Shown: piece by piece, positions 1-64,000 of the stretch
Position numbering within the stretch: position 1 is the first letter of the stretch
How the letters are laid out: each line of letters begins with the position of its first letter
Source of the DNA: Kappaphycus alvarezii
Taxonomy: Eukaryota > Rhodophyta > Florideophyceae > Gigartinales > Solieriaceae
NCBI GenBank assembly: GCA_002205965.3
Contig: NADL03000599.1
Coordinates: 1,116,001-1,180,000, forward strand
Length of the DNA stretch: 64,000 nucleotides
Direction: 5' to 3'
Translations under genes and position numbers: made by a program
Notes under the pieces: generated by a model
What the model saw: only the letters and a program-made list of their open reading frames with translations
Databases searched by the model: none
What the model was told of the DNA's origin: nothing

Positions 1-1459
1 ATATGTATTTACTTTTCTGGATCACAAAAGCGTGATGAGCAATTATGTGAAGGGCACGCCCTATTTTATTTCCAAAAATAAGAGTCGAGCCAGTACATTC
101 TCAACTGCTACGGTATATCAATTAGTTTCCATCAAGTAGGTTTCATCATTCAGTGAACCGAAACTCTAAAATACCGTACAGTAAAAGGTCTTTCTCGTTC
201 ATGCAATATTGTACTGTACTGTACTGTCCAGGTATCATACGCGCAGTGGTTCTCTTGCACAATTTTGGGATCAAAAGTAACTGTAAGGGCGATGCCCACC
301 ATGACACAAGCTCGCTCCACGCTCCAGTGCGCACGGGACGAAATAAGGAAACGGTTCACTGCGAAACTTCGGAATGCTTAAAACTGGGATAGTTGGGCGC
401 TGTGTGACGGGGAGGTAGGCACGCATCTTCATACTATCCAGAAAGATGTTGGGAGGCCGCATGCACCTGTTCACACGACAGGGAGTGCGCTTCGAATAAC
501 GAGCGAGGCAGAGCAACTCAACTCGTGTACGGTCAGCATCCCAATTACTATTTCATAGACAGCAAATAGTTTCTCAATGCCACAGTACGGCCATGTAGAC
601 CTGATCGCGAACCGTCTCAAAAAATCAATCATCCCCATTCCAAGCGAGTAGAATGTGTGACGGGGCTTCTGGAGCGTCCGCGAGCTAGAGGAACGAAGTG
701 GCACTTCCCGCCACGGAAAAGATTACCGTCAAAAAGCAGGACGGGCACGTCGCGCAAAGTGCAACGAATGGCGGGCAGTCTTGTCAAGGTACGTCAGCGC
801 GGCGCCTGCCAGCGTGTCAAGTCGAGGTGCGGGTCTATGGAAACGGACCGCCACGGCAAAAAGACGTACCGTCACAGTCGCTTTGGGTTTGGCGGGAAGC
901 CAGTTCGGGGGACGGAGTGGCATTTGTATCAGTCAGAGGAGTGTCAAGCTAATAGATCATTCTCTTGCTGGTCCATGGTCCATAGCCCACCCAACGCGTC
1001 CGTCACTTCAGAGCCAGAACATTGGAGGCATCGTGAGGGCAAAACCGACCGCGTCTGATTGTTTGGATCAATGAGGACAAAGTGGTCATTTAGGTTAGTA
1101 GCAAAGGTTTCCTATGTTGTGAGAACTTCCCTCTTGCTAGCCGTGGGTTAGAGGATGACTCTTGTCGAGCAGAGAGTCCCCATTCCGACGCTAGTTTGAG
1201 GATCCATAGTGGGTTTGAATACTGCGCAGTTTACGCAACCTTATCCGGGTCGCATGCCTACTCGTCCCAGGTCCAAGTACGTGAGCAGTATGAGCAATCG
1301 CATTAGATGCGTTGTGCCAATTTGGGCGCGTTATCTGCGGGGACTACGTGGTATCCAGTTGCATCCATTAACGTCTATAGAGATATCCAAAAAGGTCTTG
1401 ATTAGTTTACATTAGTAACTGGCTCCCGACCAACCCCGAGGATAAAGACATTCCGCAGT
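1..1459. other. Intergenic, no gene recognised
   Basis: No frame here gives a protein I recognise. A block of TACTG pentamers lies near 205-227. Two diverged copies of a GC-rich segment about 139 bp apart share a CCGCCACGG...TACCGTCA core (about 709-732 and 848-874), each near a GAACGAAGTGGCA / GGACGGAGTGGCA word. The 133-codon open frame across 657-1058 is Arg/Ser-rich, follows these repeats and is probably not a gene. Confidence 0.5.
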
Positions 1460-2517
1460 CTACTTTGCCTTGACAGCGGACGCCTCGTTAGTCTCTGCTG
1501 CCTTTTCCGCGGCCCTTCTCTCTGTGACCTTTAGCATAATCTTGTTGTCTACCAAGTCATGCAACGCAATAATGGAACGAATCAACGCAGACACATAAAG
1601 AACCAGCATCATATCATTTGTTTTGGTGTGGAAGCCCTTGATGAGTTCCGGCATATTCAAGCTTGGCAACAGATTGAAAACGTCTTGCATCTTGTACATG
1701 ATCTCATTATTGACCGGTAACCTGCCCTCCGCCACATCCGCCAAATACGCCTGCAATTCCATCAAGCGACTCTTCAAAGACTTGAGCGCCGCCAACTTGG
1801 CCGTAATTTCGCTTGTCAAACTCGAGACCGACGCATCCTTTATATCCCTCAGTAAATGTCCTACACCAATCTCCTCTGCATCGGCAGCATTAATTTCACT
1901 CGGCAAATGCTCAAACGTACGATTAACGCTGCCATCTTTCTGTACCTCTTCGACGGAAATGTAAGCTTCAGTAGGCAATCCCAGGTCCTTCGGCTTGACG
2001 TCAACAATCACAAGGACAGGATCGGTGCAATACTTTGCGATGAGATCGTTGATCTCAAGGTCGCCGGTATGAATCTTGGGACCGGTGGAGTACCAGCCTA
2101 CTATGCGCTCGCGAGCATTGACCTTGCGGAACATGCCGAACATGTTCTCCAGGTAATCGTGGTCAAGGAACCACACGGAAGAGTCCTTACCATCCTCCTC
2201 GAAGGGAACTGCAAACGAGTTTGTGCAACTGACCTTGCCCTTGACAATTTGGCCAAGAAGGACTCCGACAGCACGCCTGGAAGGAAGGGGCGTATCCCGC
2301 AAAGAACGCAAATGCGAATCGATGGGAGCAGAGTTCAGGTTAGCGTTGTGGAGAAATGTGAGGTTGGATCGATGCTTGATGCCCACAAAATGATTGCGGA
2401 GAAGGCGAGCGATAAGACTTACTTGTTGGTATCCTTGCAAACGCGATTGTAGTGATCGATAACGCTAAGAAGCACTAAGGGATGGACGGCGACACAACTG
2501 AGCGAAACTGCCGGCAT
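1460..2517 (-). CDS. RPN8: 26S proteasome regulatory subunit RPN8 / PSMD7
   Basis: MPN-domain subunit of the 19S lid, the inactive partner of the RPN11 deubiquitinase. The protein is 303 aa from two exons (2517-2423 and 2276-1460), close to the family's usual 300-320 aa. Exon 1 encodes the conserved start ([20 protein letters not shown]) and exon 2 resumes with KRAVGVLLG. The hallmark stretch [12 protein letters not shown]...[12 protein letters not shown] is present, as are [17 protein letters not shown] and the C-terminal helices ([18 protein letters not shown], then [14 protein letters not shown]). The JAMM HxH metal ligands are absent (GWYSTGP), as expected for RPN8. The start is the ATG at 2517. 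An unspliced reading would put an unrelated N-terminus translated from the intron in front of exon 2. The C-terminus is Ala/Glu/Lys-rich and short. Confidence 0.95.
2277..2422 (-). other. Spliceosomal intron in RPN8
   Basis: This 146-nt GT-AG intron has donor GTAAGT (2422-2417) and acceptor CCTTCCTTCCAG ending at 2277. Splicing joins AA|G within a Lys codon and restores the conserved [12 protein letters not shown] run across the junction. Confidence 0.93.
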
Positions 2518-3496
2518 ATCGAATCGGATGGCAATGCGGTAAAAAGGTGGGAATGTTTGAGATTTGAACACACGCGTGAGTGGTGGTGACAAGGAAAGGC
2601 GGGGAAAGCGGGTTGCTCAAAAGGGGTCCTCCCGAGGACGTGAGGTTATTGTCTGGAACAAACAATGGAAGATCTCGACGATCAATTGAGGCGGTGCAGG
2701 TGGGTGAGAAGATGTCGGCGACAACAGGCGTTGATGTGGAGCGACTTTGCACTTTGGGAGAGAGTGCCGAACGAGCACGGTCAAGCAGCATTTACCACGG
2801 TACAATCATACATACGTATATTCCATTCCAGCGCGATTGACTTTTCCACGGCTCCAACATTTTGATTTTCTTTTAATTTTACACAGCGTGTACAATGCCG
2901 TACAGTACAGTATGGGGGAAAAATTGGGGTGTTTTAATGACTGAACGATAGGTTAGCCTATGTGCACAGTATAGAATTGCGTTGACAGCACTGTACGGTA
3001 CAGCACAGCATCAATTTTACCGAAAAAAAAGCATTCCTTCTCGCAATTGTTTCGCTCGAACCAATTTGTTGCAGCTGCTCTGCTTGGAAAGTTGTTGACA
3101 TCAATAAATGCTGCCAGAATCAACCGGCCTCCGCCTCCTTTCAATGAAGCGCGATACGCATGAGGGCAACGAGTTCGATGCTGTACTCAGCGCCACACTC
3201 CCTATCGCGACACTCATATCTTATCTGACGTAAATGCTACGAGCTCGATGACCCTGCTAGCCACGCACCCGACATTGAACAAACTACAAGCAAGCCTGTG
3301 CTGCAAAACTGTCTAGTATCAACTGCCTCCCCTCGACGCAGGTGTGACTGCCCAACATCGCCGCGGCCCAGCATCATACCACGCAAAAATTCCCGCATTA
3401 CCAAATCAAAAGATTGGTGCAATTGTGACGAGTTGAAAATTGACTGTACTTCAAGACTTGTTCAACTTTTCTGTTGTCTGAATCAACGTAACATCA
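2518..3496. other. Intergenic region upstream of RPN8
   Basis: No gene recognised. It presumably holds the RPN8 promoter (purine-rich on the plus strand from 2580 to 2720) and the downstream end of the MOSC gene. TACTG/CAGTA pentamer blocks lie at about 2890-2911 and 2985-3005. Confidence 0.5.
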
Positions 3497-4744
3497 TCAA
3501 CTTGCCCTCCCCTGTTCCTCCATCTTCTCCTCTGCCCCCTCTTCCACTACATTCGGTTGTGGCGGTGAATCCAATGCCTCTGTAATCCTCACAGAATCAC
3601 CCAGCTTGATTACTGCCTTACCCCTGGCATTCCTCGTCGGCACCATATTCTGTCCAAACACCACCGTCTTTCCAAAGCTTCTAAACTTTTTCAGCGTCTC
3701 TGTTGGTTCATTCTCAGAATCCAACTTTCCAGTCTCCGGGTCCACCGTCACCACCTTGCACCGAATGCAACCGTTTGCCACTTCAAACTCAACCTTATCC
3801 CCCACCGTCAGCCTCTTCCACCCATCCTCCTCAAACGGCAAACACCCACCACCCACCACCACGTTTGGTCTAAACCTACAAATCTCCAACTCCCTGCCCA
3901 CCCTTCGCCCCACCTCCTTCAGACTCTCTTCATTCGCCAACAAATACGGCCATCCATCCGAAAACGATGTCTCAAAGGTATCCGGCTTTACATACCTCTC
4001 ATCCACCTTTCTCCTAAACCCCTCCCGCATACGCACCAACCGCAGCTCACTCACGCCCAAATACTCCTCGAAAAAACGCCCCGCAGCATCGCCCTGATCA
4101 ATCGCTTCACACACATCCAGCATGTGCGTCACCTCCTTCTTTGTTCCCCACTTTTTCACCACATGTTTCAAAGTTTCCATGCCTGGCGCCTCAATGACCA
4201 AAACTTCGCCTTCCACTCTCGGTTTCACCAAAGCCAACGATGGATACTTTTTCTGTGTTACACTTCTTCCGGTAAAATCGACAACCATAAACAAACGATC
4301 ATTCTCCAAGCCACGATCCGTCACTCGTGCACTCTCGACCGGCATACCCCCACACGCCTTAATCGGATACACGTACAACCCTGTCAAACGAATATCGCCA
4401 CCCTCCTGCGTCCCCAAAACCTCGTCTTCCTCAACATCGCCATCATGTTTCACGGGAATCTCCCGCTCTGCCAGTACCGGCTGTTCCTCTTCACGCGATG
4501 TATCATCGGGGTGAATGTCATCCCTAGCCCTCCTCTGCAGTGCATACACATACCCCAACCCAAAACCTACAATGAGGTTTGCAATACACAAGGCCAAATT
4601 ACTGGCCGATTCAATCCACGCTTCAGAATCCCACCACGAGGGATACCCTCGCATAGGACGCATTTCAACTCTCTCATTCACAACTCGGGCATCGGGTGCA
4701 CGCCCATGCGACGGCAAGCTCGACGTTTGCTTTAATGCAGGCAT
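3497..4744 (-). CDS. Membrane-anchored MOSC-domain protein, mARC-like molybdenum-cofactor enzyme
   Basis: Single exon, 415 aa from the ATG at 4744; frames further upstream have only non-ATG codons. After a charged N-terminus, one hydrophobic segment (about residues 48-69, LALCIANLIVGFGLGYVYAL) should act as a membrane anchor. An acidic linker follows, then the MOSC N-terminal beta-barrel (LTGLYVYPIKACGGMPVESARVTDRGLENDR split here by position, with YPIKAC as the key word). The MOSC domain (FSDGWPYLLANEESL, CRFRPNVVV) ends in NGCIRCKVVTVDPETG. The Cys at about 329 is where this family binds the molybdenum centre. In mammals and plants, mARC reduces N-hydroxylated substrates with cytochrome b5 and its reductase, and the outer mitochondrial membrane location depends on an N-terminal anchor. 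The same layout here supports that role, but substrate and location are inferred. The acidic C-terminal tail is lineage-specific. Confidence 0.88.
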   Translation of the reverse strand: MPALKQTSSLPSHGRAPDARVVNERVEMRPMRGYPSWWDSEAWIESASNLALCIANLIVGFGLGYVYALQRRARDDIHPDDTSREEEQPVLAEREIPVKHDGDVEEDEVLGTQEGGDIRLTGLYVYPIKACGGMPVESARVTDRGLENDRLFMVVDFTGRSVTQKKYPSLALVKPRVEGEVLVIEAPGMETLKHVVKKWGTKKEVTHMLDVCEAIDQGDAAGRFFEEYLGVSELRLVRMREGFRRKVDERYVKPDTFETSFSDGWPYLLANEESLKEVGRRVGRELEICRFRPNVVVGGGCLPFEEDGWKRLTVGDKVEFEVANGCIRCKVVTVDPETGKLDSENEPTETLKKFRSFGKTVVFGQNMVPTRNARGKAVIKLGDSVRITEALDSPPQPNVVEEGAEEKMEEQGRAS

Positions 4745-6976
4745 CAAGATAATCCCTTTCAACACAACGCAAGACGCGACACATGAAACACAAAGCTCAC
4801 ACACACACACACGTCACGTTAGATGGTGTGAGGCGGTCGACGCGGCCGTAACACGGTGGCACAAGCGTGGGCCGTACGCACACAGCAATGCAGGGGCGGT
4901 TGTTGGGGCGGTGAAAATCGGTCGAGGCCGCGTCAAGGACGAGGAGATCAGGGACTTGTGGGTGGGGAGGGATGCGATGTGGCGATGAGGAATGTGAAAG
5001 AGGGCAGATTTGAAACGAAAGCGATACCTGAATTGTTTGGCTATTTGGCGGTAGGGGGGGTTGGAACAAATGGGCATGGTTGTGGCCAAATGTGAACAGT
5101 ATTGTGTGAGCAGCATTTCGACTAGTGCAAGCATACTAATTTAATTTACTGTGTGAAGTGAAAATAATTTCCAGCTGGAATTACGTTTCATAGACAAGTT
5201 TACTGTACTATGAACTGTACTACTGTACATACGGGAAGGGTTGTAAAGGTACAACTGTACAGTATTGTACAATAAACTTGAATGAATAGTGACAGTTTGT
5301 TGGCACCTCGTTTCCCTCCGCCAGGGCCCTCCAAACGTACCCTCCCGACCTGTGTACACATCACCAGTAAGTGATACACGGCCCAACACTAACCAACGCA
5401 CACGCTCTCCATACAAGGCCATGACAAGACATGACGATCTGCAAGGTGAATACTTACGCAGATCACACGGCCCAGCATGGTACAAGGCCAGGCGCGATGC
5501 CGTTAGCAGGTTGGATGTTACACGATGATGCTAGGGGGTGCCGAGTTGCGTGTCGAGGGTGATTGCGGTGTGCGTGAGTGACGCTTGGGAAGTAGTGGGG
5601 GTTTGGGATGATTCGTCGGATGGCGAACACGTGCATGTGGTTTGTTTGCTGGAGCTGGTGGTGGAGTTTGGAGCGATTTCGGCGGTCGTTTTGGGTGTGG
5701 GCGGTGGTGCTGTGGCTTGGACCTTGGCAGTGTCGCCGCGTTTGTGTTGGCGCAGATAGAGGCAAAAGACGTGTGCGGTCATTTACAGTTTGTGTAGGCT
5801 TACAGTTTTGCGTGTGTTGTATGTTGGGAGCTGGTTGAACAATGTTGATCTGGATGCTCTTTTTTGACGATCGATCTAGATCTGTAGTTATCCCTTTGTC
5901 GTATGCAGGCCCTCTTACAATTCCGTGGCCGTCGTACGGATATGTCGTTGAAGATAGATGACATGTGGAGATGGAGGGGTCTGGGCGAGTTGGAAAGAGG
6001 TACGTAGGCGCAACATTTAGCAACGTCATTGCTGATTCATGTTTGTTGTAGCTCAGCAAGACGTGCCCTATTTCGCGAAAACGAGGCATGCCGAGCACTG
6101 ATCGACACCAACGGCAATGCCAGCATGGACAACGTCTCACAGAGTACAATGTAACCGAACACTCTTGTGCGCTTGCGAGCTGTACGGTACAGTACAGTAC
6201 TGAATCTACAAAGCCAGTTGTCATACTGTACTGTACCAGCCGTGGTATAAGCATGCGGAGCCTGTCATTCCAAAGTAGACCAATTGAATTTCTTGTTTCC
6301 ATTGCTCGGCGTTGACGTACTAGTTTACTGTAAGCATAGATATATCGTACAGCAATGTTCAGCATTGTACAGTACTGTACAGTACCATATATGCAGCAAG
6401 TTTTGCTTTCCGTATGGATCACAAAAAGGACCATACCTTGCGTTTACTGATTCTGCAGATCAAGGCGACACGTCCAATCGGAGCTGTTCCACAGCTAAGC
6501 TTGCATGACATGCAGCAACACACACTAAAATGCGCTTATCAACGCAACTGAGCCCAACCTGCAATGCTTGTCATCGCCGGTGGGTTTATTCCACCCCTCG
6601 GAATCATCCAATCAGCGTCGATCATTCAACTTTACTTGAGGTAACCAATCTCAAAACCCACACTATTTTATGGCCATTGCCGAAAAGAAAGGCGCTATCT
6701 CATTGATTTCAATGCCTTGACCCACCCAAGCGACATCCGACAATCGACGTTCTACCTATCCTAATCCATCTCCCCTCTCCCGTTGTAGCTCTCATCCTTA
6801 CAATCTCAACACCCCCCCCCTTGTCACCACCCAACAAAACATCCCTCCCAAATCATGCAGCCCATTCCCCACCCCCACCCCCACCCCCACCCAACCTCCT
6901 ATAAAACAACCCCCGCCCGCCCTCTCCCCCCGCCATTCAAACTCCCATCCCCGCACACCACCATCCCAAACCCATC
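4745..6976. other. Intergenic, pentamer blocks and C-rich tract
   Basis: No gene recognised. There is a CA repeat at 4798-4812. TACTG/CAGTA blocks lie at about 5206-5275, 6180-6240 and 6361-6388. A minus-strand frame at 5782-5531 (83 codons, Thr/Ser/Pro-rich) is the best small candidate, but nothing identifies it. From about 6760 the plus strand is strongly C-rich, with CCCCCA repeats at 6868-6892 and a TATAAAA at about 6899. That could be the promoter of the PARP locus that follows. Confidence 0.4.
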
Positions 6977-7447
6977 TTGACCAACCCCACTCTCGACCTC
7001 TCCACACCCCATCACCTCGTCCGCCGCTCCCACTGCTGGCAACTATCACTCGACAATCTCAGAATCCACCTCGGCTTCGGTCGCCTCTCCACCCCCGGTC
7101 GTCACATCGAAAAAGCATTCCAAACCCTCGAAGACGCCGTCCAATGGGCCACCAACGCCATCCTGCAAAAGCTTCAATTCGGCTATAAATACCCCCAAAT
7201 CCCTATCCAACCAATCCTCACACCACCCCGTCAACCCTCCCCCTCCAACACAACCACTCCACTCCACCCAACCCCGTCGCACCACCCGCAAACGCTCCGC
7301 CCCCAACATCTACACCCCTGACAACTCGAAGCGTCCCAAGCCTCAACCCGCCGTCGTCCTTCAATTCCAACCTCCCCATGCACGTCCCATCTTCCTTACA
7401 GCCACCCCCGTTTCAACGGCCCGTTCGGCGTCGTCGATCCCGCCTCT
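6977..7447 (+). pseudogene. 5' part of a broken PARP gene: first WGR domain and basic linker
   Basis: From about 7015 to 7200 one frame encodes a WGR domain: CWQLSLDN, then FGRLSTPG for the signature, then AFQTLEDAVQWATNAILQKL and FGYKY, as in short bacterial-type WGR domains. No in-frame ATG precedes it; a stop lies at 6902-6904. Downstream this frame meets TGA at 7319. A second frame reads well over about 7262-7400 (TTRKRSAPNIYTP, a basic stretch that could be a nuclear localisation signal). The first frame reads well again from 7400 to 7447 (FNGPFGVVDPAS). That fits two compensating indels or an unrecognised intron. At 7447 an LTR element interrupts the codon run. The same frame resumes at 11639 with SASHGVIHSD, so this is one gene with the PARP body downstream. 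Confidence 0.72.
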
Positions 7448-7778
7448 GTGAAACAGGACAACACGAATGCTGTGGCGAAGGTGCCGTGTATCGCGTTTAC
7501 AAATGTTCGAATCTCCGTATTTGCGTCCGTTCGGTCGACTTGCGACCATTTATTCTCTATATTAGCAGAGAGATGGCGAGAGAGTATTCCTCGGGCATCG
7601 AACACCATCAATTGCGCCACGAAACGGGGTCTCCAGCAGTTCTGCCGTCAAGGAAGTCATCCTTACGTCTATATGGAGAGAAAGATTTGAGGAGCACGAA
7701 CAAACGTTTGGCCGTGCATTCGTTACATCTGTTGCTCTACATTCAGTAAACGGCTTGGCATTTCCAAATCTGTTTCAC
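7448..7778 (+). repeat. 5' LTR of the PARP-interrupting element
   Basis: 331 bp, bounded by GTGAAACAG...CTGTTTCAC and matching 11308-11638 with few substitutions. Its open frames are accidental and recur in the other copy. Confidence 0.88.
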
Positions 7779-7790
7779 TGGTAGCATCGC
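7779..7790 (+). promoter_or_regulatory. Primer-binding site (TGGTAGCATCGC)
   Basis: It abuts the 5' LTR with no gap. The 12-mer is complementary to a tRNA 3' end GCGATGCTACCA, and its first 8 bases match the usual eukaryotic initiator tRNA-Met primer site. The copia element in this window uses the same 12-mer. Confidence 0.8.
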
Positions 7791-7832
7791 TTAATTTTCT
7801 CCTGGATGCTCAGTCGTGAAGGGTCGTGGAGG

Positions 7833-8114
7833 CTACAGTTTTATTCCTAGCGACAGCCAGGAGGGCTTGGTCGCCCCGAGAGAAACCCATCCGCGTACTG
7901 CAGTATCAAATAGCGATTGAGCGAGTTTCTGCGTGAAGTAAGCGTCGGACAGACAACTTTGCAGACGACGCCGCAGGTTATCAACGGAATCAACGGATGA
8001 ATCCCCGCCTGACAAAAAGTCCATCGGTGATTTGGGGTTCCAACCGATGTCGAGTTCAAAAGGGCTGTAGCCTAGAGAGTCAATCTTGGCTGAGTTGTAT
8101 GAGAATTCGGCCAC
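7833..8114 (-). pseudogene. Integrase C-terminal fragment of a Ty3/gypsy-like element
   Basis: A 93-codon fragment reads AEFSYNSAKIDSLGYSPFELDIG, close to the AEFAYN...STGxSPFEL signature that follows the integrase core in Ty3/gypsy pol. It lacks the zinc finger, the DDE residues and any chromodomain. It is antisense to the LTR element that surrounds it, so it is either a nested scrap or captured sequence. Confidence 0.72.
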
Positions 8115-8429
8115 CGTCAGCCTGTAACTAGTTGAGCGATTTTGAGTGCTGTGACTGACTAGTGTGTTTTTGGATATCTTGGATGAAGAACAAGAACCTG
8201 AAAATATTGAGCGTATTTTGATGCGCTTTTGACTCTCTTGTGAATTCGCCGAGTGGACAAAGTCGAAGACGCCGTGATCTCGTTAAACTACTCGGTCGCT
8301 AAGCGTGCTGAGCTTTGGATGGTATGGGACATTTGGAATTTGGCAATACGAAGGTGAATTTTAAGGCGAGAATCATCGGAAATGGTGAGCCTATAGGAAA
8401 ACAGTTGTATATGTTTGTCGAGTGTACAA

Positions 8430-8850
8430 ACAGAGAATCCGACCTGCAAGTCGTTAAACTGGTTGAGCCGTGCGAGTGCTCGAAATGTCGACCAGCATGT
8501 CGGTAAACTGGAATGTTTCCTTGTTGGGTTTTGAAGGAACATTGAAAACCAAGACAATTATTATGGATGTCTGGCAATAGCCATTGTCGAGTGGTGAGCC
8601 TGCAGAAGAATATAACTCGGTTATTGTTTTTCAAGTAGATGAGAAACGACGACGACCGGCATGTCGTTAAACTGGAATACTGGGTGTTCGAGTGGATGAG
8701 CAGCAGTGACGACCGGTACGTCTTTAAAGTGGGTATTGGCGTGTCAAATGGACGGGCAGCGATGACGACCGCTATGTCGGAAAAAGTAGATGTATGGGCT
8801 TGTCTAGTAGACGAGAATGGTTTCAGCTATGTCGGCGAGAAGCTGAGTTA
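8430..8850 (+). repeat. Degenerate tandem array, about 55-bp unit
   Basis: The word GACCGGCATGTCGTTAAACTGG recurs in diverged form near 8441, 8490, 8655, 8713, 8767 and 8824. Spacings are about 49-58 bp, plus one gap of about three units. Confidence 0.6.
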
Positions 8851-8911
8851 TTCTTGGAAAGGTGCCGGTATTTATCAAATGATTGACCGGCTTGGATAAT
8901 CTTTTGTTTGT

Positions 8912-9742
8912 TCAGGAACGAAACAAATCTTTCACACTTATGCGGACGTCCGAGAAGGCAGCCGGTGCTATGAAGCCACTCGAGAATGTCTCCCTCGACT
9001 CGTAATAATTTCCTCGCGGCTTCCGAAGGACCTGCACGTTGCGTTCTTCAACGTTGACTATCCAATACTCGGGTATTCCTTCCAACGCGTAAGTTTCAAG
9101 TTTGGTGGTGCTGTCTCTCACAATGGTGCTTTTAGAAACTTCAGCAATCAACAAGATATCACTTGGTATTGCCTTGTGATTGTCGTAATCTTCACTGAAG
9201 CCTGACGCAATGAATACATCAGGCTCAGGTTCCGAATTCGTTCTGCTCAGACAAATTGGGTCAGCTTTGAAGACGGCTGCACGATTCTTGATTTCAAGCG
9301 CTTTGTACAGTTTCCTAAAGAGAACATTCGCGGTGTCCTTGTGTTCAACGGATTGGGAGGGCATTGCAACAAGGAATCCATTAAGCAGTTCCAAGCGACG
9401 GTCGTCCAAACGTCCCGTTTCAATCAATACGTGATAGTCTTCGACGGTTAGAGGCTCAAGATGAAAGTTTTCAGGAGTGTTCGCGCGTGAACGCCCCTTG
9501 GCAAGGAGGCAACCCTGCACACAAGACAAGGCCACCGGAGAGGGTGTCTTTTCCTTGCTTTGATGATTGATGGAAAACTGTGCTTCGCGAAATACATTAT
9601 GAAGAGTTGCAGCGGCTTTTTCGTTGTTTGGCCCGGGCCCCAGTCCAGAGGTGTAAGATGTACTGCCGCGCTTGAATCTGAAACGGCGAGGGGCCTCTAA
9701 TCCCCGAGTACATCGACGCAAAGACAGGGCTGAGCGAATCAT
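8912..9742 (-). CDS. Uma2-family (DUF820) PD-(D/E)XK nuclease-fold protein with N-terminal extension
   Basis: Intact single-exon ORF of 276 aa from the ATG at 9742. Residues 1-90 are an extension rich in Arg with almost no acidic residues at its start (MIRSALSLRRCTRGLEAPRR), like an organelle-targeting peptide. From about 95 the Uma2 fold is complete: LEPLTVEDYHVLIETGRLDD, RLELLNGFLVAMPSQSVEH with Glu118, EPEPDVFIA with Asp175, LLIAEVSKST with Glu201, and KLETYALEGIPEYWIVN with Lys214. This family is abundant in cyanobacteria and other bacteria, is classed by fold as a putative restriction-type endonuclease, and is rare in eukaryotes. The gene lies antisense inside a non-autonomous LTR element and has no stop or frameshift, unlike everything around it. 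Transfer from a bacterium is likely. Whether it is expressed, imported into an organelle or catalytic cannot be told from sequence. Confidence 0.85.
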   Translation of the reverse strand: MIRSALSLRRCTRGLEAPRRFRFKRGSTSYTSGLGPGPNNEKAAATLHNVFREAQFSINHQSKEKTPSPVALSCVQGCLLAKGRSRANTPENFHLEPLTVEDYHVLIETGRLDDRRLELLNGFLVAMPSQSVEHKDTANVLFRKLYKALEIKNRAAVFKADPICLSRTNSEPEPDVFIASGFSEDYDNHKAIPSDILLIAEVSKSTIVRDSTTKLETYALEGIPEYWIVNVEERNVQVLRKPRGNYYESRETFSSGFIAPAAFSDVRISVKDLFRS

Positions 9743-9912
9743 GGGGCTACGAAGTCAGACGATGCAGTGATGAAGGAGGAAATCGCGAAGAAGACGGAAA
9801 TAACAGGTTGGCGACTATGGAAGACAACAAATATCATATCTGTCATACGTCTCGTGTTGGCCACTCTTTGAGTCTAGAGTCCTGCAATTGGAAGTAAGAG
9901 GCACGTGTACAC

Positions 9913-10710
9913 GTGTCATACCGACTTGTGGTGGAACAGGGAGAAACTGACCGTTTGGAAGTTCAGACTTATTCGGCATGCGTGCTCTTAATTTCGAGAC
10001 ATGCCCATGACAAGATGGACGAGAGCGGCATCCCGCGGCGAGCCATTTGTGGCGATGCCGCGACGACGAATGTCGGAAGCACGCAGGGGGAGACATCTAG
10101 TCTGCCTGAGATCACGGCGCCAAGATACGTGGAAACTATGGCGGCCGATCCAATCCATGGAACGCAGCTTTGGATTTCGAAGACGGGAACAGGTCGCGAG
10201 CCCTCGCATGACTCCGACATTGAGATGCGAGTAGGCGACATTTCCGAAGATGCCGACGAGGAGACCGACGACGAGAACCTGACGCCTGTGTCTGGAATGA
10301 CGGAGTCTGACTTCGACAACAGTGACGCGAAGCGCCAAAGTGAGGGAGGCAATGCTGATTGGCACATAAGAAACTTCGTCGGAAGACCGCGATGACAAGG
10401 ACAGTGATGTCGACGACACCAACGAGGTCAAGGAAGCCAACAACTAACGAGCAAATTTGGGGATAAAGACGTAACGGTAGCTGAGTGCCAGGTAAATAAA
10501 CGACAGTGATGGCCACAACGTCGCCGGCCTCAACTACAAACAGATGAAACTGGCCGACGCAGAAGACGTCAAGCCCGCCGAGACGCCTGTGCACGGAGAG
10601 GCGCTGGACGATGAAGACACGACAGAGAGCGAGATATTTCGTCACTCTGACGGTGAACTGCGCGTGACCGGCACTCTGAAGCCGCAGAAACAAGTTTAGT
10701 TTCGGCCTTG
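9913..10710 (+). pseudogene. Acidic low-complexity coding remnant with frame changes
   Basis: Three successive open stretches in different frames encode Asp/Glu-rich sequence. The first (9913-10395) ends in EDADEETDDENLTPVSG. The second (about 10370-10446) reads DDKDSDVDDTNEVKEANN. The third (about 10497-10699) reads NDSDGHNVAGLNYKQMKLAD and ends KPQKQV-stop. Similar composition and a repeated GACAGTGATG word suggest one ancestral gene with indels, possibly a gag-like ORF of the surrounding element in sense orientation. No family is recognised. Confidence 0.35.
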
Positions 10711-11307
10711 TGGGAAGGCTTGTGGTCTTTCGCTGAAGGCGCAAAGAGAGGTGCTTCGAAGACTTGTTTGTACCCTATGAGGGTGTTTTTCTCAGTCTGT
10801 CGCCAGGGCACTGATGTGCTCCGATAGATTGAGTTTACGTAAGGTTCGGAGAAAGGGAGCTTTGTTGTCTGCCGAGGAAGGCTTTGTGACGCTGCAGGGC
10901 CTGTTCATGCGAATCCAGGCCTCTGTGAATCATGCGGAGACAAGTATGTTTCGGCCTTGTGAGAAGACTTGCAGAGATTTGCAAGGAGGCTCATGTTATC
11001 GCTAAATAAGTAAGGCTATGTAGTAATTGGTTTATGCGGACGTAGACATCGCGGAACTGCGAAGGATCGATGTTCTACCATTGTAGATTGTATGGAACAG
11101 TGAGGTTCCACAGTTTTCTCGCGGAGGATTCATGTCCGCTGCCACGGAACGAGCCATGATGTTATGAACAACAACAAAGACCAAGTTTCAAGGGTTCATT
11201 TTCAGCATCTAAAACGATTCATCTCTACAAAATTGCCCAACGTACCTCCTATCTCGTGTAAGCAAAAGGTATTCAACGAGGACGTTGAACATTGGGAGGA
11301 GGCAATG
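10711..11307 (+). other. 3' internal region of the LTR element, with polypurine tract
   Basis: No gene recognised. TTTCGGCCTTGTG(A/G)GAAG occurs twice (about 10699 and 10948). The purine-rich GGGAGGAGGCAATG at about 11294-11307 abuts the 3' LTR and should be the polypurine tract. Confidence 0.5.
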
Positions 11308-11638
11308 GTGAAACAGGACAACACGAATGCTGTGGCGAAAGTGCCGTGTATCGCGTTTACAAATGTTCGAATCTCCGTATTTGCGTCCCTTCGATCGACT
11401 TGCGACCATTTATTCTCTATATTAGCAGAGAGATGGCGAGAGAGTATTCCTCGGGCATCGAACGCCATCAATTGCGCCACGAAACGGGGTCTCCAGCAGT
11501 TCTGCCGTCAAGGAAGTCATCCTTACGTCTATATGGAGAGAAAGATTTGAGGAGCACGAACAAACGTCTGGCCGTGCATTCGTTACATCTGTTGCTCTAC
11601 ATTCAGTAAATGGTTTGGCATTTCCAAATCTGTTTCAC
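11308..11638 (+). repeat. 3' LTR of the PARP-interrupting element
   Basis: 331 bp, the partner of 7448-7778. The PARP reading frame appears to extend back into this repeat through a TTG, but the same codons occur in the left copy, so they are LTR and not PARP. Confidence 0.88.
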
Positions 11639-14007
11639 TCTGCCAGTCACGGCGTCATTCACTCGGACCATACCGTAACCCCTCCCATCGTGTATGATGC
11701 CATGCTCGTCTTGCTTGACATTCAGAAAAATCATGACAAGTACATCGTCTTGCAGTTGATCCACGAGGCGAATCACATCCAACCGTTTCTTGTCTTGCAA
11801 CGATGGGGACGTACGGGCACCGCCGGCGGTTCCATGACTCAACGCTTTGTTCAATTAACCGATGCCCATGCCGCTTTCGTCGGAAAGTTTAAGCAGAAGA
11901 CCGGCTTGGAGTGGCATCGCAGGCACGCGCGACCGGTTAGTGGCAAGTATCGATTCGTGGAACAGGACTTTCGCGCAAAGTATTTCGCGTCGGTGTCGGA
12001 TACGCCAGTGTGGCAGTACTGGGTTGATGATGGTGTTGATGGGAAGCCTACCGCTTGGTATCCGTATGATCATCACGGCAGTGTCCTGGTCGAGCAACTG
12101 TATCTTGAGTTTCAGAGCAACGCTTGGTTGAGCACTAGGGTTGTGGCCAGTGGTGCGTATTCTTACCTTGTCAATTTGGACGTCATGACTCAGACCAATG
12201 TTGTTCATCCTAATCATACCATTCGTCGTATCCGTCGAGTGCCTCAAGGGGAGTACGCGGACGGCGGACTGAGTACTAGTTGTCACTTGGGCGTGCCTGC
12301 TGTTGTCAACCCGCTTGCTGTGTGTGCTGTGAATGTGAAGAAGCCTAATGTACTGCCCGCGCCGTTGACGCCCCCGGTTAAAGTAGAACCGGTCCCTCCG
12401 GCTGTCGCCGCTGGCAGTGAAGATTATAAGGATGTTAAGAAGAGGAGTTCAAAGAGATTGGCAGCGGTGAAGGCAAAGGAAGAGGAGCTGGAGGACCATG
12501 TGGTTGAGGATGGAAAAACAACTATTCTCGTCGATGAGGCTTGTCCGCAGGCAGGGGAATACTATGTTGTGGATGACTTTGATGCCACGTTGAATCAATC
12601 CAATATTATGGATGGCAGTAACAATAATAAGTACTACAGGATCCAAATGCTATGTCATGAAAAGAATGGAACTTTTCACGTGTGGACGAGGTGGGGGAGG
12701 GTCGGCGAAACACGCGGGACGCAGACAAAGCAGATGGGTCCGTTTAGTGATGAAAATGCAGCATATCGGCCGTTTAACAAGAAATTCCGTGAAAAGTCCG
12801 GGAATGACTGGACCGCCCGCAAGACGTTTGTTCCCAAGAAAGGCAAGTACGAGTTGCTAGAAATAGACCATGGTGCAAAAAAAGAGCAGGAGCCGCTTGT
12901 GCTGACATTTCCGAGCTCAAATGCATATGTTGAGTATCTACCGTCCTCTCTTCCGAGGGAGAACCGTGAATTGATCGATTTGCTGTTTGAAAAGAATGTT
13001 TACGAGGACGCTCTAAGACAATTCGACATAGATATCCGCAAAATGCCCTTGGGTGCCTTGTCCGTGAACCAAATTGAAAAGGGCGTGGCAGTGTTGGAAG
13101 AAATTGAAGATCTACTGAAATCCGGATCTCCCCCGCGTCTAGAATTGGAGCGGTTGTCCTCCAAATTTTACACGATACTTCCCCACGACTTTGGAAGGCG
13201 ACGACCCCCAGTCATTGCGACGACGACGAGTTTGCTTCAGGCGTGTTACGATGAATGCAATGTCCTGTTGGACATGGAGAAGGCCACGTCGTTGATGTCA
13301 GAGGCCGCGAAGAAGACTGAAGAGGGGCAGAATAGTGAAGAAAAGAAGAAAGTCCCGCACCCGACAGAAGCGCAATATGCCTCTCTCAAAGCCGAGTTGC
13401 GCCTGGTCGATGAGGATAGTGAGGAGCACCAAGTGGTTCGTCAAGCGTTCCACACCACGAAAGGCCACTACAAAACTTCAAAACTACTCAATATTTGGCG
13501 GGTAGAAAGGGAGGGGGAAGCCGCGCGGTTCAAAGCGGTGAGATGCAATAACCATCGGCTGCTTTGGCACGGGAGTCATATCGGGGCTATATCAGCAATT
13601 CTGTCTACCGGACTTAGGATCATGCCTACAGCGGCGGACGAGTTGGGAGGGGTATTTACCTGGCGTCCGAAAACGGCAAAAGTCAAGAATATACTGTACC
13701 AGCATCTCGACAGAACATTGGTTGCATGTTCCTTGCACAGGCTGCCCTGGGGAAGATTTGTGAGATACAGCAAGACGATTCGACGCTAACGAAAGTGCCG
13801 AAAGGTTACCATTCCGTGCGTGCCTGCGGGCAGCAAAACCCTTCGCAGTTTTCCGACACAGAACTGGACGGAAAAACTGTTCAGGTGCCAGTGGGAGAAC
13901 CCCAGAACAACCCGGCGGCTGCAAACAGTGAGTTTTTTCAAGATGAGTTTCTCATATACAACGAGGCTCAAGCAAGGATCCGATATGTAATTACTGTACG
14001 CAAGTAG
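11639..14007 (+). pseudogene. PARP body: WGR, WWE, WGR, helical and catalytic ART domains; frameshifted
   Basis: Poly(ADP-ribose) polymerases attach ADP-ribose from NAD+ to nuclear proteins, and WGR domains sense DNA breaks. Numbered from the TTG at 11615, a WGR domain spans about 25-125 (QRWGRTG at 62-68). A WWE domain spans about 133-209 (VWQYW, AWYPY, LDVMTQTN, TIRRIRRV). A linker with the basic run KKRSSKR follows, then a third WGR at about 312-425 (TRWGRVG). The helical regulatory domain spans about 440-600 and the ART domain begins at LLWHGS (His652). After GLRIMPTAADELGG the frame breaks at 13646-13651. The adjacent frame continues with GIYLASENGKS (Tyr codon 13657-13659) and runs to TAG at 14005, with Glu at 13945-13947 in DEFLIY. 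The full H-Y-E triad is thus encoded, but in two frames one base apart. With the LTR insertion upstream the gene is probably dead, unless the base is an assembly error and expression starts here. Confidence 0.86.
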
Positions 14008-14793
14008 ATTCTAAAGTTGGTTCTGCTTGGACTGGAAATCGCGATTGAATTTGATTACGTAGTGTTGCATAAACCTAGTTGAGAACGAGTACATTGGCTC
14101 ACTGCAAGTTTGCCTCAAAGACGCTCCTTGTAGTGGAAAGCTCGCAAGTGTAGTGCTTGTGCCCCATTTCTTTTAGGTGAGGATTCAACTGTTGTCCAAA
14201 GGCTGATCATTTCCCGACCGATCTGGAAACGGGAGAGTTCAGATTGCCGCGCTGACCTAACATGGTTATGTGCTGGGGCTTTTCTGCTGTTTTCCGCGAT
14301 AGCTTTTTTTGTTCTTATTGCGCATCAATCGGGAGTGGGTGTAGGTGCCTCCACGACGGCAAACTAACGTTGGACATCGGTTGCAGGGATGCCTAGAACA
14401 GCTGACAGGCAAGTGAGAAAATACTGTTCAAGTTGACATCAAGTTATAATTTGAATAGTAATGCAGAATAATTGTTGTAGAAGCCACTGTACATGCAAAT
14501 CAGTGCCGCTATCCTTGAATATTCGTGTTTAGCAAGGAACAACGGTAGACCAAGGACAGAATATTCACTGGTTCTTCCCTCGGGAATAGGAGATTGAGGC
14601 CTAGCATAACTATCTAATCGATAAAAAGTTATCTATTTGCAAAAGGTACCGTACTTTGGTATACAGGGAAAGAAAGATGGACGCACTTTTCAAATAATGT
14701 TAAGTGACAATCGCAGTATCAGTATCTCTGCATACAGTGCTTCCTAAGATAACAGCAAAGAGAAGAAGAAACTTTACTTCATTGAGTAAGATT

Positions 14794-14830
14794 GAGACGC
14801 ACTCTCCGAGACTCTCCGAGAGTGCGTCTC
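14794..14830. repeat. Perfect inverted repeat, 13-bp arms
   Basis: Arms GAGACGCACTCTC (14794-14806) and GAGAGTGCGTCTC (14818-14830) enclose an 11-nt loop ending in CTCTCC. The loop region also contains a direct repeat of ACTCTCCGAG. Confidence 0.9.
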
Positions 14831-14844
14831 TATCTTCCCTTGCC

Positions 14845-14882
14845 TTGTACGTAAGTATGACTCTCCTCATACTTACGTACAA
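14845..14882. repeat. Perfect inverted repeat, 16-bp arms
   Basis: Arms TTGTACGTAAGTATGA (14845-14860) and TCATACTTACGTACAA (14867-14882) enclose the 6-nt loop CTCTCC. It lies 14 nt from the preceding hairpin, which has the same CTCTCC in its loop. Confidence 0.92.
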
Positions 14883-15622
14883 ATCTAACTAGATAAAATA
14901 AAAACCAAGGACCTTGTGGCATCATAACAGGGGTTAATGTATTTCCTAGTCCGACAGGGTCTGCCGCTGCAGAACTGACCTGGTGCCTTCTCTTCTCGCG
15001 TACTTAACAGCTCTTCCTGCGAGCTTACCATCGGGGGTACCTGCACACATGAACAGACTTATCCTGCACTGTATACCAATTTTTTGGCGGCACGAGATGG
15101 AACACTAGGGAAACGCTATTACGCTATTCGATGTAGCGTCGCTGTTGCGATCCCCGCTTACCCACTACGGTATCAAATGTAATTGTTTCACCACACCATT
15201 TCTCGGCTAAGGGGACCATGTATGATGTGGTGCAATCCCATCAAATATACACAGTCCCCAGTAGATACTGAACGCATTACACTTCTTCTTCTTCTTCATT
15301 AGGAGGGAGGATGTTACTTGACCAATCAAACATTCTAAAGTAGCCATACCACTACCTACAGTGAATCAGGTTTGACGATTTAAAAGAACAAACTCCACTC
15401 AGCTTTTGCAAAGGACTATTGTACTCATATGAGTTCATAGTACTGTAGGATACAGTATGAAACCGTTTGATCCATTAATAATAAAGGGTTTTTTTTATAA
15501 TACATAAAGTAAAGATGATTATATATTAATAATGGGGCCGAAGTTTATTTCAATTGATGGTAGAACATTGATCTAAAACATAATAAATGAGCCACTGGGG
15601 TACCACCACCTGTTACAGTACA

Positions 15623-15627
15623 GTACA
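15623..15627. repeat. Target-site duplication GTACA (left)
   Basis: GTACA lies immediately left of the copia element and again at 21076-21080 immediately right of it. Confidence 0.85.
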
Positions 15628-15870
15628 TAAAGATGAGAAAGGGTCGGAGCCTTCCTTCCCCAGGACTCCGGTGGCGAGGACGCCACTCCCTTTATTTTAT
15701 ATGCTCCCCGAGCTCACCCGACGGCGGGTCGGTAGCCCTCAGGGAATGCATCCCATGTCATGCTGACACTAGGGCTAATGTAATTACTGGTCCCTCCAGC
15801 CGGACCCGGCTTTGCCCCTCTGTGGGCACATTTCAGTACAGCTAGCGGCGCACACAAGTGGTCTCTATCA
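15628..15870 (-). repeat. 3' LTR of the copia element
   Basis: 243 bp. On the plus strand it begins TAAAGATGAG and ends TCTATCA. It contains a spurious 70-codon open frame on the plus strand (15633-15845), repeated identically in the other LTR. Confidence 0.93.
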
Positions 15871-16432
15871 CCCCTCCTCGCCGCTAGCCCAACAAAGCAC
15901 CTCTCAATAAGTGCAAGAAGCAATACTCACAGCAACCTCATCGTTGACACACCCGCCTATCTGAGATGATGAAAACTCAAAAATAAAGTTGATCACAGTG
16001 CACACACTGGAATTGAACTCACTTAAATCTATTTCAGAAACACTCCCAAACCAACTAGGCCACAAGTTCTTCAAATATTTGCCATTCAAATTGAATATCC
16101 CAAGATAGGCCACGTGTAACCATAATCATGAATTCCAATTAAATCTGGAGGGTTTCAGAGGGTCTGGTATAAAAGGGTCCCGCAAAATTTGCACTAACGT
16201 GAACTGTTCGCAGTGAACCCTGAAGTGACTGACCGCTGTAGCGAATTGAGGGCCAAACCACACCCGGAAACGGGTGTGGGGAGGAAGAGGTGTTGTCCAC
16301 GAAAGTGTAATTCCCCGTCACTGAAGGTACCGCAGCCAAAGAGGCAAAAAGCCTAGCCATAAAAGTTAGACGTTACCTTTTGCTCTTCTTTTGCAGCAAA
16401 TCCAAGTTCCAAAGGCACTTTCGTTGAGTGTA
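15871..16432 (-). other. Copia 3' untranslated region and polypurine tract
   Basis: The 562 bp between the gag-pol stop and the 3' LTR have no gene. CCCCTCCTC at 15871-15879 is the polypurine tract on the minus strand. A short palindrome, ACCCGGAAACGGGT, lies near 16263-16276. Confidence 0.6.
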
Positions 16433-19400
16433 TCACTTCGAACTTCTAACACAGCAAATTTTGCGATGCTTCTCTAGCGTGCGACGGTCAACAGACTTAG
16501 TCAAGATGTCTGCAGGCTGATCGGCACTGCTAATGTGAACTATCTTTGCAGCTCCAGACTTGATGTGATCGCGCACGTGATGGTACTTGACGTCGATGTG
16601 TTTGCTCTTAGCAGACACTTGGTCTTTCTCAGCGATGGAAACTGCTGCCGTGTTGTCAGAATAAACTGGTGTGGTAAGATTTGGCATCTCGTCAAAATAT
16701 GGCCGGGCGTAGCTCATTTCTAATGCCAGTCTTCGCACCCACGTTAACTCCTTTACGCATGATGAAAGTGCCACATACTCGGCTTCAGCAGAAGATAGAG
16801 CAACGATTGTTTGACGTTGGCTCTTCCAAGCTACTGACGCATCATTAATCGTGATGATGAATCCCGTCGTGGACTTTCGGCATTCTTGGTCTCCAGCCCA
16901 GTCCGAATCCACGAAGGCACGAATGTTGAAGCCATTTGCAGCTGTAGCGAGATTCTTGGTTCTTCTTGGAAACAAAATGCCCAATTGTCTTGTACCAGAT
17001 ATATAGCGTAGCAATCTCTTGACTAAAGAAGCGTGTCGGACAGTTGGACTGTGAACTTGACGTGCTAATGCGTTGACTGCATATGAGATGTCAGGTCTTG
17101 TACATACTGCCAGGTGTAGCAACTCTCCAATTGTTGCACGGTAGATAGAATGATCTCTTTTGGAAAGCATAGTGTCGTTTTCATGTGCAGAAGTAATATC
17201 CGCTTCTTCTGGCAGGGGGGTCCAAGCACCGTTTGCCTCGTAGAGGCCGTGCCTTTCGAGAAGCTCATCGATGTACCTCTTCTGGCAAACCTTGGTTCCT
17301 TCGATTCCTTGATGTATCTCCCAGCCCAAAAACGACTTCAGCTCCCCGAAAAGCTTTACATCGAATTCCTTGCATAGCCTTTCCTTAAAATGCTCGAGCA
17401 ACGGCTTTGAATTGCTGACGAAGGCCATATCGTCAACTATGACAACAAGAATAATGAACTCCTTTCCACATAGCTTGTAGAATACCCGAACGTCAATAAG
17501 AGATTGCTTAAAGCCCCATTTGAGAATGGTTACTGCAAAGAGTGATCCCCAAATTCTTCCAGCTTGACGTAGGCCATACATGGACTTGAGTAGACGGCAA
17601 ACAAAACCAGGCCTTTCTTGTTTTCCAGAGGAGTCTGTGGGCTGCTCCATGTAGACGATAGCGTCGATCTTTCCATACAGATACGCGCTACTTACATCCC
17701 CTCCTTCAACGATGAGGCCTAAAGCAGCGGAAATAGCAAAAAGCATTCGGATGGCTTCTTTGGAAGCGACAGGGGAATAGAGAGAATCAGGATCAAAGTC
17801 AATACCAGGCATTTGCATATCTCCTCTAGCCACACAACGCGCGCGATGAAGATGAGTTTTTCCAGATGTGTCACAGGGTTTGAGCCGAAATACCCATGTG
17901 TACGGTATGACGTGCATCGAGGAATCGCGAAGGACATATTCCCAAGTCCCTCTCGTTCGGAGAGCTTTATATTCTCTGTCGATAGCTTCGCACCAGAGGG
18001 GGTCCAGGATGGCAAGGGCGAAAGAAGTTGGAAGACGAGAGTCCGGATTTCTCTTTCTTGAGGCCGTTGCCCAAGGAAGACATTTCCTTAGTGGTATGCG
18101 ATAAATGGAAAACGCTCTTGCAAGGAGATCCTCTAGCAGTCCATCGTTGAATCCTTCTTCGTGCTGCAATGTATTCTGCCTTGAGATTCCATCGAGGAGT
18201 GAAGATACTCCCGGCAACTGGTCTTCTGAGCAAAAGCGAAAATCCTGCGCTCTGGTCACAATGATGCTCTTCCTCTCTGGAATGTAAATGCGATACAGCG
18301 TCTGCTCGCTTTCCAAACCCACAAAGTTTCCATGTGCAGCTCTTGCGGAGAGCTTTCTGTTCTGCCGGGTTGGAGATTGATATAAGAAGGCAAAACCAGG
18401 CTGTCCAAAAATCGGCAAGTTCTTGAAGTCAATGCGAGTTCTAGAGTCCCATAGAAGTATGGGAATATTTCCATTAATTCGCTCGGAAGGAAGACGGTTT
18501 CGCAGCCAATTCCCGTGACTCATTGCTTCAGCCCAAAGTTGGTCACCTAACTTTGCATCGAATAGTAGGACGCGTGCACGTGCGCCTAACTCCTTCATGA
18601 ATCTCTCGGCGACACCGTTGCTTTGGGGAGCGTTAGGTGGGCTTGCTTCAAGACGGATTCCGTTGCTCAGGGCGAAGTTCTGAACCGTGCCAGAAAGGTT
18701 CTCTCCCGCTCCGTCTAAACGAATGTTGATTACCTTGAAGCCAGTGACGTTTTCAGATCTTTCCTTGTAGTACGTCAGAGCAGGAAATAAATCAGACTTC
18801 TTCTTGATGAAGTACACATCAGTCTTGGCGGTGCGATCGTCGACGAAACCAACGGAGTAATGACTACTTCCCAAGGATGGCTGGGGCATTTTTCCACTGA
18901 TGTCAACATGAACGATCTCAAGAGGGTACAATGTCCTTCGCATGCTTGGCAAAATCGGTCGACGTTGAACTTTTGCAATTGCACAGGGAATACAAAGAAT
19001 ATCTTCCAACAACCGTTTCGGGAACTTTGGGACATCTTCGAATGTGTTCGACAGTCTCATATACCTGCCAGGATGAGGATGACCAGTACGACTGTGCCAT
19101 TCCAAAGCCAATTCCCGCTGGGTTTTTGTGCGGACTGAGTTTAAGCATTGGAAGCACACTTGATCCACGGATGTCGTCTCCATGTGAAAGACTTGAGCAG
19201 ATTGCGGATTTTGGACTTGATTTTCTTCGTCAGGTGGTATTGGAAGACGGTAAAGACCATCATCATCAATCTCAACAATTTTGGTGGGAGCGGTAGATTT
19301 GCGCAATGAAATGACACAGGAGCTGACATCTTCGCGCGCCGGCGGATCCATCGTGAACAACACATTGAGAAACTTCGTAAGTACCCCAACAGACAGGATG

Positions 19401-20740
19401 TTGCATTGAAAATGTGGAGCATGGTATGCTTCTGCAAAGAATCCACCTGCTAACGGGATGAAGACCTCTCCTTTTCCAACAAGAACGGAAACTTCAGATG
19501 CGGCCTGAACATCTTGCTTTTCAATGCGCTCATAGGATCTGAATGATTTTCTTGAATGGAAGAAGTGATGTGAACCACCAGAATCAATCAATGCTTCAGA
19601 AGATTTTCCATCCCCACATTTTGCTACAGTGCTCTTGTACTTGACCTTGGCCATAAATCCATACGGTTTACTCGAGTTTGATCCTTGGTTATTTCCATTG
19701 TAATCTTGTCCACGATATTGATGCGGAGGGTGCTGATCTGGGACCAGAACAGGTTGGGCGGAAGGTCCAGGTGCCCGATTTGAGCCATTGTAACTGCCTG
19801 AAAATTGTTGATTGTTATCCCATGAATGGTTTGCAAAATTCGGAGTTGGAGGAAAAGCTTGATTACCATGTTGGGGAAAGTAAAATTTTCCGCCACGACC
19901 GCGACTACCGCGAAAGTATCCTCGCCCCAATCCACGACCTCTTCCGCGACCACGTCCCCGAGATGTACCTAGCTTGTCTGCGCGAAAATAACATTCCTTG
20001 GAACGGTGTCCTGGCTTCCCACAAACCCAACAAACGTCTGAACTCGAGGATCCATTGCTCTTGTTGATTCTTGCTTCTAAAAATCTTTCTCCTCTTCCTT
20101 TGAGCGCTTTGCCAGCAGCAGAAGCTTTTGGAACGCTGATACCATCAGTATCAGAGTGCTTCGACTTCTTTCTTGAAATCTCAGTGGCGATTGCCGTAAG
20201 AATTTCTTCATAAGACAGCTTGCTTGAGATCATAGCGATAGGTGAAAAGTGCTCGGGTAAGGTACGAATAAGTTTAGATGCCTTCTCTTCATTCGGCACA
20301 GCCTTGTCAAACGAAGCAAGCTTTCCAAGGATTTCATGAAACTTGTTGAGATGTTCTTCCCAACTGGATTCTTCCTTGTAATTCAATGCTTCCAGATCTT
20401 GAAGAAGATTGATCACCGTTTGCTCGTTTGAAGCGGTGTAGAGACGGCTTAGTGCATTCCATAGATCTTGCGCTGTTCGATCATCATCATCGATGATGGT
20501 ACTTGTCTGAGCCATGGGTCCATTTGCGAGTGTCAGAACTATTGCAGACTTCGCTCTGATGTTGGCCTTATTCCATCGAGACATCTGCGTGGCCGTTGCA
20601 TCGTTCGGTCTTGGCTTTAAACCGAGAAGTTCGATATCGTCTCGTTGAATGTACGCCTTTAGTCGGCGGCGCCAAGGGATGAAATCTTTGGCTCCAGTTA
20701 AGCGAGGCAGTTTGCCAAGGGACTCACCATCACTCGCCAT
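16433..20740 (-). CDS. Copia gag-pol polyprotein, intact
   Basis: 1435 aa in one frame from the ATG at 20740. Order: gag of the UBN2 type (1-210), CCHC knuckle CWVCGKPGHRSKEC (about 237-250), an RG-rich stretch (about 260-285), aspartic protease with LIDSGGSHHFF (about 384), and the integrase zinc site (WHSRTGHPH ... CIPCAIAK, about 548-587). The integrase core follows with HVDISGK, LDGAGE and NGVAERFMKEL (about 612, 676 and 711). The reverse transcriptase has SMYGLRQAGR and VVIVDDMAFVS (about 1050-1100). The RNase H region has VDSDWAGD, SSAEAEYVAL and SDNTAAVSIAE (about 1300-1410). All catalytic residues I can check are present. The order protease-integrase-RT-RNase H is diagnostic of Ty1/copia. 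There is no separate gag ORF or frameshift signal. Confidence 0.97.
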   Translation of the reverse strand: MASDGESLGKLPRLTGAKDFIPWRRRLKAYIQRDDIELLGLKPRPNDATATQMSRWNKANIRAKSAIVLTLANGPMAQTSTIIDDDDRTAQDLWNALSRLYTASNEQTVINLLQDLEALNYKEESSWEEHLNKFHEILGKLASFDKAVPNEEKASKLIRTLPEHFSPIAMISSKLSYEEILTAIATEISRKKSKHSDTDGISVPKASAAGKALKGRGERFLEARINKSNGSSSSDVCWVCGKPGHRSKECYFRADKLGTSRGRGRGRGRGLGRGYFRGSRGRGGKFYFPQHGNQAFPPTPNFANHSWDNNQQFSGSYNGSNRAPGPSAQPVLVPDQHPPHQYRGQDYNGNNQGSNSSKPYGFMAKVKYKSTVAKCGDGKSSEALIDSGGSHHFFHSRKSFRSYERIEKQDVQAASEVSVLVGKGEVFIPLAGGFFAEAYHAPHFQCNILSVGVLTKFLNVLFTMDPPAREDVSSCVISLRKSTAPTKIVEIDDDGLYRLPIPPDEENQVQNPQSAQVFHMETTSVDQVCFQCLNSVRTKTQRELALEWHSRTGHPHPGRYMRLSNTFEDVPKFPKRLLEDILCIPCAIAKVQRRPILPSMRRTLYPLEIVHVDISGKMPQPSLGSSHYSVGFVDDRTAKTDVYFIKKKSDLFPALTYYKERSENVTGFKVINIRLDGAGENLSGTVQNFALSNGIRLEASPPNAPQSNGVAERFMKELGARARVLLFDAKLGDQLWAEAMSHGNWLRNRLPSERINGNIPILLWDSRTRIDFKNLPIFGQPGFAFLYQSPTRQNRKLSARAAHGNFVGLESEQTLYRIYIPERKSIIVTRAQDFRFCSEDQLPGVSSLLDGISRQNTLQHEEGFNDGLLEDLLARAFSIYRIPLRKCLPWATASRKRNPDSRLPTSFALAILDPLWCEAIDREYKALRTRGTWEYVLRDSSMHVIPYTWVFRLKPCDTSGKTHLHRARCVARGDMQMPGIDFDPDSLYSPVASKEAIRMLFAISAALGLIVEGGDVSSAYLYGKIDAIVYMEQPTDSSGKQERPGFVCRLLKSMYGLRQAGRIWGSLFAVTILKWGFKQSLIDVRVFYKLCGKEFIILVVIVDDMAFVSNSKPLLEHFKERLCKEFDVKLFGELKSFLGWEIHQGIEGTKVCQKRYIDELLERHGLYEANGAWTPLPEEADITSAHENDTMLSKRDHSIYRATIGELLHLAVCTRPDISYAVNALARQVHSPTVRHASLVKRLLRYISGTRQLGILFPRRTKNLATAANGFNIRAFVDSDWAGDQECRKSTTGFIITINDASVAWKSQRQTIVALSSAEAEYVALSSCVKELTWVRRLALEMSYARPYFDEMPNLTTPVYSDNTAAVSIAEKDQVSAKSKHIDVKYHHVRDHIKSGAAKIVHISSADQPADILTKSVDRRTLEKHRKICCVRSSK

Positions 20741-20820
20741 TTGGATGATTCAAGGGGTAGTGGCAATAATGGAAACTAGTTTTGGAAGGGTCTGATTGTT
20801 TTGGAAAAGTTAAACTCGTT

Positions 20821-20832
20821 GCGATGCTACCA
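20821..20832 (-). promoter_or_regulatory. Primer-binding site of the copia element
   Basis: On the minus strand TGGTAGCATCGC directly follows the 5' LTR. It is the same 12-mer as at 7779-7790 and consistent with priming by an initiator-type tRNA-Met. Confidence 0.82.
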
Positions 20833-21075
20833 TAAAGATGAGAAAGGGTCGGAGCCTTCCTTCCCCAGGACTCCGGTGGCGAGGACGCCACTCCCTTTAT
20901 TTTATATGCTCCCCGAGCTCACCCGACGGCGGGTCGGTAGCCCTCAGGGAATGCATCCCATGTCATGCTGACACTAGGGCTAATGTAATTACTGGTCCCT
21001 CCAGCCGGACCCGGCTTTGCCCCTCTGTGGGCACATTTCAGTACAGCTAGCGGCGCACACAAGTGGTCTCTATCA
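20833..21075 (-). repeat. 5' LTR of the copia element
   Basis: 243 bp, with no difference seen from 15628-15870. It is followed by the duplicated GTACA at 21076-21080. Confidence 0.93.
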
Positions 21076-21080
21076 GTACA

Positions 21081-24000
21081 TACAGTATGATGAGGAAATG
21101 GTATGGGTGTTTTACTCTTGGAGGTTTATTCCATTCTAGTATTGCGCAGTATTAAAGTGAGTACTAATCGTTTAAAATTTTTCGGGGGGTGATCGTAGTA
21201 CAGTGTATGTAGTCCACACTTTATCAGTGCAGAGGATGATACAGTTACTTGCAAGCTATAGAGGCTCCCGACTCGTGCATCGTAACCACGCAGAGGACTC
21301 CATAGCTCCCCGAGAGCATCCTGCCGAGGTCAGAAGCACTGGCTCATCACAAAATATCTTACAGCGTCGTCACGGATCCGTAACGCGTAGGTCACCCCGC
21401 TAAATCAGGAGATAAGGATCTCTACGAATGACACGCTTAATAGCGAATTCGGGGAAAATTCTGATTGCTTTACTGCCTGTAGAAACCAATGACTGTTTCC
21501 AGAGAGAGGGAAGGCATACCTACAGCACTCACGAAGAACGTGCAGGAAAGCGCTCTCTCTCGTAAGAATGGCGTAAGGCCGATCGTCAGACAGGCTGCAT
21601 TGGGCCGTATTGGAAATGGCAAATTGTGCCGCGCCGATATACGGGTAAGTGGGGCGGGTTTACTGCTCGTGGTGTGCAAGTTGGGGTTCTGTGAACTTGC
21701 GTTCAAACCAGGATTCTGGATCCACACTGCGAATAAGGGAGCAGTTCTACCAACTAAACAGTAGCTGGTGTAGCCAAGTCGACAAGCCGGCGATGTCAGA
21801 GGTGACCATCAACGTGCGTGTTGTTGAAGTAGAATGGCGCTTTCCTGCGGAATTGGTCTCGGACTCGGTTGGTGATCGATCGTGCCAATTTCTTAATTGT
21901 GGGAACGTACCAAGGTACCTGGACGAGCCTTTCCCTGCCAGGTAACGCAAAGATGTAGGGGTGGGGGAAATTAGGGTGCTTTACTGATTAGGGATGCAGG
22001 ACAGCTATTTTCCGAAGATTAGGAGGGGGCAGGTCTGTGTATTACAGAGTGTGAAAATGAGGCCAAGTCATGAGGTAGTGCATATAGTATTGTGAGCTCC
22101 CTATTGTTCACTATATGATCTGCCAAGCTGTATGCCAAAAATCGATTGCTTGGCATGTTTTATACAGTACAACAGTGTGTTCCAATGCAATGACATGATG
22201 ATATGTTAATGAAGATACCGCTTCGCAGGACCACAGCATGCGCGCAGATACCTGAAAGACACGAAGGAAACACGCGCGGTTCATTTATTGTAACAGATAA
22301 TCTGGCTGATGCTCAGTCACCTTGTGTGGTAGTTTGCATGTACGTGAATTTTTGTGGCAGGGGCTGATGACAGTTGTGGCCTACTTGAAACATCCGGTTG
22401 GATATTAATCGAATAGCGGACCACTCATTGTACCACACAGACAAAGGTTGATCTAATGATGTTACTTCACTCTTTCAACAAGTAAAGGGGAGGCCGCTGA
22501 AAGACTAGCCAGCGAATACTATGTTGCGAGTATCACGATCAGGTTTTATGAATTGACATCGTGCACCAACTTACTGCGTAAACTTACGTTTTCTAGTATG
22601 CTTCAGAGGATTAAAGGGAACGACGATGACTGAGGTTGTCTGCGAGTCTCGACCTCCAGGAGCATAGTTTCAGTATACTTCCCTGCTGTTCTCTCTTTTT
22701 GTACATCTTTCCGTCTGTTGAAAGGTCGCAGTAAGAGCTCACATCTGCATGCTTATTCGTCACCAAGACTGCAAGAGGACATGCGCAATAAAAATTCCCA
22801 GTGGACAGGGAAGTATTGAGTTGCTCAGTACCATTTTAAGTCTCTAATTGATATTAACCTATGACATGTTCAGGTTTAACACGAATACCTCTTCGAGATA
22901 AATATGTTGCCAGAATAAAATCATTCCATACTCTTGGCCTTAATTAGAAATCCTTCCCGATTTTCTCAGGTAATCACCAGAAATTTTTTATTCTGCAATG
23001 AGAAACAGGAATTGAGGGTTGTTTTAATTTTGAAAGATACCGCGACTGCTCCCAAGGTGAGTCATCTCTTAGTAGCCCAAGATCTCCTTTTGCTCCAAAA
23101 GGCATTTATTCCCAAGATGAGATGAGAGATTCCCATCCTGGTGAGCATTACAGCCAGAGGAAGTTTAAGAAAAGTTTCTTCACAATTGACGACAAATTTC
23201 TCTCGAAAGTGGAATGAGTTCTCGCAGAAAAATTATATAGGGCGCAACTTTTTCAATATTAGGATCTCTTAGTAGGACTTCGCTTTAATTCACATGCCTT
23301 ATTCATATCTTTTGTAAAGAAGGAAAGAACTGTAACCACTACTTTCTTAATAATGAATCTCATCAAATCGCCATACACTTATTACATGGTGTGAAAGACG
23401 ATTTTTTTCTCTTAGAAGTATTGAACAAAAAATCGATTTTTGAATTCCAGCTGTTTATTAGAGTTCTTCGAAATATGCACAGATCCGCATATTTATATCT
23501 ATGCTGGTTTCAAAATAATATTTCTTCGTCGTGATTTAAAGTATTTCGGTTGAGAATTTCTCTGATTTTTTTCGGTTACGTTTTATAAGGTTAATTTAAC
23601 GCGATGATTGCGAAATTTTATGTTGGAGCTACGGCTATTTTCTTATTTTTATGCTTTTTTGCTTGAATCCCTGTTGATTGATTGGTTACTTAAAAATATG
23701 ATGGATCAAATGTCGTTTTTCTTAGTTTCTGTCACAGAAATTTCCTATAGATACATTTGTTCGATATTCAAGCTCGAGAACCTCGGTTAGTAGTTATAAT
23801 TTTACGACCGTATCAGAAAAGGACCATATAAAATAATAAACGTAGAAAATTGTTCTAAGATTCTGTAGAAAAAATAGATGTGCGAAATTACAGTGTCCTG
23901 AAGAGGTACTCTCCAAATTTATTTGTCGCCAAGGTGTGGTCCTAAAAGATGACGTAGAATAAGGCCCATACATCTCGGTCACAGAAATGCACTGAAAGGT

Positions 24001-25050
24001 ACCAAAATGCAGTCCCATGTTATGACTTGCAATACGGGCAATATACTGCGGAGTTAGTGACAATAGTACAGCTCCTTGTAACAACTGAGAACATAGTACA
24101 CCCTCCTTTGGATCTGTTTATTTTTCACACGGAATTCATACGATTTAGTATCGGTTTATTTAGTAATTAACGTTCAATATGTGTTAGACTCGGAAATTTC
24201 ATAAAAGCATGCCTCCTTTAGCTCTTTTTGAGCTCTATTTACTGATTAAATTTCTTTAAAGTCGTCTTGGTTAGGTATATCATGTACCGTAAAATTAGAA
24301 AGCAGCAGCCATCCGTTTTAACCCCGGTTGGCGACTTTTTGAAGCATCTTACTCTATAAAAATCAAGCCCTTTAAAAGGATAAATAAAGCCTCATATTTG
24401 AGTGGAAAAATATTTTCCATATTTCCATTAAAATTTTTTTGTTATGAAGATCATTTTTGCTCCGTAAAATGTCAAAATTTTCATTTATCTTAATATGGTC
24501 ACTTATTTTGAATTTTTTTGCAAAGCGGCGCCTCTGGGTCATTTGGAGCAATCATTAGGTGATAAATTTGAATTTAATGACCATTGAACTCTTTCTTTTG
24601 TTCCATCAGTTCTGAAAAGTGCAATGACCTGACTGAATTTCGGGCCGTAATTGCAAAAACGAGTTTATTCTACGCGATGCATTCAAGGCCTGCATCAGTG
24701 TCAACATAACTGAAAGCATGATAATAACATCTCGTTTTCATGTTAAAGGATGTTCAGCTCTCAAAATTTTAATATTAATGGAGAAAGGAGTGTTGGCTTT
24801 TTATAGGCAAGGAATGGCTGCTTTTAACTTTTGAAATTTTCGGTTGGAAAAAGGAGAAGCAGTATAGTAATTTTAGCCAAGACGAATTATAACACGGGCT
24901 CGCATTGGTAGGTTCCTTATTCAGATTCCCATCATAATAGAAAGCCCAAATGCCAAAATAACGTAGTCCATATTTAGTTTACACCTTTTACGTTCAATTA
25001 TTCGGACTCACTGAAGTGAAAATCATACACACACACCATTAGTGACAGCG
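21081..25050. other. Gene-poor region, AT-rich from about 22.8 kb
   Basis: No gene supported. A 91-codon plus-strand frame at 21489-21764 and the overlapping frames around it have no recognisable motif. From about 22800 to 25000 the sequence becomes AT-rich with frequent stops in all frames, as in old transposon debris. Confidence 0.5.
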
Positions 25051-25679
25051 TGTTCGCTGTCCATCTTTCTCTTTAAGCACTCTGCAATGCAGTAGCACAG
25101 TCCGCCGATGGCGAGGAGAAGTTTAGTGGGGGTAAAGCGGGGGTAATTACTTGGACGGCCGGACAGTATAATTGTCCTCCGGGTTGTAATTCCGGATTTG
25201 GATCCGCAGAATGCTGGAACCTTGAGAATAATCGATTCAGAAAGACCGAAGACATCAGGGGTGCAGGATTGGACAACAAGAGATGTAGTAGTGGATCAAC
25301 AGTGCTGAGCATTTCCTTTGGAGATAAAGTTGTTGTCACCAACGACAACCTTGAAGTTCCTATTTGCATATAGACGCCGGAGTCTGCGGCTCCAGTTGTG
25401 AGTGAATGGCACAAACGAACAATGAAAGGGGTAGTATAATATAGGATCGAGAGGGGGAAATAGAAGGGAAACTCGGGAGGATAAACGTGTCTATAGCCAA
25501 ATTTGCACTTGGCAAGGTTGCTGCAAAGGCGAAAGTTGGGAGTCAAGTTCAGAGCCAACACCGGGGTTGCTGACCATTATGAGATCTCAGTGGCCAGTTA
25601 TGTATAAATAATAGTTGGCTAGGTTAGTGTTATCTAAAACGGCAAGGTAAGTAAAGTCACTGTCAGCCAAGTAATAGAG
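25051..25679 (+). repeat. Dispersed repeat, copy 1 (solo-LTR-like)
   Basis: About 629 bp beginning TGTTCGCTGT, homologous along its length to 50818-51449 in the same orientation. Conserved blocks include GTAGCACAGTCCGCCGAT, AGATTGGACAACAAGAGAT and TATAGACGCCGGAGTCTG. A TATAAATA lies near the right end in both. Size and TATA box fit an LTR, but no internal region, primer site or target duplication was found. The 162-codon minus-strand frame here is not conserved in the other copy and is probably accidental. Confidence 0.75.
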
Positions 25680-26339
25680 ATCCAAGTTAGAGATGGGGAA
25701 TTTCGACATTTGGCCCAATAGATGTCTCTCTCTTGCGAAAATGTCAGAACCAAGTTGGAGGCCGAGTGGTCCGGACTGCCCCCCTCAGGCCCACTAAGGT
25801 GAATTACAATACCAAAACCAATGGTTGTCGACAATCGAAAAATTACCCTTACTTTATAGTACCTGCCGGTAGCAGTGCACCAGCATGAACAAAAATTGGA
25901 TCATAAAAAGATCACTAAAATAGTGAGCTTACGCATAAAGAAATTCTCAAATAATTTTTTACTCTTCACTAGCCCCAATTACCCTTTAGAATAGTGACAA
26001 CTATTTCTCATGCGCGCACCAGATTTTTTTACGCCAACGACCCAGGAAAGTTAAAGATGAGTGTTAATGTAGTGCTCATACTCTAATTCTATGACCACTG
26101 TTATGTTTCTCATGCCGATGCTGTATACAGGAAACATACGGAGACGGAAACGACAAAAAATGTTCTGGATAACCAAGGGTTGTCTAAATGACCTTGTGCG
26201 ACAAAACTGCATGGGATAGCTTTGCAACTGAAAAGCAGTTCTCATGCTTATATACAGGTGACGTGTCATTGTAAATCGCAGGCTATACAGCTTTAAATAT
26301 ACGGCTACACTTATTTTACCAGCAAAAAAGCTATATCTC
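25680..26339. other. Intergenic, no gene recognised
   Basis: No motif or conserved frame seen; moderately AT-rich. Confidence 0.5.
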
Positions 26340-27305
26340 TCCAAAAGGATGTTGGGAACATGCTTCGTCGCAGCAACAGGATCAGCTGGTCCAATTTTAC
26401 TTTAAACTTCCAAGTATTTTCCAACTGAGATTTCCTCAGTCTCTTCCGCTTCGCTAAAAGCGGTATACCTAAAGTTAGGGCTGTAATTGGATGGCCAGCT
26501 ACTCTGACGGCAACCAAACGGAATCGATACGCAGCTGACCTAGCCGTAGTATTCTTTGGCATACTACGGAGACTTGAAAAACCTCCGAGATGGTTAGAAC
26601 CTGAGATTATATTCGACAAGCACTCTTTACAGTGATTGGAGGTTTTATTAGAAGCTTATGTGTGTTTTTTGACCGTGAGAAGTAGTTTGCTAACAGGCAG
26701 ACTTACTCAACAGTTCATTGAGCAGTGTGATCCATCGTATACGGAATTTATACTATGGAAACTGAATGGAATAACCAATTGCGTTAGATTCATAAACGGA
26801 ACAGTCATTGGAATAGCGTGTCCCAGTGAGTCCAACATGACTCAACTTTTTGCATACAGCGGACACAAACGCAAGCACTCCCTTAAGTTTCAAACTGTCA
26901 CGGTCCCAGGTGGCATGTTAATGCACGCATTTGGGCCTTTAGAAGGAAGAAGAAACGATTGGACACTTAGTTGTTGCAGTGAGCTCCAGAAACTCTACCG
27001 AAAGTGCACGATTGCGGTGCAGTCAAGTACTGTATAGATGGAGATAATGGTTACAATAGCATTGGTTTATGGACTTACTATATCAGGTAAGTTACTTATA
27101 ATCGTATCCGACTTCTTTTAATAGGGGCATGTAGAAGGGGAAGGTGACAATCAAGTGGCTCTTTAAAGAGGCCAAGGCCTATTTTTCTACATTAAACTTC
27201 AGACGCAAGATGGAGGTGTTGGAGTCTCATGCTGGGTCACTCTATATAGCGGCTATACTACTTACCAATGTTTCGCAATTGCATTTACTGCCAGCAGAAG
27301 TTTAA
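26340..27305 (+). pseudogene. PIF/Harbinger (HARBI1-like) transposase relic
   Basis: Fragments of one DDE_Tnp_4 transposase follow each other on the plus strand with stops and frame changes. An N-terminal helical part lies at about 26430-26630 (TKRNRYAADLAVVFFGILRR). Next comes the first catalytic region CVRFINGTVIGIACPS, then YSGHKRKHSLKFQTV and FGPLEGRRNDWTL (second Asp), all within 26636-27037. KYCIDGDNGYN follows in a shifted frame at about 27019. The C-terminal part is at 27148-27305 (IKWLFKEAKAYFSTLNFRRKMEV ... SLYIAAILLTN). Between the last two, 27087-27124 has GTAAGT...TTTAATAG and could be a 38-nt intron. Several breaks make it non-functional. Confidence 0.82.
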
Positions 27306-27412
27306 ATAATTTGGATTTCCTCCTCCAACGTTGGAGGAACACTTGTCGCTTTACGGGGAATACTGAACAAAATAGTCCTACTTCTATGATTCCTAACTAC
27401 TCATCTCTATCA

Positions 27413-27921
27413 TCATACGGAATTTGGAGGGTTCGAGCTCTTGGTTCTGCTTACGAGCTTCCCGGCGTTCATCCCCCTCTCGATACCTTTCCTCACCTCT
27501 ATTTCCATATTTTCCTTTTCAAAATTCATCTTTTGCTTTTCAAATTCTATTCTAGCGAGTTCGTCATCACAGATTTGTACCGCGGATTTCTCCATACCAG
27601 AGACTCCATCAAAGCGCTTTGCTTAGCCGGGACTTCCTTCACACTGCTACAGCGTTCGTCATCCCGATACGATGACTCCCTACTCGTTTCTTGTAGATCC
27701 CTCTCTATGCGCTCCATATCGTCATCAAATTACTTTGCCGCTCTATTCTCCGCACCTCGTCTTGCATACACATCATCTCTCGCTTTGCGACACATCATCA
27801 TCATTTCATCCATTTTACCAACCTCCCCTCCTCCACCCAATCGGAGCTGGTCCCGTTTATCGGACCTGTCGAATGAAGACTTGAAACGCTTGTAGCGATT
27901 CTGCATGCATTTTTCATTCAC
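27413..27921 (-). pseudogene. Coiled-coil ORF remnant, possibly the Harbinger accessory protein
   Basis: Reading leftward, charged sequence runs through frame changes: FKSSFDRSDKRDQLRLGGG near the start, then FDDDMERIERDLQETSRESS, then DDELARIEFEKQKMNFEKENMEIEV. The Glu/Lys heptad-like run is typical of the C-terminal half of Myb/SANT-type ORFs that accompany Harbinger transposases. The position, convergent with the transposase relic, also fits. No Myb domain itself is seen, so the link is an inference. Confidence 0.4.
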
Positions 27922-30900
27922 AGGAGCTTGCTGAAACGGGTTTTATTTTGCCCTCTCTGTAGCATCTTCAAATTTATTACTGGAATTCTCCGTATGTTGC
28001 GACATGAGCTTTAGCGGCATACACTTGTATTACAATAACCAAATCTTATACTGCCAAAAAACTTGTATGCCTCCATTCCTTATTATTTTTTGGTGCTATC
28101 TTAACAACTGTAACGTCATCATCCACTGTTTCCTGCACAGAAGATTGTAGAAAATGGGTTACAATGGTATGCGCAACAGATTGAGCTGATGGAACGGTCT
28201 GTGGGGGCACTGAAGGTCATCGTATGGGTGTAAAGACCATTTATGTGTGCAATGGAAGGAGTTAGCGGGGCTAAAAGGAAATGTTTGGAGGCATCGGTGG
28301 TGATGGGAGACATAGAACACCGTTTTGATGGGTGAGGTTTGAGGGTGACCGCAATGAGAGTGGATGGAGGTGACAGTAATTTTTGGGAATTCGAGATCGT
28401 CTTGATGAGTGGGGGTGGGGTTAAAGTGAATTTGCGGGGTTGTAAGATAGTTGTGATGGGAAAGTATGGGGGAATAAAGGTGATAAGTATGATTCGGGAG
28501 GTGATAGGCAAAGATTCGACTTTAGCGGGAAGAGGAACCTTCTGGAAGTTGGTTTTGAGCCAATTTTTATTTCTCACAGGTCGTGACTAATGGGGAGGAC
28601 ATGAGCCGTTTTTGTCACGAATCGAACTCATTCTGTGATTAAAATTGTAAAGTCAGTCATATTTGATTCTCATCAGCGTTTGCGCAAGGTCTCTAATCTT
28701 CTCTGTCAGTGGCAGTACAGTACGGGTGCCAATTGCACTACATCCAAATCAAGTATTGTTTGTGGAAACTTTATAAAATAAGTATTGTTAGTGGAGAATT
28801 TCCTATAAGTTGCCATAATGTGTTATAGATTCATGACTGGTGTGATATATAGTACTATTTCTACATGATAGATGATTTTTCTGTTTGCCTCGTATATTTT
28901 CTTCTCTTTTTTATCACTACCTTTTGAAATATATATTATTTTATATATTGCCGTAAATTTTTTCTTTTTTAAAATTGCAAATTTGAACCATTGGAAACGT
29001 CAAGGATCTACATTCGCTGTGAAATGTGCAACGAAACTACCTGAATTCGGTTAGAATCGTTCGGTGCAGAAGCCATTCGCGATATCTTAGACCAGTTCAG
29101 TTACGTTCTTTTTGAAAAGTGATTTTGGCTTCCCGTCATATTTTGTTACAGAGATTTATTGTGCATTTTTATTTGCCTTATGTTTTTCTCTAGCCTTCTT
29201 GTTTCAAATTTTGTCATGGATTCCTAGCCCAATTTTAGATATGTGCTTATTTTTGGAGCTAATTCAGCTTTACTACTTCAATTGCAGATTTTAGTTTTTA
29301 TTGCGAGGCTTTTCTTTCCATGAAAAAGGAATTTTGCACGATCTCTTTGGTGTTTTTTAACAATTGTTCGTTCGGTCTATACTTTTTCACAATTCCTTAA
29401 GTTTTATGGACTCGTGCTTGATTTTCATCAATTTCGATATTGCTCATTACTAATTTCTTGATTTTGCTTGGATTTGTGTCATTTTTGAAACGGTACGACA
29501 ACTTAAATTTCTCGAACCTCTGCAAAATATTTATAAATTGGAAATTTTCGATTATGTGATTCAGTTAGAACATCAGAAGTAGTATAAATATCATGGCGAA
29601 AAATGTTTTTCTATTTAGTGCCTCTTTTATTTGAGAAAATTGCGTGAATAGTTCATGAAGAGACATAGCTCAGAATATTCAAGCATTTGGGGTCAACCAA
29701 TTGTATGGAAGTGAAACTTACCGCCGCTATTTCGTTCTTCTCCAGTAGATTCAAATCCAGGCAAGTAAAGTAAGCCCAATATCTATCAAATTCCATAGCG
29801 AAGTGCCGAAGTCTCTCAGGCATTTACTTTCTTTATTCGGTGAAAAATTCAATCCATGCCTCAAAGTAAGTGAAGTGAAACGCTGCATCTCCATGTATCA
29901 CACGAGGGGACACGCCTTCGTTTCTTCATAGTTCTATCGGATCTCTATGTAATCTCTAAACACATTCCAGGGAGCACAGATAGATGTTTTCATGGTTCTT
30001 CGTCGCTATATACCACCTTAAAAGGAGTTATACGCTGCAGAAAAGCGTCTTTAAGTGGTATGAAATTTACATAGCTCATAAAATTAAAACATTTCTTCAA
30101 TTGCGGTCTTCTCGCAGTCCTTTTCAGAATTTTTCTTTTATTTATTTTGAAAAAAGACTGTAGAGGAGCAGTCTGAAGCAATTTCGTGTGCCTGCAAGAG
30201 TCTTTTAAAATGAGTAACAATATTTTCAAGTGACATGGCAGCTGGACGTCATTTTCAAATTGTGTAGTACGCTTTAGAGTGAATTTCTAGAGCAATTGAG
30301 GAAACTTTGGACAGGGCTATCGCTTTGTCGGTGATAATTGAATTATAATTTTTTCTGAGCCATGGTAATCAACCTACTCCAAACTGAACTAAATAAGTCG
30401 AGCGCTCACATGACAGGGCTGCTTCTCTTTTGGAGAAATGTAGAATGGCGTCAACAATTACCTGCTCTTTGTGTTGGTTTGGGGCTGTTCTGCATTCCAT
30501 CTGCCTAAAGGCAAGTATGCATCGATTCAGCAAGCGGTGCCAGTGCGAATTGGTTACGTTACGTGCTGTCGCTGATTTTTACATTGGAAAGTTAGTCTGC
30601 TGGTAATGTATATTGGCAAGGCAGTATGGGATAGATCGGATATATTTTCCAAGAGTAAAACACCCAAACCTTTTCCCCCGCAAGGCAGAGTAGCCTTTGA
30701 CAGTTTCTGTTATTTTTTTGTAGCAACTACAAGCTTTGGAACCATTGCGGGTAGCGTTGCATATTGAAGAGTCTGTTTCTCTCTGACGATAAAGCATCAG
30801 CATTGCCAACGAATAAGTTCAACCTTGTGCTGCAGCCTACGAGTAGGGTATTGATAGAAAAAAGTTAGTAAGTTCAAACCCGGCGCCGAAAGTCTGATGA

Positions 30901-31969
30901 AATAAGCCGACTGACTAGTCATAAATCTAATATTTCTGCCGTCAGCTTTTTCTGAATAAAGTTCTTGTTTTTTCAATCAAAAAACTGTGCTCTATTACAT
31001 CACCATCCCATTATGCCATTGTTTACGCACTCAATGATACCGTTTAATGCTTCTCAGAGGCACACAACACTTACCTTCAGATCCTCAATCATGGTTTGAA
31101 TGCCATTTCGTAAGACTCCCAATCTTGCATCATTCGCAGTGAACCAACCGCGCTTACATACTAAGTAAACCACTATATCTACCCGCTTTCCCCCTACATC
31201 CAAATCTTTCGCAATCAGGACACTACCTACTTTGCAACTCTGAAAGAAATTGGCAGGCAAAGGAATACACGTGCTGATCGTGTTTCAGCCAACAGTCCTT
31301 ACTGCATACTGTAAGTACCGCCTACCGCCGTTGCATGCCCTGCAATGTGTTCGAAAGTTCAGCTGTTCTGACTATCTCCCAATACATGCTCACAAGATTA
31401 CAACAGTATTGGCAACGCGAAAAAGATTCCAGCACAGTTGAGGATCTCAGTAGTACGTAATAAAGTAATATTTGTAGGAAATGAACCTCCCCTGTTCTCC
31501 AACTAGTATTCTTATCACGAATTGGTAATTAAACTTTCTCTTTGACATCTGTTGTTTCCAGTATTTGAAAGAGCGGATAGGAGATGGAAGCAGCCAGCTC
31601 GGATTGCAACTCTGCAGACACCTGAAAGAGGTAATAAGAGATACCGGTGCGCTGCATGAATTTAAGAAAATGTCCGATTTCGAATAAACAAGGTGTTATC
31701 TAGTTGCAGTATTTCCAGCAATGCACAAAGAAATTGTTGTCCATGTCGTTATGGAACTTTACGCGACTTGACACAAAAATTGATTGTCCCAGCGTACGGT
31801 AATTTATCATACAGTATGCAAAGCAGTACGGTAATGAGCTGCTCCGGAAGTAAATTCTAGGGACATGCAATATCCTGTTGTATTTGGTACAGAAGTACTG
31901 GCGGAATGCACTCGTTACAGAGGGGAAATAGGGGGTTACAGTTACAGTATTTCAATTGAAAATTACGAC
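27922..31969. other. Gene-poor AT-rich region
   Basis: No gene supported. Short frames at 28339-28590 (plus) and 31260-31054 (minus; GKRVDIVVYLVCKRGWFTAND) are open, but I cannot assign them to a family. A CAGTA pair lies at about 28711. Confidence 0.45.
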
Positions 31970-32110
31970 TGTACTGTACTGTACTGTACTGTACAGTACT
32001 GTATGTAGGATGCTGCAGTTGTCAAAGTTTAGCATACATGCACTGTACTTGCTTGGGCCATCTTTGTGCTGTACTGAGTGTACACTACTGTACAGTACAG
32101 TATTGTACGA
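31970..32110. repeat. Dense TACTG/CAGTA pentamer block
   Basis: At 31974-32003 a run of TACTG units turns into CAGTA and back. A second cluster with the same switching is at 32040-32107. Each orientation switch creates a GTAC-centred palindrome. Confidence 0.85.
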
Positions 32111-32635
32111 TAAGAATTCAGATTTCCACTTTACAAAGTACGCATTGCTCGCCTCAAAAGGTGGGAATTTGCAAATCCTCCAGATGTGCGAAAATTTTAG
32201 CATACTGAAATGACGAATTCCGCTGCGGTTTTGCCTATCAACATTTTCGAATTGGATTTTGTCAAAATCTTTGGCGTTTGAACGCTTTGGCAAATACGAA
32301 CAGTCCTTCGTCACTCAGCCACCCACCACCTACTTTGCCTGGTACTCCACTTGATCGCGAACAACAAGTGGAACTGTCGTTCAGCTTCATCTAATTTTTG
32401 GGTAAACTCTTTGGTTCTTTTGGAAAATCGGAATTCGAAAAGGTTGCAAGCCAGTCTCTTATGCTATTGAGGCCATAAACCAATCCGCACCGTAAATGTA
32501 GATCAGCTTTCTGCGCGGATCACGCAACAGTTTTGTGATAACGCTCAATTAAGGTAACTAGCATCAGCACTGCAGTGCTTTGTGCCCGGTGATAGTCCTA
32601 ACCGCAGCACACCATCCTCAACAAAAACAAAATCG
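32111..32635. other. Intergenic upstream of membrane-protein paralogue 1
   Basis: No gene recognised; presumably the promoter region of the gene starting at 32636. Confidence 0.4.
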
Positions 32636-33411
32636 ATGCAAAGATCGGGCAGCTTCACCAGCCATAATAGTCATGGCAGCTACTCAAGCCGAAAGCAACA
32701 TTACGAGAGAAAATCTGGATGTTGTGAGACTTTTTGGGGCCCATTCACCCCTATCTTTGGGGACATTCATTGGAAGAGGCTGCATCGTCAGCTTTGATGC
32801 CTACTTTTCCTTTGCTTGCATTCAGAGTGATTTTCAGTGCTACCGCCTTTGCGTATTTAGCAATTTATATTGTCAACAAGGTACGAAATTCAGCAACATT
32901 CCCTGGTGATATACTGGAGAACATAATGACAGCTTTTCATTTCCTGCTGGCTGTATCTCTGATGCTTGCTGCGAGGTGTACATATACCTATAGAATGCAA
33001 AATGAGAGGGATGGTCACGAACGCAGCTGGCTTGCTTTTTGGGTTGTCTTTTTGTTTCAAATTTCTGCTTCTTTATTCGTGTCTGCTTTACCTGGACCTA
33101 TTTCTCATGGAACTGAGGGCAATAAATTTATTCTAATTTCAAGGCTGGTCACATCATTGGTCCCGATCGCTTTTGAACTTTTTATCTCTTTGCGCATGCA
33201 GTTCAAGCTTGCATATGCAGGTGTGTTTGTAGCTATTCTTTCGGTGTTGCTATTCGGTAGTTTTGCCAGATTTGGATGGCTGGGGATTGATTCATATACG
33301 GGAGGATTTGTCATTATTGTGCTCTTTTTCTGGTTTGTGATATCAGGCTTGGCCGTGATTCTTTTGTCTCGAATCAACCGTTTGCCATTAGTGAACCGTG
33401 GCTCCGTGTAA
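32636..33411 (+). pseudogene. Multi-helix membrane protein, paralogue 1, with one-base frameshift
   Basis: From the ATG at 32636 the frame encodes a Ser-rich head and then GCCETFWGPFTPIFGD, which matches the CCVYFWGPFRPLFGG of paralogue 2 (41412-42236). At about 32750-32760 the homology moves one base to the frame that continues HSLEEAASSALMPTFPLLAFRVIF and stays open to the stop at 33411. That part has about six hydrophobic segments, including one with LVTSLVPIAFELFISLRMQF. The helix pattern resembles the Rolling-stone/FAR-17a (AIG1) type of membrane protein, but identity is too low to be sure. The break is a missing base in the genome or the assembly. Without it the two parts cannot be made as one protein, although 32734 onward stays open. 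Confidence 0.68.
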
Positions 33412-35621
33412 TAACGTATTAGTTTCTGTTACAGTAGTACAACCAGACAAGTGGTCGTTCTTATTTGCTAATCACTAGAAGCAAAAGATATTGATTTCTC
33501 CGAGTAATTATGAGTTCTCTACGAGATTCTCTTGAAATCGACAGAGGGTGAGTGCTGTTTTCAAAAGACAAAGGACGGCTAGGGAAGTGAGGGAGGTCAA
33601 GTAGCAATGGGAGGGAAGATTGATATCAATTTTGACTGCTCTCAATCCACGAGGGAACCATTTAATGAAAAGTACGCCATTACTCTGCCACACTGTACAA
33701 CTCGTAAAGATTTACCACCACATTACTCTGCGTCAGCCACGCCAATGTGCGGATGACAATAGAATACGCGAGGTGATCTCCAAATAAAGATTGAAAAGAG
33801 AGCAGATTTTGTCAGTGCCGAAACACAGATCAGTCAAAAAGCTGTCACTCATGACGTATCGGAGGCCGACTACTCTCCGTTACAGATAAAAAGGGAAAGA
33901 AATTTCGGATATTTGATTTACTGTACCGTGGTACTGATACCATAAAGTTACTCTCATGGTCCGGTTGAAGGGATAAATACATTCTAAATGCTTTGTCACT
34001 CTCACAAGTAGGCCACATTGCGAGCTAATCGATGTTCAGATTACAAATTGGAGCGATTCGCTGAAACATGTATACCAACTTGAGACAAGAAAGGACCCAA
34101 GGCTCTCGTGGCATGAACATCGGCATGTTTGCAAAGATGGTTCTTCCATGAATGGACCATTGTGTAACCATGGCCATGCAATTCCTTTACCCACACCAAA
34201 TTAGTCGGGTTTAAATTGAAATGTATTATGCACGGCCACGGAGGGTGTTGGCAACTCGCAAGTAGACAAGAGTTTTGAAAAACCATTATGCGGTATGAGC
34301 GGTTGATATTGTGCGGAATGAAAGGTTTCACTTGTATTTCTTGTATGAAACAAGAAGGCGACTTTATGCTGCAAATTGCAGGAGACGGAAAACCGCAAGG
34401 TTCTTGTTGTAAAACGCCCCATTAAATCATTACGGAATGTTGAGGGTCGAGGTAATACATGTGGGCAGATTCAACTAGTTAGTTAGTTGTCGGCATCGGG
34501 AGACGGAAGCAATGGTGGAGACTTTACTTGCCAAAGATTTGTATCAAATACAATTGTGGAGATTTTTTGTGTGTTGAGGTGATAACAATGGGCATCGAGG
34601 AGACAGTGACACACTATCCTGTATTCGTCATATGTAAAGGGGCTAGTGGTCACGCTGTGGACTGTCCCTCTTCCTTTTCCATAATTTTGTCTTTACGAAA
34701 GAGGACATTTTTTCATGGTCGATATAGCAGTCATACAGTTAGGTCTTGTGTGTTGTATTTGCTCATGTATGTATGAGCATGTATGGAAAGTACGGTATTC
34801 CTCTAATCTCCAAGCGCTTGACGCTTGGCCGGTAGTTTGTCTCTCCACCGGATAGTACCTTCCCTGGTAGTGTTGTTAGTTTAATGTAGTAAGCGTAACT
34901 TTGGGGAGAAGAGAGGGGAACTTTGTGAACTGTACAAATTGAGATTGTATTTTACGGAGCGATGAATTGCGTGATAGAATATTGCCCCTACCTAAGTGGG
35001 CATGTGTGAGCGACAGTGCAGTACAGTGTTGTATTTACCTTCAAAAACAGCACAAATCACATCATTGAACTAATCCCTACAAATCGTCTAAAGTACGTGC
35101 AGTACAGTACAGCACAGTACATTTCTTTGTCTGTACTGCGACACTTTACTGTACAGCCATGATTACAAATACAGAGGACTCCCAACCTTTCCATTACTCG
35201 CAGTAAACCAAACCAATTTTCCCCCCCTATTTCCCCCCCTGTACAGCCATAGCTGTGACCCGCTTGTATTAACTGTATTGCTAAACCGCCCCATATCATA
35301 CTGCTCTGCACTGTATTTTCGTTGGCCTCGTGAGGTACTGTAATGGTATCGACTTGTATCCAAGTTGTAATGTAATCAATTCATCCGCTGGTGAGATTGG
35401 AGAATGAATGCAGTATGCACTGTCGACAAAAAGTTAAAATGCGAACATTTGCAACCATAATGCACTGTACTGAAACTAACAAAGAAACGGGGCCCTTTAT
35501 TTCAAGATAAAGTCGGAACGAACAGCACTGGATAAAAGTTCGCTAGACCTTAAAAAGGAGTAAAAAAAAAGCCAGCCAACTGAACGGACTCTTTGAATAC
35601 TGTCCTGTATTTGCCTGCTTT
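33412..35621. other. Intergenic, no gene recognised
   Basis: Short frames at 34331-34041 and 34422-34201 (minus) show no known motif. CAGTA/TACTG blocks lie at about 35015-35035 and 35098-35155. The left end of the DIRS-type element begins at 35622. Confidence 0.45.
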
Positions 35622-35944
35622 GGTACTTTAATTGGAAAATTATGGGTGAATATGAGAAGGGGGGTTGAACGTGGCCTTGATCTGCCACTCCGGATAAGTC
35701 ACGCGGTCACGGTTGCATCAATTGACTGTAAGCACCTGTTATGATGGCCACGTAGGCAGCTTACCGTTGTACACCCTACACTCGCTGCCGCGGCCGCATA
35801 TGCTTCCTGGTTTCTACATAGCAGCCGTACCACTTGCGCAAGGGGACTTGGACCACGATCAAGACCGGTTCAACAGGGCTATATAACCGCCAACTTGAAA
35901 ACCTCTAGCGCAACTTCTGGTTCCTCAAGTCGTCGCTTGTTCTC
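35622..35944 (+). repeat. Split direct repeat A1 of the DIRS-type element
   Basis: 323 bp from GGTACTTTAATTGG to GTCGTCGCTTGTTCTC, repeated as A2 at 39893-40215. TATATAA at about 35879 may be the promoter of the element's transcript. Confidence 0.92.
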
Positions 35945-36004
35945 ATCCCTCGAACCAGCTCCAGACGAATCTGTCTAGGTCGACTATCACACTTGCACAT
36001 CAAC

Positions 36005-36844
36005 ATGTCCCATGCCACCTCCTCTGAATCTTCGCAGTCCGACGCTTCTCGCCTCCATACCCTCGAGAACAAGGTCACCGGCATCGAAACCCAGCTCTCG
36101 CAGATTGTCAACTTGCTCCAAGCTTCCGCTGGACCGTCGAACCCTCCTGCCGCAGAGCCTGCCGCCGCCGCCGCTTCAGATCCACCGGCATCTGATCCTA
36201 CCGTTAAGCCCTCAACCGCCGCTGAGGCTTACAAAACGGGCGTTCTTCAGTTCTCACTGCCCACGCCCTCTGCAACCGCAGTTGCCGACACACTCGCTAC
36301 CCGCCAGGAATACGCTGAGGTCGGCAAACTCAACAAGTACCAGCGCCCTAGCTCCGTCGCTCCCTATCCCGCCAAGAGGTTCATTCCGGAACCAGAAGGT
36401 CTTTTCGGTCGCATCAAGGCCGCTGACGTTCGTGACGGGTGGGAAGCCGAAGTACTCTGGAACGTTGGGCACAACTGTGAGACCGCCATCGCCTGCGCTC
36501 ACCGGGTCACCGAGGCCCTCCAGAACAAGGACATATCAGCCGCTACTGAGTTCTTCTCTGTTCTACACCACTACTTGGAGGCCACTTACAGCCGCGTTCT
36601 GGAACGGACCGATTTCTTCACTGACTCTGTCGAGTCCGGAAAGTCTGAAGCTATGCTCCTCCAGCGCTACCTTCGTGAAGACGACTACCCGTATTCGTCG
36701 GAGCTCTATCGCTCAACTAAGGCCAAGTTCGCTGAATTGCGCTCCCAAGCATACGCGAAGGAGTTCAACAAACAGGCCGCTCAAGGCTCTCGACCTCGCA
36801 AGAATCAGTCCGGGAAAGGTTCCAAGGACTCTAAGTCCAACTAA
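36005..36844 (+). CDS. Gag-like ORF1 of the DIRS-type element
   Basis: 279 aa from the ATG at 36005; the frame is open slightly upstream only through a TTG. The N-terminus is Ser-rich with a short coiled-coil stretch (RLHTLENKVTGIETQLSQIVNLL), followed by a Pro/Ala-rich linker and a helical region. The tail is basic (RKNQSGKGSKDSKSN) and suited to RNA binding. No CCHC knuckle is seen. The gag assignment rests on position and composition. It ends 35 bp before the RT ORF. Confidence 0.8.
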   Translation: MSHATSSESSQSDASRLHTLENKVTGIETQLSQIVNLLQASAGPSNPPAAEPAAAAASDPPASDPTVKPSTAAEAYKTGVLQFSLPTPSATAVADTLATRQEYAEVGKLNKYQRPSSVAPYPAKRFIPEPEGLFGRIKAADVRDGWEAEVLWNVGHNCETAIACAHRVTEALQNKDISAATEFFSVLHHYLEATYSRVLERTDFFTDSVESGKSEAMLLQRYLREDDYPYSSELYRSTKAKFAELRSQAYAKEFNKQAAQGSRPRKNQSGKGSKDSKSN

Positions 36845-36879
36845 AGCCGTCGCCTCCGCGACTCTTTATTTCTGTCCCT

Positions 36880-38835
36880 ATGTCCCACGTCCTCTGGCGC
36901 AATACCCAGTGCGCCGCTCCTTTCTGGGCCGAAACCCTCGGCGCCTCGAAATTCCTCGTCCGCGCTCTTCGGTTTGGGGTCTACGAAAAACCCATCACAA
37001 CCTCCCTTTCACGCACAAAATTCCAACTCCCTCAAATCCCCATCGATCCCCAAGACCGGGAATTCTTCGATTCAGCAATATCAGATGCGCTCCACCGTCG
37101 CAGTTACGAAGAAATTTCCGAGTCGACCGCTCTTTCCTTACACCAAGCTGGCTTCCCTATCTCCAACGCCTTTGTGGCAACTTCAGCGGAAAAGAAGCGG
37201 CTCGTGGTCAATCTTTCTCGGCAATCTACCCTATTTCGGGATATCCCAGTTCGCATGGAAACATTGGAAGGGTTCGCACTAGACCTCCAGGAATCCGACA
37301 TGATGTTTTCTTTCGATATCGCCAAAGGGTACCACCATTTTCGTCTTCACCCCGATATTCGAAATTGGTTCGTCTTCAAAGTAGACCATCGCTACCTTCG
37401 CTGCGTTGCCCTCCCTTTCGGGTGGAAACTCTCTCCCGCCTACTTCATCAAGTTCATGCGACCTTTCGTTCAATATGTCCGAGAAACCTTACGTCTCCGA
37501 ATCCATCCCTACATGGACGACTTCTTGGTGGCTCTAAACCGCCCTTCACGCCTCAACAAGGCCCGCCGACAGATCGACTCTCTGCTCCGCTCGTGTGGAC
37601 TTCAGAGGAAGGAGGACAAGGGTCACTGGGAAGGAACGAGGCAAATCGAGCATTTGGGATTTCTAATCGATACGGACCGCCTAGTCTTTGGGATTACGGC
37701 TCGAAGGATGGAAAAGTTGCGAGGTATTGCCCGGCAACTATTACGCCAAGCACGCCGCAATCGCCGACTAGTCGACGTACCACTGCTACGCCACTTCGCA
37801 GGCGTCGCTATCTCATGCTCGCTCGCTATGCCCCTCGCCCGGTTCTACACCCGATCAATTTACGACTCTCTCAAGACGAATCTGAGCAAGACGGGGAAAC
37901 GCGTGAGGCTTCTTCACGCCGCTCTTCGGGACCTGCGCTTCTGGAGGGACCTCACTACCAACCCTCCAGAAAGGCCTATCGCTACTCCACAGCCAACATT
38001 GGCTCTACACTCAGACGCGTCGACGGGAGTCGGTCAGGGAGGGACATTGGGATCGGATCTGAGGCCAGGGATACAGGGTTGTTGGGAGGCTCGCGGGCTC
38101 TGGGACCCCGTACTACGAGTCAAGCCAATAACTTTCTTGGAACTACGGGCCGTCACGGACAATATTCGGGCCTTCGCGTCGTTGCTGAAGAACGGGACGC
38201 ATCTCAAGATTTGGGAGGACAATCAGGCAGTGGTATCGATACTCAATGCGATGACCACCAAGTCACGGCCCTTAATGAGAGAGCTCCGTTCGCTACACCG
38301 CTTGCTTCTCAAGCTCGGGATCACCATCGAATCACAGTATCTGCCCTCGGCAGTCAATCGTTTTGCCGACCGACTGTCACGCCTTCAGACACTCGACGAT
38401 TGGAGGATCAATACCAAGCCCCTTCAGCCACTACTCGAATCTTTCCCGCCAACAATCGACAGATTCGCAGACAACACCAATCGCATCTGCCGGAGATACA
38501 ACAGCGAGTTTGCGTCTCCTGGCTCCCTCGCCGTGGACGCGCTCTCCCAGGATTGGCAATTCGAAGTCAATTTTTGGAACCCGCCTCTCAAGTTGATACC
38601 ACTCGTCGTAGCCAAGATCATCAAGGAACAGGCCGCAGGAATCTTGGTCACGCCGTATTGGCCCGCTCAATCATGGTTTCTCAACCTGCGCCAACTGTCA
38701 CAGCCACACGTATTCGCCGCCGACAACCTCTACCTTCCGCCTCTGTGGGCTCCGCCGTCGATGCCCGTCCCGCCGTGGAATATCGCCGTCTGGAAAATCT
38801 CGCGGAAGAAGCACGATCGCTACCGCTCGCAGTGA
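36880..38835 (+). CDS. Reverse transcriptase-RNase H of the DIRS-type element
   Basis: 651 aa, intact, from the ATG at 36880. RT motifs include KRLVVNLS, MFSFDIAKGYHHFRLHP (first Asp), LPFGWKLSPAYF and the catalytic HPYMDDFLVAL, followed by HLGFLIDT. RNase H follows with LHSDAST, FLELRAV, IWEDNQAVV and NRFADRLSR. A C-terminal part (DRFADNTN ... ALSQDWQFEVNFWNPPLKLI) corresponds to the region found after RNase H in DIRS-group elements. It makes cDNA from the element's RNA. There is no integrase domain; the next ORF supplies the recombinase. A 1016-codon frame in another register across 36012-39062 is a by-product of the base composition of this gene. Confidence 0.94.
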   Translation: MSHVLWRNTQCAAPFWAETLGASKFLVRALRFGVYEKPITTSLSRTKFQLPQIPIDPQDREFFDSAISDALHRRSYEEISESTALSLHQAGFPISNAFVATSAEKKRLVVNLSRQSTLFRDIPVRMETLEGFALDLQESDMMFSFDIAKGYHHFRLHPDIRNWFVFKVDHRYLRCVALPFGWKLSPAYFIKFMRPFVQYVRETLRLRIHPYMDDFLVALNRPSRLNKARRQIDSLLRSCGLQRKEDKGHWEGTRQIEHLGFLIDTDRLVFGITARRMEKLRGIARQLLRQARRNRRLVDVPLLRHFAGVAISCSLAMPLARFYTRSIYDSLKTNLSKTGKRVRLLHAALRDLRFWRDLTTNPPERPIATPQPTLALHSDASTGVGQGGTLGSDLRPGIQGCWEARGLWDPVLRVKPITFLELRAVTDNIRAFASLLKNGTHLKIWEDNQAVVSILNAMTTKSRPLMRELRSLHRLLLKLGITIESQYLPSAVNRFADRLSRLQTLDDWRINTKPLQPLLESFPPTIDRFADNTNRICRRYNSEFASPGSLAVDALSQDWQFEVNFWNPPLKLIPLVVAKIIKEQAAGILVTPYWPAQSWFLNLRQLSQPHVFAADNLYLPPLWAPPSMPVPPWNIAVWKISRKKHDRYRSQ

Positions 38836-38905
38836 CTCTCCAGCAATCTGTGCTTACAGCAGCCGGATTAGGGAATACTTCGGGGGGAATACTATTGCAC
38901 GGATC

Positions 38906-39841
38906 ATGCCAAAGGCGCGTACCCCAAACACCTGGCGCTCGAATGAGATACTATGGAAGAAATGGGTTACTTTCTGCTCGCAGGATGGAATCGACCCACT
39001 GGAGGGCTCCGAAGGTCCTTTACTTCGCTACCTTGGTTGGCTCTTTGATGAATCTCGCGTAAGTGCTGGATCAGTTCGTAACTATCTCTCCGCTGTTACA
39101 ACTGCCCACACCAGGATTGGTCGCCCCCTCACTCTCACTCCTTTGATACAGCTCGCAGTGACTGCATATCAGCAAGCCGATTTGGAACGCAAAATCATAA
39201 CCGACCCGGAAGCCTCTAAGGAACGTCGCGCTTTACCAAGCTCGGTGGCCCGACAAATCTTCCAAGCCGCCATGACTTCTCCAACGACAGATTTGGAATT
39301 TCTACGAAATTCTTGCGCAATACTCGTGAGCTACGTGTTCTTCGAACGGGGTGAAGCTGGGATATCATTGCTACTGGACAACATTGCTGTCAACGCTCAA
39401 TCTATCGATATCGCAATAGCGCTCCGCAAGAACAGGCAACGGGTTTCGCACACGCTCTCCTACCGTCGAAATTCAAACTGTTCGGAAAGTCTGATTGATT
39501 TGGTGCTTCGTTATGATGTTCTACGCCGTGGGAATACTTCTAAATCGCGCTATTATTGGGCTTTACCGGGTACTCGCTTGTCTACTAGCGCACGCACCCT
39601 ATCTATCTGGATTTCTTCTACGCTCTCTCGTCTGAAAATAACCCCACCACCGCAGGTTACTTGGTCCTCACACTCTCTACGTATGGGCGCTGCATCTGAA
39701 AGCGCAGCAATCGGGGTCCAAGAATACCGTATCCTCATCTGGGGTGATTGGTCAGCCGGCAGAACGTTTCGAGAATCTTATTTGGATGGAAGAGTGCAAC
39801 CGTGTGAAGATTCGTATTTCTTCTTCGGCCACTTGTTGTAA
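38906..39841 (+). CDS. Tyrosine recombinase of the DIRS-type element
   Basis: 311 aa from the ATG at 38906. The N-terminal core-binding half (TWRSNEILWKKWVTFC, LLRYLGWLFDES, VRNYLSAVTTAH) precedes the catalytic half. The first Arg lies in VSYVFFERGEAGISLL. The HxxR pair is SHSLRMGAASESAAIG, the Trp is in WGDWSAG, and the nucleophile Tyr is in FRESYLDG close to the end. This arrangement is typical of the YR that integrates circular cDNA of DIRS, Ngaro and PAT elements. The ORF appears complete. Confidence 0.92.
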   Translation: MPKARTPNTWRSNEILWKKWVTFCSQDGIDPLEGSEGPLLRYLGWLFDESRVSAGSVRNYLSAVTTAHTRIGRPLTLTPLIQLAVTAYQQADLERKIITDPEASKERRALPSSVARQIFQAAMTSPTTDLEFLRNSCAILVSYVFFERGEAGISLLLDNIAVNAQSIDIAIALRKNRQRVSHTLSYRRNSNCSESLIDLVLRYDVLRRGNTSKSRYYWALPGTRLSTSARTLSIWISSTLSRLKITPPPQVTWSSHSLRMGAASESAAIGVQEYRILIWGDWSAGRTFRESYLDGRVQPCEDSYFFFGHLL

Positions 39842-39874
39842 CCGCAGTCTCGAAGCAAATCCTTTGAATTTGGT

Positions 39875-39892
39875 TTTCTCTATGTTTAATTC
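39875..39892 (+). repeat. B1 terminus repeat (18 bp)
   Basis: TTTCTCTATGTTTAATTC directly precedes A2; the same 18-mer closes the element at 40928-40945. Confidence 0.75.
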
Positions 39893-40215
39893 GGTACTTT
39901 AATTGGAAAATTATGGGTGAATATGAGAAGGGGGGTTGAACGTGGCCTTGATCTGCCACTCCGGATAAGTCACGCGGTCACGGTTGCATCAATTGACTGT
40001 AAGCACCTGTTATGATGGCCACGTAGGCAGCTTACCGTTGTACACCCTACACTCGCTGCCGCGGCCGCATATGCTTCCTGGTTTCTACGTAGCAGCCGTA
40101 CCACTTGCGCAAGGGGACTTGGACCACGATCAAGACCGGTTCAACAGGGCTATATAACCGCCAACTTGAAAACCTCTAGCGCAACTTCTGGTTCCTCAAG
40201 TCGTCGCTTGTTCTC
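39893..40215 (+). repeat. Split direct repeat A2 of the DIRS-type element
   Basis: 323 bp, nearly identical to A1. Its first base directly follows B1. Confidence 0.92.
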
Positions 40216-40945
40216 CCGCCTCCCGCCCTCCATTCATCCTTCATGGCCCAATCACAAGTCATCATTGTTCTTTGTTTCATTTGTTTGAATCCTTTGAGTA
40301 TTGTTTTCTTTACACGTTTCGAATCAAAATTGTGCGTCCTTCATTGCATTGTGATTTGAAATATCGTGTCATTTGGATATTATGGTTTGTTTTATTTCGA
40401 TATCATACCTCGCATCATTAATCGCTCTCAAGTTCGCTTGCAGGAGTATCGCTTTCGCAACACGTCAACTGAACAAGTCGTAAGCTTCCGAAAGACAGAA
40501 ATCTTCTATGAGGGTGCTAAATTAGTGGTCAACCGATTTCTCGGTTCTCTGAACGAAGATCGCCACGAGAAGGCTTTAGCGTGAAATTCATGTTACAGAG
40601 ACGGGCCGATCGGCCCGCGACAGATGAAGGCACTTGCGTACCTCCGATCCACCCTCGTGAGAGAATGGACACCTCAAGATGACTGCCACATCTCGTGAAA
40701 TCTGGGACTGACGATACCTCAATTTTTAGCGTGATTTGGGATGGGACGCTAGCACCCTAACCATCTCATGGAAATCGTCTTTTCCAAAATTTGACTCACC
40801 TGACCCTCTTAGTTTCGCCATCCCTATCGAGACGGCTACTGACGACGTATGCGACGAGAACGCGGGGTATGTTATACGTCATGTTTTAGCTATTTTACCT
40901 TTAGTGAATCTAGTAAATGTGTTTGTGTTTCTCTATGTTTAATTC
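40216..40945 (+). other. 3' terminal region (B2 side) of the DIRS-type element
   Basis: 730 bp with no convincing gene; the 72-codon frame at 40366-40584 has no known motif. It ends with the B2 18-mer at 40928-40945. The right boundary rests on that match alone. Confidence 0.6.
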
Positions 40946-41411
40946 ATAGCCAATATTTAGTATATTCTATCGCCCCGATAAATATTTGTTCCATAAAAAT
41001 CTGGCAATTCAGGCAGCACACAACCCAGCTCACCCTCCTGAGACCCATTTCCAATACACAGTACTGTACTGCACAGTACGGTCACTCTGTCGCTCCTTGC
41101 ATACCGACCCACCCCAACGAGCCACAAAAAGGTGCATCACAAGCTGCCAGCAAACTCCAAACCTGCAGCCGCGGATGGCCTAACGTGCATACACTCCCGC
41201 TGTCTCCCGGGCAAAAAACCCGTCTATCGATTTCACACACCCCACCACCCAATCCAACCCCACCACCCAATCCAACCCCACCTTCTACTCATTTGCATCG
41301 CTGCCAATCAACCCACCCCGAATTCGCCTGTAAACCACACACCATTGCAAGCCGCAATTGAAACCTGTCACACCATCACGTCCAAGCACAGAAGCACCCA
41401 CTTCTTGCAAC
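40946..41411. other. Upstream region of membrane-protein paralogue 2
   Basis: A TACTG/CAGTA block lies at about 41059-41081. A C-rich tract carries a tandem CACCCAATCCAACCCCAC unit at about 41245-41285. It probably holds the promoter and 5' UTR of the gene at 41412. Confidence 0.5.
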
Positions 41412-42236
41412 ATGCCATTCGATGCGCAATCCAGCAAGACTTTTGACGACGACGTGCAACCACCAGGATGTTGCGTCTACTTCTGGGGCCCATTCCGTCC
41501 GCTGTTCGGCGGTGTCACCATCGCACAAGCCGCCACATCTGTCCTGTTTCCTACCATTTGTGTAGCCATTTGGCGTGCCGTGTTTGCCATCTTCCTAGGT
41601 GCCACCTTCACGTACCTCATGATTTCGGGCGACGCAAACCTCTTATTCTATAGCTCTTGGTGTCATCTTGGCCTCGCTGTCGCATTTCTTGTCACTAGTA
41701 TCTTCTCGTTTGCTTATTCTCGTGCTTCACGTACTAGTTGCAATCGCTCGACTTTTCTCGCGTTTGCTGTTGTTGCGTTGTTTCAGATTTTTGCATCGGC
41801 TGCCCTCTTTCTTGACGTTGTGTATTTCGCACTCTTGTATGATACATCGGAACCTTTGTCGTTTTCGCAGGCGACGCAGCATGTTGTTAATCTGGGGTTG
41901 GTGCTGTTAGACCTTTTCTTGTGTTCACGTATGGATTTTCGACTCCTCAATATCTTGCTTTTTGTCCTGTATACAGCTGTTTACCTCCTGTTTGCATGGG
42001 TGCAGTTTTGGGTCAATGGAATCTTCCCGTACTCGTTTTTGGATCATCGTGACAAGGGAGCTGGCCTCGTGGTAGGTATTTACATCGGCGTCATTGCGTG
42101 GGGTATTGCAGCTGCTGTGATAATGGTCGTGGTATCTAGACTGAGCAGGTGTTTTTCGAAGAACCGTGCCGACAGGGAGGAAGACGTAGGTCATGTAAGT
42201 GAGGACGCAAAACTAGGAAACCCGATTGAGGTTTGA
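41412..42236 (+). CDS. Six-helix membrane protein, paralogue 2 (Rolling-stone/FAR-17a-like topology)
   Basis: Intact single-exon ORF of 274 aa from the ATG at 41412. After a polar head of about 22 residues and the motif CCVYFWGPFRPLFGG come six hydrophobic segments at roughly 35-68, 76-105, 112-140, 150-175, 178-200 and 215-245. A charged cytosolic-type tail follows (SKNRADREEDVGHVSEDAK). The block QHVVNLGLVLLDLFLCSRMDF, followed by a helix and GIFPYSFLD, resembles the HG(L/V)N...LLELxLxR...IYPxLD pattern of Rolling-stone and FAR-17a/AIG1 proteins. That assignment is tentative. It is homologous to the frameshifted gene at 32636-33411, so the pair arose by duplication and is now separated by the DIRS-type element. 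Confidence 0.78.
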   Translation: MPFDAQSSKTFDDDVQPPGCCVYFWGPFRPLFGGVTIAQAATSVLFPTICVAIWRAVFAIFLGATFTYLMISGDANLLFYSSWCHLGLAVAFLVTSIFSFAYSRASRTSCNRSTFLAFAVVALFQIFASAALFLDVVYFALLYDTSEPLSFSQATQHVVNLGLVLLDLFLCSRMDFRLLNILLFVLYTAVYLLFAWVQFWVNGIFPYSFLDHRDKGAGLVVGIYIGVIAWGIAAAVIMVVVSRLSRCFSKNRADREEDVGHVSEDAKLGNPIEV

Positions 42237-45200
42237 ATGCCTGCTTCGGTTTTTGTTCACATGAATTCCCAGTAACTGCACAATTTTGAATCCAAGTCCT
42301 AGGGTGAAAGGAGCGGAATTATTCCACAAGATGCATGCATTGATGTCATGTGTTCTGTGCACTATAGTACTTCCATGTTCATAGGCAGAACCTCGGCGCT
42401 TTTCCATGGGCAAGGCTGTGCCCGGTCTTCTCTCGGTACGCAAGTGGTGAAATCACCTTTCCCCTCCCTAATTTTCGGAAGAATCAACAATACTTACAGA
42501 GTACAAGAGTACTGAAAGTACTTCACAATAAGTTTGTCTTATCTTTGTTTTTTAATACTGTAAAGGAAATTTTACTCAGTTTTTTCAAGACCTGCCGGTA
42601 CCGTGCAGTACAGTACAGTACAGTACAGTTCTGCACCCCCAAGTCACCTGCAGCATATGTACTGTACTGTACATGCAGTACATACATGCAGTACATATGT
42701 ACAGTACTGCACAGTAGTGGACCAACTGTCGCGTGATACAGAGCCGAGCACAATCTGGACCGAGCATCCGGATCTGCTTCTGGCTTTAATATCCGGATCT
42801 ACTCGGGGCAGCGGGAAACAGACGTTGTGGTGACAATACTGTACGACATTGGCAAAACAATAGCAATAGAGACTTGAAAATTTGCGTGCAGTACAGTACA
42901 GTACTGTAGTGTACTAGATATTTCAATTGTGTAGTTTACAAAATCTACGAGTTTAGAACGTATCAGGTGCTGAACAACATTTTAATGCTGGCATCAACAC
43001 TAGTTTCTACCCCAGCAAAACACCCTCACTTCCAAGTCCATTTTCGTAAGACTGATCTTCGATAGCTCGTAGGTCGAAGTACAACACACGCGTTTCCATG
43101 TCTCGCCGACCCAAAAAATGCGTATCCTCGATAAATTCGTAATTATTGAAAGGCAACTTGAAGTACACGGTAGACTTAATTTTTTCCGATATGCCTCTCC
43201 GCATCGACTTCAAAAAATGTCGAAGCCGATACTCTGAGAGTGCTCATCCTCATTTGAACCAATACGATCTCCATTCTCCTATACTCGGTGCAAGACTTAT
43301 GTACTACTCGTCGCCAAAGGCCATATGCATGTAAAAGCGATAGCATCTCCTCACGCCCCTACTCTAAGTTGATAGTCGCTAGGTTCAACTCCACTGTGCA
43401 CTAAAATTATGATAGATAACTTTTTCATTCCAGTATGCCTCACATTCCATACAGAGTACATAGTGGCGTGTCCACTATTTTCTGTCGAATGGATCACATT
43501 AAACTCCCCAGCGCCACTACCAACCCCTTCCACACACTCTTTTCCATCGTCTTCCGAGTTTTCATCCCCTCCGTGTCCATGGTCCCGAGATTTTCCAGCA
43601 CATTCGACCTGACATCAGAATCTTCACAAAGAGTTAGTACAGTAAAATGGAGTCATGAATAAAAATAATTCTTATCTTCATTGAGTCCCATTTCGGAATT
43701 CAATTCCCGAAAGCGTCGCCTCCATGGTGTCTGTTTGTACGGGTCAAAGACGGGGTTTATTTGTTTCACAACAGCAGCAGACTAGCAACCGGTAATCTAT
43801 CTCCGATCGAAAGGGGACTGAAATTTTTGACTACAGGGGATTATTTTGTCAGGCACGGGGACAGGGCGGAAAAAAGATTGTGATAAGTCTACTGGTTTCT
43901 TTGGAGAGAAGTATGATAGATATGAAACTGATAATTATTCAGAAGTGAGAGATGTATCCGTAGTAATTAACCTATTCGGTATAATCAGCGCTCCAAATTG
44001 CGGTAAAGTATTTTGCCGCCATTTTCCCGCAATATTTCGGAGAATAATCATGCAGAACTGCTCCCGCCTTTTTTCAGTGCAATATTTCATCAAGCTAAGA
44101 GTTCAGTTCAAAAAATCCCCGCAGAAGTAAAGCAGTCATTGCATCCACAGTGGCCAATTATCTTTCCTACTGATCGCGATTAATTCTATAGTCAGTGACT
44201 GCTCTAATACTGTGGTGGACAACTAAAAACATTCGTATAGTAATTTATTGACGAGGTGAAAGAAAATAAAAAAAGAAAGTATCAGTAATCCAAATATAAT
44301 TAATTTTGAGCAATTTGGCGGTTGTTTCAATAAGGATGAACCACATATTTTTCTTTAAATTTAATCTTACAAACAGAACGGATTTGAGTGCCGTACGTCT
44401 TTTAATAATGACGTCCCATGGCTTAAATCAAATCCATGGTTGAAAAAGATATTCAACAATTAGAAGTCACACATCAATCGAGAAAGATTGCTTCAGAAAA
44501 GTATTATCGCTTATATTTAGTGCAATTAAGCACACTTGGAGATTATATTTTCATTTGGTTATTTTTGAATTCAGTAAACCACTTTTTATTAGTTTTCATA
44601 TCAATGTAACAATTTTTATTGACCTCCGACATTACTATATGTCTAAGGACATATTACCCCAACTGTCACTTTTAGTAAATAATTATTGTAATTTAATTAA
44701 GGATTCTCGTTTTGTAATGGGAGACAAAATCTTGAAAACTAATTCGGTGAGAAGACTAATGCACACGGAAAGTTGAATGGAAAATTACTTCGAATATAAC
44801 GAGCAATTTAACTTCGTGGGAGACGAGTAAAGATTTCAATTAATGTTACACATAATTCGTAACATTACATCTTTACTGCCATCTAAGTTAATAATAAAAA
44901 TTGAGGAATTAATTTTTGATTTAAGGAGCTTGATTTCTTGTATATGAAATTATGTAAATTAATTCATACCTTCCAAAATTAAGTAACTGATGCAGAGATA
45001 CAGCGAAGAGAAAATCTTAATAATTGGAAAATGACGTAGGGTTACATTATTTAATGACTTCATAACTTTTCAGTACTTCTGGGGTGGCTGAAGAAAAATA
45101 CATATTTTTAATCTGCTTTGATACTGCAGGACTTGAATTGATAGTCGATAGAATTCAGAGTATTTTATATTCTAACTTAAACATTGTAAAAGGCCGGGAC

Positions 45201-45662
45201 GCGTAACACCACGTCAAGTAAATAAAACACTACCGTTTTAACTTTTTTGATAACAATACGAGTACATTTACGGTAATGTTACAGTACTCATTGCGTTCAT
45301 GTTATTATCACAGTCGGACGAAATGCGTTTGACTCTCAAACTGAATCAAATCGAAAATTTACTTTAATAAATCTACGGTAATATTAGTTCTAGTAGCAAG
45401 CAATCAATAACTAAACTAACTGAAGTCTTTTTCTGATTTCTAAATTTGGATTAATGTCAGTCCCAAATCATTAATATGAAATTGAGAGTTAAGAAACCTA
45501 CGTACTGTATAGAAAGTTCTATATGAAATGCCCAGCTATAATATTTCTTTAAAATTTCAAAAGAAAGGGGTTTGTGGTTCCAATTGGAACTAATTAATTT
45601 AATGAGAACGAAAGAGACATTTGTCATAATTAAAATGTTTTATTATTAAAAAATTAAGAAAC
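42237..45662. other. Intergenic, AT-rich from about 43.8 kb
   Basis: No gene recognised. Short frames near 43409-43662 (plus), 43533-43351 (minus) and 43846-44130 (plus) have no identifiable domain. Pentamer blocks lie at 42605-42715 and 42887-42913. Confidence 0.45.
42605..42715. repeat. TACTG/CAGTA block with nested ACATGCAGTACAT repeats
   Basis: A run of CAGTA units (42605-42630) is followed by TACTG units (42658-42672). Two tandem ACATGCAGTACAT units and further GTAC palindromes continue to 42715. Confidence 0.85.
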
Positions 45663-46465
45663 ATGAAACTACTGGAAAAATTATTTGCCGTACTATCCGC
45701 AGTCATTAAGTCTATAAAAGGCGGTAAATTATCAGATACCTCTACAAATCTTTTTCGCATATTGAAAATTTTCTCAAGAATTATCTCCAACAATCAAGAG
45801 ACGTCGCGAGAATCAGAAAATTTTAACACTAGTGCGGCTCAATTTGCCTCCTTAGCCCGTGAGTTACTAAATATACCAATTTCTAGCAGTACTGATATAT
45901 TTGGACACCTATTTCGTAACAATTTCGGGGTAACACCTCTACTTTGTCATAAAGAATAGATTATGATAAGAGAAAAGCTTCCCATCGGGGCAATACCGGT
46001 GCAACTTTTGTGGTCCTTTACTTTTTTAAAGCATACCAAAGGCGCTGTTTTTAAATATAGATGAGAAAATTAAGAAAATGGACCTGGATCTTCGTCAATC
46101 TACTGGCTAGTCTGCCTATTGTAAGTTAGAAGTTAACTAACCGTTTCTTGTTTGTTAGTGATGTACTGCTAAACTTTTTAAATGGATCTATTCTGAGAAA
46201 AAGTCTCTCTAAACCAGGAATACAGTACTGCTACATGTCAAATGATGGGACCGATTTACCAATCAACTAGCCAGTGCTATTTGATCCTTCCTATTACTCC
46301 CATAAATTTGAACATGGTGGACTCAGATATGAGATAGGTCTCTATGTGTCAAGTGGAAATATCGTCTGGGTTAAAGACCCGTTTCCATGTGGAGCTTTTA
46401 AAGACGTTTTAATTTTTAGGCAAGGTCTCAAGGAAAACTACTCCCTGCGGACAGAGTCATAACTG
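45663..46465 (+). pseudogene. DDE transposase relic, copy 1
   Basis: Two plus-strand pieces. The first (45663-45959) ends ELLNIPISSSTDIFGHLFRNNFGVTPLLCHKE, which fits the N-terminal FG(T/V)SP...C helical motif of DDE_Tnp_4-like transposases. The second (about 46237-46462) has SNDGTDLPIN with the first catalytic Asp. After an in-frame stop it continues LFDPSYYSHKFEHGGLRYEI and IVWVKDPFPCGAFKDVLIF, containing the second Asp. The stop and the lost C-terminus make it inactive. It is related to 51850-52045. Confidence 0.72.
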
Positions 46466-48102
46466 ATAAATGCTATCCTGATAGAAAGTTTTTATCAAAA
46501 CTACAGGTATTATTACATGAAGTACTATAAGGGCAAGGCACGAGAGTGTCAACCTAAGAATCAAGCAGTTTGCATCGCCCATTATTTTTAGCTGTTCGAA
46601 ATATAACCCAGCTTCTGATACAGAGTGGATAGCCTTTATTTGAACTATAAATAAATTTAATAGGAGTATGATTTTCTGTCTATCCGAACGAAAGGAGTTC
46701 TTAATTAAAAATGTTGTAGACTTTGGTTTTGGAACTGTAATTACGTGGTAGAGCAATCGAAGAGATGTGTGGAACGGAGATATCGTTTATTTGTTTTATT
46801 CTCGGGCCATGCAGTATTCTTGTATTAAGCACAAGACAGTATTTTACTACACGCTTGAACTGTAAGCAGCTTGAACTGTCTGTATTTAGCTCGAACGTTC
46901 CCCAATTTGACCTGTTCACAGTTTCAACTAAACGCTGCTTCACCTGTGTGAGGCTTGAACTGTGCGCAGCTTGAACTGTAAGCATAATTTACAGAGTTCA
47001 CTTTAAATGTTTTCTGAAAGGGGGTGACAGTTTTACTGTTTGATATTTGGGTAGGTGTCCATTCGCTGGTTGTGAATGAGTGAACTAGTCACAATTTGTC
47101 TTCGTACACAGTATGCTGTACTGCATGTATGCTGTACTGGATGTGCTGAAGGGTGGAATTTGAGAAATTCCCGCTGCCCCTTATATTTTGCTGCCGCCGT
47201 CGCACGCGCTACTGTACTTTAATTAAACTTGCCGATCGCACCGAATCTGGAAGGACCACCCATTGCGAGCACAAGGGAAACAAAGGAAACTGATAGCAAA
47301 AGCTTGAACGCGATAGCCTTTTCTCTCTATCCTTTCGAGAACCTCGCACGCAACTTCCTTCGTAGGGACTTGACTCCCTTCGAAGCCCGAGAAAACCCTC
47401 TCAAGTGGCTTCGGCCACACCAATATTACCCCTGTTGAGAGTAGTTGGTGGGAGATGAATTTTATTGGTTTTTAGTACAATTTATGACGATTTTTAGGTT
47501 AGTCAACTGTACTCTTATCTTTTTACTTGCTAGAATTTAATGATTATATGGCGTAGTACAATAGTTTACAGTAGTGTAAAGTACAGTAGTGTACTGGCTG
47601 TTCCTGGCCACAGAATTCTCGGACGTCATGTAAGACTCTAGCACGAGCTTGCGGGATGCACATGTGAGTTAAAGACGTTGAAAAAATTGGAAAACTAATG
47701 TTTTTATGTAATAAACGCAGATATAAGCGTTTCAACAGATCCATGTCGCTTTAGCTAAACTGCCCATATCTCAGAATTGGAGCGGGCTTTCACTACGACA
47801 CGGAACTGCAGATAGTAATGACGAGTATAGAATAGGACTATCAAAACAGACTTTGAGAAGGCCAATCATTATAGAAACGGTATCACTTTAAAGAAGAACA
47901 GCTGAAAATTCCCGCCAAAAATAAAAAACCGAAACGCCCTTCCCATTTCGAATATCAAAATGTTTTTCTGAATGAAAAAGGTGCCGTAAGTGCTGCTTGC
48001 GCACGATAAGGCCTCGAGACCGTTCCATCTCGCGTAAAATACAGCCTTCAATGCAAGACCAAGAGGCAGTTCTCGCAGTGTTCAACTTTTTAGTTGCAGA
48101 TA
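46466..48102. other. Intergenic with a small tandem repeat
   Basis: No gene recognised. At 46853-46985 the word GCTTGAACTGT(A/G/C) recurs four times in two pairs, with diverged forms between. Pentamer pairs lie at 47104-47140 and 47575-47600. A 66-codon minus frame (47423-47223) has no known match. Confidence 0.5.
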
Positions 48103-49782
48103 ATGACAATCACAGTTTTTGCAACAAAACGAAAGACAGAGCTCGCTATATCAGCCCTAAAACAAGCAAAAAGTGATATTGAGGCCGGGCTGACCATCAG
48201 TGATGCACAACTCAGACATCAAATAAACAAAGGCCCAACGTCTTCCCGTTCGTCTCTGCACCGATGGCTCAAAAAAACAAGCCCCGTAATTAAGAAATGC
48301 AAGAGCGGATACTACCTGCACACGAATCACCTCAAATTTACAGCCCTCACTAACGAAGAGGAGCAGATTTTAGTACAGACGGTGCTGGCATTACTCAAAG
48401 AGAAATCTTTCGTCGAGCCTCCAGAGGTTGCCTCCTTGGCCCGCCAATATAAGGCATCCATTCTGGAGAAAAACATGCAGAGAAAAGCATTGCTAAATTG
48501 CATCTTTTCACGTACATGGGTTTTAGCATTCATTAATCGAAACAGAAGTCAGCTTGCATGCCTAGCATCGCCCCCCTGTGGAGGAAATCAGGAATGTTTC
48601 ATTCAAAAGCTGCACAATTACTTCTTTTTTTGCTCAGGTGAAAAAAATTTACTCTCAATATGGTATCATGAGCGCAGCGCAAGTTTTTAATTTAGATGAA
48701 ACAGGATTCACACCAGGTCGTGACCTGCATGGAAGGGCACCCCATAGAGTAATTACAAGGGCTGGGAAAAGGGCAGTTCTTCCTAGAATCGGTTTTCGGT
48801 GCACTAATCGTATTTCATTTTTAATATGTGCTCGCGCCGATGGGAAGCCTGTTCTTCCTTCAGTAGTGTTCAAGGGTGATTGTGAGCCAAGGCTTTCAAA
48901 CGAAGTTCAATTAGTCCCAGTGTCAAAGGCAATAAGTGAAGGGTGGGGCGTTTATTGGCGGAAAGACATAGCAAGTGTTGACACCTTCATTTTTACAGAC
49001 TGGGCAAAAAATTTTGTAAGGGAAGCTAGACAAGGCGTCAATTCTTCCGTTTGGTTAGTTTTATTTCTCGATGGACTGAGGTCAAAGAGAGTCGGATTTT
49101 GGTGATGGAACTCCCTGCGCATACTAATGACCGACTGCAGCCATTGGACGTCTCTGTTTTTGGCCCTCTTAGTGTGCATTCAAATGAATTAGTCGCTGCG
49201 GAAAGCATTCGTCTGAGAGAGCTGTGCTCTAAGGGAGAGAAGCTGGGAGGACTGGAACTGTGGTCTTATCTTATGAAAGGTTATGATTGTGCAGTGACGG
49301 CATCGAACGTTATATCAGGGTTTAAAATTTCTGGACTATGGCCTTTAAGTCTCTATTGTGTTGTGCAGGATGGAATTGGAGTAAGTGCTACATGCGACAA
49401 GTCAGTGTGCTTCGAAACGGTCAAATCTGAATTTCGGAGATTAAGTTTAAAGTATAAGAGGTTCAACCCGCCGGGACCCCTGCGGCAAGGTGGTTTTGTT
49501 GACACTACTTGTGGTTTGGAACTGACAAGGGAAGATGTCCTACAGTTTATGATTGAGATGGACGAGGAGAGGAAAAAGAAATGTGAAGAAAGGAGGCGCT
49601 TGGAGGATCTCAAGGCTGCAGAACAACTGTTTTACATACAGAATAAGCGGCGGTTTATGGAATTAGTTCAACTTTCCGAGGCTCGGGATAGTGTAAATAG
49701 GCATGGCAAACCTTTCATTTCCCCCCGCTCCTTCAAGGAGAGAAGGACGGCAATTCGTAGGAAGCTGTCAAGCCGGATGTGA
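48103..49782 (+). pseudogene. Pogo/Tigger-like (DDE_1) transposase relic A
   Basis: From the ATG at 48103 a helix-turn-helix N-terminus (LQAxx-type, SSLHRWLKK) leads into a CENP-B-like DNA-binding part. A frame shift occurs at the T7 run near 48625. The next frame (to 49105) has QVFNLDETGFTPGRD (first Asp), then VFKGDCEPRL, WAKNFV and LVLFLDG (second Asp). A second break with loss of roughly a dozen residues lies near 49075-49095. The original frame resumes with ELPAHTNDRLQPLDVSVFGPL and continues through a charged C-terminus to 49782. The overall length and motif order are those of JERKY/TIGD-type transposases. It is broken twice and missing part of the catalytic core. Confidence 0.85.
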
Positions 49783-50817
49783 TTGGCCTGCAGTCATTTT
49801 GGAAGTAAATTGATCTCGAAGACCCTAATTTTCTTACAAGCAGTCCTTATTCTTGCGTGTCGTAGTACTTTTGGTCCACCCCAATACTTAGTCGTTGCTT
49901 TATAGCATTTATCGTCGCGAAAGGGCGGCCCCTTCCATTCCGAATTAAGCTGTTTCCGTCCCTACCCTGTCAATGGGAACTGATCGAAGCTGGTGAAGGC
50001 TGCGATCCTACAGCCTTTGAAAAGGGGCTATGAATGCAATAAAAAGTCCCAGGATGCCGTCTGAAACCCATTTTCACGCACCAGAGGACTGATATCAATA
50101 CAAGTGCGGCCTTTTTGAGTATCAGTTTTTAGTATTACTCTATTACTCTACCTGTCGCTCCGAGAGCCTCAATTTCCGGGCCAAATTATATGTATCAATC
50201 ATTACAGATTTTTCACAGAATCCCACAAACGCGTGCATCAGTGTTATATAGCCTGGAACGTGAACACCTCCCGCCGCAGGAAAGGGTAGCGTTCTCTTTC
50301 CTCCCCACCTCTACAAAAAAAGTCACCTGTTTCCTACTTCAGCCCCCTCGGCTCTCTCCTCCAATAGTTCGCCCCCTTTAAGCCCCACGTAGGGACATCC
50401 CGATGGCATGCACCTTGCCTCGCTGCATGCAACTCCCTGGCATACAGCTGTGCTTTTTTTTTGAACACAACGCCTTGCGTACAAGCTCTCCACTCGTGCC
50501 TAATCATCTTGCGGCCCTTTTATACGATGCCACTAACCGCTCTCGCCCCACAAAACTTCGCTTTGGCCTTTAACCCACGGTAGCGACCACCGGCTTCACT
50601 CCATAATCTGTCGCTTTGGCCTTGCTCGTTCGTTGCGCCCTTCTACCAACGTCACCCTCTGGCAAGCAGTCCCTCGTGCTCGCACTGCGATGCCTGCGCA
50701 CTACGCGGCCTCCTATCTTCGTGTAGTGCAATGCACGGTGCGCAGTTGTTCTCGTTTAGGTACGGAATCCCGTCAGACAATACGAAAACAAACACACGCA
50801 CACCAAGACTCATAGCA
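49783..50817. other. Intergenic, no gene recognised
   Basis: No supported gene; C/T-rich around 50260-50380. Confidence 0.45.
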
Positions 50818-51449
50818 TGTTCGCTGTACCTCTTCCTACTTAGGCAGCCTGCAATGGAGTAGCACAGTCCGCCGATAGCAAGCAGGATTTTTTTTCCGGG
50901 GAGGTTAGAGCGGGGGTAATTCCTTGGGCGGCTGGACGGTATAATTATTTTCCGGGTTGTAAGGCCGGACCGGGATCCGTGGAACGCTAGAACCTTGAGA
51001 AGAATCAATTTAAAAACTAAAGACCCCAGCGGTGCAAGATTGGACAACAAGAGATATAGTAGTTGGTGAGCAGTGCTGTGTGTTTACTTTGGAGATAAGG
51101 GTGCTGTCAACAACAAAAACTTTGAATTTACTATTTGTATATAGACGCCGGAGTCTGTGGCGCCAGTTGTTAGTACATATGAAAAACGAACAATGAAAGG
51201 TGTACTATAATACGGGATTGAGAGGGGAAATAGAAGGGGAGCCACGGCGAATAATCGCGGATATAGCCAAAGTTGCCGTTGCCATGGCTTCTGCAAGGGC
51301 GGAAGTTAGGAGTTAAGTTATGAGCCAACAACGGGGTGGCTGTTTATTATAGGGCCCTAGTGGATAGGTAGGTATAAATACTAGTTAGCCGGATTTGGTT
51401 ATTCTACAACGGCGGGAGAAATCAAGTCAATATCAGCCAAGTAGTAGAG
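50818..51449 (+). repeat. Dispersed repeat, copy 2 (solo-LTR-like)
   Basis: About 632 bp, the direct counterpart of 25051-25679 with perhaps 80% identity by eye. It begins TGTTCGCTGT and carries TATAAATA near its right end. Confidence 0.75.
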
Positions 51450-51849
51450 CCGCTTAAATATTATGATAAAAATAAGCAATACATATCGAAATAGCAGAAG
51501 CCGTTTCATATAAAATAAGCTTCAAAGTATGAGAGAAAAGGGTTTAATCTAGTGATATGTACATTTAATAACAATAAACATATGGTCATGTCATTTTTTT
51601 GGAAAACTGATATATTTATAAAATCAAGAATAATTTGCAATACAGATGAAAAAGGTAGATGTAAATGGACTTTGTGATTCAAGAATTTACTGTCTACCAT
51701 ACAAGTGTTAGGTAAAATATTTTTCCATTAACTTTCTCACATTTATCGAGACTAATCTCATTTATTTGTTTCAAGGATTTATTTAGATAACCGCTAAAAT
51801 AAACTGATATTGAACATTTTTACATAATTATTCACGGAACTGACGTGCC

Positions 51850-52045
51850 GGTCGAAGAGCCAATACCATTTGACTGACCATTTTACTCTCACAAACTCGG
51901 ACACGGGGGGCTAAGGTATGAAATTGGGTTAAGGATATCAATTTACCATATAGTATGGGTAAACGGGCCATATATGTGGGGTTTATACACGGATGATGTT
52001 ATATTTGGAGATAGATAGAAAGGAAAATTGCTACCCATGGACAGT
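51850..52045 (+). pseudogene. DDE transposase relic, copy 2
   Basis: It encodes EEPIPFD, a stop, PFYSHKLGHGGLRYEIGLR and IVWVNGP, matching YSHKFEHGGLRYEIGLY and IVWVKDP of the relic at 45663-46465. Only this central fragment is left. Confidence 0.7.
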
Positions 52046-52060
52046 TTTTTTAATAATAGA

Positions 52061-55000
52061 AGGTAAGTAGATGCGAAATTTTCATCGAAAACGCACTTAC
52101 AAAATTTCTGTACAGTGGCCTGAGAGCAAGAAAAGAAATTCTTGCTTAGAGTAAAGAAATTTGATATTTTGGATACAAGACTCAGAAATGATTTTACCCT
52201 TCACCACAATTGTTCTTCAGTAGTTACAAATTGAGTTCAACTTTCGATTTAAATTTTGCACAAAGAATTTTTGGGTATTTTGAAGCAAAATGGACCATTG
52301 TTAAGAAAAATTCGGGAGCTTTGCTAGTTTTGTTGTGTTGCTATAAGATCAAATGATAATGAGCTATGAATTCACAGGGTTAAGAAAAATTAAAAATGTT
52401 AACATCTCGGAATAATACCCTGCTGTACCGATATGGGAAGTATTGTATTGTACAGTACGCCTCAGTAGTGTATGGGCTTCTACTGAGGAAGAATTTTAAA
52501 AGCAAGGCACTATATGGAACTTTATCATCATACAATCTGCAGTGCTGTGGAGTTGCCGGCTTGCTCCGTCGTAAATTACTCAAACCTGGATACCCGCGCC
52601 ACCGTTTTCCAGCTGGTTAAAAGGAGTAATTATCTAGGAAACTGCACATCGCGCTATACTGGTATCCCTAGCTAACTTCCTCTATTCCTTAACCATCGCT
52701 TTACTCGCTAATTAGCCATCCATCTCTTTGCTACAATTTACATTCATCCGTAAAGGGCTTAGTCCTTCTGTGTCCTCGCGAGATACCGCGTTGCAGCGTA
52801 ATCAGGATTCGCTGTTTGCGAACTCTTGATAAAAGATGAACCGCACTATACTCGCATCTATGCACGCCGAGCTTCTTACTCTACTATCGAGGTACTTTTT
52901 GAAAAGTAGGAGCCGTCAAGTGAGATCGAGAAAAAGTTTTTGGAAACCATTCACACTGTTATGAACTTAAACATAATAGGAGAAGAAAATACACCAGAAG
53001 AAATTGGATCTTCACTGATAACGAGCTGCTGCCTCCTGTTAAATTAGAATGCCGACGTTCACTATCTGACTCGAGTGGGCTTAGCTGATCTGTAACAGTG
53101 CTTTTCTTTGAAGAAATAAGTTATGTTTGCTATAGAAGGTACCGCTCTGGAGTTGATCACCAATGCAATGGCTTTCATATGGGCCGGAGCAGCAACGAAC
53201 GATTCGAGAGATAAATCAAGGGATTTGGCCAACTTAACAAGGGAGACCAGTGGAGCTAGGAGAGTCCTCTACAGAATCACAGAGTATTATGTACCGCTTT
53301 GGCGGCGGAGAATGCTCCCGTCTCGCAAGTGAATAGTGTGAGAAGCGACTGATTGGATGAAGCCTACGCGACAGGACTGTCGCATTTAAATGTAAGTAGG
53401 ACCGGATGTTGAAGTGCCATTGGACGTGTTTGATACAAAAACGGAGTATAAAATGTGCCTAAGAGAAACTGGCAACTTGGATCGTATGATTTGGGTTGGT
53501 TAAATACCGGGTGGAAGGTTAAGCCATCGGTTTGAGTTTACTTAAAGTAGCAGAAACGATTTTTGAGAATCAGAAAATGGCGGCCGGTCGGTTCTTGAGC
53601 CCCAGCACTGAGCTTTTTAACATAGAAGGAGACAAAGATATATAGATATATAATGAATAATACAGGTGGGCTGAGTTATTTTAATGGCTCCAGCAGGGGA
53701 GTTTGAGATGGAACAAACCGCAGTAGTTTTATGGAAGCCCTTAGCGCTTTAAATTCCTAGGGTATTTACAAGAGATAGATTAATTCAACCAGGCGATTAG
53801 GAAAGCATGGTAATCTTCAATGGGGAAGCCATCACCTGTGAGAGCGATGAGTATGTGCTTAGTAAAGGAGCGAAGAATCTGAGCGAAGCAGGGATAGTAC
53901 AAGCAGGTAAGAAATTAGGGATACTGTAGCCAGTTCTTGAGTCCCTGAAGATAGCGGAAGCTGATATATGGCCTAAAGTACAGGGTTTACGCAGGGGAAC
54001 GATTTGAGAGGAGGGAAACTTGAGAAAGCGATCTAGCCGCTTGTACTTGCTAACATGGATGGTTCTGAGAAAATGTTTAGTTAGTGAGTTTACACCTGAC
54101 TTCGAATGGGTGAAGAAAAGGGAAAATAGTGGTCGAAGGACGAATTATCCGCTGGAGGCATTGTGTTGCGCTCTGGATTGAAGTGCATGTGACGGTCCAT
54201 AAATTCGCCTTAGATAGAAGAAAGGGCCTTCTGCTAGGTGATTGAACTGGTACTTTTATTTTTTTTATCCGTCTAATTTGGTGAAAAGGACAGAGTTAAC
54301 GACTTTTGAGACTTAGCTGTCGGACATTATTTGAATAGAGAACTACATACCTAGATTATTGATTTCCTCGTCATTTTTTTCGACCAAGACTAGTTCGTCA
54401 GGATATTTGGTGGCCTGAACGGGAGAAGTGGCAGGAAGAGTGTGGGCATCGATCAGGGAGCTCCTTTTTTTAAAAGTTCGCTGAGGGGTACCTGATGAAA
54501 TAAGATCATCTCAGAATGTTTTCGCAATTTGCAGAGCGTCTTGGTCCCGAATATTGGGTGCAAAATCTCCAAACCTTTTGTTCTGATGATAGCCGTTGTC
54601 GACATTGATCGCTCTCCAGTGGATGCCGTGCAGGTAGGCGCACCAGTGCAGTTTGCTTATTCGTGCGGGATTATGTCTCACATGTGCAGTAACGACTAAA
54701 GAGAGCAAAGAGGCAGTAAACCAACGGTGGGGCGTTAAATCAAATTGCGTGTGGAGGCTTCTTCTCATTGAGAATCCAGTAGGCTAATGTGGTATAATGC
54801 TGCACTAGTGGCTGCAGTTATCGGACCAACGACCCATTCGGAGATTTAATTACGTCGCGGGGAGTGCGGGGGTGGAATTATAATTGGTTCCCACTGAGTC
54901 TTACGTGCTTGCCAGCTTCGAAATAGTACTCCCTTGTATTCTGGGTGGTGGAAATTATTGGAGTGGACTTCTGCTCACTTTTCACGGATTTGAATATGTG

Positions 55001-55658
55001 CGTTGTTGTCTGGAGAAAATTGGAGCGTAGTGGCGTTAAAAATGAAAAGAGACGATGGGAAGCAAATTTAAAGCGCAGAAAGCATACAGAGATCATCGGA
55101 CCGAAGCAATGAATCCCAAATAAATACAATAATTTAAGAATTTCCAAAACCATCCGTGGTGAGTTCGCTCCAAAGTACGCACAGTCTGATGCTATTAGGG
55201 CCAATGTACCGAATTTGGATCGGGGCCACGTACCATAGCGCTCCCACTGGGCAGGGAACTACGGTTCTCCTCGTCAATAAGCGGAGTCCTCAAGTGGTTT
55301 CGCCTCTCACCTTCCTTGCTCCATGGCTTAAAAGGCCAAATGGCTATATTATTTTCCATTGGCATCATGTTGTCAATTAAGTCTGCACTTATTGTTACAG
55401 AAAACCATTTGTTGTTTCCGTTAACCATCCTTCCTCCGATCCTCTCGCCGTCATCTGTCCTATTGAGCCCTATCAGGTACACTACCTCTGTTTCTCACTT
55501 TTCTTTAACTGTCTCTTCACCGTGCAGAGTATTTTGGGTTTGGATTCCTCATTTTGGCACGAAGCCTTTCTTTTTTTATCAATGAGCATTCGCGGGTTTC
55601 AACTCGGAGTCAAAAACTTTGTGCTTCAGTGGTTAATGTATTGTCGGACCTATTGATT
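52061..55658. other. Gene-poor region
   Basis: No gene supported. Small frames at 52396-52620, 53123-53332 and 55204-54878 have no recognisable motif. A pentamer pair lies near 52431-52458. Confidence 0.45.
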
Positions 55659-56298
55659 ATGTCTTCTAGCAGCCAGAGTAGCGATGGGAAATGGGTGAAT
55701 GGCGTGTGGGTGCAAGAAACTTCGGCAGCAGTATATTATACTCATCCCTTGGAATTTGCGGTACGTAATCCCAACAACAACCTCGCTCTCTTTCCAAGGG
55801 CGCCGTGGTTTGACCCTGCTCATCTTCTCAACATTGAACTTCTCGACACGTACGTCGTCAATTGGTTTATCCTAGGGGAGATCCAGATTTCTGGCGTCGA
55901 ACCCCCATACTGTCGATTGTACAGGACCACCACGCATCACCATGTTAAGCGTAGGATTAATCTGTCTGCAATCGGCGTTTGTGATTTTTGTATGTTTGGC
56001 GTATAATCAAATTCATCGTACCGATAGTTATGCGGTCGCACCGTACTCGATTGACATTGATCAAATGTATTACCGGGACGACGGTGAAGTGCAATATGGG
56101 AACCATCTTGTTACCTCGGAGCCAATTTATACGTTAGTAGAAAGCAACGACGAGGCCAATAATGAGTGCCTACTATTGGGAGTTCAAGCCCGTGCTGACT
56201 ATCAAGTCACTCGTCATTTGGAATCTACGTTCCGCATTCGCCCTTTTACATGGGAGTGCGAATCTCGCAAGCGCCATGGGTTCCTCATCCCCTACTAG
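55659..56298 (+). pseudogene. Orphan coding region in two overlapping frames
   Basis: A 115-aa ORF from the ATG at 55659 (MSSSSQSSDGKWVNGVWVQE ... FPRAPWFDPAHLLNIELLD) ends at 56006. A second ORF in the next frame runs 55942-56298 (SYAVAPYSIDIDQMYYRDDG ... STFRIRPFTWECES). Both have protein-like composition and together could be one gene of about 210 aa broken by an indel near 55950-56000. No family is recognised. Confidence 0.35.
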
Positions 56299-58649
56299 GA
56301 CATCGAAGTGGACCGCATCCGTGGTGAGTGATTGGATTGCATGTATGTGACGCTGCCCGACACTTGGTAAATGTAAGAGATACCCGACAGGATGCTTGTG
56401 GAACTTCCCCCTATCTTGAGTAACTACACCTTCCAGCTTCTCGAAATCTTTGAGACTGGTTCTGACGTATGTTTCTCAAAACGCGGGTTGCCCCCGTTGC
56501 CCTTTCATAGCTTAATGAGCTCTCCGATTCATTAATAATGTGGTTTAAACTACCGTATGTCCTCTCACAAATCCCGAGCTTGGACTTTGGTCTTGTACTC
56601 AAGGAATCAGTTCATGTGAGGGACCTCAAATCTCACCTCAGCTCACACTTGGCTAAGTATGCCACGATTTACTGGAATGAGCCTGAAATGACTCCGTAGA
56701 ATCGCTGAACGAGTTAGTGTATTCACCGTCTGCCATGTGTTCTGGCTGTCAAAGTAGGCTTACCATTTCACCTAGAATAAAGGTTACAAGTCTTCTCCTA
56801 CCCCATTTTATGTGATATTTTAAATCAAAAACTATTGCGCTGTTAGCGTTTGACCCGGCCGTTGCGCCTGTTCTAGACTTGAAGTCCCTTCCTCGTTGTC
56901 GATATCATCCCCGACAGAGTCTTACCGAACGTTTTGGTAGGTAGTGGGCTCAAGGCCCTCACCTGTGGCATTCCTGCCTTTTTCTGATCTAGTCGTGGAA
57001 AACATCTCGGTGTTGCGGTGCCAAAAACGGAGTCGCTGGACGAAGGGCTCTTTGGCTTTTTGATGAATGGTCTGCTGATTGGCAATCCCGGGCGCGTCAG
57101 GCATTACCTGCCCCGCCTGCCTTTCAATTGGTAGATTTAGTGGGATCGGAACCATTGACGTTTTTGCTCGACTGGACCTCCCTCCTGGCTCGGTTATTTA
57201 CCTAGTTGGGATCTTTTGTTTTGCAGTGCCTCATTCGTCGCGAACGGAATGAACTCCTGTGGGTATACCACCCCCTTTGGTTTTTATTGACTAATTAGTG
57301 GGTAGGACGCGCCTCATTGAGTACTCCTGCTGTTCTTCCCTATTCTGAAACGGATCTGACTGCCGTGGTTAGAGTCCACCTTCTTTCTCATTTTGCTATC
57401 GACGCGTTGGGCTTGAGACCGTATGTATAGACATGACTAGGCTGCGACTGAATCTGCACTGGGGCATCCGAACGCCCCACGAGGTACCCTCGTATATTGA
57501 GATCTGCAACATTGGACGGTACATATCCACCGTATGTTGCAATGTATTTCTTGGAGTCGAACTCCTTAGTGCGCCTCGAACTATATTTCCCGCAGGCCCG
57601 TTGTCCAACTTTTGGGTCCGAAACCCTACTGCAGGGCCCGGCTTTAGCGTAGTGAGACGTGGTCGCCCCCCCAGGTACATTCACGACCGCAGGAGCTCTC
57701 TATATCATGTCAACCGACATTGGGGCTCAGAGCTTCGTAGTCGAGTCTCTGCAGTGCTCCCTTTCCCTAAACTTTACTTGTATTGGACTTTGATTAGTGG
57801 TATTTAATTCATTTATGCTTTAATCGTTGATGTTGTACTGGGTTGAGACCCACAAATTTGGTTTGTTACTCTAACTCCAGCCTCGAAGCCCCAAATACAG
57901 TAGTTTTTTCTTGGCTTTGAGCGCCCGAAGCCAACAAAAGAGGTTGTAATTTCTCCCTGCGAGTGGCATTAATCGTCTGCGTATGGGTGAGAGTTGCTCG
58001 ATCATCAGCTCCCCGGTAAATTAGACCATCTATAGTAGCGGTCCCAGTGGCTCCACGACCTCGAAGAATCGTATTTGGCAATTCTACGGTATTCAACCGC
58101 TTTACATTGCATATTTTGGCCTGTTGAGGGCCTCCAACATGCCCAACTGAAATTTAAGTCTCCTTCGCGACCCCCATCGATACCTGCAACGGGGAAAATT
58201 GGAGCGTCCCCATCGAGAGTTCCATGTTCAATCCCTGGCTTGTACACTGGAGTTGAAACTCGACCCGTGAAGAGATTAGATGCATACTCACCAAGTGAGC
58301 TCTGATTGACTCCTAGTAAAGTATCATGGCTATAAATTGCCAATCTGGAAATAATTTCCTCGCCGTGCTGACGTGTGCCCCTTTTTGGCAAGTCAACAAA
58401 TCGACGTGACTCCCTTCTCTGTGGGTATCAGAATTCTAAATCAAAAACATCCTCTGGGTTAACTTGCTGACCAGCTACTGGTTCAGAGCCTTTTGTCTTG
58501 ATCGATCCTCTGCGCCTAGCGGACAGTGATACAGTTGTTCCGCTTTAATTGAAAGCTGCCGGTGGAAATACCTGTTTGCAATAATGCTGGAATTGCAATT
58601 ATGCGAGGCAGCCTGTAAAATGCATACATAGACACGTACAGCATTTTGT
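56299..58649. other. Region with orphan minus-strand open frames
   Basis: Several minus-strand frames (58391-58005, 58096-57866, 57684-57388, 57155-56922) are open and read like decayed protein sequence, e.g. VSTPVYKPGIEHGTLDGDAP and TATIDGLIYRGADDRATLTH. They switch frame and lack known motifs. They may be remnants of one element ORF read right to left. Confidence 0.3.
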
Positions 58650-60270
58650 TTACTCATATAACATGGATATGCTCACTATTACCGTAAAAAAGATATCTTT
58701 TTTGGTCTGGCACTGAATGGAAGCCCCCTTTGAGCGGATCGCCCTCTGCAATCTACTCAGAGACTGACTTAGTATCAAATTAGTGGGACTATAAGCATCT
58801 AGCATTATGTTGACCCAGGACAAGGCGGCACGCCTCTTCTTCTCTGAAGGCAGGCAATCAATTGGAGTCTGGTTACTCGTTTCATCCACTTCCTCTTGAA
58901 GGATGTAACTGATGACTTGTTCGGCGAGTTGATCGTCTGACACTTATTCTAAACAATTGGTTTCTCCCTCTGGAATTAGAAACTGCTCAATGGACATTAT
59001 TTTATCCCCCTGGGTGAGTCTTGAATTCATCTCTGTGATCTCGATGCTCGTCTCCTAATCAGTATTCAGAAGTGCGCTGACTGCTATTGCCGGTAGGCCA
59101 TCACGCTTGACTAAACCAGTGTGTTTCAAACAATTAAAAACACAGTCAGCATCAATACTATTCCATAATTCTGTCACCCAAAGCTTAGCGGTTAATTGGT
59201 CTAGCTCATAAATCCACTTCGGATTGCAGTCGACAAAGACATTGCACGATCTAATTGACGCTTTCTCTACCGCATCTTCAAATTGGCAATAATTCCAGCT
59301 TTCAGTGGTTTTAGCTTCGAATTAGTGTTAGGAGGCAAAAAGAGCACTTGAACAGAGGTCAATTTCGGGAGTCTGTCTACGTTTCTATGCTCACTGCAAT
59401 TGTCAATGAGAAGCAGAACCTTTCCACATGCAGATCTTTCTATAAAATTGTCAAATCTATGAATCCATTCACAAAAAAGAGTAAAGCGGTCATCCATGCC
59501 TTTCTGTTGCTGTGGCAATCAAATCCATGTTCCTGTCCACTCTTTTTTGCAAAGCATCTGGGCTTCTTACTCTACAGATAATTATCAAGGGTACATCTTT
59601 GATCCAGTTGTATTACAACAGGCCAAACCATTAATACGGACTTCATCCTTTTCATGACCTGCCAGCTGGCTTCTCTAAATGGTTTTTTTCTGGTGCCATG
59701 TTGTAGAACAGACCAAACTTGTCTGCATTCCAAACTTTGTGGAGCGGAAATTTTCCTATCTCTTCAATGAGGTCTGGAAGCGCGCGGCTCGCAGCTTCAT
59801 GATCTGAATCACCCCCCCGCGAGTTAAGCGATATTTCAATTTCCATCTTGCCTGAAATCGCGAAAGCCACCCGGTGCCGAGCTTGAAGTCAAACCTCTTC
59901 TCGATCGGCAAACCCTCATTAATCTTAGCTTGTAAAGAATGGCCTTTTGAACACATCACATTGATCCGCTGAGGCAAATGCGTCTATTAAACTGATCAAA
60001 TACCCATGCATAGAGCGCCTCTTTCATTACGTGTTTTTTGCCAGTGCGTTGACGTTGTCCGTGTGCTGAGAGTTGGTTTGGGTATCCTTTCTTGTGTTTC
60101 GCAATCGTTCTTGAGATAGCTGATATATAGGGTGCCTGGGTAGTCAGATAGGTGCCTTTGAAACAGGACTGAATGTACTCCAATTTGGTTGATTCACCGC
60201 GCTCATGACGTCGTTTGTGCTCGATGTAAATTGCCTTTCTTTGCTGCGAAGCTAAACTGACGTTCTTCAT
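58650..60270 (-). pseudogene. Pogo/Tigger-like (DDE_1) transposase relic B
   Basis: Minus strand, start near the ATG at 60270. An N-terminal psq/CENP-B-type helix-turn-helix (QRKAIYIEHKRRHERGE) is followed by the CENP-B DNA-binding part (FKLGTGWLSRFQARWKLKYR) in another frame. The DDE core has VWNADKFGLFYNMAP (first Asp) and KVLLLIDNCSEH (second Asp), then FLPPNTNSKLKPLKAGIIANLK. A C-terminal remnant lies at 58943-58650. Several frame changes and stops make it inactive. Its sequence differs clearly from relic A at 48.1-49.8 kb, so two separate lineages are present. Confidence 0.85.
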
Positions 60271-61246
60271 TTTGAAATAGGTATGACGCTTAACAGGATG
60301 TGCTTAGCAACATGTAGAGTAGATTATTTATTTAAAAAGTCAGATGCACTATTGGTAGTGAAAGCCTTGGGTTGATATTACTTTACTGTTGTTGAATATG
60401 AAGAGGACTTTCCGTTCGCATAGCTCTTTATTTGCACGTTTTAAGTCGTCAAAAGTGCCTCTGCAGGTTTGATCAAATGGCATTCCTATGCAAATGTATT
60501 TATTCTCGAACTTGATCATTTAATATATCCAGTACAACTGCTCATGTTCTGATCAGCTTTTGTATGTTGATGTTGATGCGATTGGTGAATAAACAACAAC
60601 AGAATAATTGATCAAAATCCATGGGCCCACAGTTACGTGAACAGTTGACTGTTTAGTTGCAGTCAGCTGTTCACGTAATTTCATCAGAAAGGGAACCTGT
60701 GACAGGGTACCGACTCAGTGTACAGACCTGCACAAATGGTGTGCAGCACGCCCCGCAAAGAGTGCCCTACAGAGCCGGTGGAAAATCAGACCGGGCTTAT
60801 GATAAACCGTTCCTTCTTAACGAAATTTAAGGTCTTTCCATACGAATTTGCAAAGGTTTGCGGGGAAAGTGAAAGTTTCATACGCAGCTCAAAAACGGAC
60901 TTTTGGCTTACAGGAGAAGGAGGCCGTTGCAAATAAGCGGGATTTTCAATTATAGAGATTGCAATTAACGCGGAACGACTTTAGTAAAGTACTATATCTC
61001 TCAGCGTTACATGACTTCCGCAGATGCTCACCCTTCTCCAGACGTCTTTGTTCTTCAGAACCTTTTGCAAAAGTGGTGTTCCTAGGTGTTTATTTCACAA
61101 AGATCCCCATTTCCTGTAGCACGGAACTTCATAATGAGTTAATTCACTCTGGGTTGGTGTTCCTCAGGTAGATTTACAACATCAATGTATTTTCTTTCTG
61201 GCGCTTTGGCCTTACTGTTCTCCAAGGTCTTCTTGAACCTTTCGTC
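60271..61246. other. Intergenic with an inverted repeat
   Basis: No gene recognised. Short frames at 60718-60936 and 60959-61171 have no known motif. Confidence 0.45.
60633..60678. repeat. Near-perfect inverted repeat, 19-bp arms
   Basis: Arms TTACGTGAACAGTTGACTG (60633-60651) and CAGTCAGCTGTTCACGTAA (60660-60678) match at 18 of 19 positions, with an 8-nt loop. Confidence 0.88.
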
Positions 61247-64000
61247 TTATACATTCTCTGCCATAGGGAAATTCAGTTCCGGCGGCTCCTCAGTGGGTTG
61301 AATTCCCACTGAATCCTCTACAGTGAATTTACTGGGGAAAGTAGCCGTGGGATGTAGTAATTTCAAACCAATTACTAAACCATTCATTATACTATAAGGC
61401 TTCGGACTGAAATTATCCACAAGGATCTCAAACGATTCGCCCTCGATCACTTGGACCACTCCATTAGTGGCTAATATGCCATGAATTTCGTACAATAGCT
61501 CTCTCAGCTGTATTTATATGACGTCTGCAAGCCTCTTGGCTGATAAAATAAACTTTTGAGACAAAATAGGGATCCCATTGGCGAAAGCAACGCGTATCTT
61601 TTGGATAATTCTTCCCTTCTTGGCGTCGTACTCCACCTTCGGCGTCATCGGGACCGCAATTGGTGCTCTGAGCAATGTTCGTCGAACAATTGGCACGAAG
61701 GAACCATCTTCCATTTCAACCGCGCCCATCAGATAGAAGAAACTCTCAATTTATCGTTCAGAGAATTCACACCCCAATATCACAGACGCAGCACGTTATT
61801 CACAGAAAAACGTCAACCTTGACAATCAAATGTCCTAATCGGACGACAATGGGTACTGTCACCACTGCAAGTACTGGTCTCTCGTTGTCATCGCCAATGA
61901 TAAGCATCGGACCAACTTTCATTCGGTCAAGAAGAAACTTTTGCACGAGTTCTTTAAGAAAAATGGTGGGACCGGATACCGCTTTCAAGACCGTGAGTTG
62001 CTCAAATAACTGGCCAGTGCTGTGGCCAACGTCAGCATATACTTTTCAATTGCTACGAGCGATGAGAAAGATCAAATTAAGTTGCATTAGATCAACATTG
62101 CGAGGCCAAGGGGGCCTCATCTGGAGAATGTTTTTCCTAATGAGATTCTTGTAGGATCTGAAGTCCACGGAAGTGGAATATATTTCCAATGATGGTGGTC
62201 TTGAACTCTTTATCGGCGACTCAAAAGCAATTGGTTCCTTTTCCCTAGTCTCCACTTCGGCTTTCGGAGCCGTCGGGTATGTCTTCCCAGTATCAGGAAC
62301 GTGAAATCTGTCTAACTTCCCGCCGGTGTATTGGTACCCACAGGTCCTGGTAAGACAGATGGATGGCGTTCGCTAGCCATTAAAGTCGGTCGATACTGAG
62401 TGGTCGACGACTGACCTGCAGTTTGATCCGACTTCATAGCAGCTTTTACCCTGAGGTAAATCTACTTTAGCCATATTTTCTGTTCTTCTGGAGTCAATTA
62501 CTCAGAATTGGAACCTGTTTTACATACTTAGCGTGCGGGAAATTTGCAATCCGGCCCGATATGTACATCCGCATAAAATTTTTGGCACAAGATCACACGA
62601 GTCTTGTTGTTCGCCGGACGTTTGTCCTTCCAATCTGGACGCGATCGTTCCATTTGACGATAATACTTCTGAAATGCAACAAGGGGTGCAACCATCATGT
62701 ATTTTCCGATACCCGACAGCGGGTAGTCATCCATCTCTGTCACTGAAAATGGCGGTACAGTGGTATCAGGGAGGTAGGAAGTCGGTATCGACGATCCTAA
62801 CTGCACAATGTAGCCTTATCCTCCGCCTTGGTGAGCTGGTAGCTCAAACCGATTCAAACTCCAACGGAGTTCTCCCGATGAATCATCAAAAAATTAGGTC
62901 AACGACGATGTTCCTTCGCGCTTTACACTGAGAAGTGGATTTACAACATGTCGTGGTCTAAGAGTACCCATACGAGCTCGATATTGTTCTCCTTCATCCT
63001 CCCTACAGTGAAAAATCTGTTCGAAGCTCAACTTGAGTTTGTTATCTTTTCTACAGCGAGCCAAAAGTGTTTTTGTGGTTACGATCAAACCATTAACGAA
63101 TTTAGATGACTTGCCCCACTCTGGAAAAACGATTCCCACAACGGCTACTAGCCTTGACCACCTGCATAGCGAAGGCGACCTCGTCTTCACCTAACCTCTG
63201 TACCAACGATCGTAACTGCTTGATGGCAGCATGTACGGCGTTCGGAGTCGCATATGTACGTAGAATTTACCGCACGGCTTAGGGACAGTTGGAAACTCCT
63301 ATACTTGAGCGCGACGAGAATGTTTTGACGTTGAAATTGAGCGGTGTCCTGTCTCTTAAGGAAATAAGGAATGAAACCGAATAACTGTGTCTCGTTCATC
63401 TCCAATTTTTCGTATTCATAGACAAACCTGGAAAGAAATTCCAAAATAAGGACCGGATCCTCACCGGAAAAGTATGAGTCCCTCATCAAGATCGGGTCTC
63501 TAGATTTTGTCCTTAACCTTGCCATTTTTGCGTCCAATCCTTGAGTGGATTTTACTTGCCAATCTGTAGGTTCTGCACGATATTTCCCTGTCGAAGTGAG
63601 GGTTATTGGGCTTTAGGAACTTCAAACCCTTGAAATTTGGGCCATGTCTGCGCCTGTTAGCACCACTTATCCTGTGCTTGCTACTGAAATCGTCCCATGA
63701 CGAACCATAGGCGTCAATTTCCGACAAGGTATGAGAAGAGTTGGACAAATATTTCGATGGACTGTTTTCAAAGTCATAGTGACGACGCTTGCCCTTCTTC
63801 CTCTTATGGCTTCGACCTCCCTTTGCGCGACGATTCTTGTTTTCACGAAGAATACGCCTCTTGGAATTATCATATTCATTAGGATTAACGATGTTCTCCA
63901 AAAAGTGCTTGTCGAACTGGCGATCCTTGTCCCTACTGGTATGACTGACCTCGTAGGATCCATTCCCATCGGCTGTTGCTTCGGCTTGCGCCCTAGCTTC
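61247..64000 (-). pseudogene. Decayed gag-protease region of an LTR-type retroelement, running off the right edge
   Basis: Reading right to left, a basic N-terminal part (63901-63500, with GPNFKGLKFLKPNNPHFDRE) leads into a gag core, SRDPILMRDSYFSGEDPVLI then FLSRFVYEYEKLEMNETQLFGFIPYFL (63537-63187). After frame changes a degenerate zinc-knuckle-like piece (VILCQKFYADVHIGPDCKF, about 62590-62530) follows. Next is a protease-like region at 61988-61514 and a segment reading ILATNGVVQVIEGESFEILVDNFSPKP at 61495-61247. The motif order is that of gag-pro of a gypsy-like element. Reverse transcriptase and integrase are absent, and there are many frame breaks. The 5' end lies beyond 64000. Confidence 0.68.

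Follow-up and report, generated by a model that had tools for sequence, protein, structure and literature searches.

Several LTR retrotransposons are known to carry protein genes antisense to their own coding strand. In its available part, a 2020 review (PMC7264820) describes the antisense aORF-3R of the plant Gypsy elements Grande, RIRE2, Retand and PvRetro13 and the brtn gene of Boty in Botrytis; the Grande antisense gene is transcribed from its own promoter, PvRetro13 ORF2 has an SMC domain, and no clear similarities to database proteins are described for the aORF-3R proteins. In a 2025 paper, known domains (TRP28, Smc, Mis12, topoisomerase 2, DNA polymerase III subunits and mitotic checkpoint proteins) were reported for 72 of 104 Retand antisense ORFs, whose role is left unknown in the accessible text (PMC11963269). 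The bdelloid Vesta and Juno LTR retrotransposons have a DEDDy exonuclease or GDSL ORF3 for which the authors, in the portion available, report no significant departure from neutrality (PMC5408684).

The locus described here lies in the window, which is the whole 64,000-nucleotide stretch of Kappaphycus alvarezii DNA that was analyzed. Like the aORF-3R elements as presented in the available part of PMC7264820, its element family keeps an antisense protein gene across copies, with a possible DNA-related role; unlike those elements, which carry gag-pol, the family is without gag-pol, and its protein is a clear Uma2 member with bacterial relatives. An aORF position between pol and the 3' LTR and a TRP28-type protein were not found among the Pfam-scanned ORFs of the window element, which has no pol. 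Retand shares domain-bearing antisense ORFs, repeat arrays before the 3' LTR and the non-autonomous state of some clusters, but is an angiosperm element, and the word 'nuclease' is absent from the accessible text of PMC11963269. Vesta and Juno are similar in that LTR elements acquired an enzyme gene, in one case that of a nuclease, and probably drew it from a pool common to retroelements; however, according to the available portion of PMC5408684, the gene is the ORF3 of gag-pol elements and the nuclease has another fold, and 'antisense' appears there once, for small RNAs. Orchid Ty3/Gypsy elements likewise acquired a conserved non-standard enzyme domain, but a different one, an m6A demethylase (PMC9289625, available in part). 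Compared with cyanobacterial Uma2/DUF820 proteins such as Ava_3926 (PDB 3ot2), the window protein differs in being retroelement-borne and in having an added N-terminal region. Our literature search returned no relevant paper joining Uma2 with a retrotransposon and none for Uma2 in red algae, and the titles retrieved for Uma2, endonuclease and transposon were not about retroelements. An initial sequence-only reading of this DNA had proposed a new kind of transposon cargo; what is new is a bacterial-type nuclease-fold protein as antisense cargo, whereas antisense cargo as such is already known from the parts of PMC7264820 and PMC11963269 cited above.

The features of the element and its flanks, in window coordinates, are as follows.

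7444..7448, no strand: left target-site duplication CTCTG (sequence; single copy at the C665 empty site)
7449..7777, plus: 5' LTR, 329 bp, TGAAACAG...CTGTTTCA (7 mismatches against the right copy)
7779..7790, plus: primer binding site (PBS) TGGTAGCATCGC (motif search; also after Gypsy LTRs)
7836..8114, minus, antisense to the element: Ty3/Gypsy integrase-like scrap (homologues in the genome's Gypsy ORFs)
8912..9742, minus, antisense to the element: Uma2/DUF820 gene, 276 aa (ORF list, Pfam, alignment, structure model)
8942..9442, minus: Uma2 domain proper, aa 101-267 (Pfam; model pLDDT)
9743..11272, plus: 3' interior (sequence comparison among loci)
11273..11307, plus: conserved stretch holding GGGAGGAGG, a polypurine-tract candidate (identity with L009 and L011)
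11309..11637, plus: 3' LTR, 329 bp (7 mismatches against the left copy)
11638..11642, no strand: right target-site duplication CTCTG (sequence; C665 empty site)
11638..13789, plus: downstream part of an interrupted WWE/WGR/PARP gene (Pfam; element-free homologue at C665)

The LTRs are direct repeats with TG...CA ends; the pair reported by the sequence-only reading is real and differs at 7 positions, but its length is 329 rather than 331 bp. The PBS starts one base past the left LTR, and we take it to be the complement of the 3' end of an initiator-Met-like tRNA, which would end in GCGATGCTACCA. Toward the other end, imperfect repeats of about 100 bp lie within 10684-10971, with homologous sequence in L009, L011, L012, L013, L014 and L025, and the 35-nt stretch with the polypurine-tract candidate is 94% identical to L009 and 97% to L011. 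The upstream part of the PARP gene split by the element lies left of 7448 (Pfam). A second PARP locus, on contig C665 of the same assembly, is 97% identical and carries one CTCTG but no element; this empty site aligns at 95% to the left flank and at 97% to the right flank of the window element. Since CTCTG is paired around the element and single at the element-free locus, the insertion in the window was precise, and most simply it would have come after the window and C665 PARP loci split.

Apart from Uma2, no ORF of the window element exceeded its Pfam cut-off (3 + 10 scanned, some of them overlapping forms), and gag or pol was not encountered on the sense strand, where the longest ORF has 165 codons and none of the scanned ORFs exceeds a Pfam cut-off. 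The scrap at 7836-8114, which we take from a motif to be integrase-like, has no Pfam match; it has at least 150 matches in the genome (150 of 613 candidates scored), many inside long ORFs of up to 1260 aa. It is also present in the L013 copy, and the DNA at 7780-8911 occurs only in the window copy and L013. The earlier statement that the other coding sequences are decayed is only partly right: besides Uma2 this scrap is the one recognizable coding remnant, and 'non-autonomous' describes the element better than plain decay.

The Uma2 gene itself is an unbroken ORF of 276 codons with no internal stop (8912-9742, minus strand), as first read. Its PF05685 match (Pfam-A; 5.3e-28, 98.1 bits against a cut-off of 27) covers residues 101-267 and spans profile positions 2-168 of 172, which places the domain in the PD-(D/E)XK restriction-endonuclease-like fold of that family, and the structure model has pLDDT block means of 89-98 from residue 101 onward. 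In a 45-row Uma2 alignment E201, D210 and K214 are invariant and E118 and D175 are at least 90% conserved, all five being present in the window copy; the four residues named initially (E118, D175, E201 and K214) are therefore all conserved, and only the invariant D210 was missing from that list. The window protein is thus a predicted nuclease-fold protein, and a chance ORF was rejected. The N-terminal ~95 residues are unlike the domain, with lower pS and a dN/dS of 0.59-0.77, and the structure model predicts them poorly; where the protein truly starts is therefore uncertain. In the three copies looked at, the N terminus is basic with few acidic residues; an organelle-targeting function was considered for it and is not claimed, as the region is unlike the domain and the start unsure.

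The orientation of the element was read from its Gypsy relatives. We searched the 336-Mb assembly (884 contigs) for the joint LTR-end/PBS motif GTTTCAYTGGTAGCATCGC with at most one mismatch, which gave 419 sites genome-wide and 0 for the reversed control. A Gypsy integrase-like match follows 4.38-4.76 kb downstream, on the strand of the motif, at no fewer than 33 of the 100 sites listed first; none of these 100 sites has such a match on the opposite strand or upstream. The count used 147 of the 150 integrase-like places, three from two element copies being omitted, and 33 is a lower bound because 150 of 613 candidates were scored. Three of five sampled sites (L048, L049 and L051 of L047-L051) have sense-strand gag/protease/RT-like ORFs; L048 and L049 are near-copies (96%), and RVT_1 was confirmed in L048 and L051, the two scanned with Pfam. 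The LTR ends and PBS of the window element are thus common to autonomous Gypsy elements. Because of the PBS position and the same-strand integrase-like and RT kin, the plus strand is the sense strand of the element, to which Uma2 runs antisense, as the sequence-only reading had it; a minus-strand element with the integrase-like scrap as its own pol is countered by the PBS position and the 33 of 100 same-strand sites.

Two further loci of this LTR-end/PBS class were seen in the sample. At L050 (G000:C49:245400-248900) the LTR and leader are 85-87% like those of the Gypsy copies L048 and L049 and the interior is different, so that it is apparently another satellite or a chimera. L047 (G000:C312:1400-5000) is an element in a tandem array of about 3.1 kb with a sense-strand NTPase-like protein in two overlapping frames, one matching PF07999 over the cut-off (6.6e-6) and the other nSTAND3 below it. 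PF07999 is the retrotransposon hot spot protein family, and L047 represents a second gene-bearing satellite family.

Genome-wide we found 21 Uma2 matches. At 12 of them an LTR of the window family lies 3' of the Uma2 frame on the opposite strand, with a PBS of at most two mismatches at 11 (L027 has a form one base shorter) and the conserved ORF antisense to the element at all 12; at the other nine, neither this LTR nor an adjoining PBS was seen. Whole-locus comparison showed four pairs homologous over ~10 kb (L010/L012, L014/L025, L015/L026 and L018/L027), and the 12 loci therefore represent eight independent insertions. That Uma2 travels with the LTR, as expected of retrotransposon cargo in the sequence-only reading, is supported by this distribution. 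Two LTRs with 5-bp duplications were found at three of the eight insertions, the window (CTCTG), L009 (TTGAG) and L013 (GTGCC), the last being a 98% sister of the window copy with different flanks. A 3' LTR was found at four of the 12 loci (window, L009, L013 with about half lost, and L011 in part) and none was found in the 10 kb read at any of the eight loci of the remaining four insertions, a weakness of the case. The compact 2.8-kb member L009 has Uma2 (283 codons stop to stop) as its longest ORF, the next having 157 codons.

These data bear on whether Uma2 and a neighboring LTR could instead have spread by segmental duplication, with no retrotransposition of Uma2. Segmental or haplotype copies do exist, as the four homologous pairs attest, but long stretches of shared flank are lacking among the eight independent loci, and the exact 5-bp duplications at three Uma2-bearing loci together with the exact empty site refute this account for the window, L009 and L013; overall we regard it as extremely improbable. 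The 17 phycobilisome-linker matches of the assembly, several on megabase contigs, indicate a red alga. As several genes appear twice, the assembly may comprise two homologous sets. Two apparent solo LTRs, L030 and L033, have the duplications CAAAC and GGGGA (1.5 kb seen on either side). A ULP1 protease was also considered as cargo (L038 and L040), but homology between these loci extends over most of the ULP1-holding stretch, so they provide no independent evidence.

As a whole, it is highly probable that the window element belongs to a Uma2-carrying family of non-autonomous Gypsy retro-satellites in which Uma2 is antisense. The element would be one member of a non-autonomous LTR retrotransposon family, satellite to Ty3/Gypsy in the red algal nuclear genome, with an antisense Uma2-type nuclease-fold protein as its one conserved recognizable gene. 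Genomic RNA would start in the 5' LTR and be primed by the initiator tRNA, and Gag, reverse transcriptase and integrase would be supplied by Gypsy elements; we infer such mobilization in trans because the LTR ends and PBS are shared with these elements. For Uma2, transcription would start at an antisense promoter located on the gene's side of the element. An antisense gene position spares the genomic RNA the gene's terminator, and the placement seen here would keep Uma2's own terminator out of the sense genomic RNA.

Selection on Uma2 was assessed by dN/dS (Nei-Gojobori, blastp-aligned open segments) in 27 pairs from different insertions, a set that includes both L010 and L012 (one insertion) and omits L013, L025, L026 and L027. 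All 27 values were below 1 (0.17-0.82), so that the neutrality which would have spoken against the first reading of the gene was not seen; 22 lay at 0.17-0.51, and the five at 0.62-0.82 were all among L010, L012, L015 and L018. Nine of the 27 pairs were bootstrapped with 500 replicates: L009 gave 0.29 with L014, 0.33 with L012 and 0.32 with L015, the window gave 0.34-0.41 with L009, L010, L011 and L015, and L012/L014 and L015/L018 gave 0.50 and 0.63 (for the latter, two of the 500 replicates reached or exceeded 1), all nine 95% intervals being below 1. For the window-copy pairs synonymous sites in the domain are near saturation (pS 0.7-0.8), so that a pN/pS of 0.5-0.6 is the safer figure. As judged from these codon comparisons, purifying selection on Uma2 between elements is shown.

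If Uma2 were functionless filler in an element moving by its LTRs alone, its broken frames in seven of the 12 copies, stopped or frameshifted, would be expected, and non-autonomous elements do move without genes of their own. However, independent copies that have diverged from one another give dN/dS values of 0.29-0.41, and in seven pairs none of the 500 replicates reached 1. In the six copies checked, moreover, all three sense-strand frames of the domain contain stops, whereas the Uma2 frame runs through without a stop in five of them and is interrupted once in the sixth, L010. We therefore disfavor this explanation as improbable. Nor would it be expected, if the antisense transcript rather than the protein mattered, for example as dsRNA tuning the element (compare PMC7264820), that replacement sites are spared over synonymous ones or that E118, E201, D210 and K214 are kept; the available part of that review reports that Grande and Retand are transcribed in antisense, but such an RNA role seems quite improbable here.

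Copies of the same insertion behave differently from independent ones. Their dN/dS values are 0.45, 0.61 (L015/L026), 0.83 (L010/L012) and 1.28 (L018/L027), and three of the four intervals include 1, the exception being L015/L026 (0.39-0.99); the window and its damaged sister L013, which are separate insertions, give 0.63 (0.42-0.96). The domain is unbroken in five of the 12 copies (window, L009, L012, L014 and L015), with a 5-residue deletion in L014 and D175 changed in L015. These values fit selection acting mainly through mobile copies, and they fit decay of Uma2 after landing, which is partly borne out, on few sites. They also bear on a host-serving role, in which the product of a Uma2 gene captured a single time benefits the alga, for instance by acting on foreign DNA, and the element does no more than spread the gene. 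Purifying selection does not tell which party benefits from Uma2, further Uma2 genes without an LTR persist in the genome as long single ORFs, and L015/L026, although one insertion, still gives 0.61 with an interval just below 1. Against this, none of the four homologous pairs has both copies unbroken, and two of the four are near neutral (L018/L027 and L010/L012), as expected under selection on mobile copies, so that we consider the host-serving role unlikely.

Within the satellite explanation, the most likely role for the Uma2 protein, held tentatively, is that it acts on DNA as an accessory factor favoring the element rather than the host, which would agree with the DNA-related roles suggested for the Retand and Grande antisense proteins. 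Its use, when expressed antisense from the integrated copy, as a weapon that cuts the cDNA or DNA of competitors or helpers, or that opens target sites, to the advantage of the satellite's copies, is conceivable but rather doubtful; if true, Uma2 would be a nuclease weapon in conflicts among retroelements, with a logic like that of homing or superinfection-exclusion nucleases, and together with the RHSP-type NTPase family of L047 would form a set of gene-bearing satellites. The role of the antisense proteins of LTR retrotransposons is an open question for which the window Uma2 offers a candidate enzyme with a fold, catalytic residues and bacterial relatives. Because the fold and catalytic residues are known, selection is seen and insertions are exact, the function of such a protein is open to plain biochemical assay. 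In addition, the family shows an LTR element distributing a nuclease-family gene across a eukaryotic genome, to eight sites or more.

The history of the family appears to be mosaic. The L011 LTR is 83% identical to that of L009 and 72% to that of the window, and the L011 Uma2 is nearer the window's (SH-aLRT 81; pS 0.58 vs 0.74). Between the window and L010-type copies, pS is 0.76-0.82 in the domain and 0.32-0.38 in the region just upstream. A natural reading of these figures would be that Uma2 was exchanged between element lineages, perhaps by template switching.

The origin of Uma2 was addressed with a quick maximum-likelihood tree of 93 rows, in which the bacterial rows are the best 80 of 417 plus two viral-contig rows, chosen by similarity to the element proteins, and the nine non-LTR matches are represented by four rows. 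The seven element rows form one clade (SH-aLRT 96), whereas the non-LTR rows C679, C715, C733 and C558 form a separate long-branched group joined by a long viral-contig row. Of the alternatives left by the sequence-only reading, a captured bacterial gene or a swallowed nuclear one, Uma2 as element cargo stands, and a recently swallowed local gene is disfavored because this quick tree, with its four nuclear rows, parts the element clade from the nuclear genes; the same separation led us to reject recent copying from one of the genome's nuclear Uma2 genes. Among the bacterial relatives listed (best 80 of 417) the first 12 are cyanobacterial, with 31-40% identity, but the element clade was not joined to cyanobacterial rows in the 93-row tree, so that a cyanobacterial or plastid origin, suggested by the match ranking and not by the tree, is only a candidate. 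'Bacterial', as applied to the element protein, refers to its family and best matches. Four of the Uma2 genes without an LTR (L016, L017, L024 and L028; G000:C679, ~1.22-1.25 Mb) form a ~7.1-kb tandem array; the copy read has 463 codons and a repeated KEKGRAD tail, and these genes are a separate nuclear Uma2 lineage.

The window holds other mobile elements. At 15626-21075 on the minus strand lies an element with 245-bp repeats that are 100% identical, a single 1435-codon ORF and the same PBS motif, TGGTAGCATCGC, adjoining the right repeat; from its motifs we take it to be copia-type, and it looks very recent. Direct repeats of 326 bp (99.4%) belong to a presumably DIRS-like element at 35619-40215, likewise assigned from its motifs, which also has one RT-like ORF and, at 38906-39841, an ORF resembling a tyrosine recombinase. 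Two ORFs lie at 48094-49782, the second resembling a pogo/Tc1-like DDE transposase, a likeness that we presume from the motif LQPLDVSVFGPL. Finally, two 0.66-kb stretches at 25018-25679 and 50784-51449, 25.8 kb apart, are 78% identical.
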